64,000 nt of DNA from Isoetes taiwanensis (Eukaryota; Streptophyta; Lycopodiopsida; Isoetales; Isoetaceae). This document shows positions 1 to 64,000 of the stretch, piece by piece (positions within the stretch are counted from its first letter, which is position 1; each line of letters starts with the position of its first letter). The translations under genes were made by a program, and so were the position numbers. The notes under the pieces are model-generated. The model saw only the letters and a program-made list of their open reading frames with translations. It made no database searches and was not told the DNA's origin. The stretch covers positions 8,747,525 to 8,811,524 of the forward strand of contig JAJEKV010000017.1 of NCBI GenBank assembly GCA_021234155.1, read 5' to 3'.

Positions 1-570
1 TTATTTAATTGGAAATTTGTTCTGCAATTTAGTGGTAGAGCTCTTCATCATGTCAGCTTAATCCACAGACGTGGAGAACGGTAGGAAGGCAATATGATGA
101 TGTTCATTAGAAGAGGACCCGCTTGATCAGGTTTAGGAGAGGGTAAGCAACCCTTCGGATCTGTGCTGCAATGATGCAAAATACTGCAAGAAATTATTTG
201 CATGCCACATCTTTATCAGAACGAAGTTTCAGTATTGCTGGCTGACAACTACTTGTTAATTGTTTGGTGGAAAAATGCAGCTGTATGCAAGTATGCGTGC
301 TTTAGAGAAATGTGAAGCCTACTGAAACCCTTGGACGTAGCCATCTAATAAAAAGAAGAGCCATAAGTGCGAGCAATAAGCTAATGAGAACAACTGACTA
401 TGTTCTTGATTCAAATATGTGCGTGTGTCTTGGGAGCCATGGTGTGATATGCATTGGCTCTGTATTTTAATGCTGTTGCATTATGACAAGGAATGATAAG
501 CTGGCATATGAAGGCTGATTATCTTGTTGAGAAGTTAACATAGTTGTTGCTTTATATATTTCTAATAATC
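1..570. other. non-coding flank
   Basis: No ORF with recognisable similarity, no RNA gene and no clear repeat was seen. The sequence is AT-rich intergenic DNA ending at the start of a decayed LINE. Confidence 0.5.
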
Positions 571-589
571 TATTATTCTGAGACTTTCG

Positions 590-1740
590 CATTTTCTATG
601 TTGATGATGTGGACCTCTTGGCTCACACTTAGGGACGCCATCTCGATGCCTTGGACACGTTTTGCCAGGCGACTGACATGCGCATCAACTTGGCCAAGAT
701 TAAGGTGGCCCTCATAACGTCCGCACACCAACCAAGGGCCCCAACCCTCACTTATCGTGGCCAAAATGTTGAAGTGGTACTCACTTACAAATATTTGGGG
801 GTGGAGTTTTCGTCTGCCATGAATTTGGACAATTCCATCTGGTTGCGAGCTGCAGCAGGTTGGAAAGCACACTATGCAATGCAGACCAATGGTCACAAGG
901 CGAAGCTGTATGATTGGGCCCACCAGTCGCACCTATTCAAGGTACGCTTTTGTATGGAGTCGAGGTCTAGGGCCTGGTGGTTTCCCTCGCCATTTGGAAT
1001 GATTTGGAGCAGGTGCAGAAAGTTTTTTTTGGCGCGGGCCCTGGGGGTAAAGTCCACAGTTCCATACTAGATACTGTTGCAGAAGACAGGTTTCTTGCCT
1101 CTTCAGAGAGGGGCCCTTGACAGACACATCATCTACTTCTAGAAGGTGGTCAGTATAGATGATACTCACCTTCCTAACCTCGCTTACACTGTGGCAATGG
1201 GGTTTCAGTGCCTAAAGACCTGCTGGTGGGAAAAGAGAGCTCAATCAGATGGAATGTGCAGGAGTAGAGGTTCATCAAAGTGCAAACGGAGGCAGATCGC
1301 CACAGCCTCAGACAGTACCTTGATACATGCTTTCTCAACAAGCTATGGGATGCCAACACCCTTGAACACCCTTGAACAGGTCAAGACGGCACATTACCAA
1401 TGCTACATAAATTCCATGCTCCAGCGAGGCCTGCAATACTACCTGCACATCCATCTACCCATGAAAAAGTGCAGAACTATTGCATCTATCCGCACAGGCA
1501 CACACCATCTCCGGATTGAGACGGGGAGATGGATGGGGGAGCCACGCCAGGAGAGGCTTTGTCAATACTGCCAAGTTAGAGTTGTGGAAGACGAATGCCA
1601 GTCTGTCCTGGCCAGCTCCTGTATGAGATGTTGAATACGGCCTCGGTACACATGCTGGGATCATACCTTCAAGAGGTTATGGATTGCTGGGATCAGCTCG
1701 TTCCTCGAGCACTTGCCTGATATGTGTACATATTTTTTTT
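590..1740 (+). pseudogene. LINE reverse transcriptase 3' remnant (clade A, copy 1)
   Basis: Remnant of a non-LTR retrotransposon ORF2. One frame (651-1070) carries the end of the reverse transcriptase palm/thumb: a segment resembling 'MRINLAKIKVAL' followed by the LINE hallmark YKYLGVEFS near 790-820. A second frame (1146-1634) ends with the C-terminal cysteine region: LRIETGRWMGEPRQERLCQYC followed by VEDE, a pattern typical of LINE ORF2 C-termini. The two parts are in different frames, there is no upstream RT core and no endonuclease, so this is a 5'-truncated, frameshifted dead copy. It resembles the better preserved copy at 4.45-6.4 kb, with the same YKYLGVEFS block. The assignment to LINE is firm; the clade is not resolved. 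Confidence 0.75.
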
Positions 1741-2590
1741 CCCTCATCAATCTTGAAAACTAGTATTGCAGCAATGTTTTATTGTATTTAGTGCCGTAGA
1801 GCACGTCCATTCCCAAGAAGTTATTTGAAAGGCAAGTTTGTCTACAACACTAAATCGTTAGGTTCAGCGATTCTTCCCTTTTCCATTGATTCTTCATGAA
1901 TTTGAGCATTTACTTGTGCACCACTTAATCTAGTAGAAAATACCTCCAACCAGGTAGATTTGAACTTGAAACAACAAAAAGATGACAAAAGTAAGAGAAA
2001 CTTGTACCTGCAGCCATTTAATAAAACATTAGCATGAATATGGTAATGAAGATGACAAAAGTAAGAGATACTTGTACCTGCAGCCATTTAATAAAACATT
2101 AGCATGAATATGGTAATGAGTGAGGGGCCAAAAGGTACCTTACGTTTCTCTGCTCTTTGTTGATTACCTATTGTAACCTTTTTAACCCCAATTTTGTCTA
2201 AGCAAGAAGGAGAAATAGTAGATAAAATTTTAAGAACAGTAATCAAGTTGCAGTCTTAAATCTCAAGCAGTTCATAAATTATGTAGATACTAACTCTTCC
2301 TAATTTCTGAAACAACCAAGGCTACATGCACATTTGAAATGAAATTATAACAGTAATGTTTCGACTCAGAACATTATTTCTTAACCAAAAAATCACCACA
2401 TCATAACCTATTACAACCTATAAGGAAAAATCCAATCTAGATATTTAAATGCTGCAATTCCTTATCAGTTATCCAGTAAGGCCCAGCTGTAACTATCACA
2501 TTCTTTCATTGGAGTTAATTTCAAACCTGATTATCTTTGAGTTCATAGTCAAAGGTCTTCATCTCCTTGCGTTTCTGGAACCATCCTTTT
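1741..2590. other. intergenic, AT-rich
   Basis: Apart from the 70-bp tandem duplication, no gene or recognisable element was seen here. Confidence 0.4.
1981..2120. repeat. 70-bp tandem duplication
   Basis: Two adjacent 70-bp units (1981-2050 and 2051-2120) differ at only two positions, so the duplication is recent. The minus strand of each unit contains a TGGCTGCAG/GTAC segment resembling a 3' splice site, and a related segment recurs near 28.87-28.94 kb. No protein could be assigned. Confidence 0.85.
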
Positions 2591-2614
2591 TTATGTGTAA
2601 CCACTTTGTTTGTA

Positions 2615-2776
<162 letters not shown>

Positions 2777-2861
2777 GCTTTTGCTTGATATATGCCAAAA
2801 TGCATGTGGGCGACACATGTGCTGAAAAACTACTTTTAGCCTGTCACATCGCCCCTGCACC

Positions 2862-3245
2862 CTTCTCCAAGCACGTCAGACCCTTCACCTATCATCATTT
2901 TAGAACATTAGGCCCTTCATCCAATATCATTTTAGTACGTCAGACTCTTCAGCCAGCTTCATGTCAGCACATCAGGCCCCTCATCTATCATCCGTAGAAC
3001 TCAATTATTTGGGTACCATAGTGTTTTTTTGATCCAACGGACAAAAACTTGCCACCTCATGGATCCGGGTGTGAGATGCTGAAAAGGTGGATTTTGGCTC
3101 CGTAGAAGTTAATACCTATCATACCTGTCAGAGCACGTCAATTTGTTGATCCAATACATAAGAATTAACCATCTCATGGATCCGGATGTGAGGTGCTAAA
3201 AAGTGGATGGAATTTGGGTGGTATAAAAATTAATGCATGTCAATA
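2862..3245. repeat. degenerate short direct repeats
   Basis: From 2862 to 2995 a loose unit of about 35 bp recurs, each copy containing a CAGRCCCTTCA-like core and an ATCAT segment. From 3031 and again from 3148 a unit of about 95-115 bp is duplicated, sharing GATCCAA, CTCATGGATCCGG and TGTGAGRTGCT. No coding potential is evident. Confidence 0.55.
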
Positions 3246-4445
3246 CCCATCATAGCCCATCATCCGTCATTATCAGGACCCGTCAGAGCCCTGCCTTTCA
3301 TGAAACAAGCAAAATCGGGCCAAGAATGGTATATCTCAAGCAAAAACACACCTATGCCCAGATTCGTGATCATCAGTATCAGTGACCTGATTATTTTGCC
3401 ATGGACACTTTTGCCAAGCATTCATCACTGCTGCATCTATCTCAAGCTTGCTTTGCTCAATTAGGCTTGGAACTCAGCTCCAAGCCATTCTTCTTCTAAA
3501 ACGGACTTGTTATCAGGGCTGCATGGATATCCTTCAGAATCGAACTCACTGTAATATTCTACCTCCATCATCTCTAATAAATGCCAACTGCAGGTCTTAT
3601 CTACCCTAGATACCACATGAAGATATGCAATTCATTCTCATCATGTGAACTGTATTCTAGGGGACTTCCATTACATAGCCCAAAATACGTAAATCGAGCT
3701 CTACTGTAAATCAATTTCGTAGCCTTAGATTCTCTCTCATATTCTAACATTATATCTTCACACACAGAATTAGGTATGATTTTGGGAGCATGGGACTAAC
3801 CTGTCAGAATTTGCAAGTAAAGGCCCCTGCATTTCTAGCTCAACTCATGTCTAGGACACAGATTTGACAGCATCTATAGTTCCTAGAAAGCATTTTTAGT
3901 CATGGACCAAAACTGGCTGCACCACAATCACTCCACAATCTTTACCCTAAAATATATGTTTGTTTTACCTTAGAGTTTGTACATTTGCCTTCAAAAAATA
4001 CATCTTCATGTGAAGAACATGTCGGCTTTTTGTATTTGGTCTTTAAACCATGACTCACAATATAAACTGCGGTATCCAATCTTGAACTCATATTCCCCTT
4101 AACCTTAAGCATTTTCAATGGTGTAAAAAATAACCTCCATGACATAATTTCAAATGCAGGCCCAACAATTTCCACATGTTCCTAATATCTTTATTCTAGA
4201 ATTTCTTATACAACTAGCAGCCTTATGCATTAGAAGCAAATTCTTGGTTGGCTTTTACTCTAGAATTATGTCAAACCCCTATGAAACAACTTTTGAGGTT
4301 TAAAATGAAAAAAAATAAAAAAAATAAAATAAAAAAACATTTCAATGCAATTGGGACAGGATTCCAGTTTGGCAATGATCGGCATTAGCCTAGCTGGGAA
4401 CTGCAAACCGAGAATTCTGGACCAATTTCTTTACCCTTACAATAT
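3246..4445. other. intergenic, no gene recognised
   Basis: AT-rich sequence with only short random ORFs, plus an A-rich tract near 4306-4340 just upstream of the next LINE. Nothing else was recognised. Confidence 0.4.
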
Positions 4446-4449
4446 GACA

Positions 4450-6413
4450 GTATGATGTATGTAGATCTTTGCAGAAGATGGATAAGCCCGTGACTCGAAG
4501 GGAATGCTGGCGGAACTATTAAAATGGGGTGGTCATGTTGTGCACACTAAACTGGCAGTCCTCTTTAACAGAGCAGTAAGAAGTGGTTTTCCTGAGTTAT
4601 GGTGCCTAAGCAGGATAGTCACCATTTTCAAGTCTGGAGATCTAGATTTGGTGAAGAATTATCGCACAATCATGATAAGTAGCATTATGGCCAAGCTATT
4701 TGGAGCAATGATAGAAAAGAAATTTAAGCTCATGGGCGGATAACGCTGGGATAAGAGCCATAGGGCAGGCTGGTTTCCAGAAAGATCACTCCACAGTAGA
4801 TCATCTTGTAACACACAGAGTAATGGCGGAAGGATCCACTCTTTATTGCTGCTTCGTGGACTTTACAAAGGCATTCGATCGAGTCTCAAGAGGAAAGCTT
4901 GGACAAAGGATGCAGGATGTAAAGGTCCCTCCTGATCTGCAACAAGCAATAGCAAAGCTTTATGAGAAAGTCTTAATACAGCTCTCTTTCCCTTTAAATG
5001 GACCTGAAAAAATTGAGTGCAATGTAGGGGTGAAGCAGAGATGCCCATTATCCCCGACTCTATTTGGAATCTTTATAGACAAGCTGGAGGAATGGATTAA
5101 CGTGGCTGCTGGAAATGGGGCTCACCTGGGACAATATGTGCTAAAACTCCTCCTGTATGCAAATGATGTGGTGCTGCTTGCACGAACTAAGGAAAGCCTT
5201 TAGCAACACTTGCTGGCATTAGAGCAATTCTGTTGCTCAATAGGGATGAAGGTAAACAAATTAAAGACCAAGGTAATGGTTATAGGGGCACGGGAAAGTC
5301 TTGACATGGTACTGGATGGGGAAAGCCTGGAACATGTGAAGTATAAATATTTGGGGGTCGAATTCTCCAATAATTACAAATGGAATGCCGGGTTTCAGAA
5401 AAGAATATCAGTAGGATATTGAGCTTTATATAAATGTCTGAGTTACTGCTCTCAAAATTGTATATGGCAATGGCCACTTAGGAAGCTCCTATTCCGCATG
5501 CTAGTGCAGACTGTTGTGTATGTCTGTCCTGCTGGGGGTCAGGGCTTGCAAGGCACAAATGGAAGAAAATAGAACAGGTATTAAAACGATTTCTTGATTT
5601 CTTCTGGAGGAATTAAATGCAAAGTTACAGACCCCCTATGATATGCTCTTGGCTGAGAGCGGCATGTACTCCCTAGAAGTCGAAGCTCTTTACCAAACGC
5701 TGGTATACTATGCAAGAGTAAAAAAGATGGAGACAACACGACTACCATATCAAGCTCTACAAGAATCGGAGCATCAATATTATCCTGGATGGTATAATCA
5801 GTTGATTGAATGGGCTCGTTTCTGGGACATTCCGATTGAAGAACTCCCTGAAACGGAGGTAGGGATCAGGCAGTGGGTCGTGGAGGCACCATTTATGGCC
5901 CAATCAGGACCTAGGGACGAAAAAAGAATTTTATAGAAAGGAGATAAATTCGATGGTGGTATATGGCGAACAAGATTATCTGATTTCAAGATTAGACCTA
6001 AACTAATCTCTCAAATTAGACTTAGTTCTCATCACCTGGAAGTTGAAGTTGGGAGGACAAATGGAATTCCCCATGAATTACGGTACTGCCCATGCTGCTT
6101 GGATATGGTGGTGGAGGATGAACAACATGCCTTACTTCATTGCACAGCCTTCGATTATCTGCGTAATTCAATATGATATTAATAAGAGCACTCTGAATGG
6201 CTTATTGCATTTACCCCCGAAGCAACTGGGTACATATCTTCGGGAATATTGGAAAGAAAGAAAGGAGCTGTTGGATCTTTTCTCGATAGGAACTGCATTA
6301 GAAGCACAAGGCCTCTAGTGCCTAACTTGAAATCAATATGTTTTGTAAATGTTTCGCCCATGGACCTGAGGGTCTCAACTGGCGTGAATGAATTTACTTT
6401 ACTTTTACTTTAC
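4450..6413 (+). pseudogene. LINE reverse transcriptase remnant (clade A, copy 2)
   Basis: Degenerate ORF2 of a non-LTR retrotransposon, reading through several frames. Fingers: a segment ending 'VKNYRTIMISSIMAKLF' (4504-4743), matching the LINE block WR.I.L.S...K. Palm: FVDFTKAFDRVSR, then GVKQRCPLSPTLFGIFIDKL, then LLYANDVVLLA (4823-5203). The catalytic YADD box reads YAND, so one essential aspartate is lost. Thumb: MKVNKLKTKVMV and YKYLGVEFSN (5210-5422). A C-terminal region follows with frame breaks (5643-6318). The copy ends in a short TTTAC-rich tail near 6392-6413. Frame breaks, stops and the active-site change make it non-functional. It belongs to the same clade as the copy at 0.6-1.7 kb. 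Confidence 0.85.
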
Positions 6414-6824
6414 AGTTGGGGAGCCCAAAATCCAGCTGCTTCGTCAATGATTTTGCTCGATTTCTTACATGTGCAGCCAGTGAAGAACAATCAAGGATTC
6501 AAATAGCATTCTTGAAGTCAGCACAGCATTCTTGAAGTCAGCACAGGTGACATGGGCGCAGGAAAATACACCACCAAAAATTCCAGCAACCCAACTGTTA
6601 TATTGTTCTCTGTATATTATTCTTTGTATTATCATTTATTATAGGTATAAACAAAAGTTATGAATGCCATCACGCCAAGCAGTAAAAAGGATTATGCATC
6701 ACATCCTACCAACCATGTGCATGTCACCCAATCGTTGCTTTTGCGCCAAAAACTACATCTAGTTGTTCAATGATATAGTAGTCTACACATGGATGTCAGC
6801 ATTTTGCTTTGCTTCCACTACATA
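6414..6824. other. 3' flank of the PP2C gene
   Basis: Lies downstream of the PP2C stop codon on the minus strand and upstream of nothing recognisable on the plus strand. It includes a 20-bp tandem duplication (CATTCTTGAAGTCAGCACAG) at about 6509-6548. It probably holds the PP2C 3' UTR, but no poly(A) signal could be fixed with confidence. Confidence 0.4.
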
Positions 6825-9800
6825 TTAATTCATATTTTGTCCCTTTCTTCTTAACAGTTGCACAATGACAACAGTCATGTTGTCGCATCCTAGTCGTGCG
6901 CTTCTTACTGGGGCCAAGCATTTCTCTATAAGTTCTTCACAAATGATAGACAATGTGTTTTCCTGCAGAACAAAGAAAATTAAGTTCAGAGCAGGCTAGT
7001 TATATTTTCAGATTTATGCCTTGTAGCTTTTTTCTGTTTCTAATAGCTATCTCTCGAGCACAGGTTTGAGCCAAGATGTGAAAAATGGAGTATTGAATAG
7101 CCCATCTGTTGGCAGCATTGTAGTCATATTGTCGCATCCTCTTTATGTTAGTGATTGGATAATGAAGCGAACTCCTTTAATACCAAGATTGAAACTTATT
7201 TGATAATTATTTGAATTAAACTTGTTTCTTGTGCAGGGTTAGTTGCAGTGCTTATGTCAGTGAACATGTGGAAAAAAATACCGGTTGTTTGAGTCTATCT
7301 CGTACGAAATTAACCACCTCCTGACTTGACATTACTTCCCTGCACAATTATATCATTCAAAATATTATAATCAAGTCATGAGTTTGTAGATTGTAGGTTC
7401 CATACCATATTCCATCACAGGCAAGAACCAGAAATTCGTCTTCATCAGATAATGCAACCTAGACATGGTGCATAGGTTTCAATTAGGAATGACAAATGAA
7501 TTCCAGTGTTGTCATTAAGACAAAACTTACTTCCTTGATTTCAGGCGCAGCAGTAATTATCTGCTCCTCAGGAGGTAGAGACTTGTTGCGCTTAAATTCA
7601 AGATCACCTGAAAACACATAGTGATATTCTGAGCAATAAGCATTTCCATCCAATATGTTTGTCTTGAGAAAACAAATAAATGCTTGTGTGCTATCTTTCT
7701 CTTCATACCAATGTTTTTGATTCAGGGTATGCAACAAACTTGAAACAACCCACCGATAGCTCTTGTTATATTCAAACTTCCGTTGACCCGATCCCCTTCA
7801 CAAAAACCACCAGCTTTCCGAACTCTTTCCCGCTCCTCCGCAAGCTCAAGTTTGTGATCTCTAGACAAATCATGTGCCTATATAAAGGAGTTAAGACCAA
7901 TTGAAAAAATGCATGGGCTGTATTAGAAATGGTTTATGATGTTTTTCCTTTAAACTTAGCTTGCACAGTCTGGTTCCAACCACGGGTCTCAAATTTTAGA
8001 GGTGAGAAAACTTAGCAAAACTGTAAGAGCACAGATGCCTGGCAATGATTCATAATAGGTACCTTTGCCAGCCTGCTGGGTTCAGGCCACGACATAGAGA
8101 AACAAGATTACTATTACAAGATTTTACTTCATGACCACAGAGTAATTAGCCACACCAGACAACAGTGTCATCATGGCAAGATACAAGCTACGTCGCTGCA
8201 GCTATAATCATACTCTGATATGGCAAAGCGTTCCTGCCAACTGTCATGGCCCTGTTGCTCTGAGCCAGTGCCAATGCCCAGGCATGCTGCCCCAGCAGCA
8301 GACTTGCTTGGGTTGGCTGAAGTATGCCATTTTAAAGTATTTACCAGTTGCTTAGTTTTGGGCGTTCAGGCATACAAACTTATGTCTGAAACTGTTTAAT
8401 CCATAAAACACATATTAATGGGAGCTAAAGCCAGTTGACCATAGGCCCAAAAGCAAGTGAGCTCTCTGCAACTGGAGATGTGAATAAATTCGTGAATGGA
8501 GCCACCCAGCCATAGTTTTCTGCATTTTTATTGTTTAAAGCTCAAGACTCAAAGTATAGAAACTAGAGCACTGTGTGCCATCATTGCATTTAGTTCTCAG
8601 ACGGATCCTACAGACATTCTACTGCTCTGCACAGAAAAGCTTGACCATAAACCCTGAGAGAAGGAGGAGTTACTCATGTTATGATTCAATTTAAGTTAAA
8701 TTTATACTAAAAGGTTAATTATGATACTCAATCGAATCTATTAGACTCCTTTCAAAAGAAAACATGATCTTACATAATAAGTTGGATTAATCAACCATAA
8801 AATTAGAAAATTTAAAATTTATCGTACTTCCCCATTCCTTGAAAGAGTGCATCTTGAATCTCCGGCGCCTGCTACAATAACCGTGTCATCGCGTATCAAG
8901 GCAACTACTGCTGTGCAACCGGCATTTGGTCCCTGGAAGTTTGCAGAGAGTTCCTGCATAGTCAATGTAAACAGAATTTACGTGGCATAGATCTTAGGTA
9001 CTTTGCATCTAAGAACGCAAAGTATTTATGGAAGAAAAAATAGGACACATAAAACTGACCTCCCCGTGCGTACTTATCACGCCAGGATTCACCCCATCTT
9101 TTTCACTTTCAATAAGCAGCAGCTCTTTCCAGCCTTCATGACCTTGCATCCTTTCATCCATCCTACAGGAACCAGCTCAGTCAATTTATACAGCCAACGC
9201 TGGATTCTAACGTTAATTTATTATTCTGTGCATTACATATATGCCCTTTGATCTTAGGTCTATCATGAAATATTCCTTCCAAAATCTTTTAAAATACCAA
9301 GCAGTTGTTTCAAGGTGGAAAAGTTTAGCCTGATAGAACCCAGCCATCAAATGCGTTAGCTCAACTTTGATGCTTTGAATTGTCATTTAAAACAGATCTA
9401 ATCTCTGGTGCACATCTACGAATAAAAAAAAAGAGGTATTCTACATTACATTGGAATATTTGTGTTTCAGGAACTATAACTTTGTGACATGATTGGGGAC
9501 CATCCTTGCTTGATTAACTCGCCACGCACCTTAAAAACCCCGTATGTATGCTTCTCTTCAAATTTCCTCCTGCATAAGCTTCATTCCCCACGATTTCTTT
9601 ATGGAGAAACTTGGCACAGAACTTTGAAACCAGACTACCTGCAACAGATGTTTCAAACGGCATCACTTTTAACTACTGGCATTGAAGAAGAGATGCTAGT
9701 TCTCTCAGTGGTCAACCAAATAACTGGTCTACATGAACTAAAGTGCGAGCTTATTAGTGCAGACCTCCATGACCATCATAAACACCAACGAAGGAAGTAT

Positions 9801-10233
9801 TCTCATCAAGATCAGGAACGACAGCATGCTGTACACATAAAAACTCGTGTTAAAATTACAGTATACTAATGCTTTAATGATTTTGGTAACATGAAAAGTG
9901 TAAAAGGAGTTCCATAATCTTAAAAACAGCATAGTCACCGAAGTAATTTAACTCCTTCAATACAGGGTTGTCAAGATTAACTAGTGCTATTAGTCAATTT
10001 CTAATCAAGCAAGCACTCTGGATCGTTTTCCACTAAAACCAATACAGAGCCCCAAAGAGAAGGTATCAACCTAAGGGTACTACCCACAGTACCCAAAAGT
10101 TGCAGATAATGCTTACTGAATCCTCCATTGTAGGGCGCCAACCCTGCATCGCAGAAGCTCCGAACTTGATGCGTCCATTTCCACCATTCTCAGAATGTTT
10201 CACTGTATTTGGCAAGCTAACATCGTTGCCCAT
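6825..10233 (-). CDS. protein phosphatase 2C, clade-I-like (ten exons, intact)
   Basis: Mn/Mg-dependent Ser/Thr phosphatase of the PPM/PP2C family. Ten coding exons can be spliced in frame with GT-AG borders: 10233-10117, 9828-9765, 9638-9530, 9162-9060, 8953-8828, 7877-7754, 7607-7531, 7458-7406, 7339-7282, 6962-6825. They total 969 nt (322 residues plus stop). Motifs in order: [12 protein letters not shown] (residues 27-38), GVYDGHGG (54-61), [11 protein letters not shown] (about 139-149), AGDSR (161-165), LSRDHK (177-182), TRAIGDLEF (about 212-219), ACDGIW (253-258) and GCDNMTVV (302-309). These include the metal-binding aspartates expected at D57, D255 and D304. The start is set by the short N-terminus typical of plant clade-I PP2Cs (MGN...P.T.K.SE), which may be N-myristoylated at Gly2. 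A GA-rich tract just upstream (10234-10262, minus strand) lies in the presumed 5' UTR. The gene appears complete and functional; its substrate is not predictable. Confidence 0.93.
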
Positions 10234-11307
10234 CTCTTTCTCTCTCTCTCTCTCCTCTCTTCTACGTTGACCCTTTGTTTTTTGCAACGATCATTTTTTT
10301 TTTTTTCCTAACCATCCAAAAAAAAGTGTTATTTATGGCAGGGTTGCCTAACCCGAGGTGCATAATTTCGTGCAATTTTAACCTGTCCACGTGGCACCCA
10401 CGTCACCCAAACTTAATTGTCTTTCATGCCCACGTCAGCCAAACTTTCCTAACCGGAACTATGTCGTGTGCAACGTTCGCCTGCTTTTCAAAGAAAACCC
10501 TGAAAATTCTCCCTTTGCCGAAGCGAATCTTCAATCCAGCTGCATGTCGGATGGATTCTCTGCTCATGACCTTTGTTCATTTGCTCTTGGCCAGAATCAA
10601 AGAGAGCATCAGATATATACTCAGAGCTCTTATTGATACAAATTCTAAATTGCAGACCCTTGCATTTTAAGCTTTTTGCCGGCAAGTAGACCAAGCATTT
10701 TCAAAAGCAAGCTCTATGTATTTGGGGTAAGAACAAAATACCAAGGATTTAGTTCGAATATGGCATGAGGTTTTCAGTGTCTATAGGAAGCAAAGCTTTT
10801 ATTCTGGATGAACTGAGAAGCATGCTCTTATTACGCAAGATGACAACACGGCCAGCTTATTTTCTCTTGGGCCAGCTTATGAGGAGGATGGAGATTTCAA
10901 ATAAGCTTATGAGTTACGATGACCAGGGAAGCATAGGAGATACTAAGGTAATCTATTTAGGCTTATTTCTCCTTCAATTTTATTTGTTTCATTCTTCAGT
11001 GGTGGTCATCGGTAGATTTCTTTCATCCATTATGCAGCCAAACCCAAACTTTTATGTACCGCTAGTGTCCTCTAGCTGAATGCCTTCCTACTGTCCTTTC
11101 TGGCACTTATAGAAGGTTGTATCTATCACAGAAGGACGCACTGGGGAAACATCCTATTGTATATATCTCCTTCAAGGGGCATGCAATGGAAATATTAGTA
11201 ATATAAAAAACAGGGAGATGTTTTTCTATATTGTGATGACTGTTCTGGCTCCCGCAATATACCCTGTAATCAAATTAATACCCTTATGTCATCCACTTTA
11301 GAAATGG
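10234..11307. other. PP2C upstream region and intergenic DNA
   Basis: Includes the GA/CT tract in the probable PP2C leader, a poly(T) run near 10292-10306 and the presumed promoter. A plus-strand stretch at about 10785-10960 ends in a splice-donor-like AAG/GTAATC and translates to a segment with TPR-like character (YFLLGQLMRRMEIS). It may be a gene fragment but is too short to assign. The stretch ends at the target-site duplication of element 1. Confidence 0.4.
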
Positions 11308-11312
11308 AATAG
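11308..11312. repeat. target-site duplication AATAG, left copy
   Basis: The five bases AATAG directly precede the TG of the left LTR. They are repeated exactly at 26224-26228, after the CA of the right LTR. This proves that 11313-26223 is one integration event. Confidence 0.95.
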
Positions 11313-12927
11313 TGTGACGTCCCCTACTCCTTATACGATGCCCGCATCGTATTCGAAGGAGGAGCATTCCCCCTGGCAGCTGCCTGACAGGGGCCATCCA
11401 CCTGACTCTACTCCCATGGAGCAGAGCCAGCAAGGGAAGAGTGGATGTGTCATTCACCCGTCTCCCATCGGGTCGACCTATCTGCGGAAGCATGAGCAAA
11501 CAAACGTGAGCACAACTAACAATATACAAATACAATCATCATAGAGATAGTAACATCACAGAGATAACAATACCTTCATAGCAACAATACAAAGGGGAGA
11601 TCCTACCCAGGACTCAGACTCAAGGAGAATGACTGACGGCTAGGTCTCCAGAGTTCATTGCAGACAGAATTCATGGCAATGGATTTTGGGGCATAGAACA
11701 TGGCTTAGGGTAGTCCACTCCATCCGCCCCCTCCCGTGCACACTTTGCGAGTAGGTCGAAAAGTGTTGGGACTTGGCCGAGCCCGCACGGGTGAATAGCC
11801 AGAGGGGCTACTACTGCTGGGTTGCATCTCCCCAGCCCCGATGAGGCAGGAAGAGAGTTGCCTCTCCTCCAGAGGTATCCATGCTCATCGCGGGCGGCTA
11901 GAGGGCCACTGCCCTTATTCGACTTGAACTCACTGGAAGGTCATATCCACCACCCCACGAGTGTCGAGCTCATGCCTTGCCCACACGCAGTGACAAGCCA
12001 TTAAGCCTAGCCAGCAAAGACCCCCGATAGGCTTTACTACCGAGAGGGGTCAGTCCCTGATGAGACAAGTTCCTCCTTATCAACCCGGCCTTGCCCCTTC
12101 ACCCACAAACCCGTGTGGGCTCATGCACCCGCCGCGATTTATTTGGGAACTAAGGTGCTATGCTAGGAGCATCTATCGCGCGCGACCTTTAGGTCTCTAC
12201 CCCCCTTCCCAAAACAAGGAGATCACAGAGTGGAATACATACAATATCACAGAACAGCAATAGAGAATCACATCAATCTATCTACTTAACATCCAATGTT
12301 AGGTTCATTCGTTAGAGTCTCAGATCTAGGGATCTACAAGGCTTCCAGAGATGATCTAACATACTAAACCGGCATATTGCCACGCCCAAAGACGGTTTTG
12401 CACAATGTAACAACCTGGATACCTCGCTCCTTGGCTTGCTCCTCGATCCCCTGAAGCGCCCATGCTCCCGGGTCTTGCCGAAGACGACTGCTACTCAACA
12501 ACCTGTTGTGCAATTCCGACTTTTCGGATCCTGGCAATGCGATTTTGAGTCCTACCTTGGCCGAATTGGCCCAGGGGAACCCTAATTGCGAAAGAGGAAA
12601 GGAAGCTCTAGAGAACCCTAATTGGCAAAGTGAAAAGGAGAGCTAGGGTCTAGGGTTTTAGCCCTTATATAGACCCTATCTAGGTTAGGGCATCCACATA
12701 GACAAATGGCTTTAAGCCATTTGGAAATGGATGAACAAGGAACCTTTTGTTGTGTATGTTTAATTACATACCCAACATCCAAAGTTGCCCCCTAGGTGCA
12801 ACCTTTAGCTCCTAGGTGCAACGTTATCCCGCTCTCAAGTACATGTCATCCGTGACATGTACGCGGGTGGGACGGGCAAAGATAATATATACGTATTGGG
12901 AGCGTATATTATCTTTGGAACGCCACA
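11313..12927 (-). repeat. 3' LTR of element 1
   Basis: Begins TGTGACGTCC and ends CGCCACA. It is the counterpart of 24676-26223, with stretches of more than 200 bp identical and the differences concentrated in short CG-rich patches. On the minus strand it carries a TATA-like TCTATATAAGG at 12663-12673. Near the U3 end it has a perfect 9-bp inverted repeat TACATGTCA/TGACATGTA at about 12838-12860. A second dyad, AATATACG/CGTATATT, lies close to the U3 tip. Confidence 0.93.
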
Positions 12928-12943
12928 TTCTTCCCCACCTTGA
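12928..12943 (-). other. polypurine tract of element 1
   Basis: Read on the minus strand, TCAAGGTGGGGAAGAA directly abuts the 3' LTR. This is the expected primer position for plus-strand DNA synthesis. Confidence 0.8.
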
Positions 12944-13780
12944 CTTGATGCCGCCCTCAAAGATCACGCCGCCTCCCCACCTTGGTTACCTGCATATCCT
13001 GTAATTACAGAACTTTTACATCCATGTTATATTAATTACCTCAGGTAATATTTGTAGTTTATTGTAATTGTACTGTGGTGAGAGGCTCTTCCGTCCTCTA
13101 CTTCATAATCTCTTATTGACAAAAATTAACATCGATTATAGTTTAGAAGTTTTAAGCTAGAACTCCATAAATAAGCCTCCTCACAACACATTATGGCCAA
13201 AATTATGTGTTGTGAGTTCTCAGAGCTTATCCTCCCCGCCGCTTAGTCCTTCTAATTGCCCTGCGGGATGTACGCCACGTTAGTACATTTTAATTATTAT
13301 AAAGGTTGGTTGTAAGGAACCACCCATTAAATACAATTATATGGATGCAAGGCATATCTCCCAAGATAGGAAGATTATGTTTCTTCCATCATGGCGAGGA
13401 GAGAGCCCTATCATGCCTATATGCCGCTCATGCCTACACTCAGAAGTTGCCTAGCGTGGGACTTGGGTCCTTCAGGTATATGGGGCGTGAAGGGCCCTCC
13501 CCCCGCAGGCATTGACTAGAGGTGCTTTTCCTATCAATGCATACCGAATGACCTCCTTTCTCTCGAGGTCGCCTACTCGCGGGAACGTAAGTAGACTTCT
13601 AATCTACCTTCCACTCACTCAAGTTTAAACGCGGTCATGCCTACATTGACATTACACCAGCCCTAGAGAACCCTAGTGGTCTCATCATCGGTAACAACGC
13701 ATGCAACCCATGCCTAGCATAGGTCGCATGCGTAGATTAACCTTAGCTACACATGCTTAAATCTAAACCCAAATCGACAT
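12944..13780. other. element 1 non-coding spacer before the 3' LTR
   Basis: Lies between the chromodomain end and the polypurine tract. No coding similarity was seen on either strand. Element 2 has a matching spacer at about 43381-44165. Confidence 0.6.
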
Positions 13781-15790
13781 GCCCGAAAGCCGATTTCTTG
13801 GTTCTTTGATGTCGACTACTTTGGTGACGAGCCGACCCTTGCATTGCTCCATAAACTCTGGTAATCGCTTCTTAAGATCTGATTCCAAGATTACCCACGT
13901 AGCGTCTTCCATCGGTAAGTGCTTCCACTTCACAAGATATTGGAGAAATTTTGACCTTCTTGTCTTCTTATAAGATCTATTAAGAAGGACTTAGGGACGA
14001 TTTCAATATGCTCGTCCGGTCATTTCTAAAAACTCATTTGTTTCCAATACTTCCTCGGGATTAGGGGTGTGCCTCTTTAGCGCATTTACGTGGAATACTT
14101 TATGGATTTTGAGATGTCTTTGGCAGTGTCCAACTTGTAGGATTGGGTACCTACTCTCTTCTCTATCTTGAAAGGTCCAGCCCATCTTGGAGCAAGCTTC
14201 TTGCAATTGCCGATCGCGGAGCTTGGCCCGCTTGACTTTGATCTTCAACCATACTTTGTCTCCCACTTCAAATTTCTCTTATCTTGTCTATGCTTGTCTG
14301 GCGATGCTTTTTCTCAGCTTCTTTTGCCGCAAGGAGGTATCCTCTCACTTCTTCCACCAAGTCTTGCATTTCAAAGCATTTTTGGGAGACTTCCACCTTG
14401 GACATGTGGTTGTGCCAAGTATCAGGGGTAAGACACCGATACCAGTAGTTAATCATAAAAGGACTCATCTGCGATGACTCCTCGCTTGGTTTGTTGTATG
14501 CAAACTCTACTAGGTGGATGAAATCATCCCACTTGGATTGCTTGTTCTATACATAGCTTCTTAACATATCTTCAATGATCCTGTTTGTCCTCTCCGTCTG
14601 ACCATCTGTTTGGGGATGATATGCCGTGCTCATCGAAAGCTTTGTCTGGATGGTGGTGAATAGGTCCTGCCAAAAGGCACTCATAAACTTGGAGTCTCTA
14701 TCCGAGATTATCTCCCTCGGCATGCCATGGAGCCTAAAAATCTCCTTAACAAATAGGTTGGCCGTGTCTAGTGCCGTATCTGTTGTCTTGCACGGCACAA
14801 AGTGTGCCATCTTTGACAACTTATCTACTACCACCATCAAGGCATCTTTGCCCCTTGCTGTTCTTGGGAGTCCTGTAATAAAATCCATACTTATTACCTC
14901 CCACTTAGCGTTTGGTACAGGCAATGGTTCCCCCGGGGGGTGCACCTCTATATATGGACAGATGGCATCTGCGTTCGAGGGGTCATAGAAAAACCCCTGT
15001 ATACGGCTTTTTGGAGTAGAAAAACCCATACCATACAGTTTTTCGAACTAACATACAATATAGACCCTATCCGTAGATTTACGATTGATTGTGCCAAATT
15101 ATATAATGCCTTTCCGACTTTGTACCTTTTGTGAAGACCCTTTGTGCCAAATTATATAATCCCTTTCCGACTTTTGTACCTTTTGTGTACCTTTTGTGCC
15201 AAATTATATAATCCCTTTCCGACTTTGTACCTTTTTCCGTCAAATGGATCAGCTCCCCAAATCGATCATCTACGGAATCTCTCCTTCCCGCCCGTATGAG
15301 CTCCCGACCGTATACCTACGACCAAGGCAATAAAAAAACCCTAAAAGTTCACTCAGTTGGTACGTACGTGACCATTGAGTGAACCCCCCTTGATGGTTCC
15401 AAGGCACCTGGAATCCGGAGCTGTTCCGCCTTTGTCTGCTGGTATATCTGGCACTCTCTAATATATCTTGCTATTTCCTTCTTCATGCCGGGCCAATAAT
15501 AACTGCTTCTAATCTTGAAGTACGTCTTCATGAACCCTGCATGCCCTGCTATGGGACTATTGTGTGTATCATTCAAGATAAGCTTTCTAACTTGAGAAGA
15601 TTTTGGTACACACAATTTATTTTTATAATATAGCAAGTTTCCTTCCTTCTTGTAGTGCTGAACATCTCCCTTTCCTTGTCCGATCCCCGGCTTCTTTGGA
15701 AAGGCTCGCCCAAACTTCCTTGAAGTCGAGGTCCGCCGGCAATGTTTCCTCAATCTTCCGCCAAACTAAACGAAAGTGTTGATATGGTGT
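13780..15790 (-). pseudogene. element 1 integrase and chromodomain
   Basis: Reading on the minus strand, the zinc-binding N-terminal domain comes first (15753-15401: HYKKEGNLLYYKNKLCVP, HAGFMKTYFKIR and a Cys pair region). The catalytic core follows (about 14923-14547: [32 protein letters not shown]), preserving the D, D, E positions. The GPF-type C-terminal region with HLKIHKVFHV is at 14266-14003. A chromodomain stretch at about 13990-13880 reads QYLVKWKHLPMEDATWV in a frame with no ATG. Integrase joins cDNA to host DNA, and chromodomains of this group target heterochromatin. The gene is split between zinc finger and core by a 461-bp insertion and has several frameshifts. Confidence 0.88.
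14932..15392. mobile_element. hAT-like MITE with internal tandem repeats
   Basis: A 461-bp insertion in the integrase gene, flanked by an exact 8-bp duplication ATGGTTCC (14924-14931 and 15393-15400). Removing it with one duplication restores the reading frame expected from element 2. The ends are imperfect inverted repeats (CCCGGGGGGTGCACCTC versus CAAGGGGGGTTCACTC). An 8-bp duplication with such ends fits the hAT superfamily. Inside, a unit containing TGTGCCAAATTATATAAT and TTTCCGACTTT is repeated three times (about 15091-15230). There is no transposase. Confidence 0.75.
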
Positions 15791-17960
15791 TACAATGGAT
15801 TCTTATTGCCAATGGCTTCCCTGGAAAGGGCATCCGCAACCACATTGAGCTTCCCGGTTTTATAACTTATCTCAAAGTCATATTCTTCCAGGAATTCCAT
15901 CCATCTCCTTTGCCTCAAATTGAGGAGCGGCTGTATTGAAGGCTGTCTAGCTGGAATTTTCTTCCCAATAGGTAATGCCTCCAAATTCTTAAGGCCCTTA
16001 CTATAGCCAGGAGCTCTTGATCGTGCGTTGGGTAGTGCTTCGGCGTCGTTCAACTTCTTGGAGTCATAGGCCACTACTCTTTCCTCCCTGCATGAGGACT
16101 TCGCCTGTTGCTATCCCCGCTAGCATCCGTTGCTACGAGCTTATCTTTGGTCGGATCCGCAAGACCAATACCGTGCCGTCGTCAAAGCTTCCTTTAGTGT
16201 CTCAAATGCTTTTCGGGCCTTGTTTTGCCAATGAGTTGCCCAATCTTTTATCTTCCCACCTTTTGTGAGATCTCGTTAATGGCGCCGCTACCTTGGCAAA
16301 ATTCTTCACAAATCTTCTATAATAGCCGCTAGCCCTAGGAAGCTCGACTTCATGCGTATTCTTTGGTGCCGCCAGCCGACACGGCTTCTATCTTCAGTAG
16401 GTCTGTGGAAATGCCTTTTCTCGCGTGATCACGCGTGCCCCAAGTACTCCACTCTTTCCGCTATGGAAGTGGCACCGATAACTTCCAAAGAGTTGATGCC
16501 TTCTTAACTTTTCAAGCACCTTCCTCAAATGTTGGGCGTGCTCCTCCATTGGACTTGTGTACACCAAGATATCGTCAAAGAAGACTATGATGAAGGAATC
16601 TAAAAATTCGCGAAAAGACGCCGTTCATTAACCTCATGAATGTGGTGGCGATTAGACAATCCAAAGGGCATAAGCGGAACTCATAGTGCCCATATCTTGT
16701 CTGGCTTATTTGCCTTATGGATGTCTTCCTCTTTGATCCTAATCGGTGATACCTCGATCCGAGATCTATTTTGGAGAAGATCTTTGCTCCCTGCAACTGA
16801 TCCATTAAGTCATCTGACCTAGGCAAGGCATACTTATTTTTGATGGTGTGCTTATTTAACTGACGGTAATCAATGCACATCCTAAGGCTCCCATCCTTCT
16901 TCTTCACAAAGAGAATAGGGGCTCCGAACGGGGAGACACTAGGTCTTATGAACCCTAGGTCTAGCAATTCCTGCAATTGCTTCTTTAACTCCGGGGTGAA
17001 AGCATGTTAGGGTGTCCCTTAAAAAGTATTATTTAGTGACTAAAAAGGTACCTAAAAAGGTACCCAGGACTGGGTACTGGGTACCTGTGTAATATGTCAA
17101 TAAAAGGTACATTTTAGAACTTTTATATATATTTTGGGCTTAGATAGCATTATATTTATCTTACCTTTAAATATTAACACGTCCTTGACTTTTATTTTGG
17201 ACTTTTGTACTAGTTTTAATGAAAAGAAAAATGAGAAAGTACCCAGTTCTAAAGTACCTAGTGTATGTACTTTTGCAGGTTCCAAAAGTGGTACACCCTA
17301 ACATGCTTTTACCCTCCGTCAACTCCTCGGTTGACATCCTATAGGGTGCCTTGCTTGTAGGCTTTGTCCCAGGTTCAAGTGCTATTTCACACTCGACTCC
17401 TCTATAGGGCGGAAGCTGCTTAATCTCATCAGGAAACAAGTCGTGAAATTCCTCGATCAACTTTGCTATTGGCCTGGGAAGCTTGCTAGATTCTTTGATC
17501 TCTTTATTTCTCTCGGGCTCCTGATCTTGGAGCTCAAGCTTAAGGAGATAGGCCACCTGCTGCTTTCTTATGCACTTAAGCAATTTTTCACTACTCATGC
17601 ATTGCATGATTGGGGTTACTTCTTTACCCGCGGATCTCGATGACTTTGCCCTCTCTGGCGTTGTTAAGGTCACCTTACGTTTCCCACAATCGATGATTGC
17701 TCTGTTGGTCCAAGATATTCCATTCCAATAATCGATCATACTTGCCTATATTCATGACTTCCGCTCCCATTGCAACATTAACACACGGCAAGTCTACATT
17801 GAAGTTTATTCTCTTCCCTCTTTGTATGCCTAATCGCTCCATTGGCTAAGACGACCGGGCCCGGGCTTGGACTTTAACGGCTTTAACTTCAACATGTTTA
17901 CCATCCTAGGGGATGCAAAATTATGATCGCCCCCCGAGTCTATCAATACTATAAAGGATT
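15790..17960 (-). pseudogene. element 1 protease, reverse transcriptase and RNase H
   Basis: Reading on the minus strand, an aspartic protease segment (DSGGDHNFASPRMV, about 17945-17895) leads to a linker that includes [17 protein letters not shown] (17739-17330). RT follows with [32 protein letters not shown] and [20 protein letters not shown] (16976-16575), and then RNase H ends in VVADALSR (16074-15790). RT and RNase H copy genomic RNA into cDNA. The catalytic DD box region and parts of RNase H are disrupted by short indels, many at sites where element 2 has a CG. A 320-bp insertion sits between linker and RT. The family is certain; the copy appears dead. Confidence 0.88.
16994..17313. mobile_element. 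320-bp inverted-repeat transposon (MITE)
   Basis: Interrupts the protease-RT linker. The ends are near-identical inverted repeats (GGGTGAAAGCATGTTAGGGT versus GGTAAAAGCATGTTAGGGTG on the other strand). CTCCG flanks it on both sides (16989-16993 and 17314-17318). Excision with one CTCCG restores the frame present in element 2. Superfamily is uncertain: a 5-bp duplication does not match the usual hAT (8), Mutator (9), Harbinger (3) or Mariner (2) sizes. Internally it holds a dyad around GGTACCCAGGACTGGGTACT. Confidence 0.8.
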
Positions 17961-17964
17961 TTTC

Positions 17965-19400
17965 TTTGGCTTTTTCCGGTCGTTGAGATCACCTTATACC
18001 GACTTTTCGTGCATTTCGTATCAATAGTCGCAAAAATGTGACACTCACCATAGATGTAATCCAGGTGCTTCGCCGTCGTCAAGGTCCGATGGTGTCTCCC
18101 ATCCCAGGTTTCGCCAATGCCGCATTCATTATCGGGGGCAATTGTTGGTCCTATGCCCCGGCTGGAAGCATCCAAACATATTTGCTTTTCTATACACTCC
18201 CGCTTCTTCTCCTTGGGAATGGACTGCGCAGAAATTGCCTCACCGCTTGGGAATAGTTAGACCTGGCTCCTTGCTCCTTGAAGCTTATTGTTTCCTTTCC
18301 CCGCTTGCCACCACTTGTGTTGCCTTGCTTCCCATAATTTTGTATCGCGTCTTGCTAGCTATCGGGCTTGCCGCCCTTGGGCTATAGCCTCCGTGCTCTT
18401 CCCCTTATCCCGGAAATATTGCCGCCTTGGTGCCCGCTCTTGTGGTCCATTTCCTTGCAAACTTATGGCCTTTGCTTCGCCTCGATACGGACTTGGGTTT
18501 ATTGCCCTTACGAGCTTAAGCGGATTTCCTCGTTCAAGCCTTCAATATAGCCTTCCACCGCATGCTTTTCGGCTCAACTTTGGCACATAAAGCCTTAGTC
18601 TCATGAATTCTCCGTGTATTTCGGATCGACTGATTTGTTGCCTTGTTGCAGCCCTATAGAATCGCCGCATCATGTTGCACCTATGTTCTCTTGGCGCGTA
18701 ATGATGTTTGAACGCCTTTGGCGAACTTCTGAATTTGCAACCGCCCCTCGCCAGCCCATGTGCTTTGGCATACCCCTTCCACCAAATTCTTGCTGCTCCC
18801 TTGAGATTTCTTTGTTGCTACTCGCCTTTGTCTTTATCTTTCATGCCATAAAGCGTTGCCATACTCGCCATCTCGCCCGACCCACCCTCTGCTTCCATTC
18901 CGGATCCGCTTTTTTTCAAAAGCTGTTCTAACTACGGCTTTCCACACATTACTAAGGGCGGAGTCAACTTTCTTACGGTAATCGGCCTCGTGATCTCCCC
19001 TCATCACGGTTTGGATCCTGGGGCGGCGATCCGTCTCTCTTCTTCCTCCTCCGATGCCGAAGTGCGTATCCGGAAGCCGAGCTCGAGGATCGAACTAGGA
19101 GATCTTCTCCTTACGCTTCTCTTCCTTTGTTGCACCGTCGGCCAGTGGTGTTGTTTTAGGCAAGGGTACATTCAGTCCTGTCCTCCTATTGCCGCTACCC
19201 TCGCTAACAATGCCCTTATGTCGTGGATGTCCGATCCGATCCGGGATAGCTCTTCTTCCGTATTCTTGCCTCAATTCGGGCGCAGATTCCTCGGCCGAAA
19301 GCCTTGGTGGGGTATGCTCTTGTGCTCACCGTTTGTGTGTTCATCAAGGTTTCTAGGTACTCTAGTTTGCATGCACATTAGAGTACATTTCGATCATTAG
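17965..19400 (-). pseudogene. element 1 gag (heavily frameshifted)
   Basis: This position corresponds to gag of element 2 (46.9-48.96 kb). A CCHC zinc knuckle region can be traced at about 18195-18140 (minus strand), where the bases match the element 2 knuckle except for small deletions. Further upstream, pieces matching the gag core (an R-I-W-W-K-G-Y-A-type motif in element 2) appear in shifted frames near 18730-18800. No single open frame covers the region. Gag would form the capsid. The call rests on position and piecewise similarity to element 2. Confidence 0.7.
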
Positions 19401-19668
19401 CTCTTGTTTTGTGTGTTACGTTGCTTTACTTGTTTATACAATTTCAGGGAACAATTATATACAAAAAGAGGTATATATTATATTCATATATATATACTAA
19501 AACTTTTACATGCAATTAATAAACTTCTACTCTTGAAATTTCTTGAGGTAGTCAGGGTGGTCTTCCAAAAATTTCTTCACTTGGGCCGTACCTAATGACC
19601 CTGTTAAATTCCTAAGGATATTTGTTGTCGTTCCTCCTTGGAGTGCTGCCTCCATGTCTTCAATTCTC
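19400..19668. other. element 1 AT-rich spacer between ORF2 and gag
   Basis: AT-rich non-coding stretch. Element 2 has a comparable spacer at about 48960-49170, so it is a structural feature of the family. Confidence 0.6.
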
Positions 19669-21051
19669 CTATCTGATGTATAATGCTAAATTGCCATCGC
19701 CAATTGCCCTCGCCCGCCTATAAGGGATTGCAAAGTCGAAGATGGTCAATGCAATCGCTCTCTTGATCAGGACAACATGATCGATGTTTGATGCTAATCG
19801 AGCATGGTGTCCAAATCCTGAGAGGGTGATAAGCATAAAGACCCCTTCTTTGCCTCGTGGGTTAAATTGGCGGTGAATAACCGCTATTCTTCCGTCTAGC
19901 AGCAACGGCAGGTAGTATCTGAGTGCTTTATCATGCCCTGCTTCTTCGGCAGATGAGGAAGTTGCCCTGTGCCTTCCCGCGAAGTCATCCACTTGTACTT
20001 CCTCTAGCTCTCTGAAGTCTTGGTGCACCAGCCTCCTTAGATTGATACTGCCTCCATGTTGCTTCAGGATTGGTATTGGCGAGCTCGGTAACAATGCTGA
20101 TGTGGACTTGCCCTTGATGCCCATTTGTTCTTGAATCGCCATGAACTCCTCCTCCCAGGGCAATTCCTTTTCGGTCATCATCGCCTCGATGCCAAAGACG
20201 CTTCTATATCGATGATGTCCGGCGGTGAAGGTCCGGCTTCTCTTATGCTGATAGGAAGTCTCCGAGCTTCTCGATCGATGAAGTCGTCGAGATCTACCTC
20301 GCCGTCGTAGAAGGTGCAAAATCTCATCCACCCTAAGGCCCTCGCCGCTGCATTGTGGGAGATTCTTAATGTCATGGAGGGTTAGGTATGCCTCACCCGC
20401 TATGAATACCGGTGTCAAGCTTGTAATGCCCTGCCCGAAAGTGGTGGGGCTCTTCTTGTTGCTCTTAGTCCCTCTTCGAAGCTTTGGATCTGTTGTTACT
20501 TTCTTTGCCCTCTTGCTCCAGATCTAGGTCTTCAGGGTCCCACTCGTATTCCTCCTCTTCTTCTTCTTCTTCTTGCTTTCGTACTTTCGAAGTCAGATCC
20601 GTTCCTCCTCCGCTCACGGCCATGGCTATGGGTTCAACTTCTAAAGGCTGAACGAGGGTTCCCCTATCCTGGGTTTGACCCAGAAAGAGATAGAAAGATG
20701 GCTACACCGGCCAGTATAGGAGAAGTACCTCCTCCTATTGACGAGAAATGGACATGTAGTTGGGAAGGCGGACTGCTTTTATTCTCTAAATACTTATCTA
20801 CATTTGGGATATCTTGCAGGGCTGACTTGAGGGCAGTGTTAGGTGCAAAATATCCTACACAAGGTGGGAGTTCTACCAAAGATGGTCCTATCTTGGCGTG
20901 GAACTCAGACATAATGCTCTGGTAGAAGGGAGTGGCGTTGATGGTAGCTTCAATGTCGAGTTCCTTCGAAGACACTGAAGACGGATTCGATGTCGCCTTC
21001 ACCACATGAGCCGTGGTATTTGTACCATCGCTTGAATGAAGAAGTGGCCAT
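19669..21051 (-). pseudogene. element 1 ORF2, conserved protein of unknown function
   Basis: Starts at a methionine at 21051 (MATSSFKRWYKYHG), homologous to the start of ORF2 in element 2 (MAPSNFVRWYD). It runs, with at least two frame changes, to the stop at 19669, about 460 codons. The C-terminal part is the best conserved between elements: KALRYYLP, then an HR.F.PRG segment, then LSGFG.HARL and a DHV.L.KR.-AL-DFA run. I do not recognise the family. No signal peptide, membrane helix or protease-like motif was seen, so nothing supports an env function. Its place between the H3-like ORF and gag is the same in both elements. Confidence 0.7.
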
Positions 21052-21332
21052 GGGCACTAAGGAGCTGGGGATGACAGACAGATGCTGAAGCGCCCTAAGG
21101 ATCAGGGAAATCGGCTTGGAGCAGAGAGCGAGGTTGTAAGGCGCAAATGACACTTGGGTTCCCCTTTATAGGCAAAACCCTAATTTTGGGAAAATTTTAG
21201 ATTCGCATTTGTCTGAATTTCTAGGGTCTAGAGGTATAATTCATGGGCTAACTGAGCTTGGAAATACTTCTAAGGGTCCCTAAGCAATGATTTTGGTTCG
21301 TTAAGGACAGCTTTGGGGTCAATTCGGACGTG

Positions 21333-21817
21333 ACCACTCACACAAAGGTCGCCTTGAGTGGGATTGGTTTGGGGACCGAATCGGTTGGCAAGCACTCGTG
21401 AGGGGTGGGCTCTTATTTAGATCAATAATGATGCTAACTAGAGAACTAAGGGTATAATCCGGGTATCTCATTGAGATAACCTGGATTGAGCCCCTTACGC
21501 CTTTATTTGGGCAAGTTTTGGTCTAGATTGGGGGTCGACCACTCACACAGTGCGCCATGGGGGGATCGGTTTGCAAACCGAATGAGCTTGGGCGCACTCT
21601 GTAAGGGGTGGAACTCCATTCGGGCTGATAGTTGGCGGTTTTGACAAACTATGGGTCAAATCCTACTAATTAAGGTGAGTCGGGTCGAATGGTATACCTA
21701 CTTTCTCGCATTTAGGCAAGATTGGGCACCAAACTATGCTCGACCACTCACCAAGTCGCCAGGCGAGTTGGTTTATAAACCGAACTAGTTGGGGCGCACT
21801 CACGTGAGGGGTGGGAC
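21333..21817. repeat. three hairpin repeats between H3-like ORF and ORF2
   Basis: Three copies of a unit of about 75 bp lie at 21333-21409, 21538-21612 and 21743-21817. Each opens with ACCACTCAC and closes with a GTGAGGGGTGG-like block (GTAAGGGGTGG in the second), which can pair. The middle holds a second dyad that changes sequence but keeps pairing: CGGTTT/AAACCG in the second copy and GGTTTA/TAAACC in the third. Two more copies lie at 24180-24249 and 24390-24467, upstream of the H3-like ORF. Confidence 0.8.
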
Positions 21818-21909
21818 CAAAATGCTTGGTTTTGTTCCAATTTTACTAATTTCTAAATACGTAATTGTAATGCATCCTACTTACACTCAATTAATTTACC
21901 AACTACAAA

Positions 21910-23730
21910 CTTATACTAGAGAGAAGGTTATCTACAAAGCAGTTCAAAAGGTTCTTTCTTAATATCTGCGCTAGCCTCATATCTTTGGGCATACAAGTGG
22001 CTCTCTTAGCGTCTTTGGGCACACATAAATGAAGTCTTCAAAGTGGTGTACGATGTGCTGCTCCGACGCCTCCTGCAATGCAAGCAGCATGTCGTCCGTG
22101 ACCCGTTTGGACGGGTCGAACTCCTGCAAAATCTCCCTCGTCAGACGTGCAAAGGAAGCTCGGGGAATAAGGAAGCCATAGCTCTGCTGGAAGTGCTTGA
22201 TTTCCTGGACCGCCCGCGCGAATTTTGAGTCCGCCGGTCTCTTCATTGGCTTCTTCGGAGGGGTTGGCTGTTCCGGTGGGGGCTTCAACGTATTTTTCTT
22301 CGTCGGCCGACCTCCTTCAATGGTCCTCACCCTGTGTTCTTCATAGTATTTGGAGTATTCTTCGTACCAGGGTAAATTTTAAGGGTCCTAAATGTTTTTC
22401 TATTCAAATTAAAGTTGGCTAAACCTATTGAAAATAAAAGTTCATAGATTTTTATTAGGCGAAATTTGATAAAATAAAACCCTTTAGTTATCTTTCCACT
22501 TGGCTAAAATGTAAAATTTATATGATGTGAAATTCTTATATTGGCGAAATTTTCTTGGTTAGTGGCTAAAGTGCAACTATTTAACTTCAAATTCTAAGCA
22601 CTCATTACCACATGAATGACAAATGATTCAATATGCTTTCATTCCAGAACAATAACAAAGATTCAAAGTACAATTCATACGGAGCAAACAATACCATTTA
22701 AGGGAACACACATATTTATGTCGGGGTCAAATGCATCCAAATGGTTAACTTGGTGCATATAGCCCTTTAAGATCAACAATTGCAAGAATAAACACTATTA
22801 CTTAGAGCTTAAAATGCTCACTACATAACATTCTTCATAATCTTTAACCTAAAAAACTTAAAGATTCACGTTCATTATAAATCAAAGCATGATTGATATA
22901 GCTAATGGCGACTCCTAAATTAAAGAGGTCCTTGAATAGATTCAACATGGCTATTTGAATTGATCAGGATGAACCGAAGCAGCTTCAGAGAAGGCGATTT
23001 AGCATGCCATGATGCAGCCAATTTTGGCTAAACTCTAGGCGTCCAAAAATTTTTCCTTCTTGCAATGGCTAAATTATTTTTTTCCTTAGAAAATGATCTT
23101 TGTTAACTTTAGCCACAAAATTTGACTAAAGGTCTACAAAATAGCCATTTGGCGAATTTTAGCCACTCTTTAATACCCTGCTTCGTACATTTTCATGTAC
23201 GAAGTGTACTCCTTCAACTCCTTCCGGTACTTCAAATCCCGCTTCAGCGCATAAGACTCCCTTTGCGGCCTTGGTTTCTTGGTGCTGTCGCTGGGGTGCT
23301 TCGGCGACGGCCATTTAGGATAGGGCGGTGCATTAGCCACAGGATCTTCATCCTCCGGTATTGGGTTGGAAGGCCCCGAAGTCCCTCCCGGTTCGTGTCC
23401 TCCCGCTCCCTCCTCAGATTCGGAGTCGGACGAAGATGGGGGCTTCTCAGGATCCCGCTCCTGTATGGTCACTCCTACAGCCGGCGTCTTCTTCTTCTTT
23501 GGTTTCTTTGCCGGCACCTCCGGGTCCTTGCCTTTCTCCGCTCTCACCCTCCCCCGCTCCTCCTTGCGCTTCTTCCTTTCTTCCCTCCTCTGTTCCTTCT
23601 CCTCCCTCCTCTTAGCCGCTCCTCTTTTTCTTTGCGGCGCTTCGCCTTTGATTTCTTGGTGGCTTTCTTCTCTTTTCCTCTTAGCCTTCTTTGGTTCGGG
23701 GCTCACGGTTACGGTTCGGTTCTTCGTCAT
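21910..23730 (-). pseudogene. element 1 histone-H3-like ORF (interrupted)
   Basis: First extra ORF of element 1, with ATG at 23730. The N-terminal half (23730-23181) is basic and acidic low-complexity sequence with PPYPKWP, matching the equivalent PPYPKWPKP of element 2. An 813-bp MITE splits the gene. After it, 22367-21910 encodes a histone H3 fold: VQEIKHFQQSYGFLIPRASF (alpha-N/alpha-1), LTREILQEF, then LLALQEASEQHIVHHFED (alpha-2). The last part (MPKDMRLAQILRK, alpha-3) is readable only after a frame change near 22020, at a position where one base of a likely GCG is missing. Unlike element 2, the N-terminus (MTKNRTVTV) does not copy the H3 tail. Function is unknown; incorporation into or mimicry of nucleosomes is an inference. 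Confidence 0.82.
22368..23180. mobile_element. hAT-like MITE inside the H3-like ORF
   Basis: An 813-bp AT-rich insertion with an exact 8-bp duplication CTTCGTAC (22360-22367 and 23181-23188). The terminal inverted repeats start with CAGGGTA (CAGGGTAAATTTTAAGGG and CAGGGTATTAAAGAGTGG). The 8-bp duplication and CAGGG ends are typical of hAT elements. No transposase ORF is present. Removing it with one duplication rejoins the two halves of the H3-like ORF in frame. Confidence 0.88.
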
Positions 23731-24179
23731 CGCAAAGATCTCCCTCTCGGCTCCTTCTCAATTCCTGGTGGCGTCCATCTCCCGGTCAGCTGCTCGATAC
23801 TTGTTCTGCTCTTACGGGTTAGGGTTAGGTGGTTCTACAAGTGCCTCTGTTCGCCCCGATGTGTGCTTATGCGTATGCGGCCTTCGCCGGACGGCCCGCT
23901 CTCTGGCGCCGACATAACCGGGTGGCATAACCTTTGCGTGCGGTTTGTTTCATCCGTGCCATGCTTTTGTTTGACGAAGTTTCGAGCTTTGGCGCTGAAG
24001 ATCGTCTTCTTGGGCTTAGCTGTTCTCAGGAAAAGGTGGGGATAAAATAGAAAACCAAATTTTCTATTTATAGGGAGGTGGAATTTAGGGTTGGGACCTG
24101 CAATTCATATGGGGAAAAACAAACTAGGGCATTAGCGAAGGTACGAGGCATTCTGGTGGTTTACCATACTCTAAAACAC

Positions 24180-24467
24180 CCACCACTCACACACGGTCGC
24201 TGGGCGGATTGGATTACCAATCGAATGAGTGCAGGCTGTGAGGGGTCGGCTTTTTTGAAGCTATTTTATAATTCACGGGGAGTTTCTTAGTGTTATAAAA
24301 TACAAACCCGGACTAGAATGAAGGGAGTAAACTAATCTATACTATCGGTTTAATTAACTTGTACTTCTATTTAGGTCAACGTTGGTCAACCCACTCACCA
24401 CGGTGCTTTGGTTCGATTCGGATTGCAAACCCGAATGGCCCCGGGCGCACTCGTGAGGGGGGGCCGG
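24180..24467. repeat. two hairpin repeats in element 1 leader
   Basis: Copies four (24180-24249) and five (24390-24467) of the element 1 hairpin repeat, located between the primer site and the H3-like ORF. Copy four keeps the inner stem with different bases (GATTGG/CCAATC), a compensatory change relative to copies two and three. Confidence 0.75.
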
Positions 24468-24657
24468 CTTTCTTGGCAATTTAGGTTGGGTGATGCTACA
24501 CTTCACTAGCAATCTAGCATGGAGCTATGTTCTAACCCAAAATTGGAAAAATTTTCCCAATTTTTGAAGCTCTTGCTTGGGTGGCTATACCCCAAGACTC
24601 GAATCTCTTGTTAGTCCTAAAGGGAAAAATGGCGATTCTTTCGATCTTGGATGCCAA

Positions 24658-24674
24658 GATCATGCTCGATACCA
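24658..24674 (-). other. primer binding site, tRNA-iMet type
   Basis: One base inside the 5' LTR, the minus strand reads TGGTATCGAGCATGATC. It matches the usual plant initiator-tRNA-Met primer site TGGTATCAGAGC except for one missing A. Confidence 0.8.
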
Positions 24675-24675
24675 C

Positions 24676-26223
24676 TGTGACGTCCCCTACTCCTTATACG
24701 ATGCCCGCATCGTATTCGAAGGAGGGCCATCCACCTGACTCTACTCCCATGGAGCAGAGCCAGCAAGGGAAGAGTGGATGTGTCATTCACCCGTCTCCCA
24801 TCGGGTCGACCTATCTGCGGAAGCATGAGCAAACAAACGTGAGCACAACTAACAATATACAAATACAATCATCATAGAGATAGTAACATCACAGAGATAA
24901 CAATACCTTCATAGCAACAATACAAAGGGGAGATCCTACCCAGGACTCAGACTCAAGGAGAATGACTGACGGCTAGGTCTCGAGTTCATGCAGGACGAGA
25001 ATTCATGGCAATGGATTTGGTGGCATAGAACATGGCTTAGGGTAGTCCACTCCATCCGCCCCTCCCGTGCACACTTTGCAGAGTAGGCTGAAAAGTGTTG
25101 GGACTTGGCCGTAGCCTGCCGGGTGAATAGCCAGAGGGGCTACTACTGCTGGGTTGCATCTCCCCAGCCCCGATGAGGCAGGAAGAGAGTTGCCTCTCCT
25201 CCAGAGGTATCCATGCTCATCACGGGCGGCTAGAGGGCCATTGCCCTTATTCGACTTGAACTCCTTTGGAAGGTCATATCCACCACCCCACAGTGTCGAG
25301 CTCATGCCTTGCCCACACGCGGTGACAAGCCATTAAGCCTAGCCAAAGACCCCCGATAGGCTTTACTACCGGAGGGGTCAGTCCGCTGATGAGACAAGTT
25401 CCTCCTTATCAACCCGGCCTTGCCCCTTCACCCCTGACCGGGTGGGCTCTCGCGGCGCGGGCGCATTTATTTGGGAACTAAGGTGCTATGCTAGGAGCAT
25501 CTCATGCCGACGACCTTTAGGTCTCTACCCCCTTCCCAAAACAAGGAGATCACAGAGTGGAATACATACAATATCACAGAACAGCAATAGAGAATCACAT
25601 CAATCTATCTACTTAACATCCAATGTTAGGTTCATTCGTTAGAGTCTCAGATCTAGGGATCTACAAGGCTTCAGAGATGATCTAACATACTAAACCCGGC
25701 ATATTGCCACGCCCAAAGACGGTTTTGCACTGTGTTTCTTGGATACTGCTCCTTGGCTTGCTCCCCGATCCTCGGAAAGCGTCCATGCTCCTGGTCTTGC
25801 GAAGACGGCGCTACTCAACAACTTTGTTGTGCAATTCGACTTTTTGAACTGGCAATGCGATTTTGAGTCCTACCTTGGCGAATTGGCCCGGGGAACCCTA
25901 ATTGAAAAGAGGAAAGGAAGCTCTAGAGAACCCTAATTGGCAAAGTGAAAAGGAGAGCTAGGGTCTAGGGTTTTAGCCCTTATATAGACCCTATCTAGGT
26001 TAGGGCATCCACATAGACAAATGGCTTTAAGCCATTTGGAAATGGATGAACAAGGAACCTTTTGTTGTGTATGTTTAATTACATACCCAACATCCAAAGT
26101 TGCCCCCTAGGTGCAACCTTTAGCTCCTATCCCGCTCTCAAGTACATGTCATCCGTGACATGTACGTGTGACGTGGCAGTATAATATACGTATTGGGAGC
26201 GTATATTATGCTGGAACGTCACA
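24676..26223 (-). repeat. 5' LTR of element 1
   Basis: Begins TGTGACGTCC and ends GGAACGTCACA, giving the TG...CA inverted ends. On the minus strand a TATA-like TCTATATAAGG lies at about 25977-25987, roughly 240 bp inside U3 and so a likely promoter. Close to the U3 tip lie the dyads TACATGTCA/TGACATGTA and ATAATATACG/CGTATATTAT (26181-26190 and 26200-26209). Confidence 0.93.
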
Positions 26224-26228
26224 AATAG
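26224..26228. repeat. target-site duplication AATAG, right copy
   Basis: Exact match to 11308-11312, bounding element 1 on its right side. Confidence 0.95.
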
Positions 26229-26329
26229 GAACCACACGATGTCTCCTCAACATTTGCTAGCAAGAGCAGATGAAGATCTTGTGCACATTTGGGCTTATAA
26301 GGATATGTAAGTTTGTTGTACATTAATCC

Positions 26330-26560
26330 TCCTTGGTAAGACGTTAAACTGCCATACCCAAGGTCACGGGTTCAACGCCTCGTTGTGAAAGTGGCCATGC
26401 AATGTAAAGTTGGTGGGGGAAGGACCCACTTCAGCAATGTAAAGTGGTGGGGGCAGGACCCATCTGGGTGTGTTGTAAAGTGTCACATGTCCGATAGGAC
26501 GCTGCCTTGTGGCGTGACGTTAAAATCTCTTCTTCTTCTTTATACATGTATGGGTAAAAA
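26330..26560 (+). mobile_element. SINE-like retroposon
   Basis: Contains a perfect Pol III B-box match (GGTTCAACGCC, 26369-26379) and a short internal duplication (CAATGTAAAG..GGTGGGGG, twice between 26398 and 26460). The 3' end GACGCTGCCTTGTGGCGTGA followed by CGTTAAAAT runs into a CTT-rich simple tail. The same 3' end precedes the (CTAT)n tract at 2667. The A-box is weak, so a tRNA-derived SINE is likely but not proven. Confidence 0.5.
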
Positions 26561-26809
26561 CAAACATGTACATTGGGTTCTTACTACTTATGTTATTACT
26601 GCCGTCTCTTATGGACCAGATCATGGAACCTGTAAGCTTAAGCATGGACATATGGCATGCTGGCATTAGATGTCATTGCCCCTTTCGATACTTAGAAAGG
26701 TCAAATATTTATATGAAGAAGACTCAGAAAAATTTATCCTGTTTCATTTATCCTGTTTTACTTCAAACATACAAATTAAATGTTTGCCATTCAAAGCAAA
26801 TGGCGTACC

Positions 26810-28301
26810 TCTTTTTAATATTTGAGTTGTTGAACTACTCCGTCCGCATCCATTTGCTTCTTGTCCAAGCTTTGTTCAGTCACCGATTTCTCCAGTGTGC
26901 TTGGTGTGCTTGGTTTCAAGAGGTTGTTGCAATTGTAAGTAACTTCATTTGGGCAGGTACTGAGACAAGTGTAGTTGTGAAGGTCGCTTGGTCCGCATGT
27001 GTCAAACCAAAATTTGTTGGAGGTCTAGGTATGATTGACTTTCATTTATTGAATAAAATTATGATATCTAAGTCCATTTGTCGCTACTTGGTGGGCATGG
27101 TAGATTCGCCAGGAATGACATTGATTGCGCAAGCACTTGGACAGTGTATTGCTTTTGGGAAACCGACACTTAGGGCAGTTCTTCCTTGGTGTCTCTTTTA
27201 TCAGCTTCGTCCATATCCGAATACGCCCCCCTTCTTGGAGGGACTGCTTGATTCTTGGGAGACAGTTCGTGTGCTATTTAAGATTAATCCAGGTGTGTGT
27301 CCACAGGTAGGTTCTCTGTGTTGGTGGATTCCTCTGAATAATCACATGCCACTGTGTATTACTGTATATCCATTGACTTAGCGGCGTTGGAGGCTTGCTG
27401 GTATTCTCATAGTTTGTGCTTGGTATGAGGCTGGACACTTGTTGACTTGGGATGCTTTTTAGACGAAGTTTATCCTGTCTCGTTGGGACAGAGCTCTGTG
27501 GCAAAAGCTGGCTGACGTTCTGCCAGACGCTCCTTCACAATCAGTTGATGTGCCTATTTGGACTGGTCCCCAAATTGTTAATGCACAACGTCTTGTACAT
27601 TCATTATATCAAAAGCTGGTTGATGTTGACATTGTCCCTCCTCACGCTGGTTGGCAGCTCCGCATTCCCCCTCCTTAGTGGAAGCATATGCGGTCCTGGG
27701 TCTGGAGTAAATTGCTGCATCCGAAAGTTTCTACTTTATGGTGGCAACTCCTTCACAGATGTTTGCGGGTTAATGTGCTGGTTCATAAGTTTTATCCCCG
27801 CATTTCAGAACTCTGCCCACTGTGTAAGCGACAAGTTGAGAGTCTCGAGCACTGCTTCTTTCGATGTGACCAAGTTTAGCCAGTTTGGTCATGGTTACTA
27901 TCTCTCTTCCATGTGGCCTTGACTAGCCAGCAGGTGCTTCTCGCCATTTATCCTTTCACTTGGAACAGCTTGCAGTAACAGGCTTTCCACTTAGCTTCAG
28001 GCTGGTTGTTGTGGTCTGTTTGGAAAAGAAGGCGGTTGTGTATCTGCAAGGGCTTATCAATTAGTGTCGACCAACTTCTTCACGAGGCGCAAGACAGATT
28101 GGTGAAGGCATACCTATGTTCTCAGCTTGCTCCTGAGAAAAAACATTCGATTTTTGAGGAATATTTGGGTATCTTATCTTATGCACAGACAGGTGGCTGC
28201 ACTCAGTGGATTGATTTTATTCCTGTCTCTGCATCTATGTGTGTACTTCTTCTGGAATATTGAATAAGAGTTTGTCATCCTTCAAAAAAAAAAAAAAAAA
28301 C
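26810..28301 (+). pseudogene. L1-like LINE 3' end with poly(A)
   Basis: 5'-truncated plant L1-type LINE. Recognisable parts are the post-RT block SNFIWAGTETSVVVKVAWSA and GGLGMIDFHLLNK (about 26936-27060). The zinc-binding RVT domain lies at about 27700-27880, with HPKVSTLWWQLLHRCLRVN, CPLCKRQVESLEHCFFRC. The C-terminal tail ends at 28260. In-frame stops occur at about 27379, 27462 and 27677, and the frame changes around 27900-28000, so it is dead. A poly(A) run at 28285-28301 marks the retroposed 3' end. Its clade differs from the LINEs at 0.6 and 4.5 kb and resembles the one at 62.2 kb. Confidence 0.85.
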
Positions 28302-30430
28302 CCGGGAACAACTAGCACAGGCAACAACCCTACTAGCAGTCCAAGCTATCTCGGTCAATCCCTCAATAGCCTTATCATTCTGTACAATTAGTCGAGCAAA
28401 CTAAAAGACTATGGTCCAAAGTCTAATGACTTTAATTTTGTATATGTTAATCTTTAATCAATATCCAAGTAAAAATATCATGGTCTTACATATTTAGCAC
28501 TGCAAATTACAGTTCAATGTTTCTTTGACTATCTGGACATCACATATAGTCATGGCAGAAAGTTAACCATATTCTAAATCAAAGTTTCAAAATCATTACT
28601 CAAGCATAAAATTATGCGGAGAAAAGATCAAGATATCAACATAAATTGAGTTTTTTGTTCACAGAAAAACAATAATTGTCTAGCATGAAGCAACTTCCCT
28701 TTATCCAGTAAGCCTTTATGTGAGCCGAGGATATTCAGATAATTGCACGAATACCTGAACTCTAGAATAATCTTGTAAGCTAAGACATATAGCCAGCCAG
28801 CTTCCATCATCCATGTATGCAAAAACAACTTGACCAGAGACAAGAGAACCACATTGAGAGAAGAATATCCGTACCTGCAGCCAAACAAGCAAACATTAGC
28901 ACGACGTGGTAATGATGCAGGGGCCAAAAGGTACATTGGATATTCTCGGCTCTTCGCCTTTCACCCAATGTAGCCTCTTGCCCTTTGTTAGTGTAAGCAA
29001 ATGGAAAATGGAATGTAAAATATAGAAGAATAAATTCAGTACAAATTTCTTAAATTCTAGGAGACAAAAATGTCTTATGGAACCAGCATATTTCATCACC
29101 TGCAAAGAAGTTTACTTTTACAATATTTCTTTCAGTGTGTGTATAACACTCATGCAGAATGGTGTCTTAAATAAAAGATCAAACTCTTATTATAAACAAA
29201 AACAATCTGCAACTTTACAAGCTTCCTTCTGCTATGAAAAAACATAGGAAACAGACCTTGTTACCTGAAGTTTGCCTTGAAGGATTTAACCTCGCCTTCC
29301 ACCTGTATGTACAGGGATACTGAGGATTTTTTGAAATACTGCATCTCTGATCTTCCTTGAGAAAATATCAGCATCTGCGGAAGAGCTTGCAGAAATTGGC
29401 CCAGCTTGGGGCATGTTGCCGTCTTAACCGATTTGGATCTTTCAAAAAAGATCAAAGCTTCAAAAGACTTCATGAACTTGTCTTTAGAGCATGCAAACGG
29501 CAAAGGAGGTATGCCGGTTCATGTGTTAGCCACGAAATGGCTATGGCCACGAATTGGCCATCTGCTACTGGCCATTTTTGCCTAAGAAAGGCATACCTGG
29601 AAGAGCCGTTTAGTACAATTTCTGCCCTGTTTTCATCAGGCGGCAAAGCATTCTTAGGTGCAAACCCTAAGGGCATATCGATGCATAATAACCTTGTCTC
29701 AAAACATTATTCAACCACCCAAAAAAAATTATATCCTTTAGCCCTAAATTGAGAATAAGGAAATACGTTATTAATTTGCAGAACATGCAATTAATTTTTG
29801 CACCTCAATCCTCATGTATATCCTGAGCAATAATTACGGGTCATGTTGCGTGCTCCAGCATATATAACAATTACCCATGCTTTTCTATAAGAAAATGAGT
29901 TCACCATTTTAGGAAATATCATATGATATCATACCATGACCAAGATTCCTCCATTGTCGCTACAGAACAAAATATTACACAATGTACCCATGTGAGTTTT
30001 TACACTCAAGATACTGGCAAAATTTGATGCCACATGTATGATCTCTAAGTAAACGAGAAGCTTGCATAGTTTCCAATCTTACAGGGTATACCCATTGCTC
30101 TTGCCTCCATTTATGTTGCTAGTGGTATACAACAAATATTACTTAATGTGCCATCTGAGGGCTAACATTCAAGAAGCAAAAGTTGATCAATAAAAAAAAA
30201 AAAAAAAAAAAAAAAAAACTTGACTTTGATCCATGAAACATGCAGTTGTTGGTTAAGAAAATATGATTTCGATATATGAAACATGTAGTTGTTGTGAGAT
30301 AGTTATGTATTGGATTAGAAATATGAGAATCAGATCGTACATATTTGTCATGTTGCGTCCAATTTACTTTTTTAGTTAATAATCAATTTTTTTTATATTA
30401 TTTTAGCGAACTCAGAACGTGAAAAGGCAC
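28302..30430. other. intergenic with exon-like segments
   Basis: On the minus strand, 28875-28756 lies between a GCTGCAG acceptor and a CAG/GTATTC donor and reads without stops (FFSQCGSLVSGQVVFAYMDD and onward). Another segment at about 29350-29272 ends in a donor-like TTCAG/GTAAC. They could be exons of an unidentified or broken gene; no family was recognised. A pure A run occupies 30192-30218. The remainder holds nothing recognisable. Confidence 0.35.
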
Positions 30431-30439
30431 AACAATTAA

Positions 30440-31772
30440 CTTTATGGGTTACGGAGTCTAAAAAACAAGCAAGTGGTAGCCGCATATGCCCAGAATGGTT
30501 TTTTGAGGGATGCTATCAGAATATGCAACAAATGGGACTGGACAATATATTAATTAATAGAGGTACACTGATCACCCTTTTAAATGTTTGTTCTAATCTC
30601 GCAAGCGTAGCAGAAGAAAAGATACTAGATAATGGTGACTTCAAGTTGGATGTCATTGTAATCATTGTCATTAACATGTATGCAGTGTGTGAGAAACTTG
30701 GCTATGCATACGCAACATTTGAAAAATTGCCACAGAAAGATGTAGTAGCATGGAACACCATGGTTGCGGCATTGGCTGAACATGGGCATGAAAGTGAGGC
30801 AATTCAGTTATTTTGGAAAATAATCCAACATGGGATAAGGCCAAGCAGAGTTTCATTTATTACAGTTCTGAATGCATGTGCCTGTCCTAATGCCCTTATG
30901 AATGATAAGCTATTTTATGCTTATATTATCTGCAATGAATTAGAAGCAGATGTGCACGTAGACGCAGCTCTTATCAACATGTATGGGAGGTGTGATAGTC
31001 TGGAAGATGCAGAAATGATGTTCCAGAAACTTCAGCATAAAAACATGGTCACCGGGAATCTATGCTTTCAATAAACATCCAGAACGGGAATGGAAAGGAA
31101 GCCCGTAATGTCTTTTCCAGAATGAGGCGAAATGGCCTAGATCCAGAGGTGCTGACATTCCTCACTGTTATTGATGCATGCACGAGCCTGAATAAAGACA
31201 AGCTGGTACATGCAAGCATAATTGGCACTGACTTGGAAACTAAGATTGTTACAAGCAATGCTCTTCTTCACCTGTATGGTAAACATGGAACTCTAGAATA
31301 TGCTTCTCGAATATTTGACACCATGCACGAACACAATGTAGTTTCATGGAACTCCATCATAATACCATATATAGGGAAAACTACTATTTCGTTTTTGAGA
31401 TAAATGCAGCATGAAAAAGTAATGCCAAACGAGATCACTTTCATTAACATTCTAAATATTTGTTCCAGCCCTGCTTTTATGGTTGAAGGTCTGCATGCCC
31501 AGACTATTATACGTAGATTTGTGTTGGATGTTGTTGTGGGAACTGCACTAATTAGCATGTATGCTAAGTGTGAAAATTTAGAAAGTGCATGCAACCAATT
31601 CAACAAAATGCAACAAAGAAATGTAATGACATGGATCTCGTTAATTGCTGCATTTTCTCAGAATGGGCATAACAATCAAGTCTTTCAGCTGCTGAATAAA
31701 CAGTACAGTCTAAGAAATAATATGAGCAAGGCGTTTGTTTATGGTATATTTATATGGATTGTACTTGGTTAA
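30440..31772 (+). pseudogene. PLS-type pentatricopeptide repeat (PPR) pseudogene
   Basis: Tandem PPR motifs are visible in three reading frames. Examples are DVVAWNTMVAALAEHGHESEA, DAALINMYGRCDSLEDAEMM, NVVSWNSIIIPYIG, GTALISMYAKCENLESA and NVMTWISLIAAFSQNGHNNQ. The alternating W-N-x-[MI] and L-I-x-M-Y-[AG]-K-C repeats are diagnostic of plant PLS PPR proteins, which bind organellar transcripts for editing or processing. The frame changes near 30520 and 31050, a stop lies at 31401-31403, and the last frame ends at 31772 without E or DYW domains. No organelle-targeting N-terminus is visible. This is a decayed gene copy. Confidence 0.85.
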
Positions 31773-31911
31773 ACCGTCCAGCTGTGCAATTTTGGACATC
31801 ATCTTATCCATTCAATCAATACCATGGCTGGATAGCATGCTTGTTCTCTATTTTTATACTACTGCCCTGTTGCTTAGGAACAGATTTGCCCAGCCATTCA
31901 GAATATGCACT

Positions 31912-32175
31912 TTATAAAGTTTCAAAAAAAGGTTTTTTCAATGTCTGATTCTTCATGGTTATTGCTCCTTGTGCTTCCAGGAAAGCAGATATTGCAGAAG
32001 ACATGACCTCTCCACATGAACCAGAAAAATAACATGGATCCATGTCTCGCACATTGCAAGAGTCAAAAAAATTGCTTAACTTTTGGGAAGGAACACCATT
32101 GAGCCCATCAATGTCTATCACATAGCTTCCTGCGGATCTGGGCTCATCTACTGCTGAAACAAAGCTTGGCGCCAT
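31912..32175 (-). CDS. hypothetical 87-residue ORF or first exon
   Basis: Minus-strand ORF starting MAPSFVSAVDEPRSAGSYVI and ending at 31912. Composition is ordinary for protein, and a polypyrimidine-poor leader lies upstream. No homologue was recognised. It could be exon 1 of a gene continuing leftward towards the exon-like segments at 28.8-29.4 kb, but no junction could be demonstrated. A chance ORF remains possible. Confidence 0.2.
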   Translation of the reverse strand: MAPSFVSAVDEPRSAGSYVIDIDGLNGVPSQKLSNFFDSCNVRDMDPCYFSGSCGEVMSSAISAFLEAQGAITMKNQTLKKPFFETL

Positions 32176-32199
32176 AGCCGTTTTAATCCAACTTGTCTA

Positions 32200-33610
32200 C
32201 AAATACAAGTGATGAAGTAGATAAGCTTGCCTTCGGTCGCACATATGGGCAACCCAATCAAAACGAAGATCGCATCCCCACCTTCTGTTGGCTCCCATAA
32301 AATCCACACCGTTTAATCGTCCTCAGGTGTCTCCCAAATCCCAAAACTTTGCAGCCGTAGACAACGAATATGCCACAAAATTATCAAATCTTGACCCTCT
32401 ATCCGTCCCTCCCCACAATCCCCAAGGATTGCCCTATGGGCAACCCAAAAAATCCTGTCAAGATAAATTGAGGGAGGCATTTTTGCTAGTCATCTAGGCC
32501 ACTATTTAGAGCCCTGCCACGTGCTATTTTGGAAGAGGTAATTTTCGTCGCCTCAACCTCTACCTTTTATATCCCAGAGTTATAAATTGCACATTACAAG
32601 TCATTTCACACTTACTCACTGTGGCGGCGCTGCTTCGTAGGGGAAGGTCAGTTCATCGCAGAGGAGCATTGCAGCGAGGGGCGAATCGACTGTCGATCGA
32701 TTCAAGTTTCGATCTGAAAAAACAGGTCGTCGTTTGGGGGCGAAATTTCAAGCCTCCTGTTTTTTCCGCCATTGGACTATTTTAGAGCCCCTGACCGCGA
32801 CGTGCTATTTTGCCATTGGAAGGGGAAACTTAGGGGAGGGGAGTTTCGGGAGAAAACTTGGCGGGCGCCGCCGAGCGGCGGCGGCCAAGGAAGCGGCGGC
32901 TGCCGCGGGCAAAGTTTCTCCCAAAACTCCTTTGACGGGAGTTTCCGGCCAGAACTCCATGGACCCTCGAAGTTTCCCAAAAGCTTCGAGGCCCGGTGGG
33001 AGGATCGCCAAAAAGCTTTGAAAGATAGCAATGCGGGGCGATCTAGTAAGTTTCGGGCGAAGATTTTAGCTCAAGAATCTTGAAATCCATTCTAATCTGT
33101 TGTTTCTCATCCCAAATTTATGTCGTTTCTTGATTTTTGGCGTAAAACTAAGCATGGCTAGAGTAGGGAGATGAAGCATACCATGTCGGCCAAGAAATGC
33201 TCGAATGAGACATCAAGAAAAGCCGGAACGAGTTTCCAAAACAAAGCTTTCAAAACGAGAGCTTATGGAATAGAGTTTGCAAACAAACCGAATAGAGTTT
33301 TGCAGGAACAGAACAAAGCTTCTTCTATGCCAAATCGCACAAAGATGGAAAGCTTCTTCCATGCCAAAGCTAGAAAGCCGGAAAGCGTAACAAACCTTCC
33401 CAAAAGCGAGCTTGCGAAGTTTCGTTTCGTAGTCGAAGCTTGAGGGGGGGCTTGCAAAGTCGCGACAGAGACTCGATTCGAGATCGACCCGAAATCTTGC
33501 TCCCTAAGAAAAATCACGGTGGCGCCACCGGATCGCCATTTTAAACTTACACCCTAAAATTACCTTAAAAAGCTCCCACGAAATCTTAGGAAACTTCGTG
33601 GTCCCAGAGG
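32200..33610. other. GC-rich intergenic stretch
   Basis: Holds a very GC-rich core at about 32860-32925 (GGGCGCCGCCGAGCGGCGGC), itself a short dyad. An imperfect direct repeat places TAGAGCCCTG..ACGTGCTATTTTG at about 32504-32530 and again at 32783-32815. No supported protein was seen on either strand. Promoter, CpG-rich leader or degenerate LTR are all possible. Confidence 0.35.
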
Positions 33611-33612
33611 TT

Positions 33613-33869
33613 ACGTGAAAAACAGCAGGGTAGGTGAGATTCTCATTCTCCTCCACCACCGCCTTGACCGTGGCACCTTTTCTTTTAATGAATGTTGGAC
33701 GAATTTTGTTATCACCGACGGTCCACTTTTTACTATTCATGGTCTACCTTTTACTATTCATTCTTCTGTTTTCACCCGACATTCTACCTTTTCACCCGAC
33801 ATTCTGCCTTTTTCACCCGACATTCTGCCTTTTTTTACCCGCAGAATCTCACCTACCCTGTTTTCACGT
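33613..33869. repeat. inverted repeat pair enclosing tandem repeats
   Basis: The arm at 33613-33643 (ACGTGAAAAACAGCAGGGTA and onward) is the near-perfect reverse complement of 33843-33869. Between the arms a unit of about 21 bp containing TTTTCACCCGACATTCT recurs four times (about 33766-33840), preceded by a duplicated CTTTTACTATTCAT. No coding potential was assigned. Confidence 0.75.
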
Positions 33870-33875
33870 TGCAGC

Positions 33876-33969
33876 AATGTCACTTTAGGTGACATTCGGG
33901 GAGTCAAAGTGCCTCCGCCCTAACGGCGCCGGCACTTTTTCTCCCCGAATGTCACTAAAAAGTGACATT
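33876..33969. repeat. stem-loop with flanking palindromes
   Basis: A 15-bp perfect stem (GTGACATTCGGGGAG at 33889-33903 with CTCCCCGAATGTCAC at 33941-33955) is followed inward by a second 7-bp stem AAGTGCC/GGCACTT. Each outer foot is itself a palindrome (AATGTCAC..GTGACATT). It may be a foldback element or a structured transcript. Confidence 0.75.
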
Positions 33970-34889
33970 CCTCAGATACGGAACAGCAGCCTCCATTTGG
34001 CTGCGGAGGCCGGTTAGAGTGCTCCTCTCACGGCCTCCAATTTTTGCCGGATCAAGTATAGAGGTGGGAGGGCCTCTCCTCCATTGCCGGATTGGGAAGG
34101 CTGCAGAGGTGGCGGCCCCAAAAAAATTGATGGATGTGGCGCGGCCTAATAGCTCTTTGTATGCCTTCTTATAAACAGCCTTCTTATAAACATATGAAGG
34201 CAATAAAGGTCACAAACGCATATAGAGGCCATGCCGTGCGCCCTCCAAAGCCATCATCAGCCACCGAATGCTGGACCAACTCCCCAGCAAATCTAAGCTG
34301 CCCACACCATGAACCCCAACCCCGCAACATTTAAAAAAGTAGAGCAATCCCTTTATTTAGGGATGAAAAGAAGATTACACAATTCTGGGCAGGGAATATA
34401 TATAGTTTGACAAGTGAATGTTGTGCCAAATTGAAAATATAAGTCTCATTGCTGTGTCTGCTCGAAGCCCTATAACAAAATATCTAAGTTTGTCAATATT
34501 TGTCAACAAAGATACATTAAAGAGACAAGCTAATATCACCTTGAAACAGAGTCAATTGTCCCAGTGCTAGATATGTTAGTGTCATATTCAAGAATCGCAT
34601 TTTCCAAAACTGACTGGGAAAGTGGGAAAGGTACAAAAAAATTATCTCTACAGCTAAACAAATATCCAAGTTAACACCACAAGAATAAGACACAGCAAAC
34701 AAGACTATAATTCAGAAAGAGTTTGAGATTGTCATTTATATGGCGCGAGCAAACAGGCAATGTTTCATCAGCCAATAACTGACAAAGCATTGCATACAGT
34801 TCCCAAAGAATGCTTTGTTGTGGAGTATATAGCAGGCAGAACAAAAAAATCTGGTTAGAATGAAATAACCGCATCATGATGGTTAGGAC
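33970..34889. other. 3' flank of GCP3 and intergenic DNA
   Basis: No gene was recognised. The part nearest 34890 presumably includes the GCP3 3' UTR on the minus strand. Confidence 0.4.
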
Positions 34890-37755
34890 TCAGCTCTTTA
34901 TTGTCGTTCTCTTGATCTTGAATCGCACAGTTGAAGTGGCGATATGTTGTCTTGTATAAAATTCAGAAAAGTCGAGTCTAAAAGAAAGGAACTTTAGATC
35001 AACGTGTTGCTGTACTGGAAGTTGTGCAATAAAGCCTTCCAACAATGAGGAGTATTCAACCGCTATTGCATCCATCTCGTCTCCCATGTTTGACAAAAAT
35101 TCACCAGTAAGCTGATACGATGCTATCTTCTTTGTTGTAACACCATGGACCCCATTTAGCTGGGCCTCCTTCCGCAGCTTTTGCCTGGCAGCACTCTCTC
35201 CCCTGTGGAAACCAGAGAGTCAGAGCAGTCTGGGTCCTGTTTTAAATATGTACAATAGAATGGGCCCAGGGTCCATTTTACAGCAGAAAAGAATTTCTTC
35301 AGAAAAAACTTTTTTATTTCAAAAAATGTTTATCTGCTTAAAAGGGGTTAAATTATGCTGCCCAGGTAAGAAAAAGTTACCTGGCCTGTACCTCGCGCGC
35401 ATTCTCATAGAGCCGATCTGCAAGACCCCGAAACCGAAGAATAAGGTCAAAGAGGGTAAACAGTGTTTTACAAAGAAGTTGTGAACGCTCTCCAAGAAGT
35501 GCTTTCTCCATTATAGAACTTAGATACTTTTCATGGGCAGCTATAAGCTCATCCAAATCATGAGCTTCCTCCATCTCTTCAAGAAAATTTGCCCAGGAGT
35601 ATTCAAGTACCTCAAACATAATGTAGTATTGTAAATTTGTCACAAAGTGATTCATTTCATTCCGTAATGTCTGGCATCTTCTTAATACTGCTGTAAGTTG
35701 TGACTTTCCGCCACCATCCATGGCACCCCATAGTCGAGCAAGAAGACAGTTGGGCTTCATGGTCTGCCAGGTTGCACTAAGAGCATGCTCTACACGTTTG
35801 AGCCTCCAAAGGAAGTTAAAGATACGAAGGTATCTGCCCATTACAAATTCCGTAAATATTGTTGTCAGAGGATCATGTGCATTATACTCCAATGAGAAAA
35901 CATCCCATCCTCTATCTCCATCATTATGGGGCATCAATTTGACTCTCAGGCGGTCCAAAATATCAGTGTCATCATACTGCGCATTTGATGCTCTAATGGC
36001 ACTTTCCAGCATTCCAGCAAGCTTAAAAGAGCTAACGGTATTAGCGGGTTGAGAAAGATCTGGACCAATCACATCCATCAGATATTGAATAAAATCTCCT
36101 TGACCCAGAAGCAAGTATCTCTTGATTGCAAGACAATGTTCCCTAAATTTATAACGCTCATATATAATTTTAATAAGATGACGATCAATCCTGGCAGCTG
36201 CTTCCACAACCAATGTTTCTAAAGCTTCTGTCTCCCCATACCCAAGCCCACCACCAGAAGAAGCTCCAGCTGCAGCCAAAGCCTCTGCAGCTGCAGTCGC
36301 CCATTCTTCATCCTCACAGCAAACCCGCAAAAAGTTTATAGACTTCCCAGTTCTTAGTATCCGCTGAGCAAGAGGCTCCGGTATAAAGGCAGGAAGCATT
36401 TCACTCTGAAGTTGATAGCCTTCTCTCCATAAAGCTTCTGCTTTTACGGTCTGTGCAACAACAAAGAATTCTCCATATAGATCATCTACCTCTCCTTCAA
36501 GAACCCATCTTCTTACCATTTCAAACAAAGGGGCACAGACCCTACGCAAGAGCCGGCCCATAAAGCTTCTAACAAGCGGGTCCCCATGCTGTGCATGCAT
36601 GTGAATAGCCCCCGCCATTGCCCCACCTCTTAAACATCTGCAGTCATCCACCAAGACGGCCATAAGTCTCATTCTCGCTAGTGGTTCTGCTAGCCACACT
36701 GATAATCTCCGTAATGAAAGATAGTTTCCTGCATGTTTTGCACCCTCATTAGTTGACATGAAAGGTATGGGAATATGAATCTGCGACTCAAGCACTGCCA
36801 TTAAACGATAATAATCAGATAAATCCTCCTGAAGGGAAGCAAAAAATGCCTGGCCAACAGTCCCAATCAATTCCATTGGGCCACGTCCTAAACTCTCTGT
36901 AATATGGTCTTGCACATGTTTAAACAGCCAACCCACCTCGCAGAGTCTTCGAACAAGCACTCTAGTTGCTGATGGAACCTTAAATGCGTTGTCAATGATG
37001 AATCCATCTGCCTCCTTGTCAAACTTGATGTATCTCCCATCAATTCCCTGGCATGCATAGATGACATCCCTTGCGAGTGCCATTTCTGTAACCTCAGAGG
37101 CCTCTTGCGTGAGCTCTATGAATTCCCTTAAAGCCACATTCTTAACACTCTCCGAATCCTTTGACAGAAGTATTACGCCACTGGGTGAACTGCGCTCCAT
37201 GTCAGGCACATGACTTCTATGGAAACCCGTACCTTTAATGCTTCTCTTGCTTGCAGATGCTGGATCCCATAGGCCATTACGACCCGTACCCTTCACATTA
37301 ACATCTGGTAAGGTGGGTAAACCACCAAAAGTGGCTGGCCCAGATATTGTAGAGGTTAGTGGCACAGCAATACCTCGAGTTTCAGCCATTTCTCTACTCT
37401 GATCTTCAGATACTGCTTTCAGTAGGTATAACAATGCCCATCTATTCTCTATGCAACCTGACGTGCTTAAAGCTGTCAACCTTCTATGCATATCTGCAAA
37501 TGTGAGAGCATCTGATGACCTACCTTCGAGCACAAGTTGCCTCTTGATTGACTCTGCCATTGCAGCTTCATCATTAGCCAATGAGGGCACAATCCTACTA
37601 CCAATAATGCGCATAGCATATTTGTAAGCCCTCTGTCCGATTGAATCCAATTCCCTATGGCTGCTTGTAGTTCCATTTTCAGTGGCTTTAGAATTGGCTG
37701 GAAAAATCCTCGATACTAGCTGTTTCACAAGGCTAGATACCTCGTCCCCCTCCAT
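34890..37755 (-). CDS. GCP3: gamma-tubulin complex component 3 (GCP3/Spc98)
   Basis: Subunit of the gamma-tubulin ring complex that nucleates microtubules at the nuclear envelope and cortex. Two coding exons, 37755-35381 and 35202-34890, join in frame at AG/GTAACT...CCACAG/GG. They give 895 residues, slightly longer than typical plant GCP3. The ATG (MEGDEVSSLVKQLVSRIF) fits the family N-terminus. Diagnostic GRIP1 segments include ACQGIDGRYIKFD, GTVGQAFFASLQEDLSDYY, LRRLSVWLAEPLARMRLMAV and GGAMAGAIHMHAQHGDPLV. GRIP2 segments include ILRTGKSINFLRVCC, KRYLLLGQGDFIQYLMD, AIRASNAQYDD, FNFLWRLKRVEHAL and MNHFVTNLQYYIMFEVLE. The C-terminal exon has VDLKFLSFRLDFSEFYTR. No disruption was found. The minus-strand leader lies at about 37756-38100. 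Confidence 0.96.
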
Positions 37756-38890
37756 CTCTACGTTTTTTTAGTTTATAATTACTAGTAGAGAAACCGTTTA
37801 CTGCCATGTGGTTTAGATAGCCACATATCTGCTGTATCTTAAACCTTAAGCAATCTCCTGAATCCATCTCCTACGTAACCTAAGTTCTTGCACATATTTC
37901 TCATATCTAAACAAGATCACGCGATAGAAGAGCAAGTGGACAAACCGAAAAATGGATGGTACGGGCAAAAGAGCGACCTGTGTGAAGGCCGAGGCCTCGA
38001 ACGGGAGCAAACGAAGCTTGTATAATGCTGCAACGCATTGGCGGAATCCCTACGGCGCCCACTTTGCTCTATGTTCCCGCTAAACTGAAGCTACTTAGCT
38101 GGGTGTAAATAAAGCTCGGGGCCAAAATACCATAAGCCCTGAATTTTCTTTTCCTTCGCATAAGTTAACCCATTCTCACATAGTGGTCCTCTAAACATGC
38201 TTGCATGGCATGTCCTATCATTATCCACGTAGCATTATGAGGCCTCTTCAACTTATTTGGAAAGAATTGTGCAAATGCAATTATTATAATTATGAGACGT
38301 AACCCTTTAACTAGACTAGAATCTTTATCTAACATATAATTATAATAGGGAAGATAAAGGGGCAGCTTAGGTGTATGTTTTTTATGTAAAAAATTATGAT
38401 TTCAATTGGACACGTTAGTTTTTTCTGGAACGTAATAAACACTATCCTGAGATTACTGTTAAATTCTGTGTAAATCAAGACAGAATATCATGTCCACCAT
38501 TACAGAATTTTTCTTCCATTACATAATTTTCACACATTAAACTATTACATTGATATCACACATTAAACTATTTCACAGCTCCAAATCCAGAAGTTCCAAC
38601 TGAGTTACACATTAAACTATTACACATTAAACATTAAACTATTACATATCACTGAATTAAACTATTACAACTCTAAATCCAGAAGTTTCAACTGAGTTCA
38701 ATTGAGATCAAATCAAGAAATTACAAGAAGTTCCAACTGAGTTCAACTGAGATCAAATCCAGAAATTACAAAAATGAGTTCAACTGAAACTCATTGTCAT
38801 CCCAAAATTACAATAGTTTATAAGTCGTACATATCGAAGTTTACAACTACTATATGTCTAGAAGTTCGAAAATACAGAATCTACAATCTA
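37756..38890. other. GCP3 promoter region and AT-rich repeats
   Basis: The first 350 bp are the likely GCP3 leader and promoter, with no clear TATA box called. From about 38520 to 38800 the sequence is low complexity. ACATTAAACTATTACA recurs several times, and a unit containing GAAGTTCCAACTGAGTTCAA and ATCAAATC is repeated about three times. Confidence 0.5.
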
Positions 38891-38893
38891 CCA

Positions 38894-39338
38894 CTACTTC
38901 TTCATCACAACTGCAAAAATAACCTGTAAAAGCTGATTTGCATTGATACCTAGATTGAATGTACAACTTGTAAACATTTGAGAATTACTCATAACCTGCA
39001 ACGGGTACTTTCCAAGTGCCCGTGCACCCTCCGGGCAGTCCACACTAAGCTGCTTATAGAAATCTTCATCGTATTCATTCTCAACCAACTCACAATACAC
39101 TTTATCTCCATCACCACTGACTATCTGACCAGAATTGACAACAAAAAGTTGTTGAGCTGACTGATTATCCGACTTTGGAGCCACAGATACAGGTAAAATA
39201 TTTTCCTGTTGCATCATGTCTGCAGGTCGCAAAACTCTTGAAGACGATCCCTGCACAGCTGCATTCTTGTCTGACTCCCCAAGTGCAACTCTAGAACCCT
39301 GCCAGTAAGTTGACTTTTAGAAACCTCATCTGCAAGTA
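38894..39338 (-). other. unassigned ORF downstream of the recombinase gene
   Basis: A minus-strand reading frame (39256-38894) of 120 residues with no recognised domain. It is preceded by an acceptor-like TACTTGCAG at about 39331-39339, so it might be a terminal exon of the recombinase gene. In-frame joining could not be shown. Confidence 0.25.
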
Positions 39339-39339
39339 C

Positions 39340-39530
39340 AATAATTCGTTATGACAGAATATATAATAAGAAAATGTAAAGACGTAATAAAACAATCATT
39401 ATGACAGAATACTACGACAACAACAAAATTATGACAGAATTACAACTACAACAAAATTATGACAGAATTACAATTACAACTAAATTATGATAGAATTATG
39501 ATACAATTATGACATAAATGATTCATTTGA
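39340..39530. repeat. AT-rich degenerate tandem repeat
   Basis: A unit close to AATTATGACAGAATTACAAC recurs about seven times between the recombinase gene and the downstream reading frame. Confidence 0.6.
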
Positions 39531-40571
39531 TAGAATAATATTGAAATTCATACTAGAAAGCACATTTGTAAAGCTTCTTGTCGTGCCATCAGCAAGAAGA
39601 TCCATACATGCATTGATCTTCAAATCAAGGTTCCGATCATACCTGCAACAAACACTAATAAGAACCCTAAACCAAACAACAAAAGCAGAAAATAAGATCA
39701 ACAAAAAATATACTTACTTGTTATAAGAATTGGGGTTCTTATGGCCCCTAATGCTCATCCCGACCTCCACTTGAACATTTGTAGCTGACAAACGAGAAAC
39801 CAAAGACACGCGTCCGCTCTTATTACAGATTTGTGTCTCAGGACCAATGACACTCGCCATTACTTTCAACCATTTAGATATGTTATTTGTTCCGACAGGT
39901 ATAACAACATACCATACCTAAAAAACACATCCAATTGAATTGATATTATAAGTAAAAGAAACTTGACATAACATGTGACTTACATTTTCTCTAGGATGCA
40001 AAATTGGCTGAAGAAATAATGCCCTCGCCTTGGAATCCTGCTCCTTTGCTGGTAAATGGTGGACCTATTGTTTGTAGGTAAAAATAAAATTAGACTCATG
40101 CGTCCAAACAGGTTTACGGAAGTTCCTCTCATCAAACTCTATAACTGTAGGCTGATAGTTTTTACTTATTCTCTCGCCATACTTAATGATTTCACCACCC
40201 ATATCAGTACCCAAGCACACGTCACAATCCAAGACAACGGCAACCCCTTTGCTCCCCTAATCCCAAACCTCGTAAGCATATAATATACTAAACGTCTGAT
40301 GCAGCCTGACGTATGAGTTACTTGGTGATCTATATCAGCCAAGATCTCACGTTCTTCAACAAAGGTTATTGCTGGAGCCTTATTTCTGGGTCTATCATAG
40401 TTTCCCTCCTCCCTTGTCTTTTTTATAGCACAAATAAAAGCCTCACGGCTGGTATTGAAAACCGGATCATGTAAAATCTCAAATGGTATCTCACGTATCC
40501 CTGTTTCTCCCTGAATTCTCTCCCTCTCCCTTCTCACTATTCTACCAATTCCATGGAACAAACAACTTAAC
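39507..40571 (-). pseudogene. Crypton-like tyrosine recombinase gene, one broken exon
   Basis: The first visible exon starts after TTTGTTTTAG at 40571 and reads ...IRRLVYYMLTRFGIRG, matching the conserved core entry of Crypton/DUF3504-type tyrosine recombinases. A one-base frame change near 40230 leads to LGTDMGGEIIKYGERISKNY. Three further exons splice in frame with GT-AG borders (40064-39984, 39917-39718, 39642-39507). They carry VWYVVIPVGTNNISKWLKVM, NKSGRVSLVSRL and GHKNPNSYNKYDRN. The R and H..Y residues fit the catalytic Arg, His and Tyr of the family. Such enzymes cut and rejoin DNA, or can be domesticated. Short introns plus one frameshift suggest a recently decayed or mis-sequenced gene. 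Confidence 0.6.
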
Positions 40572-40621
40572 CTAAAACAAAAACAGAATATTAAAATTTG
40601 CACCAAAAAAAAAGTTACATA

Positions 40622-41727
40622 AATGATATTACTTTAAAAAATAAAAAAAATAAAATAACTAGCAGTTTCGCAGGCTTGGGGGGAAGATTGGGTGAAAAGA
40701 TTGGGGCAAAAGGTGGAATCGACAGTCCAAGAACTTGCCAAGGTATGTAGTTTCAATGGATAAGATAATTCTGTGAATTTTGTGTGCAATTTAAACTAAC
40801 TTAACATTTAAATTTAATATAACCAATGATCCCTCTTGTCCATGTCAATATAAAAGTGAGATCGGGGATAGATATATAAAAATTTAAACGTACATTGAGA
40901 CCATCAAAGGCCATGGGACGATAAAATGAACGATCAAGTGATGTATCATTCAAGCACAAAACAAAACGAAATAAAACAGGACCAAGAAGTAAACCAAGAA
41001 AGTGTCACCAGCCATAACCAAGCTCAAGATTATACAAGTGTACATATGGCAAATCTTATTAAATAGTTATTCCACAAGCATCCATTACCCGTTTAAACTT
41101 TGTGTGGCAACATCTATTTTAGCATAAATGCTAATCACAAATGTAGGTATAGGCGAATCTTGAAGAATAATTTAGCACTCATAGCAAAGTTTACATGGGA
41201 CTAAAACAGTGATATGCACACATGAAGTTATTTATAGGGAAGGTTTAAGCTAATTTTATAAGCTTAAGGGAGTACTTAGTTTGTAGTTGCTATTTTGGAT
41301 TTTCTTTTTGGTTTTGGACATTGGGATATTTTTGCACTAAAGTTCAAGTTTCGGCATATGCTTGGCATTCAAATTTTAGGGTTTTGTTATTTTCGTGAGG
41401 GTTTTTCTTGCCTTTCTATCTGTGGTTTGGTTTGCCTTGTAGCAATTTGGCCATGACTTTGCTAATTCCGAGGATGTTCCTATCATTATTTAGGTATGTT
41501 TATTTGTGTTTTGATGGCGATGACGGAGTACGGGCTATGGCTTGTCTTCCCTTGCAAGTCAGCCTGGAGGAGATATACCTGCAAATGGCACAAATATAAA
41601 TTAGCCAGTTAGTATATGGTTATGTAATTGTTCATTACCATATTTGTGGTATAGTCTAGAACATTTTGGATGCGCTTGAAACAAGGTGTTGCGCACGGAG
41701 GATTGCCCTCCAGTGGACCGAGGGTCT
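40622..41727. other. intergenic, no gene recognised
   Basis: Plain AT-rich sequence ending at the target-site duplication of element 2. Nothing recognisable was seen on either strand. Confidence 0.4.
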
Positions 41728-41732
41728 GTTTT
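41728..41732. repeat. target-site duplication GTTTT, left copy
   Basis: Directly precedes the TG of the left LTR and is repeated exactly at 58814-58818. Confidence 0.93.
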
Positions 41733-43366
41733 TGTGACGCTCCCTGCTAAACATACGGTACCCGACCGTACACGCTGCAGGAAATCCCCCGTCCGGCTCA
41801 ACAACCGCACAGGCCCTCCGTCTATCCCGCACTCTGGGATCTCCGTAGTGTGGGAAGGGGACACGAAGGTGTCTTGCGCGCCCTTCCCCTATGGGCTCCT
41901 ATCACAGCGGAAGCATAAACACGTCAGAACTAGCAATACAATACAATATGCTACCCCGAGGGTAGCTCAACTGCACATCCATAGATGCAAAGAACATAAT
42001 CATATACCATAAAACATGAGAGCTCCTACCCGTGGCTCTGACACATAGGGTAGTCGATCGAATTGGATAGGCCTCAAGATAGAGCGCACCAGAGTCATAA
42101 CAATGGCGGGCTGGCATAAGACAATGGCTAGGGTTGACCACTCCATCCGCCCCTCCATTGCATACTTTGGATGGGCTAGATCAAGTCGTGCATGACTCTA
42201 ACCTTCCGGATCACGTAATCCCATGGCATCACCCATCGGGACTACTCCGTGTTGCATCTCCCCGGGTCCGGACGAGGTAGGAAGGGTTGCATCTCCCCTT
42301 CCCGGGGTCTAGAGGCTCCATGGGCGGCTAGAGAATCGTGACGACACACGATTCGTACCCGACTGAACCCCCCAAAACAAGAGCCAAGCTGACACTTGCA
42401 ACTTTTGAGAGGCAAGGCGACACCATTGCCCCAGGAGGTGTCGGACCCATGCTCGGCCCACACGAAGTGACCGACCATAAGCCTAGCCCACTAAGGGATC
42501 CCCCGAAGCCCCCACTCGGCAGGGATCCACCCTCCATCTTGCCTCTAGCCCCGTTATGTGGTGCTGAGTCACATCATAGCCTCCATAGCCCAGTGGGTTC
42601 CTATGCACAGGCCGCAACTAATAGGAACTAAGGGATCTACACTAGGAGCATACTACATATGGCCCTAGGTCTCTACCCCCCCGTCCCCATACAAGAGGAG
42701 CAACATGATCAACCAATATCACATACATCACACCATGATCAATATCAATATCATATGAACATCTTAACCTAATCATACATAGCTAACTAACAGTTAGGGT
42801 TACTTGATTAGGGTTCGAGATGTTCAACAAAGGATCTAGGGTGGCTCTACTCTAGATACGAACTACTAACCCATCTGGAGTGCTAACTTCTAGATGAACT
42901 AACATGAACTCTACTCAACCTACCTCCTCCAGAAGCGCTTCCTCCCATCCCTGGCGTCTCCATGCTCCTTGACGTGGGTCGAAGGCTTGCTCCCTCTACG
43001 ATCATACACACCTTCCAGGGGCTGCTGCTCCAGGCTAGACTATGACGAACGGTGCTCGAAACGGGGTTTCGGGCACGTGGATGAGAGATCAGGTGCTAGG
43101 TCAGGGAAAAGGGTCTAGGGTTAGGGTTAGAGCCAATATAGGTGTGGGTCCACATCACTACTAGGATGAGGCCGTGTGGCGGTTGCTCCAATAGGATAAG
43201 GCCATGTGGAAATGGGCCTTATCCTAAGGTTATCTAAGTTAAACAATTAACTTAGATGTGCGCCCTTGCCACTTTCTGAGGCATACAAGGCTACCTAGGT
43301 AGACTTGTATGGTGACGGGTCCAGGAATATACGTATTTATGGCGTATATTCCCTTGGAACGTCACA
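41733..43366 (-). repeat. 3' LTR of element 2
   Basis: Begins TGTGACGCTC and ends GGAACGTCACA. Near the right end (the U3 tip on the minus strand) the arms GGAATATACG (43324-43333) and CGTATATTCC (43343-43352) form a 10-bp dyad with a 9-nt loop. Element 1 has the same dyad at the same place. It preserves the uninterrupted site that the Helitron hit in the other LTR. Confidence 0.95.
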
Positions 43367-43380
43367 TTCTCCCCCCCTTA
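43367..43380 (-). other. polypurine tract of element 2
   Basis: The minus strand reads TAAGGGGGGGAGAA immediately before the 3' LTR. Confidence 0.85.
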
Positions 43381-44165
43381 GGACAATGTTGTCCCCAGCA
43401 TTGCGCTAAGGTGACGAGCCTATCTATCCTGCAAAACAACATAAGATCATACACTTAAGTTTAATTTAAACGATCAGCTTCCTATTAAAGTTAAATGTCA
43501 AAATTTAGGCTATATTTGTACTTATACAAAGTTATATAGCCTTAACAAGGTTACTTCTTACAATAATCCAAAACATTATTATAAAAGTTCTTCTCGTAAT
43601 GCGCCCCACCTCGAAGCTCCTTCTCACTTGCCTGCACATGGAGCACATTACGTTAGTTTAATTAATAAGTTTGTGGTTTTAGGGGACCACCCCCCTTACC
43701 AATACCTAGCACTCGATCATGGCCCTTTCGGATTTGAGCTTAAGGACCATTTAAGATGACCCCATCATTGCCCATGATCAAGTGCTACCTTGTACTCGGT
43801 TACCCGGTGCCAAGTACCCCTAGTGCATCATGCCCCAAGGGTTTTAAGCTAGGGAACGTCTCACGATCCCATCATCGCACATGATCACTTTAACCTTCAC
43901 CATGACCCCCCTATGGCCAGGTGTGCGAACCCCACATCGTGGCATAGAGAGCATCCGATCGATGTCTCATCATCGCACACCATGCCTTTCCTCGCTCTCT
44001 CGCATGACCCTATTGGTCATGCGCACCTCTTGGTGCATGTTGGCCTAGAGAACGCCTTAAAGGCTTATCTCATCATCGCCCACATGTTCCAAGATTCTGG
44101 CTTATGTATTCCACTAGCTAGAATACATCTGCCAGAACTAGAGGCTAACTAAGAAACATACTAAG
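43381..44165. other. element 2 non-coding spacer before the 3' LTR
   Basis: Between the chromodomain stop and the polypurine tract. It contains several CATCATCGC-like short repeats but no recognisable gene. Confidence 0.55.
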
Positions 44166-45560
44166 CTAACCTCCTGGCAAGTCGGGGTCGACCAAGTCGG
44201 AGATGACTCGCCCATCAAACTCCTTCATAAACTCTGGGTATTGCTTCTCCAAATCCTGCTTCAATACCCATGTCGCGTCTTCCACGGGCAAGTGCTTCCA
44301 CTTGACCAAATACTGGATGAACTGAGACCTCCTCGTCTTCTTGAATGACTTATCAAGAAGTAACTCAGGCACAATTTCAACCTGCTCCTCAGTCATTTTC
44401 AACAACGTTGGAGTATCCAAAACCTCATCAGGATTAGGATTGTGCCTTTTCAATAAACTTACGTGGAAAACCTTGTGAACTTTGAGATGGGCGGGAAGAT
44501 CCAACTTGTAGGCTTGGGAGCCCACTCTCTCCAAAATCTTGAACGGACCAGCCCATCGAGGGGCAAGCTTCTTGCAACTTCCAATCCGAAGCTTAGCTTG
44601 CTTGACCTTGATCTTCAACCACACGCTATCGCCTACCTTGAACTCTCTTACGGTCCTGTGCTTGTCGGCTACACTCTTCTGCCGACTTCTTGCTGCTAGG
44701 AGGTAACCTCTCACTTCTTCCACCAACTGCTGCATATCTCCTAGCATTTGTTGGGACACTTCAACCTTAGACACGGGGTTGTGCCAAGTGTCCTCTGAGA
44801 TGACTCCTGTTTGGCACTATTGTAGGCGAATTCCACCAAGTGGATGTACTCATCCCACTTGGACTGCTTATTCCACACAAAGCTTCTGAGCATGTCTTCC
44901 AAGATTCGATTTGTCCTCTCCGCCTGACCATCTGTTTGGGGATGATACGCTGTGCTCATGGAGAGCTTCGTCTGAATGGTGCTGAAGAGGTCCTGCCAAA
45001 AAGCACTCATAAACTTGGAATCTCTATCAGATATTATCTCCCGAGGCATGCCATGGAGCCTAAAAATCTCCTTCACAAATAGCTTGGCAGTGTCTAATGC
45101 TGTGTCGGTAGTTCTACAAGGCACAAAATGTGCCATCTTAGATAATTTGTCTACTACGACCATCAATGCATCCTTGCCTCGAAGAGTCTTGGGAAGTCCT
45201 GTGATAAAATCCATACTTACCACTTCCCGCCTTCGTGATTCTAAGCACCGCTAGAGGTTCCAAAGCTCCCGGAATTTAAGCTGCTCCGCTTTGGTTTGCC
45301 GACACAACCGGCACTCACACGAATATATCTTGCTATCCGCTTCTTCATTCCCGGCCCGAAGTAGCTACCGAATCTTGAAGTAGGTCTTCATAAAACCTGC
45401 ATGCCCTCGCTATTGAAATTTGTTGTGTGTGTCGTGAAGGATTAGCTTCCTTATACCCGACGATTCGGGCACACACAACTTATCTTTATGGTACAACAAG
45501 TTGCCTTCCTTCTTATAATGCTTGAAGGCTTCTCGTTCCTTATCTGTTTCTAGCCTCCCC
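44166..45560 (-). pseudogene. element 2 integrase with chromodomain
   Basis: The zinc-binding region (about 45560-45290) is present but frameshifted (HYKKEGNLLYHKDKLCVP, GHAGFMKTYFKIR). The catalytic core is open from 45223 to 44741. [24 protein letters not shown] and [20 protein letters not shown] supply the D, D and E residues. A frame change then leads to 44774-44166, which has WAGPFKILERVGSQAYKLDL and HLKVHKVFHVSLLKRH. A chromodomain follows (FIQYLVKWKHLPVEDATW, with PELLLDKSFKK before it). It integrates the cDNA; the chromodomain is expected to read histone methylation or other heterochromatin marks. Break points coincide with CG-rich sites. Confidence 0.92.
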
Positions 45561-45611
45561 GAGAGGCTTTCCCATACCTCCTTGAAATCACCATCAAATG
45601 GTAATGTCTCC

Positions 45612-46135
45612 TCAATTTTCTTGCCATACCCACTTTCGAAAGAGTTGATATAGCATTACAATGAGTTTCGCCTCAAGGGGTCTTCTAGAAAGAGCATCGG
45701 CGACCACATTCAACTTACCTGGCTTATAAGCAATCTCAAAATCATACTCTTCTAGGAATTCCATCCACCTCCTTTGCCTTAGATTAAGGAGTGGTTGGGT
45801 AAAGATGTATTGGAGGCTCTGGTGATCAGTATCTAACTGAAACTTCCTCCCAAGCAAATAATGCCTCCAAATACGAAGAGCTCGACAATGGCTAGAAGTT
45901 CCCGATCATGGGTTGGATAGCCGCTTTTCGGTGTCGTTCAACTTCTTGGAATCATAAGCTATTACTCTTCCTTCTTGCATAAGGACTCCAATTGCCGCTA
46001 TCTTACTTGCATCTGTTGCTACTATCTTGTCCTTGTCGGATCTCGCGAGAATCCTAGCACCGTGTTTGTTGTTAAGGCCTCCTTAAGCTTTTCAAATGAA
46101 GCTTGAACATTTTCTAACCAATGTGTTCCCCAATC
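45612..46135 (-). pseudogene. element 2 RNase H
   Basis: Continues from RT after a frame change near 46135. Pieces in shifted frames read KDKIVATDASKIAAIGVLMQ (with the first catalytic Asp) and RVIAYDSKKLNDTEKR. The open part at 45857-45612 has [32 protein letters not shown] and [10 protein letters not shown]. RNase H degrades the RNA strand during cDNA synthesis. Confidence 0.88.
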
Positions 46136-48137
46136 TTTCACCGAGGTCCGTCAAAGGGGACGCCCACTTAGCGAAGTCCTTTACGAACTTCCTGTAATAA
46201 CCTGCCAGACCTAGAAAGCTTCTTACTTCCGCCACGTTCTTTGGAGCTGGCCAATCTACTACTGCTTCGATCTTTGCGGGGTCGGTGGAGATTCCCTCCG
46301 CCGATATGACATGGCCCAAGTACTCCACTATTTCAGTAGCAAAGTGGCATTTGGAGAGCTTTCCATACAAACGATGCCGCCTCAACTTTTCTAACACCCT
46401 TCTCAAATGCTGACTATGATCCTCAATGGACTTGCTGTAGACTAGAATGTCGTCGAAGAAGACAATGACAAACTCATCTAGAAAATCCCTGAAGACATCG
46501 TTCATGAGGCGCATAAAAGTTGCTGGAGCATTCGACAATCCAAAGGGCATTACTGTAAACTCAAAGTGACCATACCGCGTTCTGAAGGCGGTCTTATGGA
46601 TATCTTCTTCCTTTATCCTTATTTGGTGGTATCCTGACCTTAAGTCAATTTTAGAGAATACCTTTGCTCCTTGGAGCTGGTCCATCAAATCGTCTGCCCT
46701 TGGCAATGCATACTTATTCTTTATCGTCTGCTTGTTGAGCTGGCGATAGTCTATGCACATTCTTAAACTGCCATCTTTCTTCTTCACGAAGAGTATCGGT
46801 GCTCCAAAAGGAGACACACTTGCTCTAATAAAACCAAGCTCAAGCAATTCCTGGAGTTGCTTCTTGAGCTCTGTCAACTCCGGTGTGCTCATCCTGTATG
46901 GTGCCTTGCTGGTAGGCTTAGCATCTGGTGCTAATGTGATCTCACACTCCACACCCCTATAAGGTGGGAGCTGCCGGATCTCATCCGGGAATACATCCTT
47001 GAATTCCGAAATAATCCTTGCTACTTGCTTGGGCAACTGCTTCCCCTTTTGGTCGTTTCCATCCTGTTTATTGGGCTCAATTGCCTCTAACCTCAAAATG
47101 TAATCCACCTTATTTCTTTCTATACTTTTCCTTAGCTGCTTCAAAGAAATACACTGCATAGAAGAAGCTGCCTTCTTACCTCTCACTATGAATTTGGTGC
47201 CGTCCGGTGCTGTCATGGCGACTTCATTGCGGTCACAGTCGATCATGGCTTTCGCTGGCTTTAGGAACTCCATTCCTACTATAAGGTCATACCTTCCAAT
47301 TTCCATGACCTCTGCCCCCATCGGCCACTTACTTCCACTAAGGTCTATGTCGAATGCAATCCTCCTCCCCTTAGTGTGCCGAATGGCGCCGTTTGCCATA
47401 GCAACTGGCCTTGGCTTAGACTTCAATACCTTGTTCTTCATTAGGGCAGCCAGCCTAGGAGAGGCGAAGTTGTGAGAGCTACCTGTGTCTATAAGGACTA
47501 CATATGGGTTGCTATCTATGATTCCATCAGCCGCAATCACTGTCGACTGATTTTCTATATCACCCGACTCAATATTTGCACAGATATGGCACTCACCATC
47601 TATGAAGTCCTGGGCCTCATGCTGGTCATCGTCATCGTCTGCTTCTGTTGGTGAATCCCAATCCATGAGCTCTGCCAAAGCTGCCTGCATGACGAATGGG
47701 CAATCATGTGTTCGGTGCCCTGGCTGGAAGCACCTGAAACATAGTTTCTTCTCGATACACTCATGTCTCTTCTCTTTCGTCAGACTGTCTAGGATGCGCT
47801 TCAGCACACTGCCCCCTGATGCATTCTGCGGCTTACGGTCCCCAAAGGTCTTACCCTGAGCTCTTCCCTGGTGCTGGCCTCCTGATGGCGTAGCTGCTGA
47901 TTGCTTACTCTGGTACTGCCCTTGGTACTGCCCTGAAGCTTTACCCTTGAAGGCCGACTGCTTCTCTGCTGGGGTTGATGGTGCTTCCTCCAAACTTATG
48001 GCTTTATCCTCGGCTTCTGCTACTGACTTTGGGTTGATTGCTCGGACTAGCCTTTTGATATTGCTGTTCAACCCTTCAATGTAGGTATCAACCGCTTGTC
48101 TTTCTGATACTCCGGGAACATGGAGCCTGAGCCGCAT
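46092..48137 (-). CDS. element 2 gag C-terminus, protease and reverse transcriptase
   Basis: One open frame of 681 codons with no gag/pol stop, so gag-pol appears to be a single polyprotein. Domains: gag C-terminal part to about residue 130; CCHC zinc knuckle [14 protein letters not shown] (residues about 132-145); aspartic protease [14 protein letters not shown] (about 213-226) with [17 protein letters not shown] with [61 protein letters not shown] and the catalytic FFDDILVYS; then the connection with [11 protein letters not shown] and [11 protein letters not shown]. All RT catalytic aspartates are present. The first Met is internal; translation very likely enters from upstream gag. The frame breaks just after the RT connection. 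Confidence 0.94.
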
Positions 48138-48960
48138 AAATTCCTCTCAGATACTTTGCTACCGACAATGTACCTCGGTTCAACCTATAGAACTGTTGGA
48201 TCCTTTGTTAGTGTCGCGATCTTGGCACATAGTGCTTGGCGGAAAGCTTTTTCAAGGTCTTAAATCCAGAACTGTTCCTTTTGAGCTTGTTAGACTTTGC
48301 ATAGCCTTTCCACCAGATTCTAGCTGCTCCTATCAAGTTTGCTGTAGCAACTTTCCCTATATCCTTGTCCTTCATGCTATAAGAGTTGCCAAATTCCTCC
48401 ATTTCGTCAAGCCATGCTTCTGCCTCCATACCTGACCTGTCCTTTCCTGAGAACTGACCCAACTTCCTAGTCTTCCATACATTGCTCATAGCACTGTCAA
48501 CTTTCTTTTGATAGTCATCTGCCTTCCTTGCCTGGCTCTTACCGCGGGAGTATCGGACTCACTTTCTCGAGCTAGAACTGCCTTGGTTTGGGGAAGTGTC
48601 GATGAACTGGAGCTAGGTGGTGTTGGGCTCCTTCATTTCTCCTTTTCCTCTTCCCGCTCTCGACATTTCCCCGATTGTCCCCGCCCCTCCGGCTGTGGAC
48701 CTTCCTCGATGCCTTGCTGAGGTAGCGGTGGAGGTGGAGGTGGAGCAGGTGCATATTCTTGGGCATTCATCAATGGGGTGGCCCAGTGGATCAGCTGATG
48801 CATCTGGTTCCTCGTGTGGACGAGTCTTGCGTTGATTGCTTCCGGCGTCATTTCGTCGTTGTTGTCATCTTGATCACGTCCAAATAGGTTTCTGGGTACC
48901 CACTGGTGATGTCGGCCTTGAGCACCTGAGCCTGTGTTCCTTGCTGCAAGGGTTAATCAT
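48138..48960 (-). pseudogene. element 2 gag N-terminal and core region
   Basis: Upstream continuation of gag in shifted frames. The N-terminal piece at 48851-48633 (MTPEAINARLVHTRNQMHQL, then a proline run) precedes 48489-48208 with LGQFSGKDRSGMEAEAWLDE, then ANLIGAARIWWKGYAKS. This is the retrotransposon gag pattern around the W-L and W-W residues. Frame breaks lie near 48600 and 48170. A TTAACCCTTGCAG acceptor-like sequence at about 48940-48952 lies just before the coding region. Confidence 0.85.
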
Positions 48961-49172
48961 CAATGCTTGTTATTTGGTTTACACATCAATTATATCCGTT
49001 TACAATTAATTTATTATTAGATACAAAAGAAATCATGTGAAAATTCCACTTACAAGTCAAGATCATAATAAGTCATTACTATATAGAAGTACATTTTACG
49101 AAATACATGATAATAATAATAAAAAAGAGATTATTCAATACAATTTAATTGAGGACAAAGCAAATTCTTCCG
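48961..49172. other. element 2 AT-rich spacer between ORF2 and gag
   Basis: About 210 bp of AT-rich non-coding DNA, in the same relative position as the element 1 spacer at 19400-19668. Confidence 0.6.
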
Positions 49173-50695
49173 TCATCGGTGGCCCTTCATGTTCTTGAAG
49201 AAGTTCTTGATGTTCTTGAGATGCAGCCCTTTGCCGACGTTCTGCAATATCCTTGCGGCTGATCCTCCTTCAAGTGCTCTAGCCATCTGGGGTGCTGGGA
49301 GTTCGGGTGCCGTTGCTGCCACCACTGACAAATGTGCATCCCTGAGGTGGCCCCTGGCGAAGTCGAGGCAGTGAAGAGCTACTGATCTCTTGAAAAGGAT
49401 GACATGGTCCGATGCGTGGTCTAGTCTGGCGTGCTGCCCAAAGCCAGAGAGGGCTATAAGGAGTGCAACAGACTCTTCTCCTCTTGGGCTAAACTCCCTG
49501 TGGAATACTATCATCTGCCCTTGTCTAAGAGCTGGAAGATAGTACCGAAGCGCCTTGCCTTTACCCGTGATGTTGGACCCTGTGCCTCTTCTGCCAGCTG
49601 CTTCCCCATAGATGTATATTGCTACGAGGTCTTCGTGGTCCCTCCACATTGTGGTAGCGTTCTCCAAGTTGATGTTGGCATGTGCCTCACGCTGAACTCC
49701 TCGAACGGACCGGCCTGGGCTAGAGCTTGGACCCCTTCCCGGCTTATACAACCGCTTTGTATCTGCTGGAACTCTTCCTCCGGGATGACAGTTCCCGTTG
49801 TCGATAGATCTCCCTTATCTGGCCGATAGGCTTCTATATCGACATTGTTTGCCCTGTATGAGTGTCGCTCCGATAACTCCCCTTGGAAATTCCCGGTAGG
49901 AGTAGTCGATGAAGTCACCGCCTCGCTCTTGTGCAATTAAGCCTAGGAGCTCGTCGATCGAGGCCTTCTTCTTGGCAATGGGGAGGTTGAGGATGTCGTT
50001 AGCCAAGATGTACTCCTCTCGTCGCGTCGATGATCACCGGTGACATGGCCGTGATGCCAAGTGGTGGTTCGAAATCTCGCCTTTAGTGTGCCTTCCCCGC
50101 CTAGCTATTTGCCTCTCCATCCTTGCCGCTGGGCTCATTTCCCAACTTGGGTTCTCCTCCACTTGCCGCTCGTAGTCTTGCTCAATCTGGCAGCATGGGT
50201 GTTGCCGAGGTGGAGCCATAGTGCTGCACTCGTGGACTCGATTTCGTGGATGCCGACCGCTCCCTTCGGGTTGAGAGGTGCTAGATCTAAGGGCTGAATT
50301 GACGGCTCCCCTGGTTGGTTGACTGCCTTGTACTGCATGAACAAAGCTAAGGCTGCTTGGTTTGAGAGGTATCTGTGCCTATGATGCTTACAGGTCATGT
50401 AGTCTGGCATGCTTCTGGTTCTATCCCACACCTTATTCTTTGCCTTGGCTCCCCCACCTATGGCTTGGGTCAGAGAGTCTAGAGAAACCCATTTCCCTCC
50501 CCTAGGTGGCAAACTAACTTCCCAGGGTAGTATCTGCTGGTCATATTGGCAAATGATGTCGGTGTAATAGGGAGTCCTAGTCAATGTGGCATGGAGATCA
50601 AAGAGGTGGTCGAAGACATGGAAAGCTTGGTCGGCAGGAAAATCACGGATGTGATTGGCGGCGTCATACCATCTGACAAAGTTTGAGGGCGCCAT
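49173..50695 (-). pseudogene. element 2 ORF2, conserved protein of unknown function
   Basis: Starts at MAPSNFVRWYDAANHIRDF (ATG at 50695) and runs about 500 codons to 49173 in three frames (50695-50135, 49936-49622, 49751-49173). Conserved with element 1: the F.RWY start and an early TPYYTDI-like segment (TPFYQSI in element 1). The C-terminal block reads KALRYYLPALRQGQMIVFHR, FSPRGEESVALLIALSGFGQ, HARL and DHVILFKRSVAL. No known domain, signal peptide or transmembrane helix was recognised. Conservation between two diverged elements suggests it was maintained for element function. An extra structural or accessory protein is a guess. Confidence 0.75.
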
Positions 50696-50999
50696 TGAGC
50701 AGAAAAGAGTATGAAAAATGGCTGATGAGGACAAGCAAGGAACTAGAAAATCGCCAAAAGGGCTGAGAGCAATTTTGATGGTAAGAAAATGACAAATGAG
50801 GGCCCCTTTTATAGACTAGGACTGCCTCGGGTTCCGTGCACAAGGGTTCTTGACGTGGAAGGACTTTGTTCAAAGGCTATGAGTGTCCAAATGAGCTACC
50901 ATGAAGTGCAATTCTAAGCAAAACAAAGCAAGAAACACTACATGGCAGGTTGCTGGGTCAAAATTGGTCAAATTAGGCCAAAAAGGGCCAAATCGGAAT

Positions 51000-51253
51000 G
51001 GTTCGCGCGAAAGGGCCTTCCAAAACTGTCGGAAAGAGGTTTGGCGCGGACCAACCCGGTTTCGCGATTTTTGAAGCAATTTTGACGAATTTTTGAGTTT
51101 GGAAAGATCCTAACATGACTACTCGATCAATTCTAGCCTAGGATGCAACTTTTCTTGAGCAAAATGGACATATACAGGCGAAATAGGGTCGGTCCGCGCG
51201 AAAGGGCCTTCCGAAACTGTCGGAAAGGGGTTTGGCGCGGACCAACCCGGTTT
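51000..51253. repeat. two hairpin repeats between H3-like ORF and ORF2
   Basis: Two copies of a 63-bp unit at 51000-51062 and 51191-51253. Outer arms pair GGTCCGCGC with GCGCGGACC in the second copy, and GGTTCGCGC (with one G-U pair) in the first. An inner TTCCGA/TCGGAA stem encloses AACTG. The location matches the element 1 repeats, but the sequence is unrelated. Confidence 0.8.
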
Positions 51254-51436
51254 TGGAATTTTTGCTCAGAAGAAAAAATTTCCTAATTAGGGTTAAGATA
51301 ATTGAACTATTACAAATTAGATATAAAGAATTTTAGTACAATTTAACTTCTCTAACTACGTTTTAACATCAATTTTTTTTCAAAACAAGAATTATATTAT
51401 AGCAAAATTTTAGTTACATGTACAAAATTAGGAGGT

Positions 51437-52594
51437 TCAAGGGTACTCCTTGCGGATTCTCCGCGCCAAGTAGAGGTCCTTGGGCATTACGGTCACCCTC
51501 TTGGCGTGAATTGCGCATAAGTTGCCCTCCTCAAAAAGCTGGGTCAGCTCTGCTTCGGCTGCCACCTGCAGGACTCGTGTCGTCAGAGATGTCACCCTAT
51601 AGTCGGTGACGAACTCCTGCATCACTTCCCGCATCAGTCGCTCGAAGGGAGCCTTCCTGATCAGGAGATTAGTGCACTGCTGGAAGTGCTTAATCTCCCG
51701 GAAAACGCGGGCGTGCGGCGAATTAGGCCCATGGTGGACCTTCTTCGGCTTCACCGGACGTGGAGGTGGTGGCTTCGGCTGGTCCTTCTTCGGCCGGCCG
51801 CCCTTGACGTAGCGCTCCACGTTCTGCTTGCAATACCAATCATTGTACCTCGTCCAGCGACGAAGGTACTCCTGGTATGCCTTCAAGCGGCGCTTGAATT
51901 CGCGATCCTCTTGGAGCGCGAATGCCCGCTCACCCACCTTCTGGTTCTTGACTACCTTCGGTGGCTTGGGCCACTTCGGGTAGGGTGGGCGTGCGTTGGG
52001 GTCTGATGGCTCCCCAACGTCTTCCTCTTCCTCCTCGGCTTCCTCCTCCTGCTCCTCGTTGCTCCCGCCTCCTCCTTCCTCTTCCTCCTCATCCCTTCCC
52101 CGGGCCTGAGGTCCTTCAATCACGACAGTCGTGCGAGGTCTGTCGTTTCTTCTCTTCGTTCGCCGCTCCTTCTCGAGCAGCTCCCTCAACCTCTTCTTTC
52201 TTGCTGCCATTTCCTCTGGCCACTCTGCAACCTTCTCTTTGCCCTTTTTCTTTGGTGCCGAAGGGCCTGCCTCTTGAGTTTGGTGCCGGGGCTCCTCTTG
52301 GTCTCCCTCCTGCTGCTCCACCTCCGTATCAGACGAGGGCCCAAAGTGGCGGGACTCGCCGGTTCTCTCGGTGCCCGCCGACGAAGAACTGCTGCTGCTG
52401 CTGGGCGCCTCCTCCTCCTCCTCCTCGGAGACGTGGAAGGTGTCATCGCTGCTGCTGGAGGGGAACTCCCCTTCACCCGGCTTAGGTCGAAGGTGTTCCG
52501 GAACCTTCTTGACATGACGACCCGCTGCTACCTGAGCCATCGATAGCGTAGGTCTCTCGCCCGCCTTCCTGGCTGTTTGTTTGGTGCGAGCCAT
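51437..52594 (-). CDS. histone-H3-like protein with H3 tail, encoded by a retrotransposon
   Basis: An open frame of 385 codons, the first gene after the 5' LTR and primer site. Residues 1-10 are [10 protein letters not shown], identical to the start of histone H3 including K4 and K9; position 10 of the mature tail is Ala instead of the phosphorylatable Ser. Residues about 40-200 are Ser/Glu-rich and low complexity, with basic clusters. A Pro/Lys region ([24 protein letters not shown]) leads to a full histone fold at about 297-383: [20 protein letters not shown] (alpha-N/alpha-1), [22 protein letters not shown] (alpha-2), [20 protein letters not shown] then RRIR (alpha-3). The last block is almost identical to canonical H3. 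It is three times the normal H3 length. Its place inside the element, and a diverged counterpart in element 1, argue against a host histone gene. Role unknown; nucleosome incorporation, chromatin tethering or decoy are inferences. Confidence 0.93.
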
Positions 52595-53148
52595 ACTTAA
52601 CGGTCCAGGAAACGGGTGATGTAAGGCTGATCAAGAGAGAGATGGTGGAGAAAAGTTTGGAGGGAAAATGAGGTGTCAGGGATATTTAAAAAGGAGGGCC
52701 CCTGGGAATATTCTCCTACCATAAATAGGCCTACTTATTAGCCCCCCTTATTAATTACACCATAGTACCCTTATTATTAATATATGTTTAATTTCTAATA
52801 CATATACTAAAATTCGTATTATACCTTTAGAATTTCAAATTTCCTAATAGTTTGAAGTATTAATTATGGATTTGCGCCATTTTTCACCCAGGTCTCCGAT
52901 TGGCATGATTCTTCGACCCATTTTAGGTGAAATTTGATGCAGATGCATAATTTTCACTCCAATCTTACTAGAAGGTGAATTTGACTCATTCACTTCTTAA
53001 CCTAATTTCGGACCCACTATCTAGGAGAAAAATTTTTCCCCTATTTTCGAGGTTCGATGGTGGAAATTTTTATTTCACACCCCTATAAGCCTGTTAGACT
53101 ACTTTCATGGTTATGGTCAGTGCTAGTTCTTGGTCAACCAAGAACATC
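52595..53148. other. element 2 leader
   Basis: Lies between the primer site and the H3-like ORF. AT-rich, with no ORF recognised; likely the 5' untranslated region and packaging region. Confidence 0.6.
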
Positions 53149-53160
53149 GCTCTGATACCA
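53149..53160 (-). other. primer binding site, tRNA-iMet
   Basis: The minus strand reads TGGTATCAGAGC one base inside the 5' LTR. This is an exact match to the usual plant initiator-tRNA-Met primer site. Confidence 0.95.
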
Positions 53161-54202
53161 TTGTGACGCTCCTCGCTAAAACATACTGCACTGCACCGCA
53201 CACTCTGCAGAAATCCCCGTCCGGCTCAACAACCGCGACAGCCCTCCGCCTATCCCCCTCACTCGGGATCTCCATAGTGGGAAGGGGACACGAAAGGTGT
53301 CTTGCGCGCCCTTCCCCTATGGGCTCCTATCACAGCGGAAGCATAAACACGTCAGAACTAGCAATACAATACAATATGCTACCCCGAGGGTAGCTCAACT
53401 GCACATCCATAGATGCAAAGAACATAATCATATACCATAAAACATGAGAGCTCCTATCCGTGGCTCTGACACATAGGGTAGTCGACTGACCGGATAGGCC
53501 TCAAGATAGAGCAGCACCGAAGTCATAACAATGGCGGGCTGGCATAAGACAATGGCTAGGGTTGACCACTCCATCCGCCCCCCTGTGCATACTTTGCGGA
53601 TGGGCTAGATCAAGCGCGTGGCATGACTCTAACCTTCCGGATCGTAATCCCATGGCATCACCCATGGGGACTACTCCAGTTGCATCTCCTCGGTCCGACG
53701 AGGTAGGAAGGGTTGCATCTCCCCTTCCCGGGTCTAGAGGCTCCATGGCGGCTAGAGAATCGCGGACGACACACACCATTCGCACTGACTGAACCCCCCA
53801 AAACAAGAGCCAAGCCGACACTTGCAACTCTTGAGAGGCAGTATGACACCATTGCCCCGGGAGGTGTCGGACCCATGCTCTCGCCCACACCTAAGTGACC
53901 CACCATAAGCCTAGCCCACTAAGGGATCCCCCGAAGCCCCCACTCGGCAGGATCCACCCTCCATCTTGCCTCTAGCCCCCGTTATGTGGTGCCGAGTCAC
54001 ATCATAGCCTCCATAGCCCTGGGTTCCTATGCCGCACAGCCGCAACTAATAGGAACTAAGGGATCTACACTAGGAGCATACTACATATGGCCCTAGGTCT
54101 CTACCCCCCGCCCCCATACAAGAGGAGCAACATGATCAACCAATATCACATACATCACACCATGATCAATATCAATATCATATGAACATCTTAACCTAAT
54201 CA

Positions 54203-57200
54203 TCTTCTTTTTAAAAAGGGATGGCTTTGGTTTTCGGGCCTGGAACGCCGCATGTAACGCCGCATGCGGCGTTCCCTATCCCGCTCGCGGGATTTTTTTT
54301 CCTCTACACGCGGGATGATATGAAATCGAGCCCCTTTCTCCATCGTCTCCAATGGCGCTATTCTATCTCTGGCGGCGTGATTCTGACTCTTGCTTTAAGG
54401 TTTGGGCACTGCCTTCCTCTTCCCAGCGTCAATATTTTTTGGCAATATTTCTCTCTCTTTACGTTTTAATCCATTTGTGCCCCTCTCAGACGTAAAGGCT
54501 ACTCCCTGTTATGTGACGTTCATCTGCGGCAGAGCTGCAGCACCAGAGCTTCATCTGGCACCATCACAGGTAGAACCTTTAACTCCTGTTTCCTTCTCTT
54601 TCTATTTTTCATGAGATTTTTGGTTTTTCAGACGGTTTTCCACTGGTGTATGTGTTTCAGTGCTTCTTTGCCTGTACAAAATGCAATATGTGCTTAGTTT
54701 GTGTTGGATTTGGGCTCGATTTATGCAGATTCGATTCACTTTTCGTGTCTTTTTATTAACAGAGATGGAAGCCATCTGTAGCAAGTGATAACGTGATTTC
54801 TAGCATTTCGATGGGGGCAAAAATGGGCTTATCAGAGGAGTAAAATCGACTTATCCAGGGCAGCAAATCGGTCCTGATCTTAGGTAGATTCTCATATTCC
54901 TTTTTTTTTTGTTGTACCATCTTCTTTGGTTTTCAACCTGATTATTTGGTGCTAATAAGGTCTGCCCGAATGCATTACATTTTGTTTCCTTGCACAGTGT
55001 CCTATTACTCTGCATTTTTGTACATGCAAGGTTTGAGGCGTCATTTTCTTGCTTGGGATCAAACATGGGTCCATCTCACCTGCTGAAACAAGTTTGTGTT
55101 TGTGGCAAGTGCAAGCAAGGAAGTTCTGTTTGTGTTTGCGAATTTGGGAGCTTTTTAATGTTGTGCAAGAGCAAGAAAGTAGTGGGGTTTGCAGGTAAAC
55201 TTCATGATCTGTCATTTGGTTCAGGCTTTTGCAGGTGATCTTTTGCAGATATACCTCGGCCTAGCACAGACACAATTACGTCTTTGCAGATCTGACCCGG
55301 CAGTTTTATATGCACAACAAACGTCTTATAGAAAGCTTCCACAATCTGGGTGGATTTTCCTCAACTAGCTGATGTTCATACTTTCTAAGGTGATTATGAA
55401 TGTGCTGTATGTTAGGGATTATTATAGGCTTGCTCTTGGTTAACTAAATACAATACTCCATGTTGCTGAAGTATGGATATTCTCTGTACTGTTGCAAATT
55501 ACTCAAAAAGCAGTGCCTACCATGATTTCCAGTTTAGCATCATCTTTCTAGGGAGCTAATTTGTTGTTTCTGTTATTGCAGAATGCAATGAGATGTCATA
55601 GCTGCTTTGAATGGGATTGAAGTGGATGGTGGGAACACATACGTTGGCAGATTATTTTGGGATACTGTCTTGGCTACGTGTCTTTCAAATTTGTCTTCTT
55701 TGGCGTATCTACGGGAAAGTTTACATCTTCTTTGCCTGACCTATTGTTAAGTTTACAACATGTGTTCCTTATCAGTTTAAAACTGCATGCATATTCATCA
55801 AACAACCATAAAGTAAGAAAAGGAAAGATTCACATCTCTTGAAAAATGGTTGGGCAACTATGGTAACTATAAGTAGTTATGAATCAGTAAATCATGAAGC
55901 TAAAGCTAAGGTGTATATGATGTTGTCTTAGCTTATTTACTTGATATTTAACTGATATGTTCCTTCTCATGTTGTGTGGGCATTAGCATTGCATTTATAA
56001 GAACAAATAAGAACAAATACAAATACATGCTTTTTTTTTCAATGCATCATTCCAAGCTAATTCTTAATAATTCTGTATTACAGATTACTAGATCATTGAA
56101 GGGTATGATTCGATCCTAAACTCCATTTCAGCATTGAACTAAATCGGCATAATAACATAGAAGGATTTAGCAGAAAAACATATTTCAGAATCAGGGGTCT
56201 ACGCCAAAGTCAGGTATTTAAAATATATAGAATAGGTGCATATTTGTTTGTAGAATTTGGATTAACTCCAAGTTCGTCTATCTTCGAAACCAGTTCACAT
56301 GTATTTGGAAAGGCCACATGCAAATGCATCTAGAATTTGTAGTTTTAAAATGTAAATTCAGACAGGAAATAGGCATTGTTTTTGCAACATTGCTTTGATC
56401 AATGTTTGATCATTTTTGTGGTTTTGCAGGGATTAGCATCTGTGATAATATAGTACTGAAAACAAGCTCAGTGTCATGGAATGTCAAGGTTAACCAAAAA
56501 GCTATGTTGAGTACTGCCTGCACATGTAAGAAATATTAAACCTGCCACGTGTGTTTTTGTTCCCAGATTTATTATTACACCGAACATGAATTTTTGTAGC
56601 ACATTTCAATTTGTTGCACTGCATGGGCTAAGATTAGCATTATGCCTTTTACCCTTTTACTTTTTTTCTATTATTTTTTCTATCATTATTTCTGCCTTCC
56701 ATTTATTATCATAAAAATGTCGAGGATTTGATTTGTCAATTTATTTAAACCAGTGTTTGAATGGAGTGTTTACCTGTGTCTTTCTTTGCATTATGCAGGT
56801 GAGATAGTTGCAGATGGTTTTTGGGTCGTTCGGGTCTTCCAACCTGACGCGGTAGGGATTATATATGAATGCTTCACATGCTGTTTGAAAGTTACTATAT
56901 ATGCCAACAATGGTGGAGGATAGTTCATAGACAATAAATGAAAAACATCAATTTGCATATGAGAATTCATGAAAGGCTTGATTCATGCACTGCTTACACC
57001 AATTTGCTTTCAAATATGAACTGGATATGGCAAGTTGGAAAGAGTAGGTTCCCTTGGACTGAAAAGGGAGGGATAAGAGAGCTTCCTTTTCATCCTTAAA
57101 GATGTTTTGAGATAGCGATAGCAATGAAATTCTTCAATTTATTATGTATGTTGCTTCAAAACGGCACTATGCTCCTTAAGCTTGAAAGGTGCACATTTAT

Positions 57201-58229
57201 TATTCTTTACGTTGGAAAAAATATAACTCAAAAGTATAGACAAGTGGAAATCCAAAGAAATCCTGCAATAAAAGAAGACGACATTAAGATCAAAGGTTCA
57301 TATCAAGGTATAGCGTTGCACACATATTGCACATACTATTGCCCAATAAGTCGATGCACTTTTGTGGAAGGCCTATGTATAAACGGCATTTAAAAGCCAA
57401 AGTCCGATGTCTCAATCCTATAAATACAAAAGGAACCACTAAGCACCACCTTGGCTATACATTAATGGCATTTAAAAGCCTAGGTTGTTATGACTTCAAA
57501 CATTTAATGGTTTAAGACTAAAAGCATTTATGACATTGTTAGTCTCAAGGAACTCAAAGGATTGTAACATGCATCTTATAAATGGAGCATGTAGTACTAT
57601 GTCATCACACCACTCTAGGGGTAAGGGGTTTGGGATGAGTGTATCAAGCATCTTTCAAAGATAGAGACAATTCCAAAGGGGGATTTCTTAGAAATAGTTC
57701 GGTTCATGACCCTAGGGATAACCTTTGCCCCCAAGCCCTTACGCAGGGTAAGGGTTGGCGAGCCCGCTAGGCAGAGCCACTTCCGCACCTTGCGTCAAGT
57801 GCTCCGATTGAACCTTACTTCTAGATAATGGTCAGTGGGAGGAAAATTCAGCCGTCGGAGGTTCATGGGAGCCATGTGCCATGATCCCAAGCCTAAGATC
57901 ACAAGTGCTAACATCATAGGCCTACCTGGCTTACATCATAACATATATTTTTGGATTTAAGATGGGCTTGAAATGGGCGTATGTTCCTCCACCCAAAGCA
58001 ATTGAGTAAATAGAACGATAGCACACTTATATTGCAATATCTACTAATAGGACCTACACTTGATTTGATGTGCGATCTTCCACATAGCCAATAGCCTGAA
58101 CTGTATACACTATTACATCCATAGACACAATGCCGTTTAATGCTTTTAACTCCAGCTACAAGCTTATTACGTCTATCCATACCACACGTCCATGACAAAT
58201 GTCCGGCATCGCCGGGCTCACGTTTCTAG
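54203..58229 (+). mobile_element. non-autonomous Helitron, 4,027 bp
   Basis: Begins TCTTCTTTTTAAAAAGGG and ends CTAG. It sits exactly between A (54202) and T (58230), with no target duplication. The intact LTR at about 42775 shows the empty site AATCA/TACATAG. Twelve bases before the end lies a GC-rich hairpin: GTCCGGC (58201-58207), ATC loop, GCCGGGC (58211-58217). TC start, hairpin, CTRR end and A/T target are the Helitron hallmarks. There is no Rep/helicase ORF, so it is non-autonomous. The interior has exon-like pieces, suggesting gene capture. Confidence 0.92.
55581..55651 (+). pseudogene. exon-like fragment, possibly RRM, in the Helitron
   Basis: After an acceptor-like TTATTGCAG, the sequence reads DVIAALNGIEVDGGNTY in one frame. 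This resembles the end of an RNA-recognition motif (A.. .LNG.E.DG.). It is too short to be sure. Other acceptor-like borders occur in the Helitron (near 56430 and 56800). It is a candidate captured gene fragment. Confidence 0.3.
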
Positions 58230-58813
58230 TACATAGTAACTAACAGTTAGGGTTACTTGATTAGGGTTCGAGATGTTCAACAAAGGATCTAGGGTGGCTC
58301 TACTCTAGATACGAACTACTAACCCATCTGGAGTGCTAACTTCCAGATGAACTAACATGAACTCTACTCAACCTACCTCCTCCAGAAGCGCTTCCTCCCA
58401 TCCCTGGCGTCTCCATGCTCCTTGACGTGGGTCGAAGGCTTGCTCTCTCTACGATCATACACACCTTCCAGGGGCTGCTGCTCCAGGCTAGACTATGACG
58501 AACGGTGCTCGAAACGGGGTTTCGGGCACGTGGATGAGAGATCAGGTGCTAGGTCAGGGAAAAGGGTCTAGGGTTAGGGTTAGAGCCAATATAGGTGTGG
58601 GTCCACATGGGATGCCACGTGGCACCACTAGGATGAGGCCGTGTGGCGGTTGCTCCAATAGGATAAGGCCAATAGGTTATCTAAGTTAAACAATTAACTT
58701 AGATGTGCGCCCTTGCCACTTTCTGAGGCATACAAGGCTACCTAGGTAGACTTGTATGGTGACGGGTCCAGGAATATACGTATTTATGGCGTATATTCCC
58801 TTGGAACGTCACA

Positions 58814-58818
58814 GTTTT
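58814..58818. repeat. target-site duplication GTTTT, right copy
   Basis: Exact match to 41728-41732, bounding element 2. Confidence 0.93.
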
Positions 58819-61186
58819 CCTGATTTCTAATTTGTTGTTTTCATCTTCTCAAGCATCAACCTCAGTTGTAAGACCTCGAAACGACACCGTTAGGAATTAT
58901 ACCCAGAGGTGCATTGCAGTGCAGTTTCTATGTTTTAAGTTTGGGGTGCATGGCCAAGAGCAAGTGCTAATCTAGAGTTACATTACTATGGTGTAATCCT
59001 TGAATTTCATTTGAAGTTTATCCCATTTGTTCTTGAGTTGCATGGCTTCCACTAATCCACCAATCAATATGATGTAAGAGTGCTTGAGTCATAGTTTATT
59101 TCCTAGTGTATTGTTGGATTTCTATAGCTCAAGTTTGAGATATAATTACTTGCATACTCTTACCTTATAGCTAGAGGAAATGGTGCAATAGCCTCGCCAA
59201 TTGAATCTCTAAGCATCTTGAAATAGGCACGATCACCTTACTTAGTGATTATATGTGGAGTATGATATGTAAAAGGTTGTGCATGGGGAGTTAATTAATG
59301 GGTGAATGTTCATAATCAATCTTATAAGCTTGATCGAACATAAAGAGTACGCGAGCTATGGTACAACATGGATGTGCAATCAGATTAGGACCATAACATC
59401 TGCTTTCCAAGAAGGAATATGAAAAAAGAATAATGACATTATAAACACCAAAAAACAAAACCCAAAAATCAAACGGTGTATCATAGACAGAATTGAATAT
59501 CGTACATTTGATAAAAAAAAGTACAAAACTCCACACTTGGGATATTATGTTATAAGAATTTACAATTTAGCTTATACTTTGAACCGTCTGCAAATGTACA
59601 TAAGGGCAGTGTGCCTAGAGTGATTCCGTAAATTGAGGTGCCATTAGATCCAATTCCGCAAGAACAAAGGATGCCATAACAAAGAATCATGCAACCTTTA
59701 AGGATGCCATAACCTACAGCAACAAATATAAAAATAAGATATGCCCTTATTGTTTAACAATCTTTACCACATCTTAAAGTTGATAGGATAGTGTTCAGAT
59801 ATACCTTGCCGCCAGCTAGTCTGATTATCTCCAGAATGGTGTCCTGTCAGGTTGAACATTAGAAGTTACATACATACACATTTCATTCACTAGAGGATGT
59901 TGGCATAACTATCTAACATATCTTGAAGATGTACATCGATCAGATGTGGTTCGCAATACCCTAACAAGTGGCATGTCCATTGGCTTTGCAAACATTTCAG
60001 ATCGAGAAAATTTTCTAAATACTGGATCCAAATCATGCAATACTACAACATATGAAAATCAAAATATGCCATAATCTGCATGTCGCTTGTATATCCAAGT
60101 ATTTTCACGGTTCTTCCAAATAGTTATGCTTAGACATATTTTAACATCTATTGGTAGCTATCTGCATATTGCCTTATTCCTTAGAAGTTTAATAGTCCTT
60201 TGCAATTTCAACACACTACATCTCCGCAAATACAACCACATTTTCTCATAAGGTAAAAGCAAACAAACAACAAGCATACGAATATGTATCATTCTCGTGG
60301 AAGAGCAATTTTGCATTATCATTGTTCAAATTTACATTCCTGAGTTGTCTTTTCCATACGCATGCCACCATATCATGAGAACTAGGTATGTGGAAAATCC
60401 ATGTTTCTATTTCTAACTTTACTATCTATTTCACTATTTGTCCAATGGCTGGCACCGTCACCACTCCTGAAGACTAGTGTATTGAGTAGAAAATCCAAAG
60501 ACTTGCTTAGGAACTGGTTTGCATATTCTACAAGTTAAGGTTGCATGAACTTCGATTGAGTTGGGCTTGACGCCATAGTTTTTTACATGATATGATTCTT
60601 AGCAATGCATTTGTCAGTGATAGGAAGACACTTGATTTTATGAGCTTGGGAATCACTGGTCACATGGGAATGACAAGAAATTGGCATTTATATTGCGCAT
60701 TAATTGCTAAATGATGACTCTAAGTTGGTAGATAAGTGCATCATCCTCCATGGATTTTATTTCTAAGGGTTTTCCCTTTCATAAGATGGAGATTCAGGCA
60801 TCGAATATAGTATTTTACGGATTTTTATTCATTGTTGCACTGAAGATCGGTGTTCCATGCCAATCGTAGCTTCCAAAAAGGCTTTGTGGCTACTGTTTGG
60901 TTGCTTTATACAGATATTGAGGGCAGATTCCTTTGGAGTCGGTTGATCTTAGATGAAGCTTAGGATACGGAGTAGCCGTTGTCGAAGAAGAGGGATGTAA
61001 TTTTGAGGGATTTTCTATTTTTTCATCGTTAGATTCAAAATTAACAAATCCAATGGCTTTTATTTTATTTCGCTGATGTGGCTATTCACATGGATAACTT
61101 AGAATTTCAGCAAAAGTTGCATCTCTGGTTAGGCAAGCCTGCTAATAATAAAAATAATAATAACTAGATCAAAGCACTTTTGTATA
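58819..61186. other. intergenic, no gene recognised
   Basis: AT-rich sequence with only short chance ORFs on both strands. No repeat or RNA gene was recognised. Confidence 0.4.
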
Positions 61187-61343
61187 CAAGAACGGCAGGC
61201 TGCCATAAATTCTGCAGGGTCAAATTTTGCCTCCGCATTGACGGCAGGCTACCTTAAATTCTGCGAAGGAAACTTTTGCCGATGCACATCATCGCGAAGG
61301 TAAAAGTTGACCCTGCAGAATTCATGGCAGCTTGCCATTCTTG
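61187..61343. repeat. long hairpin with a third repeat copy in the loop
   Basis: The arms 61187-61228 and 61302-61343 are reverse complements at 38 of 42 positions. The loop contains a partial third copy (GGCAGGCTACCTTAAATTCT, about 61247-61266). It could be a foldback element or a small-RNA precursor. Confidence 0.8.
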
Positions 61344-62185
61344 CAATGTGAATGTATAAATTGTGACGTGGCAGTAAGTTCCCTTTCTGTCTACTCCCGG
61401 CCTCCGACGGTGGCTATGGCGGCGTCAGGCCGTCTTGGATGGCGCTAAGCCATTCTGGAGTTTGTTTAGAGAGTGCTAGGTAGTTCTGGAGGGCGCTATG
61501 CCGCTTTGGTGCAATTTTGGATTATTCTTGGCAATTTTTATGAATGGTGCAATTTATCTCGTTCTTGTTTCTTTTCTGGTGTTCATGCTAATATTCTCTT
61601 TCTTTTCTTGTATCTATTCTGTTTTCTTATTTGTTGGGGTGCTTCAAGCTTAAAAAACATGCAACAAGTGAAGCGCCAAAGTAGCGTTCTTTTTCGAAGT
61701 GTCTATCTGATGTTCTTGGATTTTTCAAAGATAATACAAGGAGGAGGTCCTTCAATGTCGCCTCCCATTGCTCCCATGCTGGCTCCCTATGTCTGTTGAA
61801 TATCAAGCAAACAACTGATAATACTCTAGCTATAATATGTAATCAAGCTAGAATACAACCAATTTCAACCAAACAAGTAATGGTTAGAGGGTTCACAATA
61901 TGCAAAGTGTAAATACACAATGAGCTCGATATTTCATTCAAGAATAGATCAATAATTAACACTTAATCCGCCTCCATTTCGATTGGATTTCCCCTCTCTG
62001 CCTTCAATCTTGTCAGCTTGGTTATTTATCTATCTAATCCGTCGGTGTAGGCATCGAATTATCAGCTCGGCAAGCAGTGGTCTTGCTATTTTCAGTTTTC
62101 TCTCATGAATATTCCACATGCAAATATCAATTTTCACGACCCCGACCATTGAATTAACACATCATATAGAAATAATGGTATACTA
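61344..62185. other. intergenic, no gene recognised
   Basis: A GC-rich patch with GGCG repeats at about 61400-61500 is followed by AT-rich DNA. No supported gene was seen. Confidence 0.4.
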
Positions 62186-63971
62186 GGAGGCACTGTCTCA
62201 GTTGTTTTTGGCTGCAGTGGAGGAGGGAGTGGTGGATGGGCTTTGGATGCAGGATGGTAGCCAGCAGATTATTAACCAGTTTGCCGATGACACTTTCCTC
62301 TTCTTAGTGGCAGAAGAGAGGAATTTGCGGAATGTGAAGGGTTTGTTGGATACTTTCTCCTTGGCCTCAGGCATTCTTCTGAATTGGGGTAAGTGCTACG
62401 CATTATGGGCCCAGCTGACTCCGCCTCCCCCTTGTTTGGCTCTATTCCCTTGGAAGGTGCTTCCAGGTAATGTGTGTACTAAGCTGTTGGGTATTCCCTT
62501 TGGAGGGGATGTTTCCATGGGGAGGGTGTGGGATGAGATTTTGCAGGGGTTGCAGAAACACCTCAATTGGTGGAAGGGTAGCAAGTTATCCATGGAAGGT
62601 AGGATCACTATTGCCAAGTCAGTACTTTGTTATACAGCATCTGCGATGCTAGCTCCTGAGGGTAAGATATAGGCTTTGGATAAGATTGTTCGAAATTTTG
62701 TGTGGGGCGGGGATGATGAAGGGGCAGTTGTTAAAGTGGCTTGGTGGAAGTGTCTCCGCCCCCGGGAGGATGGGGGCTTGGCCATTCCGGATTTGGCCGC
62801 ATAGTAAGGTGTTGGTCTCCAAGTTTGTTTGGAGCATTCTCGCAGGATGGAGCATCTTCTCCCCGATGCGGCTTGTTGTTCAGATCTCTTCGCCATTGTG
62901 TGGCGTTTGGGAAGTCGCCTCGTGCATGTGGAGTTGCCCTGGCACCGCAAGTTGTATGGTCTCCGGCCTTTCCCACATGCACCCCTTTCTCACGGAGTGT
63001 TGCGGGCTTGGGATCATGTGCGTGTGCTCTTCCGCCTAGATTATGCCTCGGTTTATCACCACTCTTCTCCTTTCTTGTGGGTTCCTCCACCCCCGCAAGA
63101 CTGCCCCTTGGCCGCCATCAGGCATGCTCGGACGGGGTCCGTTGGAGGCGAAAGCCGCCGTGTGCTCACCTTGGAGGATTGGTATTGGGGTGGTCAGCTA
63201 GCTTCGTGGGAGTTCTTTCGAGCTCGCTTTTGCCTGAGGGGCAATGACCGGGCTATCTGGGAACACGTGGCGGGGAGTATTCCGCTACACATACCTATAG
63301 TCCCTCGTGATGATGTGGTGGTGCAGGTTTGGAAGGTTCATCCGGATGTTGTGTCTTCTTGCTTTGTGCGGTCTTCTTACCGGGTGCTGGCTATTCATGA
63401 CACACTGCCCCCTTCAGGCAAGTGGTCTCTGCAGCTTTCGGGTTCTCGATGGCTTCGGTTTGGACGTGGACATGGAGCTCACTTCCCCACAGAAGGTTAG
63501 GGTGCTTCAGGCGGGTGGTGTGGTGCCGATCGTGGTGAATGCCCTTGTGAGGCGGTTTAGGCCGGGTGTGAGCCCTCTCTGCCCTTGTTGTGGCCTTCAT
63601 CGTGAGACTGTGGAGCATTGTCCGGGTTTTATGCCCTCACTTGCGTGTCAGCCTCGGGATTGGGTTAGGGCTCTGTTTTCGTGAGATTGACTAGCCGCCA
63701 TTGTCGCTTCATGTGTATCCCGGTGCTTGGTCGCTCTTGCAGCAACAAGCCTTGCATTTGCAGCGTGGCTTGGTTGGTGTGGCTGATTTGGAAGCGGGCG
63801 GCGATTGTGGATCTTCGGGGATTCGTTTCTGCGCCTCTCTCGATTCCTCGACTCAGGTACAAGCTATTTCAAAGCTTTCTGGTGTTCCCGGGAGTAGTAG
63901 AGCGGAAGTTTGCCATTTGGCGGGACTTCTTGGGTGTTGTAGATGGTGATGGTCAGTTTGTACAGCAGTAG
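62186..63971 (+). pseudogene. L1-like LINE, 5'-truncated
   Basis: Starts in the middle of the RT domain. LSQLFLAAVEEGVVDG is followed by INQFADDTFLFL, which retains the catalytic ADD, then SGILLNWGKCYAL, LLGIPFGGD and LNWWKGSKLSMEGRITIAKS (62202-62672). After a stop at 62671 and frame changes, VKVAWWKCLRPREDGGLAIP-like text and FRPGVSPLCPCCGLHRETVE of the zinc-binding RVT domain appear (to about 63640). The last reading frame stops at 63971, near the window edge. GC content is clearly higher than in the flanks. It is the same LINE type as 26.8-28.3 kb but less decayed; the 3' tail is not visible. Confidence 0.85.
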
Positions 63972-64000
63972 AGTTGCAGTTTTTCTGTGAGTTTATTGTG

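Follow-up and report, generated by a model that had tools for sequence, protein, structure and literature searches.

A predicted histone H3-derived protein conserved in Ty3/gypsy retrotransposons of the quillwort Isoetes taiwanensis

The multiplication of an H3 gene by a mobile element has been described in fungi, where hAT DNA transposons carry H3-like genes (H3L; see PMC3538342 for Pyrenophora tritici-repentis and PMC6710886 for Pseudocercospora fijiensis and others). Judging from the available portions of these reports, they constitute the closest precedent for the locus described here. The plant Ty3/gypsy chromoviruses (Tcn1, Galadriel, Tekay and Reina) have a common gag-PR-RT-RH-IN order and a CHD_II-like chromodomain, as set out in the accessible parts of PMC3350952 and PMC2864245. 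In addition, the LTR retrotransposons of bdelloid rotifers have captured extra ORFs, which different families have in common as modules; the extra ORF is there an ORF3, and enzymatic (GDSL esterase, DEDDy exonuclease) or env-like (PMC5408684, in the sections available). A retroelement-encoded histone was not found in the literature searched, and an earlier report may exist elsewhere. The word "histone" is missing from the accessible main texts of the Isoetes genome papers, including the one on the Isoetes taiwanensis genome that was built from Nanopore, Illumina and Bionano data (PMC8566536).

We have analysed a window of 64,000 nucleotides of this genome (contig JAJEKV010000017.1, positions 8,747,525 to 8,811,524 of the forward strand), which holds two related LTR elements, here called element 1 and element 2, each with an H3 ORF. 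Based on the identity and the conservation of such ORFs at the sequence level, it is nearly certain that they represent a lasting, H3-derived module in a Ty3/gypsy group of at least two sets of elements. The relevant features are, in window coordinates:

11313..26223, minus strand: element 1, related LTR element (target-site duplication AATAG, LTR K2P 0.0353)
21948..23962, minus strand: H3 ORF of element 1, diverged and broken
22368..23180, minus strand: 813-bp insert in the H3 ORF of element 1, with CAGGGTA..TACCCTG ends and the 8-bp duplication GTACGAAG (by eye)
41728..41732, minus strand: target-site duplication GTTTT of element 2 (other copy at 58814-58818)
41733..43366, minus strand: 3' LTR of element 2 (K2P 0.0295 versus the 5' LTR, substitutions only)
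44166..45223, minus strand: integrase core (45223-44741), Tf2-1-like SH3 domain and CHD_II-like chromodomain (about 44369-44214)
46092..48137, minus strand: end of gag, protease and reverse transcriptase, 681 aa open
49173..50734, minus strand: ORF X region, broken in element 2 (open pieces 50734-50135 and 49751-49173)
51437..52594, minus strand: H3 ORF of element 2, 385 codons plus stop, with tail end (residues 1-9), acidic and proline-rich insert, and H3 fold
51440..51718, minus strand: H3 fold, residues 293-385 of the H3 ORF
52565..52594, minus strand: codons 1-10 of the H3 ORF, initiator Met plus H3 residues 1-9 (ARTKQTARK)
52683..52690, minus strand: TATA-like word TTTAAATA, 96 nt 5' of the ATG
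53149..53160, minus strand: primer binding site (PBS) TGGTATCAGAGC, adjoining the 5' LTR
53162..58813, minus strand: 5' LTR (TGTGACG..CGTCACA; ends from the sequence letters), interrupted at 54204-58229 by about 4.0 kb of inserted DNA

The carrier of the ORF shows the hallmarks of the Ty3/gypsy group: LTRs that run from TG to CA, a PBS (presumably of the common plant type) and a target-site duplication of 5 bp. Moreover, the Pfam domains of a sister copy, L033, follow the gypsy order (Retrotrans_gag, RVP_2, RVT_1, RT_RNaseH, H2C2, rve), and a chromodomain at the C-terminus of the integrase (PF00385, E 4e-11) identifies the element as a chromovirus. A fungal-type transduplication, with the gene lying between the terminal inverted repeats of a hAT element, does not apply, as the carrier has LTRs, a PBS and gag-pol. 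Elsewhere in the window an open frame of 792 aa (35377-37755, minus strand) encodes a gamma-tubulin complex protein with GCP N and C domains and is likely a host gene, and a weak reverse-transcriptase match (62202-62672, plus strand; E 0.05, below the Pfam cut-off) is perhaps a LINE remnant. Between the H3 ORF and ORF X lie two copies of a 110-bp repeat, 191 bp apart and 81% alike (50964-51264).

A first-pass annotation, made from the letters of the window, had described the H3 ORF as a 385-codon frame before gag that begins with the exact H3 tail, with Ala in place of Ser10, continues with an acidic and proline-rich insert and ends in a complete H3 fold; it had also noted that the integrase ends in a chromodomain. 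Our analysis bears out this description almost entirely. The interval was right, with the frame on the minus strand, and the tail start and the substitution by Ala are present in the window's ORF. The Pfam model Histone (PF00125) matches residues 270-381 with an E-value of 5e-28 and solved H3 chains align with residues 280-383 (best PDB E 1.5e-28), so that by sequence the core fold is matched from alpha-N to alpha-3. The insert between tail end and fold comprises about 280 residues, Ser/Glu-rich in its first part and Pro/Lys-rich after that, and includes a block PPYPKWP...WTRYNDWYC that is conserved across the aligned copies; the 12 host-type H3 places that were read are without the insert. 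The position relative to gag needs a qualification: the H3 ORF indeed lies 5' of gag, but ORF X (about 506 aa, broken here) intervenes. Since Ser10 and the rest of the tail are missing, the context of K27 and K36 being replaced by the insert, the predicted product is to be regarded as H3-derived and not as a canonical H3. The two AlphaFold models have low confidence, with a mean pLDDT of 47.8 for the full ORF and of 49.0 for the last 100 residues; the helices predicted in the latter (8-26, 30-43, 47-80 and 86-95) may be said to fit the H3 pattern, no more.

The H3 ORF of element 1 still starts with MARMKQTARKG (at 23962). It is homologous to the insert at 23361-23185, including the PPYPKWP block, and retains the fold in two pieces (22327-22034, with 47% identity, and 22010-21948). 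The 813-bp insert that interrupts it we take to be hAT-like. Upstream of the family's H3 ORFs, a TATA-like word is found at -80 to -110 in 26 of the 30 H3 loci fetched. That it acts as an H3 promoter is only a guess, and the idea of an internal H3 promoter is weakened by the finding that conservation spans the entire leader and not the TATA-like word alone.

The ORF is not a private feature of the window. Its absence from other copies of the family had been named in the first-pass annotation as the result that would speak against the reading; in the assembly searched (1,658,258,908 bases in 1110 contigs) at least 107 places were scored out of 17651 first-look candidates, a selected set in that scoring was by single-frame protein matches, and 69 of these 107 are without stop. 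This family is referred to here as family A. An exact PBS lies at most 1500 nt upstream in 24 of the 30 H3 loci fetched. The search with ORF X scored at least 85 places (12630 candidates), and in 25 of the 85 listed an H3 place is located 649-795 nt upstream on the same strand; among the listed family-A H3 places no H3-ORF X pair was in reverse order or on opposite strands. The usual order is PBS - H3 ORF - ORF X - gag-pol. Of the three family stretches read, L032 and L033 align colinearly with the window past ORF X as far as the pol end and have ORF X as an open frame of about 506 aa (L033:829-2346; L032:5883-7403, minus strand), and the third, L031, is without ORF X and without the pol end. 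Counting both sets of elements, ORF X is missing in one of the six stretches read downstream of H3 ORFs. At one further location, G000:C1078:20994065-20996346 (minus strand), a near-canonical H3-fold place comes after an ORF X place, about 440 nt further downstream, which is the opposite of the usual order.

ORF X gave no Pfam match above the cut-off and no relatives in a scan of viral contigs; it may encode a partner of the H3 protein. There is a hint, to be used as a lead only, that the H3-ORF X module predates the gag-pol of the same elements. In a comparison of three elements, one of them decaying, dS of H3-ORF X was 0.9-1.25 versus 0.25-0.45 for gag-pol in two of the three pairs and 0.47-0.51 versus 0.23-0.32 in the third. 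Assembly effects are a possible cause of this gap as well.

Judged by codon comparison, the H3 module has been under strong purifying selection in both sets, with dN/dS between 0.04 and 0.18 at dS 0.4-1.1 for copies that were mostly found by protein similarity, which biases towards low dN. More specifically, the pooled dN/dS of 19 stop-free family-A copies was 0.159 for residues 1-30, 0.133 for 31-195, 0.107 for 196-292 and 0.061 for the fold (0.114 overall, at dS 0.79), and in nine copies of the second set the values were 0.044 (fold) and 0.177 (N-terminal part). The tail was examined in 87 N-termini, of which 27 came from the 30 loci and 60 from the remaining 77 places, after leaving out 15 places with a match short of the N-terminus and five others. 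Here dN/dS was 0.052 for residues 1-9 versus 0.248 for residues 10-29; matches that start at or near residue 1 favour conserved tails, an effect that touches the contrast between neighbouring residues less. ARTKQTARK is exact in 63 of the 87, and the retention of K4 and K9 noted for the window's copy extends to the family (K4 in 87/87, T3 in 86/87, K9 in 85/87), while more than one codon is used at every tail site. At residue 10, F, Y, P or A prevail, and Ser occurs in one N-terminus only.

For 27 of the 30 loci the fold was compared with host H3. At 56 of 97 sites the most frequent residue is that of host H3, including all 26 sites taken as H3-H3 interface and DNA contact. The fold departs from host H3 at nearly all of 39-48 and in much of 82-102, including 87-90; K56 is replaced by Q in 26 loci and by H in one, and K79 by V in all 27. 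The roles that we ascribe to these sites (H3-H3, DNA and H4 contact) are presumed from nucleosome and chaperone work. As the H4-facing sites that differ comprise 84, 85, 87-91, 94, 99, 101, 102 and nearly all of 39-48, pairing with H4 is not assured.

A query with canonical H3 revealed the second set. Out of 9022 candidates 150 places were scored, of which 15 are host-type H3 (96-98% identical to canonical H3) and the other 135 show 71-86% identity, many of them with open frames 230-567 aa long. We read eleven of the latter, mostly picked for long frames, and in ten of these (L046-L055) the H3 fold makes up the C-terminal end of a longer ORF that has another N-terminal domain (MAITKSAPDPTTLSIVEIYAM...). 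Nine ORFs measure 409-451 aa from the first Met and L054 is an open piece of 260 aa; the eleventh place (L056) has a short frame only. A PBS-like TGGTATC[AG] precedes nine of the ten. By eye, ORF-X-like pieces follow all three second-set ORFs that were read downstream (L057, L058 and L059), with gag and protease in L057, gag, protease and RT pieces in L059 and, in L058, no more than a piece resembling the start of gag. The ORF X of the window's family aligns with that of L057 (hhalign probability 94%, E 9e-8), and the comparison with L059 was not significant (E 0.021, probability 2%). The second-set N-terminal domain had no match at E<=1 in the protein collection (7996 candidates scored) and no relative in the scan of viral contigs, and comparisons gave no support for a link to ORF X or to the window's ORF. 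The tail end ARTKQTARK is missing in all ten ORFs, and the fold is kept almost unchanged. The fold is therefore likelier than the tail to carry the core function.

With respect to origin, it is likely, though not proven, that an H3 coding sequence of the host was captured once by an ancestral element, because ORF X and the gene order are common to both sets. The tree lends weak support to a common origin of the folds of both sets: among 20 folds, the 14 retroelement folds appear on one side of a branch (support 79/78). When element 1 was added it grouped with family A (96/92), with long branches in play, and the second set was not separated from host H3. A protein search with the whole ORF returned 2042 matches at E<=0.001, the best 120 of which look like ordinary or tandem H3s by name and length (four sequences were inspected), and the insert region 195-335 had no match at E<=1 (53 candidates). 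Such negatives argue only weakly for absence, because protein collections often mask repeat proteins.

A different picture emerged from the non-coding leader, which as a DNA query scored 40 places out of 1766 candidates. Two of the top 15 are stop-free (the window itself and L004), one has one stop and 12 (L120-L131) have broken frames; all 12 contain an H3 relict, none has an intact frame, and eight retain the exact ARTKQTARK start. Seven of the 40 leader places have an H3 place from the ORF query, five of them stop-free; together with the 12 just described, 19 of the 40 were covered. Relative to the window's ORF the 12 relicts show 13-57 gap events each (single-base 1-29, homopolymer 0-9), and L120, L121, L123, L124, L125 and L128 are each at least 19 gap events away from every other copy compared. 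The many broken frames reflect either common decay or an unpolished assembly at these places; if the decay is real, the H3 protein would act in trans from intact copies. The leaders of L120-L131 are 96-99% identical to that of the window and the ORFs behind them differ by many substitutions and, in several copies, by many indels of their own, a combination that either recombination or an assembly effect might produce.

How an H3-derived protein could serve a retroelement can be outlined from these data. Probably the lineage of the window kept the tail end and placed the acidic insert behind it, and the second set has another N-terminal domain before the fold. The protein would enter the nucleus, pair with host H4 and, via the retained H3-H3 interface, form (H3-H4)2 or nucleosome-like particles on element cDNA or at insertion sites. 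The free ARTKQTARK end would offer K4 and K9 for marking without Ser10 and without the K27 context, and readers and writers might in this way be steered towards expression or integration and away from silencing; intact copies would serve in trans if the broken frames are real. We hold this general scheme, pairing with host H4 in chromatin and the steering of marks, tentatively and at slightly less than an even chance. A version in which the element builds its own chromatin, with particles of element H3 and host H4 on element DNA that present K4 and K9, lack Ser10 and K27 and have ORF X as chaperone or partner, so that the element would set the chromatin state of its new copies, is doubtful. 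The first-pass annotation had put forward chromatin tethering, cDNA packaging or silencing evasion as conjectural roles, and had suggested that the element may supply both an H3 tail and its own reader. The latter is possible but unsupported. The chromodomain has Trp at the W45 position but lacks an aromatic at Y24 as well as at Y48 (placed on HP1 by us), and thus only one of the three aromatics of the methyl-lysine cage of class CHD_I; according to the part of PMC3350952 available, from which the class definition was taken, the absence of aromatics at Y24 and Y48 marks the plant CHD_II class, the binding partner of which is not known. With two of the three cage aromatics missing, the idea of a tail with its own reader is weak.

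Other functions for the protein should be weighed against pairing with host H4. The strong constraint on residues 1-9 compared to 10-29, together with the near loss of Ser at position 10 and the replacement of the remaining H3 tail, would suit a decoy, in which the long acidic protein, through its free ARTKQTARK, titrates or recruits writers and readers of K4 and K9 outside nucleosomes. However, constraint on the fold is about as strong (0.061), and in the ten second-set ORFs read the fold is kept without the tail end, which makes the decoy unlikely. Somewhat less likely again is a role inside the particle, where the H3 fold, perhaps with ORF X, would package RNA or cDNA or bridge capsid and nucleic acid, away from host chromatin: the fixed position before ORF X and the retained DNA-facing arginines are in line with it, but it leaves the free H3 N-terminus kept at K4 and K9 unexplained and does not fit the retained H3-H3 interface. 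A derivation from CENH3, with the element's protein competing with or replacing host H3 or CENH3 at centromeres or heterochromatin, is suggested by some CENH3-like residues (HFQ in alpha-N, LIPRASF in element 1), and a tree that joins family A with CENH3 was not rejected (p-AU 0.41, with a CENH3 row entered by hand). None of the 150 H3 places scored could be recognised as a host CENH3, which makes this a poor test. Nevertheless we consider it improbable, as loop 1 has neither a gap nor extra residues relative to host H3 and the best tree puts the family-A folds with those of the second set.

Explanations without any function fare worse. Passive capture, a chance pickup of H3 that does nothing for the element, could account for the broken frames in 12 of the top 15 leader places; it is largely contradicted by the low dN/dS in both sets at substantial dS, by the silent variation at the tail codons and by the same order in divergent elements, and is very improbable. 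Chance as a source of the similarity is excluded because of the E-values, the at least 107 places and the pattern of silent versus replacement changes. An assembly chimera of a host H3 gene and a retroelement, which the first-pass annotation had named as the other way in which its reading might fail, is refuted: the LTR pair is flanked by the duplication GTTTT, the PBS precedes 24 of the 30 loci and 25 H3-X pairs are consistently ordered. In line with this, element 1 has its own target-site duplication, the family counts at least 107 places, and the 15 host-type H3 places are 96-98% identical to canonical H3, with no insert in the 12 that were read.

Transposons are normally the targets of histone-based silencing, whereas here many elements encode an H3 themselves. 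Selection appears to keep the fold, and one family has also retained the tail residues bearing the K4 and K9 marks under selection. If the elements do build their own chromatin, they would possess an epigenetic system that they encode themselves and that has existed long enough to diversify into several families. The locus offers a direct way to ask if a selfish element is able to write, block or mimic chromatin marks, and its relatives form a natural set of rewired H3 proteins (K56Q, an altered 87-90 patch, no K27) that probably results from long selection.

A comparison with the host and with the systems described earlier sets these elements apart. The element H3 shares tail residues 1-9, the H3-H3 interface and the DNA-facing arginines with the replication-type H3 of the same genome; in contrast to the latter it has the insert of about 280 residues, K56Q and K79V, has lost the context of K27 and K36, and has 87-90 replaced. 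Compared to the plant chromoviruses there are two extra 5' ORFs (H3 and X), and the accessible parts of PMC3350952 and PMC2864245 mention no H3 ORF. As in the bdelloid retrotransposons, extra ORFs appear to have been captured as modules, but in the quillwort the extra ORF lies 5' of gag and specifies a histone, unlike the bdelloid ORF3. The Pyrenophora H3L likewise has tail insertions, and it fits neither H3 nor CENH3 (PMC3538342, in the portion available). However, LTR retroelements carry the quillwort gene and DNA transposons the fungal one. According to the same text the 26 copies in Pyrenophora are almost identical, and in P. fijiensis every H3L copy except the original is RIP-inactivated (PMC6710886, likewise from the available portion), whereas in the quillwort the copies are divergent, dS reaching about 1, and purifying selection acts on them. 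Finally, the fixed order beside ORF X distinguishes the quillwort module from the fungal H3L.
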